NCBI GenBank assembly: GCA_021805825.1
Contig: JAJZEC010000029.1
Location: 1 to 44,928 of the forward strand
Reading direction: 5' to 3'
From: Pseudomonadota bacterium
Lineage (GTDB): Bacteria; Pseudomonadota; Gammaproteobacteria; Burkholderiales; Burkholderiaceae_C
Length of the DNA stretch: 44,928 nucleotides
This document shows positions 1 to 44,928 of the stretch, in pieces. A model generated the notes under the pieces. That model had not been told where the DNA came from and did not search any database. It saw only the letters and a program-made list of their open reading frames with translations. The position numbers and the translations under genes were made by a program. Numbering within the stretch: the first letter of the stretch is position 1; the number at the start of each line of letters is the position of its first letter.

Positions 1-569
1 CTGACGTTCGACAGGATGTCCGCCTTGGTGTGACCGTCCGGAGCGATGTTGACCACGCAGTCGGCCAGCGCCAGCAGCTTGTGGTAGCAGGGAAGATCGA
101 ATACGAAGCAGTGGCTGATGCGGGTGCTTCCTGCCAGGCCATGTTCGTGGTCGACCACCGCCGACAGCAGAACGTCGGAGTGCAGCGAGCCCTTCATCAA
201 GGCGTGCGCCCGGCCTTCGCGCGCCAGCTCCACCGCACGGTGTGCCGCCGCGGCCGGCTCGGCGGGTGTGTCGACGATCTCGAAATCCCCGCAGTCGACC
301 TGGGCCTGCGCGGCCGCCTGCTCGATCAGCTGGACGTTGCCCACGAGCAGCGGGCGCGCGATGCGTTCGCTGCCGATGGTGTGCGCGGCCTGCAGCGCCA
401 GCGCGTCGCAGGGGTGCACCAAGGCCAGCGTCGCGGGACTGCGCTCGGTCTGCGCGCGCGCGCGCTCGACCAGATCGAGCAGCCGCGGGTGCCTGCGCAG
501 CGCCTCGGGGGTTTCCGGATCGTCGGCGACGGCATGGAGGGAAGGGGGCATGGCGGATGACTGGGGCAT
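1..569 (-). CDS. phosphate acetyl/butyryltransferase, 3' part cut off by window edge
   Basis: The minus strand reads as the N-terminal ~190 residues of a PTA/PTB-family phosphate acyltransferase, which exchanges acyl groups between CoA and phosphate. Visible family features are an early segment LRRHPRLLDLVERARAQ, the stretch LALVHPCDALAL, and the typical LMKGSLHSDVLLSAVV followed by RISHCFVFD. The ATG at 569 is preceded by AGGAG at 576-580 with good spacing, so this start is well supported; an in-frame ATG at 551 is less likely. There is no MaoC-like hydratase domain in front, unlike the bifunctional enoyl-CoA hydratase/phosphate acetyltransferases of some Proteobacteria. In this family an acetate kinase is often the next gene, which would lie outside the window. 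Acetyl versus butyryl specificity cannot be decided from this part. Confidence 0.85.
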   Translation of the reverse strand, partial: MPQSSAMPPSLHAVADDPETPEALRRHPRLLDLVERARAQTERSPATLALVHPCDALALQAAHTIGSERIARPLLVGNVQLIEQAAAQAQVDCGDFEIVDTPAEPAAAAHRAVELAREGRAHALMKGSLHSDVLLSAVVDHEHGLAGSTRISHCFVFDLPCYHKLLALADCVVNIAPDGHTKADILSNV

Positions 570-617
570 GGCGGACTCCTGGCCCCCATGATGCCACGCT
601 GCGCAGGCGCGCGGCCT

Positions 618-1418
618 TCAGGTCTCGCGCAGCAAGCCCTGTTCCTCGCGCGCGAAGTGGTGCTCCATCAGGTGCTGCAGGGGTAGCGCCTCGTCGACCA
701 GGCGCAGCCTGCGCCGCGGGTCGCGCAGGCGCGCCGGAGCGGCCTGCAGCCTGGCGTGCAGCTGCTGCGCGAGCTGCAGCAGCTTGCGGTGCTCCGCCTC
801 GTAGACCCGCTGCGGCCAGCGCGCGCAGCGCGGCAGCCGCGGCAGCAGTCGGGCGTCCTCCTCCGCCGCGTGGCTGTGGTGCAGGCTGCCGAGTTCGTCG
901 AACAGCGCGCAGGCTGCGTCGACGTGGCCGGCCAGCAGCGCCAGGCGCACGTCGGTCATCAGTTCCAGCAGTCGCGCATGTTCGCGCAGCAGGCGCTCGC
1001 GCAGCGCCTGCCGGGCCTCGTCGTCGCCGACCGGCGCAACGCTCCCCGTCGGCTGGAGCAGATAGCGCAACAGCGCCACGCCATGGTTGTGCTCCGGGTC
1101 GCGCGCACCCACCAGCAGCGTGACGCTGCCGTGGGCGCGCAACAGCCCGCACAGGCGCTCGACCATGGCCGGGTTGGCGTCGAGCTCGGCGTGGTAGCGT
1201 TCCACGAAGCTCGTCCAGCGCGCGGGCTCGTGGGCGAACCAGCTGCGCAGGGCCGCCGAGGGCGCGATGTCCCGCAGCCACAGGTCGATGGCCGCTGCAT
1301 CGCGGCGCAGTCCGCGTGGCCACAGGCGGTCGATCAGCACCCGCAGGCCGTGGGTGGCGCTCGGGGGCTCGTAGGCGCGGGCGACGACCAGATGCGGCGC
1401 CGGGGTCTCGTAATCCAT
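618..1418 (-). CDS. DUF488 (YeaO-type) domain fused to a hemerythrin-like HHE domain
   Basis: This 266-residue protein has two parts. Residues ~10-125 match the DUF488/YeaO family (VLIDRLWPRGLRRD, then LLVGARDPEHNHGVALL). Residues ~140-266 look like a hemerythrin HHE four-helix bundle with His/Glu metal-ligand patterns: REHARLLELM, LHHSHAAEEDARLLPRL, YEAEHRKLLQL and LMEHHFAREEQGLL. HHE domains bind a di-iron centre and sense or handle O2, NO or iron. DUF488 has no settled biochemical role. The gene is divergent from narX with only ~97 bp between start codons, so a role in oxygen or nitrosative stress during nitrate respiration is a reasonable inference. ATG at 1418 was chosen; an in-frame ATG at 1430 would add four residues. 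Neither has a strong ribosome binding site. Confidence 0.8.
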   Translation of the reverse strand: MDYETPAPHLVVARAYEPPSATHGLRVLIDRLWPRGLRRDAAAIDLWLRDIAPSAALRSWFAHEPARWTSFVERYHAELDANPAMVERLCGLLRAHGSVTLLVGARDPEHNHGVALLRYLLQPTGSVAPVGDDEARQALRERLLREHARLLELMTDVRLALLAGHVDAACALFDELGSLHHSHAAEEDARLLPRLPRCARWPQRVYEAEHRKLLQLAQQLHARLQAAPARLRDPRRRLRLVDEALPLQHLMEHHFAREEQGLLRET

Positions 1419-1515
1419 GCGCTCTATCATGAGGTATTTTCGATTCCGATTCAATCCGACCGCGTGTCGTACCGGGCTGTGTACGGATTGTCTTCGGTGC
1501 CCGGTTTGCCCGATC

Positions 1516-3420
1516 ATGCCGACCATGTTCTCACGTCGCTGGAGCCTCACCGCCAAGATCTCCGTCGTCGCCGCGGTGTTCCTGGCGCTGTCCCTGGCCT
1601 CGGTCGGAACCAGCCTGTGGATTTCGTGGAAGCTCGAGGGCGGCGCCGGGGCGGTCAACATCGCCGGCAAGTTGCGCATGATGACCTACCGCCTGGCGGC
1701 CAGCGCGGCGCAGCCCGGGCGCCCGCTGGTGGCCGGGGAGGTGGCGCGCATGCAGCAGGCCATCGAGTTGCTGCGCACAGGCGACGCGGCGCGACCGCTG
1801 GCCGTGCCCTGGGACGCGCGCATCCACGCCCGCTTTGCCGCGGTGCGCACCGGCTGGGCCAGTCTGCGGCCGCGCTGGACGTCGGCGACGCCCTCGGCAC
1901 CGGTGGCGCGCGCCGAGCTCGATGGTTTCGTGGCCCGCATCAATGCCTTCGTGCACTCCATCGAGCAGCGGCTGGATTTCTGGACTTCGCTGCTGCATAC
2001 CGCCGAGATGGCCGTCGGCGGTGTCGTGCTGGTCGCCTTCATGACCATCTTCTTCATCACCTACCTGCATGTGCTGGAGCCGGTGGGACGGCTGGCACGC
2101 GGCGTGGAGGCGATCGCGGCCGGAGACTACGCGGCGCGCGTGACGGTGTCCTCCACCGATGAGCTGGGCGACCTCGGGCTCGGCTTCAACCGCATGGCCG
2201 CGCAACTGCAGGCGGTGTATGCGGACCTCGAGCACCGGGTGCAGCAGAAGACGGCCGCGCTGCAGACCGAGCAGCAGCGCCTGCGTGCGTTGTACGAGGT
2301 CAGCGCGCTGGTGTCGCGCGCATCCGGGCTGGACGAGCTGGCCGAGGGCTTCACCCAGGCCATCCGCCGCATCGCCGGCGCCGACGCCGCGCTGCTGCGC
2401 TGGACCGACGACACCGCGGCGCGCTACGTGCTGCTGGCCGCCGACGGCATGCCCGGTTCGATCATCGATGCCGAGCATTGCCTGCTGGCCGGGGCCTGCT
2501 ACTGTGGCAGCAGCAGCGCCGAGTCCGGCCCGCAGGTCGTGCGTTTCGATCGCGATGCCCTGCGCGAGCAGGCGGCATGCATGCGCGCTGGCTTCGCGGC
2601 CCTGCTCAGCGTGCCGGTGCGCGCGCAGCAGCGCCTGCTCGGCGAGCTCAATCTGCTGTATCGCGACAGCGGGCACGCGGATCCGACGCAGCAGGCGCTG
2701 CTCGAGGCGCTGGCTGCCCACCTCGCCTCGGCGATGGAGAACCTGCACGGAGCCGCGCTCGAGCGCGAGGCCATGCTGGCGCGCGAGCGTGGGCTGCTGG
2801 CGCGCGAGCTGCACGACTCCATCGCCCAGTCGCTGGCCTACATGAAGATCCAGCTGCAGTTGCTGCGCGGCGCGATGCAGGCGCGGGACACCGCGCGCAC
2901 CGCGAAGGCGCTGGACGACATCGAGCACGGGGTACGCGAGAGCCTGGCCGATGTGCGCGAACTGCTGCTGCACTTCCGCACGCGAACGCACGAGGAGGGC
3001 ATCGAGCCGGCGCTGCGCATGACCTTGCACAAGTTCGAGGTGCAGAGCGGGGTGGCGGCGCAGCTGGACATCGACGCCCACGGCCAGCCGCTGGATGCCG
3101 ACGTGCAGATCCAGGTGCTGCATATCGTGCAGGAGGCGCTGTCGAACGTGCGCAAGCATGCGCGCGCGCAGCGGGTGGAGGTGGTCGTGCGCAGCGTTCC
3201 GCACTGGAGCTTCGAGGTGCGCGACGATGGCGTCGGCTTCGACCCGCAGGAACGGCAGGCCGATGGCGCTGCGCATGTCGGGCAGCAGATCATGCACGAG
3301 CGCGCGGCCAGCATCGGCGCCGGCCTGCGGCTGCATTCCCGCCCTGGGCACGGCACGCAGGTGCACCTCGAACTGTCCGCGGCCTGTGTGCCGCGGGCGC
3401 AAGGAAGGCACGATGGATGA
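1516..3420 (+). CDS. narX: nitrate/nitrite sensor histidine kinase NarX/NarQ type
   Basis: This 634-residue inner-membrane kinase should sense periplasmic nitrate or nitrite and phosphorylate NarL. TM1 is at ~14-37, directly followed by a P-box-like segment (AVNIAGKLRMMTYRLA, ~46-62). TM2 is at ~165-187, then a HAMP domain. A central region carries a cysteine cluster (CLLAGACYCG near 320-330), as in NarX. The HisKA_3 box ARELHDSIAQSLAYMK has the phospho-accepting His at ~432, and a HATPase domain follows (SNVRKHARA; DDGVGFDP). The P-box keeps the arginine of LRM but has Ile where E. coli NarX has Lys49, so it is closer to NarQ there. ATG at 1516 was chosen because it puts TM1 near the N terminus. 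An upstream ATG at 1417 would overlap the divergent gene's start, and neither start has a clear ribosome binding site. The end overlaps narL by 8 nt. Confidence 0.93.
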   Translation: MPTMFSRRWSLTAKISVVAAVFLALSLASVGTSLWISWKLEGGAGAVNIAGKLRMMTYRLAASAAQPGRPLVAGEVARMQQAIELLRTGDAARPLAVPWDARIHARFAAVRTGWASLRPRWTSATPSAPVARAELDGFVARINAFVHSIEQRLDFWTSLLHTAEMAVGGVVLVAFMTIFFITYLHVLEPVGRLARGVEAIAAGDYAARVTVSSTDELGDLGLGFNRMAAQLQAVYADLEHRVQQKTAALQTEQQRLRALYEVSALVSRASGLDELAEGFTQAIRRIAGADAALLRWTDDTAARYVLLAADGMPGSIIDAEHCLLAGACYCGSSSAESGPQVVRFDRDALREQAACMRAGFAALLSVPVRAQQRLLGELNLLYRDSGHADPTQQALLEALAAHLASAMENLHGAALEREAMLARERGLLARELHDSIAQSLAYMKIQLQLLRGAMQARDTARTAKALDDIEHGVRESLADVRELLLHFRTRTHEEGIEPALRMTLHKFEVQSGVAAQLDIDAHGQPLDADVQIQVLHIVQEALSNVRKHARAQRVEVVVRSVPHWSFEVRDDGVGFDPQERQADGAAHVGQQIMHERAASIGAGLRLHSRPGHGTQVHLELSAACVPRAQGRHDG

Positions 3421-4075
3421 GAGCATTCGCGTATTGCTGGTCGACGACCACCGCCTGGTGCGCAGTGGCATCCAGGCGCTGCTCGAGGCTGGTGGTGGGG
3501 TGCAGGTCGTCGGCGAGGCCGGCGACGCCGGCGAGGCCCTGCGCCTGGCCGCGCAGTCGCGCCCCGACGTCGTGCTGCTCGACGTCCACCTGCCGGGGGT
3601 CGGGGGCATCGATGCCGTGCAGGCGCTGCGCGCGGTGGCTCCGCAGGCCGCGGTCCTCATGCTCAGTGTCAGCGACGACGCGGCCGACCTGGCTGCGGCG
3701 ATGCGCGCGGGGGCGCAGGGCTACCTGCTGAAGACCTGTGATGCCGAGGAACTGGTCGGCGCGGTGCGCCGGGCCCGGCTGGGGGAGGTGGTCATCGGCA
3801 GCGAGATGGCGCCCAAGGTGGCTGCGGCCTTCGCCGAGCGCGCGCCGCCGCCCGACCCGATGGCCGGCCTGACCGCCCGCGAGCGACAGATCGGGGAGGC
3901 GCTCTCGCGGGGGGCGAGCAACAAGCTCATCGCGCGTGAACTCGACATTGCCGAGACCACGGTGAAGGTGCATGTGCAGAGCATTCTGCGCAAGCTCGGC
4001 CTGGGCTCCCGGGTGCAGATCGCCGTGGTGTTCGCCGAACGCCGATCCCGCGAAGCGCCGCCCGGCGGCGATTGA
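3413..4075 (+). CDS. narL: NarL-family response regulator, partner of NarX
   Basis: This 220-residue two-domain regulator has a receiver with the acidic pair D11/D12, phospho-acceptor D57 (LLDVHLPG), S85 and K107. A LuxR/NarL helix-turn-helix follows at ~152-212 (LTARERQIGEALSRG...TVKVHVQSILRKLGL). It overlaps the kinase gene by 8 nt, so the two are almost certainly co-translated. In the recognition helix it has TVKVHVQ. E. coli NarL has TVKVHVK, whose Lys188, Val189 and Lys192 contact DNA bases, so the third contact residue is Gln here. This may change or relax its DNA specificity relative to the second NarL-type protein at 11499. It ends 26 nt before the convergent narI. Confidence 0.92.
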   Translation: MDESIRVLLVDDHRLVRSGIQALLEAGGGVQVVGEAGDAGEALRLAAQSRPDVVLLDVHLPGVGGIDAVQALRAVAPQAAVLMLSVSDDAADLAAAMRAGAQGYLLKTCDAEELVGAVRRARLGEVVIGSEMAPKVAAAFAERAPPPDPMAGLTARERQIGEALSRGASNKLIARELDIAETTVKVHVQSILRKLGLGSRVQIAVVFAERRSREAPPGGD

Positions 4076-4077
4076 GC

Positions 4078-4094
4078 GGCGGCCGGGCGCCGCC
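4078..4094. terminator. GC-rich hairpin between convergent narL and narI
   Basis: A perfect 6-bp stem GGCGGC/GCCGCC with a 5-nt loop fills the 26-nt gap between the stop codons of narL and narI. It has no U-tract on either side, so it is at best a weak bidirectional terminator or an RNA 3'-end stabiliser. Confidence 0.35.
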
Positions 4095-4101
4095 GGCCTG
4101 T

Positions 4102-4827
4102 TCAGTTGTTGCGCGGCCGCACGCCGGCGCGCAGCGCGCCGGAACCGCGGCGCAGCTTGCGCGACCAGTTCCAGATCACCTGCTGGTAGGGCCTCCAGGT
4201 GTAGTTCAGCGGGAACACCGTGAAGTGGATCAGCCGCGTGAACGGGATCAGGCCGAAGATCACGAAGGCGCAGGCGACATGGATCTGCACCACCAGGGGC
4301 ATGCCGGCGACGATGCCCGAGCGCGGGCGCAGCAGGAAGATCGATCGCAGGTAGGGCGTGAGGGTGGCGGCGAACCAGGAACTGCCCCAGTTGTCGAAGT
4401 AGGCGATCAGCAGCCCGCTGCACAGTTGCAGCAGCAGCAGGGCATAGACCAGCATGTCCATGCGCGAGGTCACCTGGCGCAGGCGGGCGTCGCGCACGCG
4501 GCGCAGGATCAGCATCAGCAGGCCGAACAGCGCGCACAGCGCGAAGGCCGACAGCGTCCACTCCAGGATCAGCAGCCTGAGCGGCTGCCCGTTCCAGGCC
4601 AGCACGGCACCGGGCACGGCAAACGCCGCCAGGTGCCCCAGGAAGACCACCAGCAGCCCCCAGTGGAAGGGCTGCGTGCCCCAGAACAGCCGGCGCGTCT
4701 CCAGGAACTGCGAGGACAGCGAGGTGACCTGGAAACCCATGCGCCGCCACCGGTACCACCAGCCCAGCAGCAGGGCGGTGAGGGCGGCATAGGGCAGGGT
4801 TGCGAACAGGGCTTGGGCAATCGGCAT
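4102..4827 (-). CDS. narI: respiratory nitrate reductase gamma subunit (diheme cytochrome b)
   Basis: This 241-residue integral membrane subunit has about five transmembrane helices. It anchors NarGH to the cytoplasmic face of the inner membrane and oxidises quinol at the periplasmic side, passing electrons through two b hemes. Candidate heme-ligand histidines occur in FHWGLLVVFLGHLAAF near the N terminus and in IHVACAFVIFGLIPFTRLIH near the C terminus, as in E. coli NarI. The C terminus (YTWRPYQQVIWNW) is also typical. It starts 1 nt after the narJ stop and is the last gene of the cytochrome c-narGHJI operon. Confidence 0.95.
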   Translation of the reverse strand: MPIAQALFATLPYAALTALLLGWWYRWRRMGFQVTSLSSQFLETRRLFWGTQPFHWGLLVVFLGHLAAFAVPGAVLAWNGQPLRLLILEWTLSAFALCALFGLLMLILRRVRDARLRQVTSRMDMLVYALLLLQLCSGLLIAYFDNWGSSWFAATLTPYLRSIFLLRPRSGIVAGMPLVVQIHVACAFVIFGLIPFTRLIHFTVFPLNYTWRPYQQVIWNWSRKLRRGSGALRAGVRPRNN

Positions 4828-4828
4828 C

Positions 4829-5490
4829 TCAGGCTCCCAGTTCGACCGCGCCGCTGCGGTCGTGGATCGGAATGAAGTTCTCGGCGGCGCGCCCACTGCG
4901 TCGCGCCGGCACGTCGGGGTAGTCGGCCTCCAGCAGGCACAGCAGCGCATGCAGCAGCCAGCGGTAGGGGTTGGAGAAATGCAGCGCCTCCTGCATCACC
5001 AGTTCGCCGCGTGCCTTCAGCGCGTCCAGGCGGGCACGCAGCCTCGCTTCGTCGAAGTCCGCCAGCATCGCGCGCAGCGCAGGGATCAGCACCTGCTCTG
5101 CCAGGTCGCGGCGCAGCGCTTCGTCGAGCAGCGGCAGCAGCTCGAGCACATTGCCCAGGTGATCCGGCAGTTCGTCGCCGCAGTCATGCTCGACGCGCTG
5201 GTGCTCCTGCTTCAGTCCGGCCAGGAACAGCCCGCGCTTGTAGTCCTCGCCGAAGCGCGTGTAGCCGATCTCCAGGCTGCAGATGGCCTGCAGCTCGAAG
5301 GTCTTCAGGAACAGTTCCTCGCGTGCCGTCGGTGCCAGAGCGGCCAGGGCCTGCGCACCCTGCGCGAAGTCCTGCGCACAGCGCGCGGGCGCATCGCGCA
5401 GTGCCGCGGTGGCGTCGCGCAGCGCCAGCGCGAAGCCCGAGCGCGGATAGCGCAGCAGCGGCGCCAGGCCGGGGTAGCGATCGGTGTGCA

Positions 5491-5491
<1 letters not shown>
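4829..5491 (-). CDS. narJ: nitrate reductase molybdenum cofactor assembly chaperone
   Basis: NarJ is the cytoplasmic TorD/DmsD-type chaperone that binds apo-NarG and helps insert the molybdenum cofactor before membrane attachment; it is not part of the final enzyme. The ~220-residue all-helical protein contains the NarJ-typical EELFLKTFELQAICSLEIGY and YKRGLFLAGLKQEH. The ATG at 5491 overlaps the narH stop codon in a TGATG arrangement, which favours translational coupling. A GTG directly before it (5494) could add one residue. Its place between narH and narI is the canonical narGHJI order. Confidence 0.94.
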
Positions 5492-6984
<1,493 letters not shown>

Positions 6985-6995
6985 GTCCGTGCTCC

Positions 6996-9900
6996 TTAGA
7001 ATTCCACCTTGTCCATCTTGCGCACCAGCACATGGGTGTCGCGGTTGACCCCCACCGGACCCCAGTAGTTCAGGTGGTAGCTGAACTGGGCGTAGCCGCC
7101 GACGCACAGATTGGGCTTCAGATGCACGCGGGTGATGCTGTTGTTCATCCCCGCGCGCCGCCGCCCGCGCTGCTGCGACTTGGGCACGCTGTAGGTGCGC
7201 TCGACGGCGTGGTAGACGATGCACACCCCGGGCGGGATGCGCGCGCTGACCGCGGCGCGGGTGCAGTACACCCCGTGGTCGTTGTAGACCTCGACCCAGT
7301 CGTTGTCCTGGATGCCCAGTTCGGCGGCGTCGCGCTCGCTCAGCCAGCACGGCTCCATGCCGCGCGACAGCGTAAGCATGCGCAGGGTGTCGCCGTAGGT
7401 CGAGTGGATATGCCACTTGCCGTGCGGGGTGAGCACGTTGAGCATCTTCGCCTTGCCGTCGTTGACCGACTGCCGCAGGTCGCCGTAGGCCTGGGGAGTG
7501 GGCGAGGGCTTGTAGGTCGGCAGGTGCTCGCCGAAGGCGATGTAGCCGTCGTGGTCGAGGTAGAAATGCTGCCGCCCGGTCAGGGTGCGCCACGGCACGC
7601 CGTGCTCGACGTTGTAGGTGAAGCCGCTGTAGGCGCGGCCGTTGTCCATCAGGCCTGACCACACCGGCGTGTTGAGCAGGCGCCGGGGCTGCGCCTTCAG
7701 ATCCCGGTTGCGGGTGCGCGCCGCGCGCGAACCCTCGCCGAGCTGCGCCAGCGGCAGCCCGGTCTTGCGCTCGGCATTGCGGTAGGCGCGCCAGGCCAGT
7801 TCGCCGTTGGTCGCCGACGACAGGTGCAGCACGGCCTCGATGGCCTCCACGTCCTCCTCCAGCGAGGGGTAGCTGCTGCCGTCGACCTCGTGCAGGTGGT
7901 CGGGCTGGGCGAGCAATTCATCGTAGAAGTCGGCGCAGTCGTACTGGTTGCCGTGCGCGCCCAGGCCCTTGCTGCGCACGTTCGGCCCCAGGCTGCAGAA
8001 CCTGGCGTGGATCTTGGTGTAGTCGCGGGTCTCCAGCGCCAGCTTGTGCATCGAGCGCCCGAGTTCGGGCACGTCCTCCCCCTTGCCCCAGTCGCGCAGC
8101 CGCGGCTGCGCGATCTCGTCGGCCGAGTCGTGCGACAGCGCGGCCATCACGATGTCGGTGTGCTCGCCCGGCAGGTGCGTCTGCGCCAGGCTGCTGACCT
8201 TGGCCGCCAGTTCGCGGAAGATCGCCCAGTCGGTCTTCGACTCCCACACCGGCGGGATCGCCGCGCTCAGCGGGTGGATGAAGGAGTGCATGTCGGTCGA
8301 GTTGAGGTCGTCCTTCTCGTACCAGGACGCGCTCGGCAGCACGATGTCGGAGTACAGCGCCGAGGTGTCCATGCGGAAGTTGAGGTCGACCACCAGATCC
8401 ATCTTCCCGCTGGGCGCCTTGTCGTGCCAGGCGATGTCCTGCACCTGCCCCTTGGCCGCCTCGTCGGCCACGTGGTTGTGGTGGGTGCCCAGGTAGTGGT
8501 CGAGGAAATACTCGTGGCCCTTGGCGCTGGTGCCGATGGCGTTGCCGCGCCAGATGAACCACACCCGCGGCCAGTTGCCTTCGGCGTCCGGGTCGCTCAC
8601 CGCGTAGCGCAGGTCGCCGCGCGCCAGGCGCTGCGCCACGTGCTGCTTGATCTCCTCGTCGGTCGTCGCGCCGGCGCGCCGCGCCTGCGCGACGACCTCG
8701 AAGTTGTGGGCGTCGAATTGCGGGAAGAAGGGCATCCAGCCGTTGCGCACCGCCTTCACGATGAAGTCGGCGGTATGCAGCGCGGTCAGCTCGTTGTCGG
8801 GGGAGGCGTTGTAGCTGCGCTGGCGATCGTCGTAGCGCCACTGGTCCGACTGGATGTAATGCCAGATCGGCGCCTGCTGCAGGCGCGTGGTCGACTGCCA
8901 GTCGCGCGCCGACATGATCGCGCCCCAGGAATCGCTGGGGGCCAGCTTCTCCTGGCCGACATAGTGGTTCATGCCGCCACCGTTGACGCCGACGCAGCCG
9001 GTGAGCATCAGCGCCATCATGCCGGCGCGGTAGATCAGGTTGCCGTGGAACCAGTGGTTGATGCCCGCGCCGACGATGATGGTGCACTTGCCGCGCGTCG
9101 TCTCCGCGGTGCGCGCCCACTCGCGGGCGAACTGCAGCACAGTGCCGGCGCTGATGCCGGTGAACACCTCCTGCCAGGCAGGGGTGTACGCCGCCTTCGC
9201 GTCGTCGCAGCCGCTCGGGTAGTCGCCGTCGAGGCCGCGGCCGACGCCGTACTGGGCCATGATCAGGTCGTACACCGTGCACACCGTGGCGCGGCCGCCG
9301 TCGGCGGTCGCGACATGGCGCACCGGCACGCCGCGCAGCGCCTTGCGCTGCAGGCCGTATTCGTCGAACGCCACCTGCAGCACCGCATCGTGGCGCTGCA
9401 GCAGGCTGAGCTCGGGATCAAAGGGGTGGTCGTCGAGCGCATCCTCCAGGCGCGTGTTCCATTGGCCCGGGGTCTTGTCCCAGCGGTGGCCGACGCTGCC
9501 CTTCGGGCACACCAGTTCGCCGCTGGCGGCGTCGAAGTTGAGGAACTTCCAGTCACCGTTGTCCTGTTCCGCGTAGCGCGCGATGCGCCCGGCGCGCAGC
9601 AGCTTGCCCGGGCGCCAGCTGCCCTGCTCCTCGTGCAGTTCGACGAGGAAGGGGCTGTCGGTGAAGCGCTTGGCGTAGTCGAGGAAATAGCCGGTGTTCT
9701 TCTGGTGGTGCCATTCCTCGAGGATGACGTGGGTCACCGCCATCCAGAACGCGCCGTCGGCGCCGGCATGCACCGGGATCCACTGGTCGGCGTACTTGGC
9801 GACCATGCTGAAGTCCGGGGAGAACACCACGGTCTTCGTGCCGTTGTAGCGCGACTCCGAGAAGAAGTGCACGTCGGGCGTGCGGGTCATGCCCAGGTTG

Positions 9901-10613
9901 GCGCCCATCACCGCGGTGAACTTGGAGTTGTACCAGTCGGCGCTTTCGGCGACGTCGGTCTGCTCCCCCCACACCTCGGGGAAGGCTGGCGGCAGGTCGC
10001 AGTACCAGTCGTAGAAGCTCAGCAGCACGCCGCCCATCAGCTGCAGGAAGCGCGCGCCGGCCGCGAAGCTGAGCATCGACATCGCGGGGATCGGCGAGAA
10101 GCCGACCAGGCGATCCGGCCCGTACTGCTTGACCGTCTGCAGCGAGGCTGCGCTGATCAGCTCCAGCGCCTCGTCCCAGTCGACGCGGCGGAAGCCGCCC
10201 TTGCCGCGAGCCTGCTGGTAGCGCTTGCGCTTGGCCGGGTCGGCCTGCAGGTTGCGCCAGGCCTGCAGCGGGTCGCCGGTGCGCGCGCGTTCGGCGCGCC
10301 AGAGGTCGAGCAGCGCGCCGCGCATCAGCGGGTACTTCACCCGCACCGGGCTGTACAGGTACCAGGAATAGGAAATGCCCCGCTGGCAGCCTCGCGGCTC
10401 GTAGGGCGGCAGCTTGGGATCGAGCAGCGGGTAGTCCAGCGCCTGCGTCTCGTAGACGACGATGCCGTCCTTCACATGCACGTTCCACGAGCAGCCACCG
10501 GTGCAGTTCACGCCGTGTGTGCTGCGCACGACCTTGTCGTGCTGCCAGCGGTTGCGGTAGAAATCTTCCCAGGAGCGCGTCTTGGGGGAAACGATGTCCT
10601 TGATCCAGCTCAT
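6996..10613 (-). CDS. narG: respiratory nitrate reductase alpha subunit (Mo-bisMGD catalytic subunit)
   Basis: This 1205-residue subunit reduces nitrate to nitrite in the cytoplasm using Mo-bis-MGD and one [4Fe-4S] cluster. The N-terminal cluster motif has the unusual His ligand of NarG: H33, C37 and C41 in [12 protein letters not shown], with a further Cys at ~77 ([13 protein letters not shown]). The segment [19 protein letters not shown] matches the region carrying the molybdenum-coordinating Asp. There is no twin-arginine signal, as expected for the cytoplasm-facing nNar type. A GAGGA lies just upstream of the ATG. The gene follows the cytochrome c gene by 24 nt and precedes narH by 11 nt. 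Confidence 0.97.
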
Positions 10614-10637
10614 GATGTCCTCGGTGGAGCGTGCGTG

Positions 10638-11192
10638 TCAGCCGCGGCGCGACTGGCGGGCGTAGATCGCATGCTTGGTGCTCAGGGTCTTGCGGCGCCG
10701 CCACGCGGCCTGCAGCAACAGCAGCACGAGCAGCGCGCCGGCGCCCGCGCCGAGCAGCATCGAGCCCTGTCGCTGCAGAAGCCCCGGCGCTTGCGGGTGC
10801 TGCGCGCTGCGTTGCAGGAAGGCCAGCAGCGCCTGCGTCTCGGCGGCGGTCGGCGGATGGTCGTCGTAGGCGGCGGCCATGGGCGCGAAGGGCGGCGTGG
10901 CGATCATCGCCTGGATGCCCGCGGGTCCGATGTCGATCCAGGCGTGTCCGAGGTCTACGGCCAGGTGACCGCCGGCGTCGGGCAGGCCCCCACCGTCGGC
11001 GGAGTGGCAGGATATGCACGCCGCGCCGCCATGGACGAAGCGGGTCTGCCCGCTGAACAGGCGCGCGCCGGTGTCGGCGCTGGCCGCCGGCGGCGTGGGC
11101 GCGGCGTGCAGCGGCGCCAGGCTGCTGCAGGCGAGCAGCGAGGCTGCCGCAAGGTGGCGCAGGCGGCGCGGCGATCGAGAGGAAAATGGCAC
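10638..11192 (-). CDS. membrane-anchored monoheme cytochrome c, first gene of nar operon
   Basis: This predicted 184-residue cytochrome c has a signal peptide (RRLRHLAAASLLACSS...APLHA), one heme-binding CISCH motif, a possible axial Met in the APMAAAYDD region, and a C-terminal membrane helix (MLLGAGAGALLVLLLLQAAW) followed by arginines. The heme domain should therefore face the periplasm, tethered to the inner membrane. The start is GTG at 11192, chosen because GGAG lies 7 nt upstream and no earlier suitable ATG fits the signal peptide. The gene lies 24 nt before narG on the same strand, so it is probably co-transcribed with narGHJI. It might deliver or accept electrons at the NarI side or link Nar to other denitrification steps; that role is inference. 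Confidence 0.85.
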   Translation of the reverse strand: MPFSSRSPRRLRHLAAASLLACSSLAPLHAAPTPPAASADTGARLFSGQTRFVHGGAACISCHSADGGGLPDAGGHLAVDLGHAWIDIGPAGIQAMIATPPFAPMAAAYDDHPPTAAETQALLAFLQRSAQHPQAPGLLQRQGSMLLGAGAGALLVLLLLQAAWRRRKTLSTKHAIYARQSRRG

Positions 11193-11225
11193 GATGGTCT
11201 CCGTTGCGGAAGGGACGCAGGCCGC

Positions 11226-11254
11226 ACGATATGCCTGCAGAGCGGCGCTGCGAA
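11226..11254 (-). promoter_or_regulatory. possible promoter of the cytochrome c-narGHJI operon
   Basis: On the minus strand TTCGCA (11249-11254) and TATCGT (11226-11231) are 17 bp apart, each matching 4 of 6 consensus bases. The predicted start point is ~27 nt before the GTG. The weak match fits an activator-dependent promoter, with the heptamer site at 11281-11301 centred about 72 bp upstream. Confidence 0.3.
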
Positions 11255-11280
11255 GCCCGTCGCGAGCCCCGAGCACAACC

Positions 11281-11301
11281 CGGAGTAGCTCCAACTGGGT
11301 A
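11281..11301. promoter_or_regulatory. NarL-type direct-repeat site upstream of the nar operon
   Basis: CGGAGTA (11281-11287) and CTGGGTA (11295-11301) form a direct repeat with a 14-bp period. Each matches 6 of 7 positions of the NarL heptamer (AKRRGTA, reverse of TACYYMT), differing only at the first base. A 25-bp stretch from 11281 matches 20 of 25 bases of the site upstream of narK. A further isolated TACTCCT, a full match to the heptamer, lies at 11385-11391 upstream of the second narL-type gene. NarL binding is inferred. Confidence 0.5.
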
Positions 11302-11498
11302 TGCGTCGGGTCGTGCTTTTTCTTGTCTGGCGGGGACTTGCGCGCGGCCGCTGGCGCCGGCGCCGACGCCGGCTTTTTTCGAAGTACTCCTTCTGCATGT
11401 GCGCTGCCATGCCCTGCTGCCATTTCCCTGACGCAGTGGGCTAGCATGCAGCGAGTCATTGCCCCCCGCCGCAGACCTGCGCAGCCGCCACGCCTCCG

Positions 11499-12137
11499 AT
11501 GCACGAGGTTCTGATCGTCGACGACCACCCGCTGTTCCGGCGGGCGCTGAAGAACCTGCTGGCCACGCAGCCCGACCGTCTGCGCGTCGTCGGCGAGGCC
11601 GGCAGCGGCGCCGAAGCCGTCGCGCTGGCCCGGCAGCTGCACCCCGCGCTGGTGCTGCTCGACCTGCACATGAAGGGCGAGCCCGGTGGGCTGGAGGCGC
11701 TGCGCCGCATCAAGGAGTGCGCTCCGGCGCCGCGGGTGATCATGGTCACCGCTTCGGAGGACATCGACGACCTGAAGGCCGCCCTGCGCGCCGGCGCCGA
11801 CGGCTACCTGCTCAAGGATATGCCGGTGCAGGATCTGCTGGACGGCATGCTGCGCACCCTGCAGACCGGAGCGATGGCCCTCAGCGACAGCCTGGCCGCG
11901 CCGCTGGCCGCGGCCATGCGCGAGCCGCCGCGCCCGCGCAGCCGCAGCGCGGTGCAGCTGACGCCGCAGGAGAGTCGGGTGCTCGAGCACATCCGGCTCG
12001 GGCGCAGCAACCGCGACATCGCGCGCGAGCTGGGCATTTCCGAAGACACCGTGAAGGTGCATGTCAAGCGGGTGCTGCGCAAGATCAACGTGCACTCGCG
12101 TACCCAGGCTGCGATCTGGGCCCTCGGCCACGATTGA
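11499..12137 (+). CDS. second NarL-type response regulator without adjacent kinase
   Basis: This 212-residue regulator has a complete receiver (D8/D9, phospho-acceptor D55 in LLDLHMKG, T84, K106) and a C-terminal LuxR/NarL DNA-binding domain (LTPQESRVLEHIRLGRSN...TVKVHVKRVLRKINVHSR). It retains all three residues equivalent to the base-contacting Lys188, Val189 and Lys192 of E. coli NarL, whereas the NarX-linked NarL at 3413 has Gln at the third. No histidine kinase lies beside it; NarX or a distant kinase must phosphorylate it. It is divergent from the cytochrome-nar operon and upstream of narK, well placed to control both. A full NarL heptamer lies ~108 bp before its start. A name such as narL2 would be provisional. 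Confidence 0.9.
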   Translation: MHEVLIVDDHPLFRRALKNLLATQPDRLRVVGEAGSGAEAVALARQLHPALVLLDLHMKGEPGGLEALRRIKECAPAPRVIMVTASEDIDDLKAALRAGADGYLLKDMPVQDLLDGMLRTLQTGAMALSDSLAAPLAAAMREPPRPRSRSAVQLTPQESRVLEHIRLGRSNRDIARELGISEDTVKVHVKRVLRKINVHSRTQAAIWALGHD

Positions 12138-12236
12138 ACGCGGGCGGCGGAGGCTCGTCGCGGCTTGACGCATCGCAAGCTTTGCGCGCCGGGTGCCGCC
12201 CGGCCACGCCACCTCGCGCCCGCCGGAGCGACGCGA

Positions 12237-12257
12237 CGGAGTAGCCCCTTCGGAGTA
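12237..12257. promoter_or_regulatory. NarL-type direct-repeat site upstream of narK
   Basis: Two identical CGGAGTA heptamers (12237-12243 and 12251-12257) are spaced by 7 bp, giving a 14-bp period as in the site at 11281. The repeat ends ~95 bp before the narK start codon. Downstream, TATGGT at 12314-12319 is the best -10 candidate but lacks a convincing -35, as expected for an activated promoter. The remainder of the 215-bp gap to narK holds no other feature I can support. Confidence 0.5.
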
Positions 12258-12352
12258 TGCGGTCGCGCTCCCCCTTGTACTTCCAGCGGATGGGCCGCCC
12301 GCGGGGCCTCGCCTATGGTGTGCCGCATCAAGGCTTGGCGTGGAGAAACGAC

Positions 12353-13687
12353 ATGCAAACCAGCAAGACTGCGCGTGGGCAGCTGAGCGGCAGCGCGCAA
12401 CGCTCGCTCATCGGAGCCACGATCGGCTTCTTCATCGGCTTCGGCGCGGTGTCCCTGTTCGGGCCCACGGCCCAGAGTTTCATCAAGGTCATGCACCTGA
12501 GCCCCTCGCAGGTCGGTCTGCTGGTGGCCATGCCCATGCTCACGGGGTCGCTGCTGCGCATTCCCTTCGGCGCATGGGTCGACCGCAACGGCGGCAAGCT
12601 GCCCTTCCTCATGCTGCTGCTGGCCTCGGTTGTCGGCATCGGCGGCCTGTACTGGATGCTGCTCAGCCTGTACCCGGCGCACCTGAGCGCCGCCTGGTAT
12701 CCGATGCTGCTGCTGTTCGGCGCCCTCGGGGGCTGCGGCATCGCCACTTTCTCGGTGGGCATCGGCCAGGTCTCGTACTGGACACCGCGTTCCCAGCAGG
12801 GCCGTGCGCTGGCCTTCTACGCCGGCTTCGGCAACACTTCCCCGGGGCTGGTGGCGATCATCCTGCCGCTGATCATCGCCGCCGGCGGGCTGTGGGTGGG
12901 GTACTTCGTGTCCCTGGTCATCGTGCTCGCCGGCATCGGCCTGTACCTGGTGCTGGGCTTCGACGCTCCGTATTTCCAGTTGTTGCGCCGCGGTGCGGCG
13001 CCGGCCCAGGCCCGCGCGGCCGCGCAGCAGCAGGGCCAGGAAATGTTCCCCGCCACCAGCATCGTGCGTACCCTGGTCGACTCGGCGGCGAGCTGGAGAA
13101 CCTGGCCGCTCGTCGCCCTGTACTTCACGTCCTTCGGCGGCTTCCTCGCGCTCACCGCGTGGCTGCCGATGTTCTGGTCCAGCTTCTACAAGGCGCCGCA
13201 CTGGGTCGCACTCGGTCTGACCGCGGGCTTTTCGCTGTTTTCTTCGCTGATCCGGGTTCCCGGGGGGGGCTGGTCGGATCGCTTCGGCGGCGAGAAGGTA
13301 GCCTTCGCGGCTTTTGCCGTGCTGCTCGTCGGCGCCGTGCTGATGACCTTCTCCCAGGCCTTCGCCCTGTCGGTGCTCGGCGAGGCCTTCGTCGCCGTGG
13401 GCATGGGCGTGGCCAACGCGGCGGTGTTCAAGCTGGTGCCGCATTACGTGCCCGATGCAGTCGGCGGCACCGCCGGCTGGGTCGGCGGCCTGGGCGCCCT
13501 CGGCGGCTTCGTGGTGCCGCCGCTGCTCGGCCGCATCGCGCAGAGCATGGGGCCGGTCGGCTATGCGCGCGGCTACGTGGTGTACATCGCGCTGGCCGTG
13601 CTCAGCCTGCTGCTCACCGCGCTGCTGTATGCCACCCGCCGCGGCGTGGCGCACGCCTCGGCCGCGCTGGCCGTGGGCGCGCGCTGA
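12353..13687 (+). CDS. narK: NarK-type nitrate/nitrite transporter (MFS)
   Basis: This 444-residue major facilitator protein has about twelve membrane helices. It carries the nitrate-porter signature [10 protein letters not shown] in the middle of the N-terminal half, [14 protein letters not shown] between helices 2 and 3, and [10 protein letters not shown] in the C-terminal half, as in NarK/NasA proteins. It would import nitrate for the cytoplasmic NarG active site and/or export nitrite; the sequence alone does not settle symport versus antiport. The ATG at 12353 has GGAG at 12342-12345 with 7-nt spacing. It is followed 13 nt later by a chemoreceptor gene in the same orientation. Confidence 0.93.
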
Positions 13688-13700
13688 GCGAGCGGCCGTC

Positions 13701-14966
13701 ATGTCCGTTCACGGCTTGCCCCCGGGTCGCGCGCCGCGCATGCGCGCCCGCCTGGAAGATCCCGCGTTCGATGCGGAGAACGTGCCGCCGCCCGGCGCCG
13801 GCGAGGTCGATCGGCTCGATTGGGTCGATTGCGGGCGGCAGCTGCTCGATGGCCTCGACGACCCGCAGATCCTCGTCGATGCCCAGGCCGACCCGCGACT
13901 GCTGTATGTCAACCCGGCGGCGCGCAAGGCATTCGGTGCCCGGCTCGGACAGGCCCTGGGCAGCCTGCGGGCGGATCCCGGGGCTCCCGGAATCGCGCTG
14001 CGCGCGCCGCGGCGCGACGCCGGCGACGAGGCGCGTGGCTGCTTCGAATACCGAGGGCGCAGCTACGCCGAGCACTGCACCCCGGTGCACGACGCACAGG
14101 GCGCGCTGCGCGGCTTCCATCTGGCACTGCGCGAGGTCACCGATAGCGTGCACGCAGCGCGCCTGCAGGCCAGCCGGCACGCGGCGCTGAGCGACCTGCG
14201 GCACGCCGGAGCTCAGCTCGATGCCACGCGCGAGCGCAACGGCGCGGCGGTCGATGCGATCGCAGACGCCATGCGCGGAGACGCGCAGGCGGTGCGCGAG
14301 CTGCTGCAGCATGCGAAGGACATCGGCGACATCGTGCGCGCGATCCGTTCGATCTCCATGCAGACCAATCTGCTGGCGCTGAACGCGGCCATCGAGGCCG
14401 CCAGGGCGGGGCGCGCCGGGCGCGGCTTCGCGGTGGTCGCCGACGAGGTGCGTTCGCTGGCCGGGCGCGCGGCCCAGGCCACCGTCGAGGTCGAGCAGAG
14501 CATGGGGCGCATCGTGGGCGGGGTCGAGGCCATCGACCAGCTCAGCCAGCGGGTGTCGCGGGAGATCGCGACCATCCACGACATCGATGCCAGCCTGGCG
14601 CAAAGCATGGCTGCGCGCCGCGACGCGGTCGCGCGCCTGGCACTCAACGATGCCATCGGCTGGCTGGAACAACTGACGGTGGTGGCCCGTGCGCGGGTCG
14701 AGGGCTGGGATGCCGGAACCTCCGGGCTGCTCGAAGAGGATCTCGCGGGCGGGCATATCGGGCAGTGGCTGCTCGCCGAAGGCCGCCGTGCCCTCGGTGG
14801 TTCACGGTATTTCGAGCCGGCCTTGCGCGCGTTGCGCGCGACCGTGGACGCGGCGCAGGCGCTGGGCAGGGCTTGCCGCGACCGGCAGCCCGCGCAGGGG
14901 TTGCTGGATACGGTGCTGGCCCGCGCCGAAGCCGCGCGCGCAGCGTTGCAGCGCCTGGCCTGGTGA
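13701..14966 (+). CDS. soluble PAS-domain methyl-accepting chemotaxis protein with CZB-like tail
   Basis: This 421-residue protein has no membrane helix. A PAS-like region spans ~40-155 ([23 protein letters not shown]). The conserved receptor tip follows at ~210-260 ([19 protein letters not shown], then [19 protein letters not shown]), so it should couple to CheA/CheW in the cytoplasm. The C-terminal ~100 residues resemble a chemoreceptor zinc-binding (CZB) domain around IGQWLLAEG, but the usual Cys of CxLGKW is His and the expected His ligands are not evident. The 13-nt gap after narK points to co-transcription and to a role in taxis linked to nitrate or redox state; that is inference. Confidence 0.85.
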
Positions 14967-14976
14967 AGTGGCGCGC

Positions 14977-15014
14977 GCCGCCGACGCGGCGGCCGAGGCA
15001 CGCGCGTCGGCGGC
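14977..15014 (+). terminator. strong hairpin between chemoreceptor gene and rpfE
   Basis: GCCGCCGACGCG at 14977-14988 pairs perfectly with CGCGTCGGCGGC at 15003-15014, giving a 12-bp stem with a 14-nt loop. It starts 10 nt after the chemoreceptor stop codon. There is no U-run, so it is a putative terminator or a 3'-end stabilising structure of the narK operon. Confidence 0.45.
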
Positions 15015-15018
15015 CACC

Positions 15019-15024
15019 GATAAT
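15019..15024 (+). promoter_or_regulatory. possible -10 box immediately before rpfE
   Basis: GATAAT at 15019-15024 matches the -10 consensus at 5 of 6 bases and lies only 6 nt before the rpfE ATG at 15031. If used, transcription would start at or next to the ATG and give a leaderless mRNA. No convincing -35 was identified, because the upstream sequence is the hairpin. Confidence 0.25.
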
Positions 15025-15030
15025 GCGGGC

Positions 15031-16056
15031 ATGCACATGCTTCTCCTGGATGGCTCGGCGCTGCCCGCTGGCTGGTACGCACGCGAACTGCAGGCGGGCC
15101 GGCTGCCGCGCCTGCGCCGGCTGCTCCGCCTGGGCGAGGTCATCGCCCGCGGGCCGGCGGTGGCCGATGTGGAGGCGGCCTGGCTGAGCCCGGCCGAGCT
15201 CTGGCTGCAGCGCGCCCTGGAGCTTGCTGCCGCGCCGGACGGCGCCGCGCAGCAGCTGCCCTGGGGTGCGCTGGCCGCTGTGGGCGGCGGCTTGCAGGCT
15301 TGCGGCCCGCACTGGGCGCTGGCCTTGCCGGTGCACCTGGCGCTGGGGCACGACAGCGTGCAGCTGGCCGACCCGGCGACACTGGACATCGACGAGGCAC
15401 AGTCGCGCGACCTGCTTGACGCCGTGCTGCCGCTGCTGCAGGAGGAAGGCTGGCAGGTTCAACTGCTGAGCCCGGGCTGCTGGCTGCTGGCGCACGTCGC
15501 GCTGCGCGGGGTGCGCACGGCCGATCCCTGGCGCGCGATCGGACGCAATGCGGCCGGCTGGATGCCCGGCGGCGCGCAAGCGGCGCACTGGCGGCGCCTG
15601 CTGACCGAGGTGCAGATGGTATGGCTGGATCACCCGGTCAACCTCGCCCGCGCTGCGCGCGGGCAGCCGCAGATCAACAGCCTGTGGCTGCATGGCTGCG
15701 GCGCGCTCGCGCAGCCGCCGCGCAGCCCCTTCGTGCTGGCCGAGGCGCAGGCTGCGCAGCCACCGGCCGGCAGCTGCGCGTGGCGGATCGCGCTGCAGGC
15801 GGCGCTGCCCGCGCTGCCGCGAACTGCCGAGGCCGACGTGCTGGAGGTGCTGCAGCCGGCGCCGACCGCAGAGGACGACGCCGCCGCCATCGATGGCGCG
15901 ATCGAGGCCGTGCTGCTGCCCGCGTTGCGGCGCGACGGCGCCGCGCGCCTGGTGCTGGCCGGATCCCGATCCTGGGTCGATCTGCGGCTGCGGCGTGCGG
16001 GCGGTTGGCGGATCTGGAGCCGCGGGCCTGCGCCCGAGGCGCTGGCGCAGGTCTGA
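15031..16056 (+). CDS. RpfE-type conserved protein (COG4255-like) upstream of recJ
   Basis: This 341-residue protein resembles the RpfE family of Beta- and Gammaproteobacteria, which lies beside recJ and has remote phosphoglycerate-mutase/alkaline-phosphatase-like features. Recognisable parts are the N-terminal SPAELWLQRAL, PWGALAA, the middle ADPATLDIDEAQSRDLL, LTEVQMVWLDHPVN and the conserved INSLWLHGCG. The biochemical function is unknown; the name comes from the Xanthomonas rpf (regulation of pathogenicity factors) cluster. The start is ATG 15031 or, six bases later, ATG 15037; there is no ribosome binding site. recJ begins 3 nt after its stop codon, so the pair is co-transcribed. Confidence 0.7.
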   Translation: MHMLLLDGSALPAGWYARELQAGRLPRLRRLLRLGEVIARGPAVADVEAAWLSPAELWLQRALELAAAPDGAAQQLPWGALAAVGGGLQACGPHWALALPVHLALGHDSVQLADPATLDIDEAQSRDLLDAVLPLLQEEGWQVQLLSPGCWLLAHVALRGVRTADPWRAIGRNAAGWMPGGAQAAHWRRLLTEVQMVWLDHPVNLARAARGQPQINSLWLHGCGALAQPPRSPFVLAEAQAAQPPAGSCAWRIALQAALPALPRTAEADVLEVLQPAPTAEDDAAAIDGAIEAVLLPALRRDGAARLVLAGSRSWVDLRLRRAGGWRIWSRGPAPEALAQV

Positions 16057-16059
16057 GCC

Positions 16060-17799
16060 GTGGCTGGTTCCGAGCTGCGTTTCGTGCTGCGCGACGCCGC
16101 GCCGCGTCGCGTGCACCGTTTGCAGGATGCCGGCCTGCACCCGCTGCTGGCCAGGTTGTATGCAGCGCGCGGGATCGACGATCCGGCGCAGGCCAGCCCG
16201 CGCATGGACGATCTGTTGCCACCCCAACAGCTGCTGCACGCCGAGACCGCCGCGGTGGCGCTGGCCGATGCGATCGCCGCCGGGCAGCGCCTGTGCGTGG
16301 TCGCCGATTACGACTGCGACGGCGCCACCGCCTGCGCGGTGGCGTTGCGCGGCCTGCGCATGCTGGGCGCGCAGGTGCAGTACATGGTGCCCAACCGTTT
16401 CACCACCGGCTACGGGCTGTCGCCGGCGGTGGTCGACCTGGTCGCCCGCCAGCCCGGTGGGCCGGTGCACTGGATCGTCACCGTGGACAATGGCATCGCC
16501 AGCATCGACGGTGTCGAGCGCGCCCATGCGCTGGGCATGCGTGTGCTCGTCACCGACCACCACCTGCCCGGAACCCGCATGCCCGCGGCCGACGTGGTGG
16601 TCAATCCGAACCAGCCGGGTTGCACCTTCCCGAGCAAGAACCTGGCTGGCGTCGGGGTGATGTTCTACGTGCTGCTTGCGCTGCGTGCCGAACTGCGCCG
16701 GCGCGGGGCCTTCGCTGCCCGGCAGCAGCCGCGCCTGGACAGCCTGCTCGACCTCGTCGCCCTGGGCACGGTGGCCGATGTCGTGCGCCTCGATGGCAAC
16801 AACCGCCTGCTGGTGGCGCAGGGGCTGCGGCGCATGCGCGAAGGGCGCATGCAGCCGGGGGTGCGCGCGCTGTTCGCGGCGGCCGCGCGCGACAGCGCGC
16901 AGGCCGCCTGCTTCGACCTCGGTTTCGCGCTGGGCCCGCGCATCAATGCCGCGGGTCGCCTGGCCGACATGACGGTGGGCATCGAGTGTCTGAGTACCGA
17001 CGACCCCGAGCGTGCGCTGCAACTGGCGCAGGCGCTGGATGCGATCAACCGGGAGCGCCGCGGCATCGAGCAGCGCATGCGCGAGCAGGCCCTGGCGGCG
17101 CTGCAGCCGGAGCAGGCGCTGCAGCCCGGACAGCGGGCGTCGATCTGTCTGTATCGCCCTGATTGGCACGAAGGGGTGGTGGGCATCGTCGCCGGGCGGC
17201 TGAAGGAGCTGCACCATCGCCCGACCTTCGTGTTTGCCCCCGGTGGCGATGGCCAGCTGCGCGGCTCCGGGCGATCGATCGATGGCTTCCACCTGCGCGA
17301 TGCCCTTGACCTGGTGTCCAAGCGCGAGCCCGGCCTGCTGCTGCGTTTTGGCGGCCATGCCGCTGCCGCCGGCTGCACCGTGGCCGCCGGCGCCTTCGAG
17401 CGTTTCGCCACCGCCTTCGAGCAGGTGGCCGCACAGGGGCTGTCGGCCGAATTGCTGGCGCGGCGCATCGAGGTCGACGGCGAACTCGAGGAGCAATGGT
17501 TCGATGTGTCGACCGCGGCCTTGCTGCAGCAGCAGGTATGGGGCCAGGGCTTCGCCGCGCCGCTGTTCGCCAGCGACATCGAGGTCGTGCAGCAGAGCCA
17601 GTTCGGCAACGGCCACCTGCGCGCCCGCGTGCGCGCGGCCAGCCAGCCGCGCGCCGGCGTGCGCGAGCTGGTGGCCTGGAACCGAAGCGAATTCCTGCCG
17701 CCGCGCGCGCGCGTGGCCTGGCGGCTGGAGGCCAACAGCTGGCAGGGGCGAAGCACGCCACGCATGGTGCTGGAGGCGCTCGAGCCGCCGGCCGATTGA
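16060..17799 (+). CDS. recJ: single-stranded-DNA-specific exonuclease RecJ
   Basis: RecJ degrades single-stranded DNA 5' to 3' in recombination and mismatch repair. This 579-residue protein has the DHH phosphoesterase motifs VADYDCDGATA, TVDNGIAS and VTDHHLPG, then VALGTVADVVRL and ALGPRINAAGRL. The DHHA1 domain contains DWHEGVVGIVAGRLKE and LRFGGHAAAAGCT, and a C-terminal OB-like domain follows. Length is normal for RecJ. The start is GTG 16060, right behind the rpfE stop; the first conserved motifs follow in the expected place. A cytoplasmic enzyme with no oddities seen. Confidence 0.96.
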   Translation: MAGSELRFVLRDAAPRRVHRLQDAGLHPLLARLYAARGIDDPAQASPRMDDLLPPQQLLHAETAAVALADAIAAGQRLCVVADYDCDGATACAVALRGLRMLGAQVQYMVPNRFTTGYGLSPAVVDLVARQPGGPVHWIVTVDNGIASIDGVERAHALGMRVLVTDHHLPGTRMPAADVVVNPNQPGCTFPSKNLAGVGVMFYVLLALRAELRRRGAFAARQQPRLDSLLDLVALGTVADVVRLDGNNRLLVAQGLRRMREGRMQPGVRALFAAAARDSAQAACFDLGFALGPRINAAGRLADMTVGIECLSTDDPERALQLAQALDAINRERRGIEQRMREQALAALQPEQALQPGQRASICLYRPDWHEGVVGIVAGRLKELHHRPTFVFAPGGDGQLRGSGRSIDGFHLRDALDLVSKREPGLLLRFGGHAAAAGCTVAAGAFERFATAFEQVAAQGLSAELLARRIEVDGELEEQWFDVSTAALLQQQVWGQGFAAPLFASDIEVVQQSQFGNGHLRARVRAASQPRAGVRELVAWNRSEFLPPRARVAWRLEANSWQGRSTPRMVLEALEPPAD

Positions 17800-17852
17800 G
17801 CGCACCTGGGGCGCGCATGCGCGGGACGGTTGCGCCCGCCGGCGGAACGATT

Positions 17853-20471
17853 ATGCTGCACGGCATGCATGTATCCGAGGGCTCGCCCATCCTCTCCGCG
17901 CTGTCGCGCCTGCCGGCCGCGCAGATCGGCCACGCCGCACTGGAGGCGATGGAGTTGGGCGCGATGATCGTCGATGCCCGCGATCCCGCACGCCCGCTGC
18001 TCTATGTCAACCCGGCCTACTGCCGCATCACGGGCTGCAGCGCCGAGGACGCGCTGGGAGCGGCGGTGCGCTGGCTGGGCAGCGCCGAGGGGGGCGAACC
18101 GGCGGAGCAGGAAGCACGCGCAGCCCTCGCCGAGGCGCGCGCCTGCAGCGTCGAGCTGTGCAGCCGCGGTGCCGACGGCAGCCCGCGCTGGATCGGCCTC
18201 AGCCTGCAGCCGCTGCTCGATGCCAAGGATCCGCAGGCCCGCCCCGCCTACCTGCTCGGGCTGCTGCGCGATGTCACGCAGCTGCGCGAGGATCGTCGGC
18301 AGCAGCAGGCAACCCGGCTGCTGTACCGTGCGCTGCTGGTCGAGCAGGATCTGGTGCTGGCCGGCGGCGACCTCGGCGACGTGCTGCAGCATGCCTGCGA
18401 GCGCCTGGCCGAGGCCGGGCTCTTCCACGCCGTGCTCATCGGCCGCGCGGGGCACCATGGCCATGTCGACGTGCTGGCGCAGGCGGGCATGGTGCACATC
18501 AGCGAGGACTGGTACCAGCCGCCGGTGGTCGGCGAGCATGCCGAGCACAGCCTGGCCGGCCGCGCCTGGAACCTGCGGCGCCTGCAATACAGCAACGACT
18601 ACCTCGACGACCCCACGCTGCCGCTGTACCGTGAGCCGATGCGGCGCCTGGGCGGGCAGGCGGCTGCGGCGGTTCCGATCCTGCGCGGAGGCCATCGCTG
18701 GGCATTGCTCCAGGTCGTGGCCACGCAGCAGGGCGCCTGCACCCCGGAGGTGCTCGAACTCCTCGATCGCGTGGCGCGCCTGCTCGGCCACGCATTGGAC
18801 GCCTTCGACCTGCGCCGCCGCCTGCAGCAGGAGCAGCACCACATCTCCTGGCTGGCCGAGCACGACCCGCTGACGGGACTGCTCAACCGCCGCGGGCTGC
18901 GCCTGCGGCTGCAGGAACTGCTGCGGCAGACCGATGCCCAGGGAGGCTTCGTCGCCGTGGGCATCCTGGATTTCGACGATTTCAAGAACATCAACGACAG
19001 CCATGGCCATGCCGCCGGCGACGCCCTGCTGCGCGCGGTGGCCGCGCGCCTGGTCGAGGCCGTGCGCTCATCCGACATGATCGCGCGCCTGGGCGGCGAC
19101 GAGATCGTGCTCGTCATGCAGGGCCTGGTGGCACGCGAGGATCTGGATCCGGTGCTCGAGCGCATCCGGCAGTGCGTGGACGAGCCGGTGACCCTGCCGC
19201 CCGGCGACTCGGTGGTGCAGGTGCACGCCAGCCTGGGCCTGACGGTGTATCCGGACGACGCCAGCGAGGCTGACGAACTGCTGCGCCACGCCGACCAGGC
19301 CCTGTACGCGATCAAGCGCCAGCCCAGGGGCGGCACGGCGCCGTTCTGGCGTCTGTACCAGCCGCAGGTCGATCGCGACCACTTCCACCACCTCCGCCTG
19401 GTGCGCGAGCGCCTGGCCGGCGGCGGCTTGCGTGTGTACTACCAGCCGGTGGTCGACATGGCCAGCTGGCGGGTGGTCGAGGTCGAGGCACTGGCGCGCC
19501 TGGACGACGGCCATGGAGGGCTGATCGGGCCGCTGGATTTCATCCACCAGCTGGGTCGCGACGGGCTGGCCGACCTTACCGTCGCCGTGCTGCGGCAGGC
19601 CGCCACCGATGCGCTGCGCTGGCAGCGCCAGGCCGGGGTGGAACTGTCGGTGGCGGTCAATATCGACCCTTTGCTGCTGGCCTCCGGCGAGGCGCTGGAT
19701 ACCGTGCGCGAGGTCGCCGAGGGCATCGGCCTGCAGCCGCAGCGCATGGTGCTGGAGCTGCTCGAGCACAACGACCTGCTGTCCTTCTCCTCGGCTCAGG
19801 ACACCCTGACGGCGCTGCGGGCCTACGGCTGCCGGATCGCGCTCGACGACGTGGGCAGCGCCTATTCCTCGCTGCTGCGGGTGAAGGAGTTGCCGATCGA
19901 CATCATCAAGCTCGACCAGGGCTTCATCCGTGGCCTGAGCGACAACCCGCAGGATCTGCGCTTCGTGCAGAGCCTGGCGCAGCTGGCCCGCGGTCTGGGG
20001 GTGGATTTTGTCGCCGAAGGCGCGGAAACCCCCGACATCGTCGATGCCCTGCACGCCTTGCGCGTGCCCCAGGCCCAGGGTTGGGGCATCGCGCGGCCGA
20101 TGCCGGCCGAGGCCTTCGCATCCTGGATCAGCGCGTGGCAGCCGCGGCGGCCTTCACCCGAGCCGGGGCTGCTCAGTTGCGTCGCGCAGCAACTGGTGGC
20201 GCTGGACACCGACCTGCTGATCGCGCGCCAATACCCCGATTCCATGCCGCCGCTGCTGATGAGCCGCGGTGCCGCCGAGGGGCCGGTGGGCCGCTGGCTG
20301 CGCGGTGCCCGACTGGGCGCGCAGCATCCGCTGGCGCTGGCCTACGCTGAGCTGTACGCGATGTACCGCGACTGGGTCGCGGCCGGCCCCGGTGCCGACG
20401 ATGCCATGGCGCAATCGGCGATGGATCACCTGCTGCGCTGCGCCGGCGACTACCTGCGCGCGCAGCGCTGA
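17853..20471 (+). CDS. PAS-GAF-GGDEF-EAL cyclic-di-GMP protein with C-terminal extension
   Basis: This 872-residue cytoplasmic protein has no membrane helix. A PAS domain is at ~20-150 (ILxVNPAYCRITG-type motif), a GAF-like region at ~170-320, GGDEF at ~335-500 and EAL at ~520-760. The GGDEF motif reads GGDEI, so cyclase activity is uncertain. The EAL domain keeps EVEALARL, the Asn of AVNIDP, DDVGSAYSSL, KLDQGFI and EGAET, so c-di-GMP phosphodiesterase activity is likely. A tail of ~110 residues (763-872) follows; its VGRWLRGARLGAQHPL resembles the CZB pattern but lacks an evident Cys. ATG 17853 was chosen over 17865, with GGCGGA upstream. The gene converges on lolD with a 5-nt gap. Confidence 0.88.
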   Translation: MLHGMHVSEGSPILSALSRLPAAQIGHAALEAMELGAMIVDARDPARPLLYVNPAYCRITGCSAEDALGAAVRWLGSAEGGEPAEQEARAALAEARACSVELCSRGADGSPRWIGLSLQPLLDAKDPQARPAYLLGLLRDVTQLREDRRQQQATRLLYRALLVEQDLVLAGGDLGDVLQHACERLAEAGLFHAVLIGRAGHHGHVDVLAQAGMVHISEDWYQPPVVGEHAEHSLAGRAWNLRRLQYSNDYLDDPTLPLYREPMRRLGGQAAAAVPILRGGHRWALLQVVATQQGACTPEVLELLDRVARLLGHALDAFDLRRRLQQEQHHISWLAEHDPLTGLLNRRGLRLRLQELLRQTDAQGGFVAVGILDFDDFKNINDSHGHAAGDALLRAVAARLVEAVRSSDMIARLGGDEIVLVMQGLVAREDLDPVLERIRQCVDEPVTLPPGDSVVQVHASLGLTVYPDDASEADELLRHADQALYAIKRQPRGGTAPFWRLYQPQVDRDHFHHLRLVRERLAGGGLRVYYQPVVDMASWRVVEVEALARLDDGHGGLIGPLDFIHQLGRDGLADLTVAVLRQAATDALRWQRQAGVELSVAVNIDPLLLASGEALDTVREVAEGIGLQPQRMVLELLEHNDLLSFSSAQDTLTALRAYGCRIALDDVGSAYSSLLRVKELPIDIIKLDQGFIRGLSDNPQDLRFVQSLAQLARGLGVDFVAEGAETPDIVDALHALRVPQAQGWGIARPMPAEAFASWISAWQPRRPSPEPGLLSCVAQQLVALDTDLLIARQYPDSMPPLLMSRGAAEGPVGRWLRGARLGAQHPLALAYAELYAMYRDWVAAGPGADDAMAQSAMDHLLRCAGDYLRAQR

Positions 20472-20476
20472 TCGAA

Positions 20477-21172
20477 TCATGCGGGCGGCGGCTGCAGCTT
20501 GCCATGCTGCAGCCGCAGCATGCGGTCGCAGCGCGCGGCCAGCGACTGGTCGTGGGTCACCAGCACCATCGCGCTGGCGTGCTGCCGGCTCATGCGCTGG
20601 AGCAGGGCGAACACCTGTTCGGCGCTTTCGGCGTCGAGGTTTCCGGTCGGCTCGTCGGCCAGCAGCAGCGCCGGTTCGGTGACCAGCGCGCGCGCCAGCG
20701 CCACGCGCTGGCGCTCGCCTCCGGACAGCTCGGCCGGTCGGTGGCGCAGGCGCTGGACGAGGCCCACCTGTTCCAGCAGCGCGGCTGCGCGCGGCAGGGC
20801 TTCGGCGACCGGCATGCGGCGTATGCGAAGGGGCATCATCACATTGTCCAGTGCGCTGAACTCCGGCAGCAGGTGGTGGAACTGATAGACGAAACCGATG
20901 TGCCGGTTGCGCCACTGCCCCTGCTGCGCCGGGTTCAGCGCGCGCCAGTCGGCGCCGCACACCTCGATGCTCCCCGAGTCGGCCGCGTCCAGCCCGCCAA
21001 GCAGGTGCAGCAAGGTGCTCTTGCCCGAGCCCGAAGCCCCGGTGATGGCCAGTGTCTCGCCGCGTCGCAGCTGCAGGTCGACGTCGCTCAGCACGTCCAC
21101 GGTCTGCGGCCCTCCGCTGTAGCGCTTGCTCAGGTGGCGTGCGCGCAGCACGCATGCGTCGGCTTCGGTCAT
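20477..21172 (-). CDS. lolD: LolD-type ABC transporter ATP-binding protein
   Basis: This 231-residue ATPase has Walker A GASGSGKST, QFHHLLPEFSALDNV (a segment typical of LolD), signature LSGGERQRVALARAL and Walker B LLLADEPTGNLD. LolD powers LolCE, which extracts lipoproteins from the inner membrane for transfer to LolA. Neither LolC nor LolE is encoded beside it. Instead its ATG overlaps the stop of the sugar dehydratase gene by 4 nt, so it is translationally coupled to the glycan operon. It may still serve LolCE encoded elsewhere, or belong to a different MacB-like exporter. The family match is strong; the exact partner is open. Confidence 0.82.
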   Translation of the reverse strand: MTEADACVLRARHLSKRYSGGPQTVDVLSDVDLQLRRGETLAITGASGSGKSTLLHLLGGLDAADSGSIEVCGADWRALNPAQQGQWRNRHIGFVYQFHHLLPEFSALDNVMMPLRIRRMPVAEALPRAAALLEQVGLVQRLRHRPAELSGGERQRVALARALVTEPALLLADEPTGNLDAESAEQVFALLQRMSRQHASAMVLVTHDQSLAARCDRMLRLQHGKLQPPPA

Positions 21173-23021
21173 GCCGGGGGCTCCGGGCCGCGTTGCGGCT
21201 GGTATTCGGGAACAAGTTCGGCCAGCCGGCGGCGAACCAGGGCGGGCGAGGTTTCGGCGCCGACATCGAAGTCGCGGCGCAGGGCATCCAGCTCGAGCGC
21301 GGCGCCGTCGGCCTCGGCGTGACGCGCCACGCGCAGCTTGGGATGCGGAGTGGGCAGCGTGGTCTCGTCGTCGGCCAGCAGTTCCTCGAACAGTTTCTCC
21401 CCGGGGCGCAGGCCGGTGAACACCACCGGCACCTCGTCCTCGGTGCGCCCCGACAGGCGGATCATCAGGCGCGCGAGCTCGACGATGCGCACTGGTTCGC
21501 CCATGTCGAGCACGTAGATGTGGCCACTGTGTCCGACCAGCGCAGCCTGCAGCAGCAGCTGCGCGGCCTCGGCGATGCTCATGAAGTAGCGCACGATGTC
21601 CGGGTGGGTGACGGTGACCGGCCCGCCATGGGCGATCTGCTGCGCGAAGCGCGGCACCACGCTGCCGCTGGAGCCCAGCACATTGCCGAAACGCACCGCG
21701 ACCATGCTGGTGGCCGGGTGCGCGGCGGCCAGCGCCAGCAGCGCGCGCTCGGCCAGGCGCTTGCTCGCGCCCATCACATTGGTCGGGTTCACGGCCTTGT
21801 CGGTCGAGACCAGCACGAAGCGCTGCGCCCCGCACAGCGCGGCCGCGCGCGCGGCGTTCAGCGTGCCCAGCACGTTGGTGCGTACTGCCTCGATGGCATT
21901 GTCCTGCTCCATCAGCGGCACATGCTTGCAGGCCGCGGCGTGGAACACCACGCGCGGCCGCCAAGCCTGGAACAGCTCCAGCATGCGCTGCGCTTCGCGC
22001 ACATTGGCCGTCAGGTAGCGTACCGGCAGCGCCGGGTGGCGGCTGCCCAGTTCCTGCTCGAGGCGGTAGATCGCGTACTCCGAGCTGTCGATGCATACCA
22101 GGCTGCCGATCCCGAAGCGGGCCAGCTGCCGGCACAGTTCGGAGCCGATCGATCCGCCGGCGCCGGTGACCAGCGCGCAGCCCCCGGCGAGCAGCTCGGA
22201 CAGGCCGCGGGCGTCGAGTTCCACCGTCTCGCGGCCCAGCAGGTCGTCGAGCTGCAGGCTGCGCAGCGCGATGTTGCCCTGCGGCAGCCAGTCCTCGGCG
22301 CGCGGCTGGGTGAGCAGCGTCAGCTGCGCGTCGCTGGCCTGCTCCAGCAGCAGGCGGCGCCGGTCGGAGCCGGCGCGCGCCGCCACCAGCGCGTGCCGCA
22401 GGCGCAGCGCGCGCGCGGCCTCGGCCAGCGACTGCGGCGCGCCGAGCACGTCCAGCCCCTGCAGGCTGCTGCCGACCTCGGCGACCAGCGGGCTGTACAC
22501 CGCGCGCGCGTGCCACTGGCGGTTGCCGCGCAGTGCCTGCAGCGCCTCCGCCGCCTCGTCGACGCTGCCCAGCACCAGCAGCGGCTGGGCTCCGTCGGGC
22601 ATGCGCCGCTCTGCGCGCGCGCGCGCGCGCAACCGCAAGGCCAGCAGCGCGCTGCCGGCCAGCAGCGGATGGATGAGCACGATCGAACGCGGGAACGAGG
22701 CCAGCCGCACGATCAGCAGGGTGGCGGCCAGCGCCAGCGCGGCCACCCCTGAGGCCGTGGCCAGGCGGCGCACGTCCGGCAGGCTGGCATAGCGCCAGGG
22801 CGTGCGGTAGACGCCGAAGGCGAGCAGGCAGCCGCTCCAGACGATGACCGCCAACGGCAGGCTGACGGCGACGATGTGCACGATGTTGGCCGGCGCATTG
22901 TTGCGCAGCAGGCTGAAGCGGAACACGAACGCGGCCAGCCAGCACAGCGCCACCGCCAGCGCGTCCTGCAGCGGCGGGCTCCAGCCGATGCGGCTGGCGG
23001 TCGCGCTCCTCCACCATCCGC

Positions 23022-23025
<4 letters not shown>
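21169..23025 (-). CDS. membrane-bound UDP-GlcNAc 4,6-dehydratase (PglF/WbpM/LegB-like)
   Basis: This 618-residue protein has about four N-terminal membrane helices, a first Rossmann-like region (LLVLGSVDEAAEALQAL), and a C-terminal short-chain dehydrogenase domain with TGAGGSIGSELCRQL at ~285 and the WbpM-type catalytic segment TNVMGASKRLAER (Met in place of the usual Tyr). Such enzymes convert UDP-GlcNAc to the 4-keto-6-deoxy sugar nucleotide, the first step to bacillosamine, QuiNAc and legionaminic acid. It overlaps the aminotransferase stop upstream and the lolD start downstream by 4 nt each, so it sits in a translationally coupled chain. A run of nine GC dinucleotides lies inside the gene (22613-22630). 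Confidence 0.9.
22613..22630. repeat. (GC)9 dinucleotide tract within the dehydratase gene
   Basis: An uninterrupted run of nine GC units lies between the membrane part and the catalytic part of the dehydratase and encodes an Arg-Ala repeat. Slippage by one unit would shift the frame. A shorter run of seven units lies at 33251-33264 in the flippase gene of the same operon. Confidence 0.9.
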
Positions 23026-24512
<1,487 letters not shown>

Positions 24513-24514
24513 GG

Positions 24515-25159
24515 TCAGGAAGCGGATTTCAGAGTCCGTGCCGGCACTCCCGCCCAGCGCTGGCCGTCGGGCACCGAGCGCGTGGCCAGCGCCCCGGCAC
24601 CCAGCGTGGCCGCGGCGCCGACCGTGCGTTCGGGCAGCACGACGCAGCCGGCGCCGAGCAGTGCGCCGGCGCCCACACGCACGCCGCCGCCCAGCACCGC
24701 GCCTGGTGCCACATGGCACCAGGCGTCGAGCGCGCAGTCGTGGTCGACGACCGCGCCGTGGTTGACGATCACGCCGGCGCCCAGGCGCGCCAGCGGTCCG
24801 ACCACGGCCTGCGCGGCGAGCAGGCAGCCAGGGCCGACTTCGGCGCTCGGCGCCAGTGCCGCCCGCGGATGCACGACACTGGCCAGCGGAGCCAGCCCGC
24901 GCAAGGCCTCTGCCTCGGCGCGGCGGCTGGTGTTGTCGCCGATGGCCACGTGCAGTGCCAGGTTCCCCGACAGCCCGCGCAGCGCATCGGGCGCCAGGAT
25001 CGGCACCCCGGGCAGCAACTGCGTTCCCCACAGTGCCGGGTCGCGGTCGGAGGCCACCACCCCGCGCCAGCCGCCGGCGGCCAGCGCCGCGTCGGCGACC
25101 ACGCGCCCGTGGCCACGGGCGCCGAACACGATCAGCAGGGTGTCGCAGGGAGCGGGCAT
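24515..25159 (-). CDS. sugar O/N-acyltransferase, PglD/NeuD/LegH-like
   Basis: This 214-residue protein has an N-terminal Rossmann-like region (IVFGARGHGRVVADAAL) and a C-terminal left-handed beta-helix of hexapeptide repeats (HPRAALAPSAEVGPGCLL through VGAGALLGAGCVVLP). That is the PglD/NeuD architecture. The conserved His in HGAVVDHDC is the expected catalytic base. It most likely uses acetyl-CoA to acylate the 4-amino group created by the CBS-aminotransferase, giving UDP-2,4-diacetamido-2,4,6-trideoxyhexose. It is packed between the 2-epimerase and aminotransferase genes with 2-nt gaps. NeuD-type sialic acid O-acetylation is the alternative, but the neighbouring dehydratase and aminotransferase favour the LegH/PglD role. 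Confidence 0.87.
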   Translation of the reverse strand: MPAPCDTLLIVFGARGHGRVVADAALAAGGWRGVVASDRDPALWGTQLLPGVPILAPDALRGLSGNLALHVAIGDNTSRRAEAEALRGLAPLASVVHPRAALAPSAEVGPGCLLAAQAVVGPLARLGAGVIVNHGAVVDHDCALDAWCHVAPGAVLGGGVRVGAGALLGAGCVVLPERTVGAAATLGAGALATRSVPDGQRWAGVPARTLKSAS

Positions 25160-25161
25160 GG

Positions 25162-26322
25162 TCAGTAGCGGTTGGCCTTGAGCAGCACGGCGTCGTCCAG
25201 CGGCAAGGCGGCCAGGCGGGCCGCGATGCGCGCCGCGCTCCGGCCGTCGCCATAGACATTATGCGCAGCCGCGCGGGGCTGCCCGCAGGCGCTGCGCAGC
25301 GCGGCTGCGATGGATTGCGCATGCGCATCGACGTCGAGCGTTCCGGGGTTGCGTTCGCGCAACTGCTGGCGCTGGCCGACGTTGACCACCGGGGTGCCGA
25401 AGCTGGCCGCCTCGATGATTCCCGACGAGGAATTGCCGACCAGCACCAGCGCATGGCGCAGCGCCTGCAGGTAGAGGTCGCGCGGCAGGTGGGCGCGCAA
25501 TTGCCAGCCGCCCGGCAGCGCGTCCAGCTGGCGCAGCACCGCGGCCGAGCCGGCGTCGGCGTTCGGCGCCAGCCACAGCACATCGAAGTCCCGGCCAGCG
25601 CCGGCGTCGCGCAGGCCCTGCAGCAGCGCCGCGGTCTGCGCCCCGGCCTGCTCGGCCTGCTGCACCACCGGGTGGAACAGCACCAGGGCCCAGGGCCGCC
25701 CCGCGCCGATGCCCAGCTGCCGTGCCACTTCGTCGCGCCCGGCCGCGAAGGACGCGGGAAGGTCGTCCAGCCCCGGCGCACCGACCACGAACACCCGCCA
25801 GGGATCCTCGCCCATGGCGATCAGGCGCTCGCGCGACTGCTCGGTGGCCGGGAAATGCCAGGTCGCCATCTTGCTGATCGCGTGCCGCAGGGCTTCGTCG
25901 ACCGTGCCGCTGCGCTCGCCCCCATGCACGTGCACGCTGGGGATGCCCAGATGCAGCGCGGCGGTGGCGCCGGCCAGCATTTCACCGCGGTCGCCGAGCA
26001 GCAGCAGCAGGTCGGGGCGATCCTCGGCCAGGTGCGCGCTCAGGCCCAGCAGGGTCTGGCCGACGGCGCGCGCCATGCCGGCGCGGTCGCGCGCGGCCAC
26101 ATCGCTGCGGATGCGTGCGACCACCGGCAGGCCGGCGGCCTCGATGTCCTCGACGGTGTGGCCGAAGGCCGGCTCCAGGTGCATGCCACAGGCAGCCACC
26201 TGCACGGCCAGGTCGGGGTGGTCGGCGATGGCCAGCAGGGTACGGCGCATGAGCCCGAAATCCGCCCGCGTGCCGCTCAGGTACAGGATCCGTCGCCGTG
26301 CCGCCATCGCGCGCTCCGTCAT
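25162..26322 (-). CDS. hydrolysing UDP-sugar 2-epimerase, NeuC/LegG-like
   Basis: This 386-residue GT-B-fold enzyme has LSGTRADFGLMRRTL at the N terminus, LLLLGDRGEMLAGATAAL, HVHGGERSGTVDEALRHA and GNSSSGIIEAASFGTPVVN, all typical of NeuC/LegG. It would release the UDP and invert C2, giving a free 2,4-diacetamido-2,4,6-trideoxymannose for NeuB-type condensation. ATG 26322 overlaps the synthase stop by 4 nt and was preferred to an upstream GTG at 26340. Confidence 0.9.
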   Translation of the reverse strand: MTERAMAARRRILYLSGTRADFGLMRRTLLAIADHPDLAVQVAACGMHLEPAFGHTVEDIEAAGLPVVARIRSDVAARDRAGMARAVGQTLLGLSAHLAEDRPDLLLLLGDRGEMLAGATAALHLGIPSVHVHGGERSGTVDEALRHAISKMATWHFPATEQSRERLIAMGEDPWRVFVVGAPGLDDLPASFAAGRDEVARQLGIGAGRPWALVLFHPVVQQAEQAGAQTAALLQGLRDAGAGRDFDVLWLAPNADAGSAAVLRQLDALPGGWQLRAHLPRDLYLQALRHALVLVGNSSSGIIEAASFGTPVVNVGQRQQLRERNPGTLDVDAHAQSIAAALRSACGQPRAAAHNVYGDGRSAARIAARLAALPLDDAVLLKANRY

Positions 26323-27392
26323 GGCTCCAGCTGATCCCACTGCAGCATGCTGCCCGCCGGCGCGGGCGCGCGCAGGCGCCGGCCGACGACCTCGGCCAGC
26401 TGGTGCGCCGGGATGCCGCCAGCCGGACGCCGCAGCAGCAGGTCGGCGCGCTGCAGGATCGCGCCGGCGCCGAGCGCGCGCGCCAGCACCACGCTGCGCC
26501 GCGCCACCGCGCGCACCTCCATCTCCTCGGCGCGCGGGGCCTTGATGCCGTCGCCGAGCATGGCCTCGAGCCGGCGGATTTCCGCCACCAGCTCGGCGAA
26601 GGCCGCCGGCTCGCTCGACGCCGCATGATCAGGGCCCGGCAGCCCGCGATCGAGGGTGATGTGCTTTTCCAGCACCCTGGCGCCCAGCGCCACCGCGGCC
26701 AGCGCCGCGGTGTTGCCCAGGCTGTGATCCGAATAGCCCAGCACCGGCGCACCGAGCTGAGCCAGCGCGCGCAGCGCGCGCAGGTTCAAGGCCGCGTCGG
26801 GCGCCGGATAGGCCGAGGTGCAGTGCAGCACCGCAAGGGCGCCGGCAACTCCGGGGGCCGCCGGCGGCGGCTGCGCGCCCCACACGGCCTCGATCCAATC
26901 CACCGCGGCGCGCACCTCGTCCAGCGTGGCCATGCCGGTCGACAGCAGCAGCGGCAGCCGCGTCGCCGCGGCATGCTCGAGCAGCGGCCGGTTGGTCAGC
27001 TCGCCGGAGGCCAGCTTCAGCCGCCGCACGCCCAGCGCGACCAGCTCGTCGACCGCGTCCTCGGAGAACGGGGTGGACAGGAACTCGATGCCGCGATCGC
27101 GGCAGCGCGCGGCGACCGCGGCGAAGGCGGCGCCATCGAGCTCGAGCGCGCGCAGCATGGCCAGCTGGTCGGTCGCGCCGGTGCGCGCGCGCTGATAAGG
27201 CGCGGTCGCCGCGCCCGGCAGCGCCAGATCCTCGGCCCGGAAGCTCTGGAACTTCACCGCGTCGGCGCCGGCCTCGGCCGCCGCGTCGACCAGCGCCAGC
27301 GCGCGCTCGACGCGGCCGTCGTGGTTGACGCCAGCCTCGGCGATCACGAACACCCTGTCGGTCGCCTGCATCGTGCCATGTTCCGGTGCCAT
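26319..27392 (-). CDS. N-acylneuraminate/legionaminate synthase, NeuB/LegI-like
   Basis: This 357-residue synthase condenses phosphoenolpyruvate with the 6-deoxy-mannose derivative to form a nine-carbon nonulosonic acid. It shows IAEAGVNHDGRVERAL, DAVKFQSFRAEDL, LSTPFSEDAVDEL, KLASGELTNRPLL, LSTGMATLDEV, LGYSDHSLGN and EKHITLDRGLPGPDH, with a C-terminal SAF/antifreeze-like domain (RSVVLARALGAGAIL...). ATG 27392 has an AGGAG a few bases upstream; ATG 27371 is the alternative. It lies between the CMP-transferase and 2-epimerase genes. Confidence 0.93.
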   Translation of the reverse strand: MAPEHGTMQATDRVFVIAEAGVNHDGRVERALALVDAAAEAGADAVKFQSFRAEDLALPGAATAPYQRARTGATDQLAMLRALELDGAAFAAVAARCRDRGIEFLSTPFSEDAVDELVALGVRRLKLASGELTNRPLLEHAAATRLPLLLSTGMATLDEVRAAVDWIEAVWGAQPPPAAPGVAGALAVLHCTSAYPAPDAALNLRALRALAQLGAPVLGYSDHSLGNTAALAAVALGARVLEKHITLDRGLPGPDHAASSEPAAFAELVAEIRRLEAMLGDGIKAPRAEEMEVRAVARRSVVLARALGAGAILQRADLLLRRPAGGIPAHQLAEVVGRRLRAPAPAGSMLQWDQLEP

Positions 27393-27402
27393 GCCTCTCC
27401 TC

Positions 27403-28101
27403 TCAGCCCGCCGCATCCTGCAGCCGCCAGGCCGCCAGCGCGAAATCGTCGGCGTTGTCGATATCCACCGAGCGCTGCAGGGGCATCGGGTGGGCGACCA
27501 CGCGCACGCTCCACAGACCGTCGCGCGCCGCGCGCGCCAGCGCCTCGCGCCGCCAGACATAGATCGATCCGTTGAGCGTCCACACCGGCGGCGCGGCCTG
27601 GCGCGCGGCCAGGCCGCCACCCTTGCAGGGCAGCAGGCTTCCGTCGCCTTGCTGCTCGACCAGATTGAAGTACGGATTGCAACCGCTGTCGAACACCGTC
27701 AGCACCAGATCCGGCGCATCGGCGGCGTCGGCGCGCGCCAGGCAGCCGTCGAGGTCGCCAGGCTGGCGCAGCGGCGAGGTCGGTTGCAGGTCGACGATGC
27801 GCGCGATGTCCTCGCCGCCTGCTTCGATCTGCGCCGCCAGGTGCTCGATCACCGGCAGTTTCGGGGTGTCGTCGCGCGCCAGTTCGGGAGGGCGCAGGTA
27901 CGGCACCCGGGCGCCGGCGGCAGCCGCGACCTCGGCGATCGCCGGGTCGTCGGTGGAGACGTAGACCGCGTCCAGCGCCGGGTGGGCCAGCGCGAACGCG
28001 ATGGTGTGCACGATCAGCGGGCGCCCGCCGAGCAGTCGCAGATGCTTGCCCGGAAGGCCCTTGCTGCCGCCGCGGGCGCAGATGGTGGCGATGGTCTTCA
28101 T
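27403..28101 (-). CDS. CMP-nonulosonate cytidylyltransferase, NeuA/LegF-like
   Basis: This 232-residue nucleotidyltransferase has ICARGGSKGLPGKHLRLLGG at its N terminus, STDDPAIAEVA, DLQPTSPLRQPGD and a C-terminal VDIDNADDFALA, the pattern of CMP-sialic/legionaminic/pseudaminic acid synthetases. It activates the free nonulosonic acid with CTP for glycosyl transfer, completing the six-step pathway here. Its ATG overlaps the stop of the GT-B gene by 4 nt. Confidence 0.92.
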   Translation of the reverse strand: MKTIATICARGGSKGLPGKHLRLLGGRPLIVHTIAFALAHPALDAVYVSTDDPAIAEVAAAAGARVPYLRPPELARDDTPKLPVIEHLAAQIEAGGEDIARIVDLQPTSPLRQPGDLDGCLARADAADAPDLVLTVFDSGCNPYFNLVEQQGDGSLLPCKGGGLAARQAAPPVWTLNGSIYVWRREALARAARDGLWSVRVVAHPMPLQRSVDIDNADDFALAAWRLQDAAG

Positions 28102-29360
28102 GCGCGTGGCTCCATGGGCAGCAGCGACTGTACTTCGCGCGCCACCGCGTCGGCCGCCGCGACGCGACGTGCCCAGGGGCCCGCAGGCGGCGGCGCGCGC
28201 AACACGGCGTCCAGCGCCGCCGGCAGCGCATGCAGATCGGCGACGCCGCGCGCCACGCCCAGCGCGGCGTAATCGATGCCACCCAGCGCCGACGGCGCGC
28301 AGCGCAGCGACAGAACCGGAACGCCGGCCACCGCGGCCTGCAAGCCGACCGTGCTCGCCTGCACGACCACCACGTCGGCGGCGTGCAGCAGGGCCTCGAT
28401 GGGCTCGTCGGCGCCGCGGCTGAGGTGGACGCCGGGCGTGTCGGCGCCATGCGGCATGCGGTGCCAGTGGTTCGGGTGGTGGCGCACGATCAGCGCCGCG
28501 TGCTCGTGCCCGCCGGCCCAGGCGCGCAGGGTGCGCTCCATGGCCAGCGCCAGATCGTCCCCCGCCGGCCACGGCGAATCCGGGTGCGCGCGCAATTCGG
28601 GCTGCGTGGCCAGCAGGACGACGCCGCGGCTTTGCCAGCCGAGGCTGGCGCGCAGCTGCGTGGCCCGCTCCGCCCAGATCGGATCATGCAGGCCGTCGAA
28701 GGCCGGGTTGCCGGTGACGGCGATGCGCCCAGGCGGCCATCCGGCCGCGAGCAGTTGCTCGCGCACGGGCTCGGCCAGCACGCACACGCGTTCGGGCAGC
28801 GGCCGGCGCGCGGCGAAGGCGTTGCCGGGGGGCGCGAACAGGTCGAGCAGCGCCACGCCCGGCAGGCCGGCCGCATGCGCGGCCTCGAGCGCGGCCTGTT
28901 CGCTGCGCGGCGCGTTCGTCGTCAGCACCAGATCCGGACGCAGCGCCTTGATCACCCGCGCGAACCAGGCCACCGGATGGAAGGCCTGGCGGCCGTGGGC
29001 ATGCCACAGGGCCTCGGCCTGCGCCACGCCCAGGCGCTGCCGCAGTTCCAGCGCGTTGATCCCCAGGTAGGCAAGGGTTTCGGCCTCCGTGATGTCCGGG
29101 TGGGTGTTGCCGTCGCGCAGCAGTGCGCCCAAGGCCAGCGCCTGCGCGCGCTCGCCAGGCTCGAGCAGGTGCAGCAGGTCGTGGTAGCCCAGCGGCGACT
29201 CGCCGGCCTCGCGCGCCGCGCGCGCCGCGGTGGTCAGCGCCAGCAGGTCGATGCGCGGTGCCGGCTCGGCGCGACGCAAGGCGCGCAGCACCGGCAGCAG
29301 CATCGCGACATGGCCGCCTCCATAGGCGACGGCGAGGATGCGGGCCGGCCTGGCTGCCAT
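28098..29360 (-). CDS. unassigned GT-B-fold protein (epimerase/glycosyltransferase-like)
   Basis: This 420-residue protein has an N-terminal glycine-rich entry (ILAVAYGGGHVAMLLPVLRAL) and a C-terminal domain with VVVQASTVGLQAAVAGVPVLSL, as in UDP-GlcNAc 2-epimerase, PseG- or LpxB-like GT-B proteins. I cannot name a specific family. Between asnB and the CMP-nonulosonate synthetase, overlapping the latter by 4 nt, a nonulosonate glycosyltransferase or a modifying enzyme is plausible. It is otherwise the only possible glycosyltransferase of the locus apart from the phosphoglycosyl transferase. There is no signal peptide or membrane helix. Confidence 0.6.
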   Translation of the reverse strand: MAARPARILAVAYGGGHVAMLLPVLRALRRAEPAPRIDLLALTTAARAAREAGESPLGYHDLLHLLEPGERAQALALGALLRDGNTHPDITEAETLAYLGINALELRQRLGVAQAEALWHAHGRQAFHPVAWFARVIKALRPDLVLTTNAPRSEQAALEAAHAAGLPGVALLDLFAPPGNAFAARRPLPERVCVLAEPVREQLLAAGWPPGRIAVTGNPAFDGLHDPIWAERATQLRASLGWQSRGVVLLATQPELRAHPDSPWPAGDDLALAMERTLRAWAGGHEHAALIVRHHPNHWHRMPHGADTPGVHLSRGADEPIEALLHAADVVVVQASTVGLQAAVAGVPVLSLRCAPSALGGIDYAALGVARGVADLHALPAALDAVLRAPPPAGPWARRVAAADAVAREVQSLLPMEPRA

Positions 29361-29366
29361 GGGGTG

Positions 29367-31169
29367 TCAGAGCGGAAGTTCGGGACGCACGGCGCGCGCC
29401 CACAGCTCCAGCGCCGCCAGCGCGCGCAGTTCGCGCGTGTGGTTGGCGCTGCCCCGGGCATGATCGTCCAACAACCGGCGCACGAAGCCGCGCTCGAACA
29501 GCCGCGCGCCCAGCGCATCGTCGGCGAACAGCAGCTCGTGCAGCCAGGCCTTGCGCGGGCCACGGAACCATTCGCCGATGGGGACGGTGAACATCTGCTT
29601 GCGGCGCAGCGCCAGGCGCTCGCCGATCAGCGGCTGCACCGCGCGCTTGAACCAGTGCTTCTTGTCGCCATCGACCAGCTTGGTCGTGCCCGGGCTGCGA
29701 AACGCCAGTTCCATCACCCGCCAGTCGAGGAAGGGCGTGCGTGCCTCCAGCGAAACCGCCATGCCCATGCGATCCGGCTTGACCAGGTTGTTGCCGGGAA
29801 GCAGCAGCATCATGTCCAGGTACAGCATCTGGTTGACGCGATCCCAGTGCCCGACCTGTCGAAGCCACGGCAGCGCCAGCTCGCGCACGCTGTCGACCGC
29901 GCGCAGGCGCTGGCGCAACCACGGCTGCAGCAACTGCGCGCGGGCCTCGTACCCGAACAGCCCGCCGCGCTCGATCAGCGCATGGGCGAAGCCCTCGTCG
30001 TCGAGCGCTTCCAGCGCCGGGTCGGCGAACAGCGCGGCGTGCTTGTCGTAGCCGGCGAACAGCTCATCGCCACCGTCGCCGGTGAGCACCACCTTGACCT
30101 CGCCCGCGGCCAGGCGCGCCACCTCCAGCGTGGGCAGGAAGGACGCGTCGCCGTGCGGTTGGTCGCAGTGCCACAGCGCCTGCGGCCAGCCGTCGAGCAG
30201 GTCGGGTTGCACACGCAATTCGCGGTGGCGGCTGCCCAGGCGCTCCGCCGCCTCGCGGGCATAGGGCGATTCATCGAAGCGCGGGTCTTCGAAGCCGATG
30301 CAGTAGCTGCGCACCGGCTCGGCCGCGTGGCGCGCCATCAGCGCCACCACCGTGCTCGAGTCGACCCCGCCGGAGAGAAAGGCGCCGAAGGCGACGTCGG
30401 CGCGCAGGCGCAGGCGCACGGCGTCGTCGAGCAGGGACAGGAACTCCTCCTGCCAGTCGGAGAAAGAGCGCGCCGCGGGCTGCTGCTCGGCCAGGCTCCA
30501 CCAGCGCTGCAGCCGCGTACCCCGCGCGTCCACGCTCAGCGTGCATCCGGGCGGCAGGTGGCGCACGCCTTCGAACAGCGTCCACGGCGGAGGAACGAAG
30601 TTGCAGGCCAGGTAATGCTGCAGCGCGGCCAGGTCGATGCGCGGCGGCCCGGGCAGCGCCGGCAGCAGCGCCTTGATCTCCGAGCCGAACACCAGGCGCG
30701 TGCCATCGTCGTGCAGGTACAGAGGCTTGACCCCGATGCGGTCGCGCACCAGGTGCAGGCGCGGCGCCTGCGCGTCGCGCAGATCCGCGATGGCCACCGC
30801 GAACATCCCGTTGAGCCGCGGCAGGAAGGCCAGGCCCTCGCGTTCATACAGCCGCAGCAGCACCTCGGTGTCGCTGTGGTCGCTGGCGAAGCGAACTCCC
30901 TCGCGCTGAAGCTCCCGGCGCAGTTCGACGTGGTTGTAGATCTCCCCGTTCTGCACCAGGGCGATGCGGCCGTCCTCGGACACGAAAGGCTGGTGGCCGC
31001 CGGCGAGGTCGATGACCGACAGCCGCCGGTTGCCCAATGCCACGCCGGGCGCGCTCCACAGCCCCTGGTCGTCGGGGCCTCGGTGGTGCAGCGCGGTGCC
31101 CATGGCCTGCAGGGTCGCCGCGGCGAGGTCGCGGCCGGCGCGATCGAAGGAACCGTAGATGCCGCACAT
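29367..31169 (-). CDS. asnB: AsnB-type glutamine amidotransferase
   Basis: This 600-residue protein is organised like asparagine synthase B. The mature N terminus starts at Cys2 (MCGIYG), the glutaminase nucleophile, with HHRGPDDQG, LVQNGEIYNH and a C-terminal ATP-pyrophosphatase domain with SGGVDSSTVVAL and TGDGGDELFAGYDKH. Members in polysaccharide clusters often amidate a sugar carboxylate rather than aspartate. Its place between the phosphoglycosyl transferase and the GT-B gene suggests amidation of a uronic or nonulosonic acid, or of an acyl group. That substrate assignment is inference; ordinary asparagine synthesis remains possible. Confidence 0.88.
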   Translation of the reverse strand: MCGIYGSFDRAGRDLAAATLQAMGTALHHRGPDDQGLWSAPGVALGNRRLSVIDLAGGHQPFVSEDGRIALVQNGEIYNHVELRRELQREGVRFASDHSDTEVLLRLYEREGLAFLPRLNGMFAVAIADLRDAQAPRLHLVRDRIGVKPLYLHDDGTRLVFGSEIKALLPALPGPPRIDLAALQHYLACNFVPPPWTLFEGVRHLPPGCTLSVDARGTRLQRWWSLAEQQPAARSFSDWQEEFLSLLDDAVRLRLRADVAFGAFLSGGVDSSTVVALMARHAAEPVRSYCIGFEDPRFDESPYAREAAERLGSRHRELRVQPDLLDGWPQALWHCDQPHGDASFLPTLEVARLAAGEVKVVLTGDGGDELFAGYDKHAALFADPALEALDDEGFAHALIERGGLFGYEARAQLLQPWLRQRLRAVDSVRELALPWLRQVGHWDRVNQMLYLDMMLLLPGNNLVKPDRMGMAVSLEARTPFLDWRVMELAFRSPGTTKLVDGDKKHWFKRAVQPLIGERLALRRKQMFTVPIGEWFRGPRKAWLHELLFADDALGARLFERGFVRRLLDDHARGSANHTRELRALAALELWARAVRPELPL

Positions 31170-31196
31170 GGAGCAGGGGCGTCGGAAAGAGGGGGG

Positions 31197-31757
31197 TCAG
31201 TTGGCGCCGCCGGCGCCCAGGCGCAGCAGGGTGCCGGCCAGGATGCGCAGGTCGCGCAGCAGCCCGGGGGCGCGCGCGTAATCCAGGTCGGCCTGCAGGC
31301 GCTGCGCCGCGCTGGCACGCGAACGGTAGCGCATTTGCGCCAGCCCGGTGAGTCCGGGGCGCACGCTGCAGCGCAGCGCCCAGTCCTCGGGTCGGTAGTC
31401 CGCCTGCTGCGCGGGCACGTCCGGGCGCGGCCCGACCAGGCTCATGTCGCCGCGCAGCACGTTGAACAACTGCGGCAGTTCGTCGACGCTGCTGCGGCGC
31501 AGCCAGCGGCCGACGCGGGTCACGCGGGGATCGGCGCTGGCCGTGCGCTGGGGCCCCAGGCGCTCGGCGTCGACGACCATCGAACGGAACTTGTACATGC
31601 GGAACGGTCTGCCGCCGAGGCCGATGCGCACCTGCGTGAACAGCAGCGGGCGGCCGCTTTCCAGCCACACCGCCAGCGCCGCAGCCAGCATCGGCAGCGC
31701 CAGCAACGGCAGCGCGAGCAGCACCAGCACGAGGTCGAAGGCCCGCTTGGGATTCAC
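31197..31757 (-). CDS. small undecaprenyl-phosphate phosphoglycosyl transferase (PglC-like)
   Basis: This 186-residue monotopic phosphoglycosyl transferase has one N-terminal membrane (re-entrant) helix (LVLVLLALPLLALPML), then FRMYKFRSMVVDAE, the catalytic Asp-Glu pair in SSVDELPQLFNVL, and RGDMSLVGPRPDVPAQ. Its short length fits the PglC type, which moves diNAcBac-phosphate onto undecaprenyl phosphate. It starts with GTG overlapping the aldolase stop by 4 nt. Because the locus also makes PglF/E/D-like enzymes, UDP-diNAcBac is a likely donor. The initiating role at the inner leaflet follows from the family. Confidence 0.9.
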   Translation of the reverse strand: MNPKRAFDLVLVLLALPLLALPMLAAALAVWLESGRPLLFTQVRIGLGGRPFRMYKFRSMVVDAERLGPQRTASADPRVTRVGRWLRRSSVDELPQLFNVLRGDMSLVGPRPDVPAQQADYRPEDWALRCSVRPGLTGLAQMRYRSRASAAQRLQADLDYARAPGLLRDLRILAGTLLRLGAGGAN

Positions 31758-32581
31758 GCCCGCGGTGCGGCCAGGGTACGCGCCGCCTTGCCGATGAGGT
31801 CGCAGGCCAGCAGCCGGTCACTCTCGACCTCCTCGGCGCTGCGCGCGGCCAGCACCGCTTCGCAATGCTGCAGGCGGGTGAGCTGGCCGTGGTAGGTCTC
31901 CCGCCAGTCGCTGTCGGGATCCTCGAACATCTCGCGGTTGAAGGTTCGCGACAGGATCACGCTTTGCGAGCCCAGCCGCAGGTGCTCGCCCAGCACGACC
32001 CGCCCGGGCAGCAGCCCTTCGTCGATGCGCGCGATGCCGCCGAAGCCGAAGCGCAGGTCGTGCGCATGCACGGTGCGCGCCACGCGATCGACGGTGCCAT
32101 CGGCCAGGGGTTCGAACAGGAAGGAGCAGCCGAGCTGGCGGTGCAGGTCGTTGAGACCGACATAGACCTCGTGGATATGCGGGCACTCGATCCATTCGTC
32201 CAGGGTATCGAGCGCGCCGCGCGTTTCCAGCAATGCGATGCAACGGGCGCGACCGCCGATGGCCTCGGCGCAGGCCTGCAGCGCCGGCAGCCCATCGAAC
32301 ATCGGCAGCATCAGGCTGTCGGCGCCATGGCGCAGCGCGTGCTCAACCTCCTCGGCGCTGCCGGCGTGCCAGGGATTGATGCGCACGACCAGGTGCGCGC
32401 GCGGCACCGCGGCGCGCACGGGTGCGATGTCCTGCGGCCGGTGGTCGGAGATGAAGGTGCCCAAGCCGCCCTGGCGCTGCTGCTTGCCCAGGCTTTCGAG
32501 GTCGATCATGATCCTCGGCACCCCGCAGTCCACGGCGAAGGCCGCGAAATCCGGGTGGTTGGTGATCTGGATCCAATCCAT
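31754..32581 (-). CDS. HpcH/HpaI-family aldolase in the glycan operon
   Basis: This 275-residue TIM-barrel protein is of the HpcH/HpaI/citrate lyase beta type. It shows RIMIDLESLGKQQRQ, LVVRINPWHAGSAEEVEHAL, GADSLMLPMFDG, the acidic IALLETRGAL and the metal-site-like YVGLNDLHRQLG. These enzymes cleave or form 2-oxo acids with pyruvate, acetyl-CoA or aldehydes. Such a protein is not part of the standard legionaminic pathway; it may make a 2-keto-acid side group or precursor. ATG 32581 was taken; a TTG at 32623 would extend it by 14 residues. The downstream phosphoglycosyl transferase overlaps it by 4 nt. Confidence 0.8.
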   Translation of the reverse strand: MDWIQITNHPDFAAFAVDCGVPRIMIDLESLGKQQRQGGLGTFISDHRPQDIAPVRAAVPRAHLVVRINPWHAGSAEEVEHALRHGADSLMLPMFDGLPALQACAEAIGGRARCIALLETRGALDTLDEWIECPHIHEVYVGLNDLHRQLGCSFLFEPLADGTVDRVARTVHAHDLRFGFGGIARIDEGLLPGRVVLGEHLRLGSQSVILSRTFNREMFEDPDSDWRETYHGQLTRLQHCEAVLAARSAEEVESDRLLACDLIGKAARTLAAPRA

Positions 32582-32650
32582 CGTTCGACGATCGCTCGCT
32601 GCAGGCTGGGGCGGGGCTTCCAAGGTGGCGGCAGGCAGCCGCCGCGCGCT

Positions 32651-34147
32651 TCAGTGGCGAGTGTAGCGGCGCGCCAGCGACCGTCCCAGCGCTGCGCCCA
32701 TCGCATCGTGGCGCAGGAAGGCCGACAGGCCGGACGCCAGCAGCGCCAGCGCGAGCACGGCCTGCAGGAGGGGCGCCCCGGCCAGCGAAGGCCGCGCTCC
32801 GAGCAGGGCCGCGAGCCCGGCCAGCGTCAGCGAGGCCAGCGCCAGCCAGCGCAGGTTGCCCGACTCGCCCTGCTGCTGGCGGATCGCCAGCCGTTGCCAC
32901 AGCACCACGGTGGCCACCAGATAGGCGGCCCCATAAGCCAGCAGCCCGCGCCACCAGAGGGGCGGCAGGCAGATCGCCACCACCAGCAGCGCGAGCAAGC
33001 CGCAGGCATAGGCCAGCACCTGATCGGCGACACGCCGCTGCGCGTTGAGCCGCGCGGCCAGCACAAGTTGCGCTGCCTGCAGCGGCAGCATCGCAAGGAT
33101 CCAGCGCATCGAGCGCAGCAGTTCGAACTGTGCGACGTCGTTCATGCGGCCCCAGCCGAACACCAGGCGCACGCCCAGCGGTGCCGCCAGCATGCCGACG
33201 CAAGCCAGCAGCAGCGCCAGGCGCAGCATCGACAGCATCCATTGCCGGCCGCGCGCGCGCGCGCCCTCGGTGTCGCCCCCGGCCTGCGCGGCTGCCAGGC
33301 TGGCCAGCGCCAGTGCCGAGGCGACCGCGAACACCGTGTGCAGTGGCAGTTCCCCGATGCGCTGGGCGTACTGGAACACCCCCAGCTGCCCGCTGCCGGC
33401 AGCCGAGGCGAGGCTGCGCGCCACGAGCGCGTACAAGACCGTCAATCCCGAGGCCGCCAGCGCCAGCAGCGCGGCGCGCAGCCCCTGCGCGTCAGGCCAG
33501 CGCCGTGCCGCCGCGGGTGCGCCGCGCCGCGTCCCGAGGCTGCCGAGGGCGCGGCGCAGCAGACCCAGGCGCGCCAGTGCGCCTGCGGCGATACCGGCGG
33601 CGATCCACAACGGCGCGTGCAGCCGGGCTGCCAGCAGCAGGCCGCCGATCAGTGCCAGGTTGAACACCACGTGGCCGGCATACTGCCACTGCAGCCGCCC
33701 CTGCGACTGCAGGGCCGCGGCGGCGACCATGGCCAGCGCGCCGCAGGGCAGCGCGAGCAGCGCGCCCAGCCCGAGCAGCCTGGCGCCCAGCGCGGCGTCC
33801 GCGCCATGCAGCCCCGGGGCGAGCAGGTGCAGCAGGGGCGCCCGCGCCAGCCAGCTGGCCGCCGCGCAGACGGCGAAGGCCAGCAGTGCCAGGCGCGACC
33901 AGCGCGCGGTTTCGGCCGCCACCTCGGGCGCCGCGCGCCCGGCCATGCGCGGCACCATCACCGCCGGTACCGCCGCACCCCACAGCAGCGACACCGTCAG
34001 ATCCGGGTAGGAAAGCGCGACCAGCGCTGCGTCGGCATGGCCGCTGAGCCCGAACTGGGTGGCCACGACGACATCGCGCACGACCCCCAGCAGCCGGCTG
34101 ACGGCCAGCAGCAGCAGGCTGAGGGAAAAGGCACGGGCGACGGACAT
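32651..34147 (-). CDS. MurJ/MVF-family lipid-linked glycan flippase
   Basis: This 498-residue polytopic membrane protein has about 13-14 helices. The N-terminal LAVSRLLGVVRDVVVATQFG is the MurJ signature region, followed by WGAAVPAVMVPRMAG and later FQYAQRIGELPLHTVFAVAS, as in MurJ. As the first gene of the glycan operon, it is probably a MurJ paralogue that flips the Und-PP-linked product made from the phosphoglycosyl transferase onward, replacing a Wzx protein. It could alternatively be the cell's lipid II flippase. A run of seven GC units lies inside it (33251-33264). No promoter was identified in the 118 bp to the divergent tRNA. Confidence 0.82.
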   Translation of the reverse strand: MSVARAFSLSLLLLAVSRLLGVVRDVVVATQFGLSGHADAALVALSYPDLTVSLLWGAAVPAVMVPRMAGRAAPEVAAETARWSRLALLAFAVCAAASWLARAPLLHLLAPGLHGADAALGARLLGLGALLALPCGALAMVAAAALQSQGRLQWQYAGHVVFNLALIGGLLLAARLHAPLWIAAGIAAGALARLGLLRRALGSLGTRRGAPAAARRWPDAQGLRAALLALAASGLTVLYALVARSLASAAGSGQLGVFQYAQRIGELPLHTVFAVASALALASLAAAQAGGDTEGARARGRQWMLSMLRLALLLACVGMLAAPLGVRLVFGWGRMNDVAQFELLRSMRWILAMLPLQAAQLVLAARLNAQRRVADQVLAYACGLLALLVVAICLPPLWWRGLLAYGAAYLVATVVLWQRLAIRQQQGESGNLRWLALASLTLAGLAALLGARPSLAGAPLLQAVLALALLASGLSAFLRHDAMGAALGRSLARRYTRH

Positions 34148-34224
34148 GGCCCGCCATTGTCGCCCGCCGCGCCGCCATCCCGCGCCACCGCGCGTCCGGC
34201 GCCAGCGCAGGCTGATGCGGCCTC

Positions 34225-34253
34225 TTGGCGCAGGCGCGGCAGCCATGTATACT
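34225..34253 (+). promoter_or_regulatory. sigma70-type promoter of tRNA-Arg
   Basis: TTGGCG (34225-34230) and TATACT (34248-34253) are separated by 17 bp. The predicted start (~34260) is about 6 nt before the tRNA 5' end. Confidence 0.7.
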
Positions 34254-34265
34254 TTCCGTTTCGAT

Positions 34266-34342
34266 GCGCCCGTAGCTCAGTTGGATAGAGTACTTGGCTA
34301 CGAACCAAGGGGTCGTGGGTTCGAATCCTGCCGGGCGCGCCA
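34266..34342 (+). tRNA. tRNA-Arg (anticodon ACG)
   Basis: A 77-nt cloverleaf with acceptor GCGCCCG pairing with CGGGCGC, a D arm with AGCTCAGTTGGATAGAG, an anticodon stem CTTGG/CCAAG enclosing CTACGAA (anticodon ACG, presumably inosine-modified, reading CGN Arg codons), and a T arm with GGTTCGAATCC. The encoded 3' CCA is at 34340-34342. A promoter and a terminator flank it, so it is an independent unit. Confidence 0.97.
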
Positions 34343-34359
34343 AATTGCTGAAAGAAATC

Positions 34360-34394
34360 AGGCACTTACGAGAAATCGTCAGTGCCTTTTTTTT
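34360..34394 (+). terminator. rho-independent terminator of tRNA-Arg
   Basis: AGGCACT (34360-34366) pairs with AGTGCCT (34381-34387). An inner ACGA/TCGT stem closes a GAAA tetraloop after one mismatch. Eight T residues follow (34387-34394). This is the strongest classical terminator in the window. Confidence 0.92.
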
Positions 34395-34744
34395 GGGCGC
34401 TGCCCCATAGCGACGACGGTATGGGGCAGTTTCCCCCGAGAGCGTCCTGGGTGTTGGCGCCGATGCCGATGTGAGCCATATGCCGATCGGCAACTGCGTC
34501 ATGGCAAATGAGCTGCGCCGGGCGTCAGACTTGGAATTGGGCGCGTTTCAGCCGGCTCACCCTGAACTCGGCGCATGGCGCACATCGGCGTCGGCGCCAA
34601 CGCGTACAGGCTCAGCATGCTTCGAAGACCGACTGACGAGCAGGGCAGGGATGTGGCCGGGCAGATCAAGGCGAATCGCCGCATTTGTCATGCGGTTCCA
34701 TGCGAAGTATCATGTAACCAAGCATGCAACCAATGGAGAACACC
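34395..34744. other. non-coding, composition-shifted segment between tRNA-Arg and mazE
   Basis: About 350 bp with no convincing gene and a visibly lower GC content than neighbours. A perfect 10-bp inverted repeat CTGCCCCATA/TATGGGGCAG lies at 34400-34429 with a 10-nt loop, right behind the tRNA terminator. Short reading frames on both strands lack ribosome binding sites and recognisable motifs. It could be the remnant of an inserted element at the tRNA; no integrase or duplicated tRNA 3' end was found. Confidence 0.5.
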
Positions 34745-34960
34745 ATGCCCTCGATGCACGAATCCAAGGTGGCGCGGCACCGCGAGCGGATGCGTGCGGC
34801 GGGACTGCGGCCTGTCCAGTTCTGGGTGCCAGACACTCGCTCGCCCGAGTTCGCGGCGCAAGTGCGCCAGCAGTGCCAGAAGCTGAAGGGCGACCTGGCA
34901 GAAGCCGAGGTTTTGCGCTTCACTGAAGAGGCCGCAACGCATATTGAAGGCTGGAAGTGA
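34745..34960 (+). CDS. MazE-family antitoxin (DUF3018)
   Basis: This 71-residue protein (MHESKVARHRERMRAAGLRP... QFWVPDTRSPEFAAQ) matches the small antitoxin family paired with MazF, often annotated as DUF3018. It should bind and neutralise the toxin and repress the shared promoter. ATG 34745 has GGAG at 34735-34738. Its stop overlaps the toxin start, as is usual for toxin-antitoxin pairs. Confidence 0.83.
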   Translation: MPSMHESKVARHRERMRAAGLRPVQFWVPDTRSPEFAAQVRQQCQKLKGDLAEAEVLRFTEEAATHIEGWK

Positions 34961-35280
34961 TGCAGCGAGGCGACCTCGTGACGGTTTCATTGCCGGGCGA
35001 CTTTGGCAGACCACGACCAGCCTTGATCGTTCAATCCGATCTGCTCGCTGACCTGGAAAGCGTCGTGCTGTGCCCGGTGACAAGCGACCTTCGCAATGCC
35101 GCGTTCCGCGTCACCGTGGAACCGAACCCCGCCAACGGGCTGCGCTCTCTGTCGCAGGTCATGGTGGACAAGCTCTCGACGTTGCCGCGCACCAAGATCA
35201 GCGAACCGTTCGGCCGCCTCGATGATGAGCGGATGAAAGCGATAGACAGGGCGCTCCTGCTGGTCGTCGGCGTGATCTGA
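34960..35280 (+). CDS. MazF/PemK-family endoribonuclease toxin
   Basis: This ~106-residue PemK/MazF protein has the N-terminal QRGDLVTVSLPGDFGRPRPALI (split reading: RGD then PRPALIVQ), CPVTSDLRNAAFRV and QVMVDKLSTLPRTKI. These give the SH3-like toxin fold that cleaves RNA at short motifs. ATG 34960 follows a GTG at 34957; the antitoxin stop TGA overlaps as TGATG, so synthesis is coupled. It sits next to a tRNA in a segment of different composition, consistent with horizontal acquisition. Confidence 0.9.
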   Translation: MQRGDLVTVSLPGDFGRPRPALIVQSDLLADLESVVLCPVTSDLRNAAFRVTVEPNPANGLRSLSQVMVDKLSTLPRTKISEPFGRLDDERMKAIDRALLLVVGVI

Positions 35281-35493
35281 CCGGTTGAGCAGGCCCGTCG
35301 AACCGCCTCATGACTGGGATCGTTTCCACGCTATTTCAAAGGCTTATCCGTAGCGATGACTCTGGTTCATGGCGTGGCCTGCCTTTAGCACTTGCTTGCA
35401 TCTTTACACCGGCACTGGGAGGACAATGTGCCCCGGCGCCGGCGGGCATGCGCGCGACGGCTGGAGAACAGGTAGCGCACGGGAATTCGGACT

Positions 35494-35775
35494 ATGGGTG
35501 AATTCAGCATCTGGCATTGGTTGATCGTGCTGGCGATCGTCGTCATGGTGTTCGGAACCAAGAAGCTCAAGAACATCGGCAGCGACCTGGGCGAGGCGGT
35601 GAAGGGGTTCAAGCAGGGCATGAAGTCTGCGGATGACGAGGCGCCGCCGAGGCAGCCTGCGACCTCGTCCGCGGATGCAACCGCCCGCATCGCGACGGCC
35701 GACGCCCCGGTGGCAGGCAGCCGCCTGGCTGCCGATCCGTCGGTGCAGGACGTCGACTTCCAGTCCAGGAGTTGA
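35494..35775 (+). CDS. tatA: Sec-independent translocase subunit TatA
   Basis: This 93-residue TatA/E protein has one N-terminal membrane helix ([15 protein letters not shown]), the hinge [14 protein letters not shown], an amphipathic helix ([17 protein letters not shown]) and a polar tail. It forms the protein-conducting assembly of the twin-arginine pathway. tatB and tatC are not adjacent and must lie elsewhere. It is convergent with the HIT gene. The 213 bp upstream, behind mazF, contain nothing else I can support. Confidence 0.92.
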
Positions 35776-35790
35776 GCGCGAAGGCGCGCT
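35775..35790. terminator. hairpin between convergent tatA and HIT gene
   Basis: A perfect 6-bp stem AGCGCG/CGCGCT with an AAGG loop begins at the tatA stop codon. It has no U-tract; it is a possible weak bidirectional terminator. Confidence 0.35.
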
Positions 35791-35798
35791 CCACCGTC

Positions 35799-36212
35799 TC
35801 AGGCACCCGGCGCCTCACGCGCCGACCAGTAGTCGGCGCGCTCGGGGAAGATCCAGCGCACCCCGCCGCGCGGGTCGGTGCGGTCGCCGGCGAAACGCGG
35901 GATCAGGTGCACGTGCAGGTGCGGCACCGTCTGGCCCGCTGCCACGCCGTCGTTGATGCCGATGTTGTAGCCGGCCGGGCGCAACTGCGCGTCGAGATCC
36001 CGGCGGGCCGTGGCCAGCAGGTCGAACAGCGCATCGCGTTCCCGGGTTTCCAGGTCGAACAGGCTGCCGACATGCCTGCGCGGGATGAGCAGGGTGTGGC
36101 CGGGCGATACGGGGAATGCGTCGCGTAGGGCGACCGCCAGATCGTTGGCGTGAACGATCCTGGACGACGGCAACGTGCAGAACGGGCAAGCGGTGGACGG
36201 TGGACTCGACAT
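35799..36212 (-). CDS. HIT-family protein
   Basis: This 137-residue histidine-triad protein has CPFCTLPSSRIVHAND at its N terminus (zinc-like CxxC), HTLLIPRRHVGSLFDL, INDGVAAGQTVPHLHVHLIP with the catalytic HxHxH, and a tail ending in SAREAPGA. Such proteins hydrolyse nucleoside phosphoramidates or dinucleotide polyphosphates in the cytoplasm. It follows an uncharacterised gene by 3 nt and that follows an SPFH gene, all on the minus strand, so they probably form one transcript. Confidence 0.92.
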   Translation of the reverse strand: MSSPPSTACPFCTLPSSRIVHANDLAVALRDAFPVSPGHTLLIPRRHVGSLFDLETRERDALFDLLATARRDLDAQLRPAGYNIGINDGVAAGQTVPHLHVHLIPRFAGDRTDPRGGVRWIFPERADYWSAREAPGA

Positions 36213-36215
36213 CGA

Positions 36216-36755
36216 TCAGGGGCGCAGGATGCTCTTGCGCGCGTCGATCGCCTGCCGCAGGGCGGCGATCGGGGCGCGCAGCGCCGAGGCATCGGCATCG
36301 TCGGCCGCAGCCCGCATCTGCTCCCGCAGGCGCAGCGCGTGTGTCGCCATCGCCTGGTCGGCCTCGACCAGTCTGGCCAGGAACGCAGCCTCGGCGCGAT
36401 GCCGGATCCAGGTCGAGTCGTTCTCGGGAACCGGCAGATGCCGCAGCAGCGCCTCCAGCGCGTCGATGTCGCGGTCGATGCCCTCGAGGTCGCGGATGCG
36501 CGCGCGCTCGGCGGCGCCGGGAAACGGATCGTCGCGGCTGGGGGTCGGAATGCGACGCCGGATGCGGCCGATGTGGTTCGCCAGCGCGGCCCGCGCCTCG
36601 GCCAGCAGGCCGCACACGCCGTTGCGCACCAGCAGGTCGTCGGCGCGATCCTGGTTCTCCCGCCGGTAGGCGTTATAGCCCCAGCCGGTATACAGGTTGA
36701 GCAGCAGGCGCTTGAGCGCGCCGGCATCGTCGATGGGGTTGCGGGCTTCGGTCAT
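36216..36755 (-). CDS. uncharacterised helical protein downstream of an SPFH gene
   Basis: This 179-residue, mostly helical and charged protein has no signal peptide or membrane segment and no domain that I recognise. It begins MTEARNPIDDAGALKRLLLN and includes WGYNAYRRENQDRADDLLVRN (read in two parts) and ALANHIGRIRRRIPTPSRDD. A GAGGAG lies ~10 nt before ATG 36755. It is separated from the SPFH gene by 61 nt and from the HIT gene by 3 nt, so it is likely co-expressed with both. The composition and codon use look like its neighbours, so it is real coding sequence. Confidence 0.75.
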   Translation of the reverse strand: MTEARNPIDDAGALKRLLLNLYTGWGYNAYRRENQDRADDLLVRNGVCGLLAEARAALANHIGRIRRRIPTPSRDDPFPGAAERARIRDLEGIDRDIDALEALLRHLPVPENDSTWIRHRAEAAFLARLVEADQAMATHALRLREQMRAAADDADASALRAPIAALRQAIDARKSILRP

Positions 36756-36816
36756 GCGCCTGGCTCCTCGTGCATGCGCGGCGGCCGCGTCGTGGCGGGC
36801 GCCGCGCGCTGTCGCT

Positions 36817-37668
36817 TCAGCCCTTGACGCCGGCCAGAGCGCCGGCATCGAAGGTTCCCAGCGTGCCGCCGCCGATCTGGAACGGCGCGCCGGCGGCCGC
36901 GTTGGGCGCCGAGACCAGACCCTTCTCGGCCATCTTGAGGGCCAGGTACATGCGCGCCGCCTCGAGTTCGCTCATGCCGAAGGCGCGCAGCGAGATCAGT
37001 TCGCGCATGCGCGCGTCCTGCGGCATGATCAGCACCTTGACGTCGTTGAGGTGCACGCCGTAGATCTTCAGGAAGTCGCTCAGGTGTCCCTTGGCCAGTT
37101 CGATGATGTCGCCGATGCGCTCGTTGACCTGCTCCATCGGAGTGACCTGCACGATCTGGTTGATCGCCTGTTCGATCACCGGGCCGGCGTAGGCGGTCAG
37201 CTCGGCGGTCGGGATCCGGTCGCCGGCGAAGGGCATGTGGGTGATCAGCTGCACCGCGTCGTCCTTGCTGTCGACGTGCACGTAGTAGTCGACCGTGTAT
37301 TCCATCACGGCCATTTCCTTCGATGTGGCGATGCCCTTGTTCTGCGCCAGCAGCTTGCTGCGCTGGATGTAGATCGCCTCGTACTGCCAGGGCGAGTTGC
37401 CCCCGAAGAAACCCTGGACGATCGAGCCGAGGATGGGCTTGTCCGGCGTGGTCAGCTGGTGCTGGCCGGTCTCGTAGACCTCGAGTACCGCGCCGCGGCT
37501 CTTGAGCACGCAGAAATGGTTGCTTTCCACGGTCAGCAGCGAGCCCGAGACGATCGAGTTGTCGGGATACTTCCAGGCCAGGGTGTCCAGGCCCATGTAG
37601 TCGCGGCCATTGCCGTCCAGGGTGCTGATGACCTGGCGCTGCAGGCCGCTGGGTTGTCCGAATGCCAT
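36817..37668 (-). CDS. SPFH/band-7-type protein
   Basis: This 283-residue protein has an SPFH-like core (MLTVESNHFCVLKSRG-type start, LEVYETGQHQLTTPDKPIL, EYTVDYYVHVDSKDDAVQL and a helical part IGDIIELAKGHLSDFLKIYG) and a glycine-rich C-terminal tail (FQIGGGTLGTFDAGALAG). No N-terminal membrane helix is visible, unlike HflK or QmcA; it resembles the virion core/YdjI-like branch. Such proteins form oligomeric scaffolds. GGAG lies 8 nt before ATG 37668. It shares a ~200-bp divergent upstream region with the SDR gene. Confidence 0.8.
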   Translation of the reverse strand: MAFGQPSGLQRQVISTLDGNGRDYMGLDTLAWKYPDNSIVSGSLLTVESNHFCVLKSRGAVLEVYETGQHQLTTPDKPILGSIVQGFFGGNSPWQYEAIYIQRSKLLAQNKGIATSKEMAVMEYTVDYYVHVDSKDDAVQLITHMPFAGDRIPTAELTAYAGPVIEQAINQIVQVTPMEQVNERIGDIIELAKGHLSDFLKIYGVHLNDVKVLIMPQDARMRELISLRAFGMSELEAARMYLALKMAEKGLVSAPNAAAGAPFQIGGGTLGTFDAGALAGVKG

Positions 37669-37870
37669 CGTGCAATCTCCGAAGTGCCGAACGATACCCG
37701 TGATTGTGCGGCGCGCGCGCAGCGCGCGTCCCGATCCGTGCGTGTACCGATCGAGGGCAACCGCCGATCGCTCCCGCAGGCACACGAGCGAAAGAACCGT
37801 TGGTAGCGGGACAGGACACTAGCATGGCAGGCGAAACACCCGGCGCGGGTGTGCGCGGCAGGGAGGCGGA

Positions 37871-38647
37871 ATGGAACGCTGGGCGGTGGTCACTGGCGCT
37901 TCGGGCGGCATCGGGCTCGAGATCGCGCGGGAATTGGCGCAGCGCGGCTACGCGCTGGTGCTCAGCGCGCGCAGCGCCGACAAGCTCGACGCTCTGGCCG
38001 GGCAATTGCACCAGGCGCACGGCACACGCAGTCTGGTGGCCGTGGCCGATCTCGGGCGCCCGGGGGGCGCCGATGCGCTGGCCCGCATGGTGGCCGACGC
38101 CGGCATCGAGCCCAAGGTGCTGGTCAACAACGCGGGCAGCGGGCTGTTCGGCGCCTTCGCGCAGGCCGACCCGGCGCGGACGCAGGAGACCGTGGAGCTC
38201 AACGTGGCCGCGCTGACGCGGCTCACCAGCCTGCTGCTGCCCGCGCTGCTGCGGCAGGCGCCGGCGCGCATCCTCAACGTCGCCAGCACGGCGGCCTTCC
38301 AGCCGGGCCCCGGCATGGCCGTGTACTTCGCCAGCAAGGCCTACGTGCTGTCGCTGGGCGAGGCGCTGGACGCCGAACTGGCGCCGCACGGCGTGCGCGT
38401 GACCACACTGTGCCCGGGCGCCACGCAGACCGGGTTCCAGGCGCGCGCCGAGGGCGAGCGCTCTGCGCTGTTCCAGGGACGCATGGCCAGCGCGGCCGAT
38501 GTCGCGCGCTACGGCGTGCAGGCCATGGAGCAGGGCAGGCGCGTGGCCGTGCACGGTGTGGTGAACCAGTGGCTGGCGCTGGGCGTCAAGTTCTCGCCGC
38601 GCCGGCTGGCCACGGCCATCGCTGCGTGGAAGATGCGCAGCGTGTGA
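37871..38647 (+). CDS. SDR-family NAD(P)-dependent oxidoreductase
   Basis: This 258-residue classical short-chain dehydrogenase/reductase has the cofactor motif TGASGGIGLEIARE, the NNAGSG stretch, the catalytic Ser in LNVASTAAF and YFASK containing the Tyr and Lys. A downstream CPGATQTGFQARA and a C-terminal RRLATAIAAWKM are typical of the DltE/YqjQ-like branch. GGAGG lies just before ATG 37871. The substrate cannot be read from the sequence, and the neighbours give no clear pathway. Confidence 0.9.
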   Translation: MERWAVVTGASGGIGLEIARELAQRGYALVLSARSADKLDALAGQLHQAHGTRSLVAVADLGRPGGADALARMVADAGIEPKVLVNNAGSGLFGAFAQADPARTQETVELNVAALTRLTSLLLPALLRQAPARILNVASTAAFQPGPGMAVYFASKAYVLSLGEALDAELAPHGVRVTTLCPGATQTGFQARAEGERSALFQGRMASAADVARYGVQAMEQGRRVAVHGVVNQWLALGVKFSPRRLATAIAAWKMRSV

Positions 38648-38798
38648 GGAGCCGCGCGCAGGCGCTGCGGGCGGGCGCCGCGGCAAGCGCAGCAGACAAG
38701 CGCAACAGATTGCAAAAGCGGGCTTGCTGGCAAAAGCCGCACTGCCCGAAGCGAGCAAGCTTGTGTACGCTGTGGCCTTCTCGCCAGGCACCAAGCAC

Positions 38799-41700
38799 AT
38801 GCAGATCTCCGGTGGGCGCAGCGCACAAGACGTGCAGATGGCTCGCGGAGCCGGGAGCCCCGGCGGGCGCAGGTATCGATCCGCGCTGCGCCTGGGCCTC
38901 GCATGCTGCGTGCTCGCGCTGCTTGCGGGCCTGGGCACGGCCTGGGCAGGCACGCAGCCGAGGGTGTTGCGGGTTGTCACCGACGACAACTACCCCCCGT
39001 ACCTGTTCCTGAACAGCGCCGGGCAGCCCGAGGGCTACCTGGTCGACCTGTGGAAGCTGTGGCAGGCCAGGACGGGCGTGCGGGTCGATCTCGAGCCCAT
39101 GCAGTGGGCGGCTGCCCAGCGCGCGATGCACGAGGGCAAGGCCGACGTCATCGACATGCTCTACCGCACGCCTGTGCGTGATCAGCTGTACACGTTCTCC
39201 AAGCCGTACTCCACGCAAAAGGTCGGCATCTACGTGGATCACAACATCCATGGAGTGACCGGGCCACGATCGCTGCAGGGATTCACCATCGGCGTCGAAC
39301 GGGGCGACGCCTGCATCGACAAGCTGGGCAGCCTGGGCATCACGCGTCTGTCCACCTTCCCGAATTACATGGCAATCCTGCGAGCGGCCAAAGCAGGCAC
39401 CATCAAGATGTTCTGCATGGATGATGATCCAGCGCATTACTACTTGTATCTGTTGCGGGATCAGCTGCGCTTCTCGAAGGCCTTCACGCTGTACGAGGGC
39501 CATTTCCACTGGGCGGTCAATCGTGGCGACAACGCCACGTTCGCGCTCGTGCGCCGCGGCATGGCGATGATCACCCCGGCGGAGCGTGCCGCGCTGCGAC
39601 GCAAGTGGTTCCGCCGGCCCATCCAGTTCCAGTCCTATCTGCGCGCCTTCCTGATCGGGGCGGCGGGCGCGCTGGCGATCCTGGCGATCGCCGGCGCCTG
39701 GATCGGCATGCTGCGCAAGGCGGTGCGCCTGCGAACCGCGGAGATCTCGGACAAGAACCGGGAGCTGCAACTGCGCTCGCGGGAGCTCGCAGCCGAGCAT
39801 GCGCAGCTGCTGGCGCTGATGGAGAACACCCCGGACGCCATGTGGCTGAAAGACCCGCAGGGCGTCTATGTGCTGTGCAACGGCGCGGCAGCGCACCTCA
39901 TCGGGCTGCCCCGCGAACAGATCGTCGGTCACACGGACGCGCAGATTCACGGCGATGCCTCGCTGATCATGCTGGTGGAGAGCGGCGACCGGCAGGTCAT
40001 GCAGACGGGTGCGCTCTATCGCGCCGAGGAGACGGTGCGCGGCCGCGACGACGTGGCGCGCGATCTGGAAGTCATCAAGGTTCCGATACGCGCGCCGGAC
40101 GGCGAGGTGCTGGGTGTGCTTGGCGTCGGGCGGGACATCAGCGAGCGCCGGCGCGCCGAGCGCGAGCTGCAACTGGCCGCGGTGGCATTCGAAAGCCAGG
40201 ACGGCATGATCGTGACCGACGCGCAGGGCATCATCGAACGCGTCAACACGGCCTTCACGCGCATGACGGGATACGCGCCCGACGAAGTCATCGGCAAGTC
40301 CCCCGCCATGCTGCGTTCGGGGCACCATGCCCGCGATTTCTACGTCAGGATGCGTGCCGAGCTGTCGGCGCGTGGCGTCTGGCGGGGCGAGATCGTGGAT
40401 CGTCGCCGCAACGCGGAGTTGTTCACGGCGCGCGTGTCGATCGCTTCGGTGAAGGACGCGCAGGGGCGGCTTCTGCACTACGTGGGAACCTTCCAGGACG
40501 TCACGCTCGAGCACCAGGCGCGGCAGGAGGCCGAGCACCTCAAGCTGTTCGACCCGCTGACCAACCTGCCCAACCGCACGCTGCTCGACGATCGCATCGC
40601 CCATGCGCAGGCCGCGAGCGCGGAGTCGCAGCAGTACGGCACGATCCTGATGGTCGACCTCGACGACTTCCAGCGCGTCAACGATGCCTACGGGCACAAG
40701 CTGGGCGACGAGTTGCTGGTCGAGGTCGGGCGGCGCATCCAGTGGGCGGTACGCGAGGGTGACACCGTGGGGCGTTTCAGCGGCGACAGCTTTGTCGTGG
40801 TCGTCGAGGATCTGGGAGAGGAGCGGATCCAGGCGGTGACGCGGACGATGGAGACCGCGGAGACGATCCGCAACGCCATTCGGGAGCCGATCCGCCTGCA
40901 GGGTCGGGGCCTGGTCTGCACGGCATCCGTGGGAGCAACGGTGTTTCTGGGCAGCGCCGCCCAGTACGGAGTGCTGCTGCGCAAGGCCGAGCTGGCCATG
41001 TACAAGTGCAAGCAGCGCGGTGGCAACATGGCGCGCATGTTCGAGGACGAAATGCAGGCCGAGGTCGAGGCCCGAGCGCGCCTGGAGTCCGAATTGCGCG
41101 AGGCCATCGAGCAGCAGCAGTTCGTGCTGCATTACCAGCCGCAGGTGGATTCCGAGGCCCGGGTGATCGGGGCGGAGGTCCTGCTGCGCTGGCAGCATCC
41201 GCAGCGCGGCCTGGTCGGCCCCGCGACCTTCATTCCGTTGGCCGAGGACACCGGGCTGATCGAGGACATCGGGCGTTGGGTGCTGGCGCAGGCGTGCCGG
41301 CAGCTGGCCGCGTGGAGCGGGCGCCAGGCCATGCAGGGCCTGAGCCTTTCGGTCAACGTCAGTACACGCCAAATCCGATCCCCGGGCTTCGTCGACGAGG
41401 TGCTGGCCGAGCTCCGTCGCTCCGGGGCCCGCGCGGATCGCCTGAAGCTGGAAATCACCGAACGCGTGGCCGTCGAGGACTTCGAGGTCTCGGTGCACAG
41501 GCTGCAGGCCCTGCGCGACGCCGGCGTGCTGCTTTCGGTCGACGACTTCGGAACCGGAAACTCCTCGCTCAGCTACCTGACGCGGCTGCCGCTGAACCAG
41601 TTGAAGATCGACAAATCCTTTGTCGATCATCTGCCCGGCAGCCACAGCGCGGCGATGGTGGCCCAGGCGATCATCGCGATGGGTCGCGGGCTGGGCCTGC

Positions 41701-41858
41701 ACGTGATCGCCGAGGGCGTGGAGACGCGCGAGCAACGGGACTTTCTAGCGGCGCACGGCTGCCACGCCTACCAGGGCTACTGGTTCGGCAGGCCCGTTGC
41801 GCTGGACGAATTCGAGCGCAAGGTAGGCGCGCACGCGCAATGGCTGGCCGCGCCGTAG
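38799..41858 (+). CDS. membrane-bound EAL phosphodiesterase with periplasmic SBP3-like sensor and PAS domains
   Basis: This ~1019-residue protein has an N-terminal signal/anchor (LRLGLACCVLALLAGLG) and a periplasmic SBP_bac_3-like domain of ~230 residues (RVVTDDNYPPYLFLNSAGQ...EGYLVDLWKLW). A membrane helix (AFLIGAAGALAILAIAGAW), two PAS domains, GGDEF and EAL follow. The GGDEF site is degenerate (SGDSF), so it is not a cyclase. The EAL domain keeps EVLLRW, NVSTRQ, EITERV, DDFGTGNSSL, KIDKSFV and EGVE, so c-di-GMP hydrolysis is likely. ATG 38799 was used; ATG 38838 gives a shorter leader and TTG 38724 a longer one, and none has a clear ribosome binding site. The end overlaps the next gene by 19 nt. 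Confidence 0.88.
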   Translation: MQISGGRSAQDVQMARGAGSPGGRRYRSALRLGLACCVLALLAGLGTAWAGTQPRVLRVVTDDNYPPYLFLNSAGQPEGYLVDLWKLWQARTGVRVDLEPMQWAAAQRAMHEGKADVIDMLYRTPVRDQLYTFSKPYSTQKVGIYVDHNIHGVTGPRSLQGFTIGVERGDACIDKLGSLGITRLSTFPNYMAILRAAKAGTIKMFCMDDDPAHYYLYLLRDQLRFSKAFTLYEGHFHWAVNRGDNATFALVRRGMAMITPAERAALRRKWFRRPIQFQSYLRAFLIGAAGALAILAIAGAWIGMLRKAVRLRTAEISDKNRELQLRSRELAAEHAQLLALMENTPDAMWLKDPQGVYVLCNGAAAHLIGLPREQIVGHTDAQIHGDASLIMLVESGDRQVMQTGALYRAEETVRGRDDVARDLEVIKVPIRAPDGEVLGVLGVGRDISERRRAERELQLAAVAFESQDGMIVTDAQGIIERVNTAFTRMTGYAPDEVIGKSPAMLRSGHHARDFYVRMRAELSARGVWRGEIVDRRRNAELFTARVSIASVKDAQGRLLHYVGTFQDVTLEHQARQEAEHLKLFDPLTNLPNRTLLDDRIAHAQAASAESQQYGTILMVDLDDFQRVNDAYGHKLGDELLVEVGRRIQWAVREGDTVGRFSGDSFVVVVEDLGEERIQAVTRTMETAETIRNAIREPIRLQGRGLVCTASVGATVFLGSAAQYGVLLRKAELAMYKCKQRGGNMARMFEDEMQAEVEARARLESELREAIEQQQFVLHYQPQVDSEARVIGAEVLLRWQHPQRGLVGPATFIPLAEDTGLIEDIGRWVLAQACRQLAAWSGRQAMQGLSLSVNVSTRQIRSPGFVDEVLAELRRSGARADRLKLEITERVAVEDFEVSVHRLQALRDAGVLLSVDDFGTGNSSLSYLTRLPLNQLKIDKSFVDHLPGSHSAAMVAQAIIAMGRGLGLHVIAEGVETREQRDFLAAHGCHAYQGYWFGRPVALDEFERKVGAHAQWLAAP

Positions 41859-43219
41859 TCCGCAGCGCCGCGCCGCGCAGCCAGGGCGCTCCCAGGGAAC
41901 CTTCCGGCAGGCGAGCGAGATGGGTTGCCGGGATCGTCCTGTGCCTGCTGGCGGGCCGGGCCCCGGCGTGGGCCACGAATCTGATCATCGCCACCGTGGA
42001 CAACGCGCAGATGGCGCAGATGCAGCAGCTCACGCCGGTGTTCGAGAAGGCGCATCCCGACATCCGGGTGCGCTGGGTCACGCTGCCCGAAGGCGCCCTG
42101 CGCAAGGATGTGGCCGCGGACATCATGACGCAGGGCGAGCAGTTCGACATCGTGACCATCGGCCTGTACGAGACGGCGCTGTGGGCGCGCAAGGGCTGGC
42201 TCAAACCCCTGCGCCTGGGTGCGGGCTACGACGCGGCGGATCTGCTGGCTCCGATACGCGAGGGACTGTCCTTTCGCGGCATGCTGTATGCGGCGCCCTT
42301 CTACGGCGAGAGCTCGATCCTGATGTACCGCAAGGATCTGCTGCTCCACGCCGGACTGCACATGCCCGCGCAGCCGACTTGGAGCCAGATCGGCCGCTTC
42401 GCGGCGCGACTGAACGATCCCGGGCGACACATACACGGTATCTGCCTGCGCGCCCGGCCCGGCTGGGGAGAGAACATGGCGTTGGTGACGACGATGGTCA
42501 ACAGCTTCGGGGGCCAGTGGTTCGACGAGCACTGGCAACCGCAGTTGCTCGGCAAGCCCTGGAGACGCGCCGTGGGCCTGTACGTGCGCCTGCTGCGCAG
42601 CTACGGACCGAGCGATGCGATCCAGCGCAATTACAACGGCAACCTGGCCCTGTTCGAGCAGGGCCACTGCGCGATGTGGGTGGGAGCCTCGATCGCGGCC
42701 GGCTTTGTCTCCGACCCCAGGCTGAGCAAGGTGGCGGGCCGGGTCGGATTCGCCCCCGCGCCGGTGGAGGTCACGGCCAAGGGCTCGCATTGGCTGTGGG
42801 CGTGGGCGCTGGCGATCCCGTCCGATCTCGGGGCCGGGCAGACCGCGGCGGCGCGGACGTTCATCGCATGGGCCACCTCGCGGGCCTATGTGCAACTCGT
42901 GGCGCAGCGCTTCGGATGGGGCCTGGTACCTCCGGGAACCCGCAGATCCACCTACGCCCATGCGTCGTTCCAGGCGGCGGCTCCCTGGGCGGGGGTGGAA
43001 CTGCAGGCCATCGAAAGCGCCGATCCCGGCGATCCGACGCTGCCCAGGAGCCCCTACACGGGCATCCAGTTCGTCGAGATTCCCCAGTTCCCCACCATCG
43101 GCGACGAGGTCGGCCGGGAGATCGGCCTGGCGGTACGGGGACGGATCGGCGTCGAGCAGGCGCTGCAGGCCGCGCAGGCCGCGACACGGCGCACCATGGT
43201 GCTGGCCGGCTATCCCTGA
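41840..43219 (+). CDS. extracellular solute-binding protein (ABC sugar type), overlapping the EAL gene
   Basis: This 459-residue periplasmic binding protein has an arginine-rich leader and a signal peptide (WVAGIVLCLLAGRAPAWA). Its mature part resembles polyol/sugar ABC binding proteins: LTPVFEKAHPDIRVRWV, FDIVTIGLYETALWARKG, LYAAPFYGESSILMYRKDLL, LFEQGHCAMWVGAS and RPF-like TAAARTFIAWATS. No permease or ATPase gene is near. Its start codon lies inside the 3' end of the phosphodiesterase gene, so the two are co-expressed. It may present a ligand to the phosphodiesterase's periplasmic domain rather than feed a transporter. ATG 41840 is the only suitable start ahead of the signal peptide. Confidence 0.85.
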   Translation: MAGRAVVRSAAPRSQGAPREPSGRRARWVAGIVLCLLAGRAPAWATNLIIATVDNAQMAQMQQLTPVFEKAHPDIRVRWVTLPEGALRKDVAADIMTQGEQFDIVTIGLYETALWARKGWLKPLRLGAGYDAADLLAPIREGLSFRGMLYAAPFYGESSILMYRKDLLLHAGLHMPAQPTWSQIGRFAARLNDPGRHIHGICLRARPGWGENMALVTTMVNSFGGQWFDEHWQPQLLGKPWRRAVGLYVRLLRSYGPSDAIQRNYNGNLALFEQGHCAMWVGASIAAGFVSDPRLSKVAGRVGFAPAPVEVTAKGSHWLWAWALAIPSDLGAGQTAAARTFIAWATSRAYVQLVAQRFGWGLVPPGTRRSTYAHASFQAAAPWAGVELQAIESADPGDPTLPRSPYTGIQFVEIPQFPTIGDEVGREIGLAVRGRIGVEQALQAAQAATRRTMVLAGYP

Positions 43220-43233
43220 ACGAGCCCGCGCAC

Positions 43234-43251
43234 CCGGCGCCGGCGCGCCGG
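43234..43251. terminator. hairpin between convergent binding-protein and amine oxidase genes
   Basis: A perfect 7-bp stem CCGGCGC/GCGCCGG with a CGGC loop lies in the 33-nt gap between the two stop codons. It lacks a U-tract. It is a possible bidirectional terminator. Confidence 0.4.
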
Positions 43252-43252
43252 A

Positions 43253-44401
43253 TCAGGCGGTCGAGTCGAGGTCGGCGCCGGCGGCTTGCGCAAGGGCCGA
43301 GACGGCGGCATGGGCCGCCTCGACAGCTCCCGCGACGTAGCCCGGGAACTGCTCCGACCATTCGCTGGCGATGCCCATCAGGCGGCCCCTCCAGGCGCCG
43401 TCGGCCGCCGTGGCCGCAGGCGGCGCGGCATGCAGCGCGGGCGTGTCGACATCGGCCGCGGTTGCCGTGTGCGGATCGCGCGCCCAGTCCTTCAGGAATT
43501 CGGCGTCCGGGCGCGCCGCCGAGGGGCCGAACAGGCGCGCGAGCTGGGCGCGGCAGAGGGCGCGCAGCTGATCGTCGGGAAGGCCCAGGCGCGCACGGGG
43601 CGGCAGCGCCAGAAAGCCGAACAGCGCGGCGGGGCCATCGGCGTTCGATGCGTCGTGGATTTCACCCAGCGGGCCGAGCGCGCTTTGCGCGAAGCCGGAC
43701 AGCCCGGCGCTGCGCCAGAAGGGGGTGTCGTACACGGCGACATACTTGGCCTGCGCAGCCATCCAGGTCGGCGTGGCACGCCAGCTGCGGGCCAGATCGG
43801 GGGGGAGTGCCGGCACGAAGGCCAGATGTGCCTCGGCCAGTCGCGGCGGCAGCGCCAGCAGGACATGCTGGAAGCCGCCGACCCGGCGCGGCCCCGCCGG
43901 GGTGTCCATCTCCACGGCCAGATCCTCGGCGCTGGCGTGCACGCCGCGCACCCTGGAGGCGGTCTCGATGCGGGTGCTTCGCAGGCGCTCGCGCAGCGCC
44001 TGCACCAGGGCGTCCATGCCCCCCACCAGGCGAAAGGAGGGCGGCTGTTGCAGGAAGCCGCCGGTGCGCACCGGCGCGGCATGGCGAGGGTGTTCGAACA
44101 CCATGTCGCCTTCGCCCGGTTGGAGGAAGCGGTCGAGGTCGAGGTGCCGGATCAGCGCGTCGAGTTGCGGCTGCAGCGCGGGCCAGAACCAGGTCGCCCC
44201 GAGGTCGAGGCCCGAGCGCGGCGCAGGCTGCGCGGCTCCGGCTGTGGCCGTGCGCGAGGCATCGAGCAGCCGCCCGCCGAGGCGTTCGCGCGCCTCCCAC
44301 AGCACGCAGCCGCGGATGCCCTGGCGCTCGAGGGCGTAGGCGGCGTACAGGCCGCTGAGTCCGCCGCCGATGATGGCGATGCGCGTATCCGCCATGCTCA
44401 T
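43253..44401 (-). CDS. FAD-dependent amine oxidase-family protein
   Basis: This 382-residue flavoprotein has an N-terminal dinucleotide-binding motif (IAIIGGGLSGLYAAYALE, then EARERLGGRLLDA), the LDLGATWFWPALQPQL region near the flavin, GGMDALVQALRERL, and a C-terminal MGIASEWSEQFPGYVAGAVEAA, as in the flavin-containing amine oxidase family. It is shorter than most monoamine oxidases. The substrate is unknown. ATG 44401 or ATG 44395 could start it; neither has a clear ribosome binding site. A weak reading frame upstream (44398-44589) would overlap the start by 4 nt. Confidence 0.82.
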   Translation of the reverse strand: MSMADTRIAIIGGGLSGLYAAYALERQGIRGCVLWEARERLGGRLLDASRTATAGAAQPAPRSGLDLGATWFWPALQPQLDALIRHLDLDRFLQPGEGDMVFEHPRHAAPVRTGGFLQQPPSFRLVGGMDALVQALRERLRSTRIETASRVRGVHASAEDLAVEMDTPAGPRRVGGFQHVLLALPPRLAEAHLAFVPALPPDLARSWRATPTWMAAQAKYVAVYDTPFWRSAGLSGFAQSALGPLGEIHDASNADGPAALFGFLALPPRARLGLPDDQLRALCRAQLARLFGPSAARPDAEFLKDWARDPHTATAADVDTPALHAAPPAATAADGAWRGRLMGIASEWSEQFPGYVAGAVEAAHAAVSALAQAAGADLDSTA

Positions 44402-44589
44402 GCGCGCTGCGCAGGCGGCAGGGTGCGGCGGGCAGCCGGGCCGCGCGTGTCGATGCGCAGCGCCTGGATCTCCTCCCCGACTCCAGGGTGGAGGTGGGGG
44501 GCATGGACGCCCTCCGTCGGCGACGCAAGCCTGGGCCTGTCGCCCGGAGCGAGAACGACGCAGCGCGGAAAAGCGGTGTGCAGGAGCAT
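44398..44589 (-). CDS. possible small protein upstream of the amine oxidase gene
   Basis: A 63-residue reading frame begins MLLHTAFPRCVVLAPGD and its stop overlaps the amine oxidase start as ATGA, the arrangement of coupled genes. It has no recognisable domain, no good ribosome binding site and an unremarkable composition. In such GC-rich DNA a frame this short can arise by chance. Listed because of the overlap only. Confidence 0.25.
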   Translation of the reverse strand: MLLHTAFPRCVVLAPGDRPRLASPTEGVHAPHLHPGVGEEIQALRIDTRGPAARRTLPPAQRA

Positions 44590-44871
44590 CTGGGATCGGG
44601 TGGAGGCCTTCGCTGCGGCAGGCCGAGGGCGCTCCGCCGCCAGCCGTTGCGCCGTGCTCAGGGTTTGTAACACGGCTTGCGCATGCCGGCAGTGGCCGTT
44701 GCGCTGCAGTCTGCCTGTGCCCGCCGCGCCTCGTCGCCCCGGGGCTCGGCGGAGGCGCTCAGTTCGCCTGCCACGCGCGGCGCTGCTGCGCCGCGACACC
44801 TCGGGCCACCGGAGTTCGACACCAACCGCGCCAAGTCCATGTTTTTGTTGAGGCGAGTTAAAAAATTGCCA
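44590..44871. other. apparently non-coding segment at the right end
   Basis: About 280 bp with no gene that I can support. The last ~30 bp (44840-44871) are AT-rich (TTTTTGTTG, TTAAAAAATT) and contrast with the rest, which would fit the boundary of an inserted element or the 3' flank of the minus-strand gene that enters from the right. Confidence 0.4.
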
Positions 44872-44928
44872 CTACAGCAGGGTCATCTGAGCGTCGCGGG
44901 TCGGTTTGGGGAGCTTGAGGGCCTGGAA
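44872..44928 (-). CDS. 3' end of a gene entering from the right edge, unidentified
   Basis: The minus strand reads FQALKLPKPTRDAQMTLL and a TAG stop. Sixteen of its 18 sense codons end in G or C, as in real genes here. The opposite strand from ATG 44839 is also open, but its codons are poor in G/C at the third position. Only 18 residues are visible, so the family cannot be named; a transposase tail is one possibility because of the AT-rich flank. Confidence 0.35.
   Translation of the reverse strand, partial: FQALKLPKPTRDAQMTLL

What the first reader, a model, noticed from the sequence alone, without database searches (positions are those of the whole stretch)
20477..34147. Twelve-gene translationally coupled glycan operon with a complete nonulosonic acid pathway
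The genes run on the minus strand: flippase, aldolase, phosphoglycosyl transferase, amidotransferase, GT-B protein, CMP-transferase, synthase, 2-epimerase, acyltransferase, CBS-aminotransferase, dehydratase, LolD. Six junctions overlap by 4 nt and most other gaps are under 30 nt. The six LegB/C/H/G/I/F-like steps are all present, while no wzy, wzz or other obvious glycosyltransferase is seen. This set is too small for a usual O-antigen locus and may make a short nonulosonate-bearing lipid or protein modification.
Basis: partly seen in the sequence, partly recalled or inferred. Interest (0 to 1): 0.75.

Follow-up and report, generated by a model that had tools for sequence, protein, structure and literature searches.

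The report
Thiomonas legionaminic-acid glycan assembly operon
A tightly packed gene set found in nearly all examined relatives of this sulfur bacterium appears to make a sialic-acid-like sugar and attach it to a small lipid-carried glycan, and related bacteria seem to swap the sugar-making half, together with its likely transferase, while keeping the rest.

Summary
In detail: twelve tightly packed minus-strand genes, 34147-20477, between tRNA-Arg and a GGDEF-EAL gene. I count five 4-nt overlaps, not six. The genus is Thiomonas. The six-step CMP-legionaminate route is complete by homology; the dehydratase is PglF-type, not soluble LegB. The locus recurs in the genus: the GT-B protein in 26 of 28 genomes, NeuB in 24 of 28.

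Among the 80 closest aldolase loci I see a constant frame (MurJ-like flippase, HpcH/HpaI-type aldolase, phosphoglycosyl transferase, usually AsnB). A variable part follows: the GT-B protein plus a legionaminate-type or pseudaminate cassette. The GT-B protein follows the cassette more than the frame, and in one Thiomonas MAG contig its C-terminal half differs along with it. I therefore read it as the probable nonulosonate transferase, though it does not match sugar type one-to-one.

Best model: a short undecaprenyl-linked, legionaminate-bearing glycan, flipped by the MurJ-like protein and most likely passed to proteins by the genome's PglL-like ligase. That last step is inferred. The last gene is the genome's best LolD candidate, probably a passenger. 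Known parts in a modular arrangement I found no description of; closest in logic to the Tannerella O-glycosylation locus.

The parts
32651..34147 (-). MurJ-family (MOP) flippase paralogue, 498 aa
   Evidence: PF03023 70.5 bits; a separate strong MurJ (442.9 bits) lies on C90, so this is probably a locus-specific paralogue
31754..32581 (-). HpcH/HpaI-type (PEP/pyruvate superfamily) protein, 275 aa, substrate unknown
   Evidence: PF03328 27.4 bits; no NCBIfam match; best PDB sequence match only E 0.047; model pLDDT 91.0, Foldseek to pyruvate kinase, HpaI, YfaU and acyl-CoA lyase; R67, E119 and D145 invariant in 16 sequences
31197..31757 (-). short monotopic phosphoglycosyl transferase, 186 aa, GTG start, DE motif at 92
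   Evidence: PF02397 205.3 bits; a PglC and a WbaP chain tie at 107 bits among solved chains; motif
29367..31169 (-). AsnB-like glutamine amidotransferase, 600 aa
   Evidence: PF00733 312.6 bits; TIGR01536 over cut-off; MCG start and SGGVDS motif
28098..29360 (-). GT-B-fold protein, candidate CMP-nonulosonate transferase, 420 aa
   Evidence: model pLDDT 92.5, Foldseek to UDP-GlcNAc 2-epimerases, TM (query) 0.48-0.60 in the 50 listed; 11 of 13 members hit NF046086 glycosyltransferase at E<=0.01; follows the cassette more than the frame
27403..28101 (-). CMP-nonulosonate cytidylyltransferase (NeuA/LegF-like), 232 aa
   Evidence: PF02348 71.7 bits; TIGR03584 PseF 103.9 bits, below cut-off 205.7; CMP-NeuAc synthetases in PDB
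26319..27392 (-). nonulosonate synthase (NeuB/LegI-like) with SAF domain, 357 aa
   Evidence: PF03102 267 bits; TIGR03569 373.9 bits, below cut-off 399.65, PseI 213.9; the only NeuB in the genome
25162..26322 (-). hydrolysing UDP-sugar 2-epimerase (NeuC/LegG-like), 386 aa
   Evidence: TIGR03568 364 bits, over cut-off; best solved relative GDP/UDP-diNAcBac 2-epimerase, 191.7 bits
24515..25159 (-). sugar N-acetyltransferase (NeuD/PglB/LegH-like), 214 aa
   Evidence: TIGR03570 180 bits, over cut-off; best solved relative 4m98, 'pilin glycosylation protein'
23022..24512 (-). CBS domain fused to LegC/PglE-type DegT aminotransferase, 496 aa
   Evidence: PF00571 plus PF01041; TIGR04181 LegC 345.9 (below its cut-off of 420) against PseC 231.5 bits; PDB 1o61 286.5 bits
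21169..23025 (-). full-length UDP-GlcNAc 4,6-dehydratase of PglF/CapD type, 618 aa
   Evidence: PF02719 354 bits; WlaL 277.6 against 2gn4 104.5 bits
20477..21172 (-). LolD-like ABC ATPase, 231 aa, probably a housekeeping passenger
   Evidence: best TIGR02211 match in the genome, 295 bits, below the 307.75 cut-off; LolC-like gene on C5 without an adjacent LolD
34266..34342 (+). tRNA-Arg (acg), upstream border
   Evidence: ARAGORN
17856..20471 (+). GGDEF-EAL protein (start uncertain; the frame is open from 17496), convergent neighbour conserved in Thiomonas
   Evidence: PF00990 and PF00563; beside LolD in 10 of 10 other Thiomonas genomes whose fetched stretch reaches it

Best explanation
The operon makes CMP-5,7-diacetyl-legionaminic acid (or a close isomer) and builds a short lipid-linked glycan. 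Steps by homology: dehydratase, CBS-aminotransferase and NeuD make UDP-diNAcBac; NeuC removes UDP and inverts C2; NeuB condenses with a pyruvate unit from PEP; NeuA gives the CMP-sugar. Inferred: the phosphoglycosyl transferase puts a first sugar phosphate on undecaprenyl phosphate; the GT-B protein adds legionaminate; AsnB amidates, and the aldolase-like protein modifies, the constant part; the MurJ-like protein flips the product. A periplasmic ligase, most likely the genome's PglL-like O-oligosaccharyltransferase, passes it to proteins. Related loci exchange the GT-B protein and the cassette, changing the terminal sugar but not the frame.
For: All six pathway families are present, and the nearest solved relatives of dehydratase, aminotransferase, acetyltransferase and epimerase are enzymes of bacillosamine-type or legionaminate routes (WlaL as PglF and 1o61/4ztc as PglE are recalled). 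Frame order kept in Thiomonas. In 80 loci the cassette was Leg-type in 43, Pse-type in 7, NeuB only in 6, undetermined in 24; PseB and PseC over cut-off in L107, PseB in L086. Sugar-type changes: 3 on the GT-B tree (0 of 500 shuffles as low), 5 on the frame tree (16 of 500). L081 against L080: Ald 92, PGT 93, AsnB 94, GT-B 59%, with GT-B residues 1-185 at 81% and 190-405 at 44%. PglL-like protein (PglL_A, Wzy_C, Wzy_C_2 over cut-off) in 27 of 28 Thiomonas genomes. No PF01973 (Maf) match in the genome (the controls that rang there are four archaea, so a bacterial positive control is missing).
Against: The GT-B protein's nearest solved folds are UDP-GlcNAc 2-epimerases, and no sialyltransferase is among the 50 listed; 7 of 13 members also match the wecB model. 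Its C-terminal half is alike in L081 (Pse) and L074/L067 (Leg), and differs between Leg-type Thiomonas groups; Leg-Leg pairs go as low as 50% GT-B at 77% AsnB (L058/L072). L081 is one MAG contig. The Leg label rests on NeuC or the aminotransferase and cannot exclude a sialate in loci outside the genus. Of seven GT-B positive genomes outside the genus, G075, G080 and G094 have no PglL match and G052 only a weak one. A stand-alone Wzy_C protein on C13 could use the glycan instead. G010 keeps the operon but has no NeuB. An even sample of the order had the aldolase in only 7 of 300 genomes.
Confidence: 0.42

Rival explanations
1. The same lipid-linked legionaminate glycan is joined to lipid A-core (a short LPS cap) by a WaaL-type ligase rather than to proteins.
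For: A 403-aa Wzy_C family protein on C13 without PglL domains; PGT and flippase fit either route.
Against: A separate ABC-transporter polysaccharide locus with its own PGT exists on C70. The C13 gene's spread in the genus was not tested.
Confidence: 0.25
2. The operon supplies CMP-legionaminate for flagellin glycosylation in the cytoplasm, by a Maf- or FlmG-type transferase.
For: The only NeuB of the genome is here; three flagellin-family genes are present, two of them beside DegT aminotransferase and other sugar genes on C8 and C68. FlmG of Caulobacter is a TPR plus GT-B protein (PMC7591256, passages).
Against: No Maf family match; this would not need the PGT, which stands beside the aldolase in 80 of 80 loci, nor the flippase. 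FlmG-type transferases were not searched for.
Confidence: 0.15
3. The GT-B protein is a sugar epimerase, not a transferase, and the nonulosonate transferase lies elsewhere.
For: PF02350 match in 12 of 13 members at E<=0.01, wecB model in 7 of 13; Foldseek top hits and the best PDB profile hit are epimerases.
Against: The window's match is below the Pfam cut-off (25.9 against 30.6); 11 of 13 match a glycosyltransferase model; the profile also reaches KpsC, a Kdo transferase by recall, at E 2.3e-4; cassette-linked exchange.
Confidence: 0.2
4. The locus feeds a polymer (capsule or EPS) whose polymerase lies on another contig.
For: Wzy_C protein and EPS-like genes on C52.
Against: C52 has its own PGT and a flippase-family protein; no polymerase in the window's operon.
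Confidence: 0.12

Closest known systems
[quoted passage not shown] passages read)
   Same: Flippase gene, asparagine-synthetase-like gene, strain-specific CMP-Pse or CMP-Leg cassette, and a GT-B-type nonulosonate transferase; in cross-complementation neither strain's transferase replaced the other.
   Different: Bacteroidota; five transferases and a decasaccharide there; no HpcH/HpaI-type gene was named in the passages read; no oligosaccharyltransferase identified there; the two transferases there share an identical C-terminal 241 residues, whereas between L081 and L080 the N-terminal half is the conserved part.
CMP-legionaminate pathways of Legionella and Campylobacter (recalled)
   Same: Same six reaction steps.
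   Different: PglF-type dehydratase here instead of soluble LegB; CBS domain is on the aminotransferase, not on a nucleotidyltransferase as in PtmE (recalled).
PglL-dependent O-glycosylation, e.g. Neisseria and Burkholderia (recalled)
   Same: Short PGT, flippase, and a PglL-like ligase in the genome.
   Different: PglL is not in the locus; nonulosonate expected in the glycan; the link is by co-occurrence only.

Membership tests
CMP-legionaminate biosynthesis pathway | all six enzyme families present | tested here: met
CMP-legionaminate biosynthesis pathway | gluco-type (PglF/PglE-like) rather than Pse-type dehydratase and aminotransferase | tested here: met
   WlaL 277.6 against 2gn4 104.5 bits; 1o61 286.5 against 2fn6 80.8 bits; which protein each entry is, recalled
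CMP-legionaminate biosynthesis pathway | dehydratase is the LegB equivalog TIGR04180 | tested here: not met
   32.8 bits against a cut-off of 475
CMP-legionaminate biosynthesis pathway | aminotransferase over the LegC cut-off TIGR04181 | tested here: not met
   345.9 bits against 420, though the best-scoring family
CMP-legionaminate biosynthesis pathway | product is CMP-Leg5Ac7Ac | not testable with these tools
   needs enzymology or mass spectrometry
PglL-type protein O-glycosylation system | PglL-like oligosaccharyltransferase in the genome | tested here: met
   C106 protein with PglL_A, Wzy_C, Wzy_C_2 over cut-off
PglL-type protein O-glycosylation system | the ligase uses this locus's glycan | not testable with these tools
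   co-occurrence only
Wzy-dependent O-antigen locus | wzy and wzz in the locus | tested here: not met
   no such family among the twelve genes
bacterial sialyltransferase (GT-B) | D/E-D/E-G and HP motifs (as named in PMC6388019) | tested here: not met
   HP at 295-296 present (P296 invariant in 13 sequences), no D/E-D/E-G in the window protein
LolD | TIGR02211 equivalog cut-off | tested here: not met
   295 bits against 307.75, though the best in the genome

The most novel reading that the evidence does not exclude
The GT-B protein founds a family of CMP-nonulosonate transferases whose C-terminal half is exchanged by recombination along with the sugar-making cassette, on a constant frame that contains an aldolase-superfamily protein acting in glycan assembly, a role I do not know for that family.
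Probability: 0.3. Interest if true: 0.65.

Novelty: new variant of a known kind. Interest (0 to 1): 0.5.

Why it matters
Known nonulosonate transferases are scarce: a 2019 review (PMC6388019, passages read) says that none had been shown before the Tannerella enzymes and that no predictions existed for Leg transferases. A family that travels with either Leg-type or Pse cassettes, with what looks like a natural domain exchange, would give a direct way to map donor specificity and new enzymes for glycan synthesis. It would also point to a near-universal surface or protein sugar in Thiomonas; the one Thiomonas biofilm and genome paper that I searched for these sugars names none (PMC5481541, passages).

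Tried and rejected
Considered and set aside. Recent island: G+C of the operon region (0.71-0.75) is like that of its recJ side and the synteny is genus-wide. Housekeeping MurJ: a separate 442.9-bit MurJ lies on C90, and the gene upstream of the aldolase is nearer to the window's paralogue than to that MurJ in all 66 loci where either matched. AsnB acting on a nonulosonate acetamidino group: less likely, since close AsnB proteins sit with Leg and Pse cassettes and WbuX-type amidotransferases occur separately in several Pse loci; an inference. PGT using a Leg-pathway intermediate: less likely, since close PGTs sit with Pse cassettes. My first MurJ comparison used a wrong reading frame for the C90 and C52 proteins; those two rows are not used, and repeats the C90 comparison correctly. 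Print: HpcH with legionaminic acid, asparagine synthase and glycosyltransferase gave 0 papers, Thiomonas with nonulosonic acid 0, legionaminic acid with CBS domain 0, BFO_1060 and four neighbouring tags 0; that I found no description of this arrangement rests on these and, which I saw as listings with abstract starts, apart from the passages cited. 212 of the 292 confirmed aldolase relatives were not returned and not examined.

Full report
Observation. One search gives twelve complete minus-strand genes from 34147 to 20477, with five 4-nt overlaps, gaps of 27, 6, 10, 2 and 2 nt and one of 69 nt. The window is the whole of contig C80 (contig length 44928), so what lies beyond its ends in this genome is unknown. 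Borders are tRNA-Arg at 34266-34342 and a convergent GGDEF-EAL gene ending at 20471, with recJ beyond it.

Organism. The window's record is unnamed. I therefore call it Thiomonas.

Pathway. Families for all six steps are present. Over their NCBIfam cut-offs are NeuC and NeuD; LegC-type (345.9 of 420), NeuB (373.9 of 399.65), PseF-type NeuA (103.9 of 205.7) and the dehydratase (PseB 150.5 of 407.75, LegB 32.8 of 475) are under theirs. Solved relatives separate Leg from Pse chemistry: dehydratase WlaL 277.6 bits against 2gn4 104.5, aminotransferase 1o61 286.5 against 2fn6 80.8 (which proteins these entries are is recalled), acetyltransferase 4m98 120.3, epimerase 5xvs 191.7. The NeuB and NeuA matches do not by themselves tell Leg from Neu. 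The CBS domain fused to the aminotransferase was seen in 19 of the 19 loci among L053-L083 with a Leg-type hit, and in full in L118 and L130 outside the genus; L098 lacks it.

Conservation. GT-B protein: 26 of 28 Thiomonas genomes including this one (G019 and G025 without). NeuB: 24 of 28 (G025, G010, G023, G004 without). In G010 NeuA is followed directly by NeuC, without NeuB there or elsewhere. PglL-like protein: 27 of 28 (G025 without; only fragments in G004, G008 and G019). Several of these genomes are incomplete MAGs.

Frame and cassette. The aldolase profile returned 80 loci of 292 confirmed relatives: 31 that I take as Thiomonas by identity (L053-L083) and 49 others, among them Ramlibacter, Acidovorax, Hydrogenophaga, Polaromonas and Nitrospinaceae. 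In 80 of 80 the PGT follows the aldolase; AsnB (52% or more to the window's) follows in 72; in seven (L084, L088, L089, L100, L102, L109, L129) other genes stand there, with a distant AsnB further on, and L110 is cut short. The inserted genes of L084 look like glycine dehydrogenase by eye. A MurJ-like gene is the upstream neighbour in 26 of the 27 Thiomonas loci and 40 of the 49 others with room for one, there at low identity; in L069 it stands 2.3 kb off. The GT-B protein has a match in 72 of 80 held stretches. An even sample of the order found the aldolase in 7 of 300 genomes, so outside Thiomonas it is patchy. By set thresholds the cassette is Leg-type in 43, Pse-type in 7, NeuB only in 6 and undetermined in 24; of these 24, eight are cut short and sixteen have 10 kb held after the aldolase, so for sixteen a cassette is further away, of another kind, or absent. 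The Leg label rests on NeuC or the aminotransferase and cannot exclude a sialate.

The GT-B protein follows the cassette. Trees of 48 rows (47 loci with all four genes, a close AsnB and a Leg or Pse label, plus the window; quick method, no bootstrap): label changes 5 on the Ald+PGT+AsnB tree (16 of 500 shuffles as low) and 3 on the GT-B tree (0 of 500). Five Pse loci from outside Thiomonas form one group on the GT-B tree (SH-aLRT 100), while on the frame tree three of them lie singly among Leg loci and two with L086. On the GT-B tree L086 has a long branch and stands apart, and L081 lies inside Thiomonas. Pairs of close frames with different sugars have GT-B identities of 35-47% (L097/L122, L093/L087, L090/L098, L107/L085, L107/L091; AsnB 75-87%), and 58-59% for L081 with L083 and L080 (AsnB 89-94%); nine pairs not of the Pse-Leg kind have 57-79% (AsnB 74-91%); I chose these sixteen pairs by eye. 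Against it, Thiomonas Leg-Leg pairs reach 50% GT-B at 77% AsnB (L058/L072). In L081 the DNA identity with L080 falls inside the GT-B gene, from 0.81-0.85 to 0.70 and below from about 5474; residues 1-185 are 81% and 190-405 are 44% identical. Also against a simple reading, the L081 C-terminal half is 75-76% identical to Leg-type L074 and L067, and Thiomonas groups with Leg-type or NeuB cassettes differ among themselves by as much (L080 against L074: 63% and 45%). So the exchanged half may read a finer feature of the donor, or the acceptor, and the domain exchange rests on one MAG contig.

Nature of the GT-B protein. The model is confident (pLDDT 92.5). Foldseek finds UDP-GlcNAc 2-epimerases first. 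By profile: 3ot5 epimerase E 8.5e-9, KpsC E 2.3e-4. NF046086 glycosyltransferase matches 11 of 13 members (best E 8.8e-12), TIGR04396 surface carbohydrate protein 12 of 13 and wecB 7 of 13; the window's own NF046086 match is 19.5 bits against a cut-off of 200. I recall the BFO prefix as Tannerella forsythia FDC 92A2; whether BFO_1060 is its nonulosonate transferase I could not check. An HP motif is present, D/E-D/E-G is not.

Acceptor. The genome holds a PglL-like protein on C106, a stand-alone Wzy_C protein on C13 and another on C52. No Maf family match, without a bacterial positive control. Outside the genus, of the seven GT-B positive genomes, G033, G039 and G046 have a clear PglL-like match (the best one of G046 holds two stops, a second is open), G052 a weak one (E 1.5e-5), and G075, G080 and G094 none. 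This favours, but does not show, protein O-glycosylation.

LolD. It is the genome's best TIGR02211 match, under the cut-off; the LolC/E-like gene on C5 has no LolD beside it. A LolD-like gene follows the dehydratase in 10 of 10 other Thiomonas genomes whose fetched stretch reaches it. I take it as a housekeeping gene at the operon's end; that is inference.

Mended: counts of gaps, of AsnB and MurJ neighbours and of undetermined loci, the TM range, NCBIfam cut-offs not met, the low Leg-Leg pairs, the missing bacterial Maf control and the weak PglL match.

Noticed in passing
L041 (G010 C74) 9159-9219, between NeuC and NeuA: NeuB is missing from an otherwise complete operon, and G010 has no NeuB elsewhere.
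   Followed up: partly
L045 10206-10622; L047 10589-11276 and 16077-16736: Small genes that look like PIN-domain toxins and an antitoxin by eye sit between operon genes in some Thiomonas.
   Followed up: no
L084 11563-17464: Seven mostly Acidovorax loci have other genes between PGT and a distant AsnB; in L084 they look like glycine dehydrogenase, with a glutamine-synthetase-like gene after AsnB (names by eye).
   Followed up: no
L139 6043-14124: A 2693-aa frame that looks like a nonribosomal peptide synthetase lies near a Wzy_C gene on C52 (by eye).
   Followed up: no
L144 5214-12000 and L142 1-9222: Two flagellin-family (flgL-like by eye) genes each lie beside DegT aminotransferase and other sugar genes, which look like flagellin glycosylation islands.
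   Followed up: no
window 41920-44358: An open frame of 812 aa with no Pfam match; it may not be a gene.
   Followed up: no
window 1417-12137: Respiratory nitrate reductase subunits with a PilJ-type histidine kinase and LuxR-type response regulators nearby.
   Followed up: no
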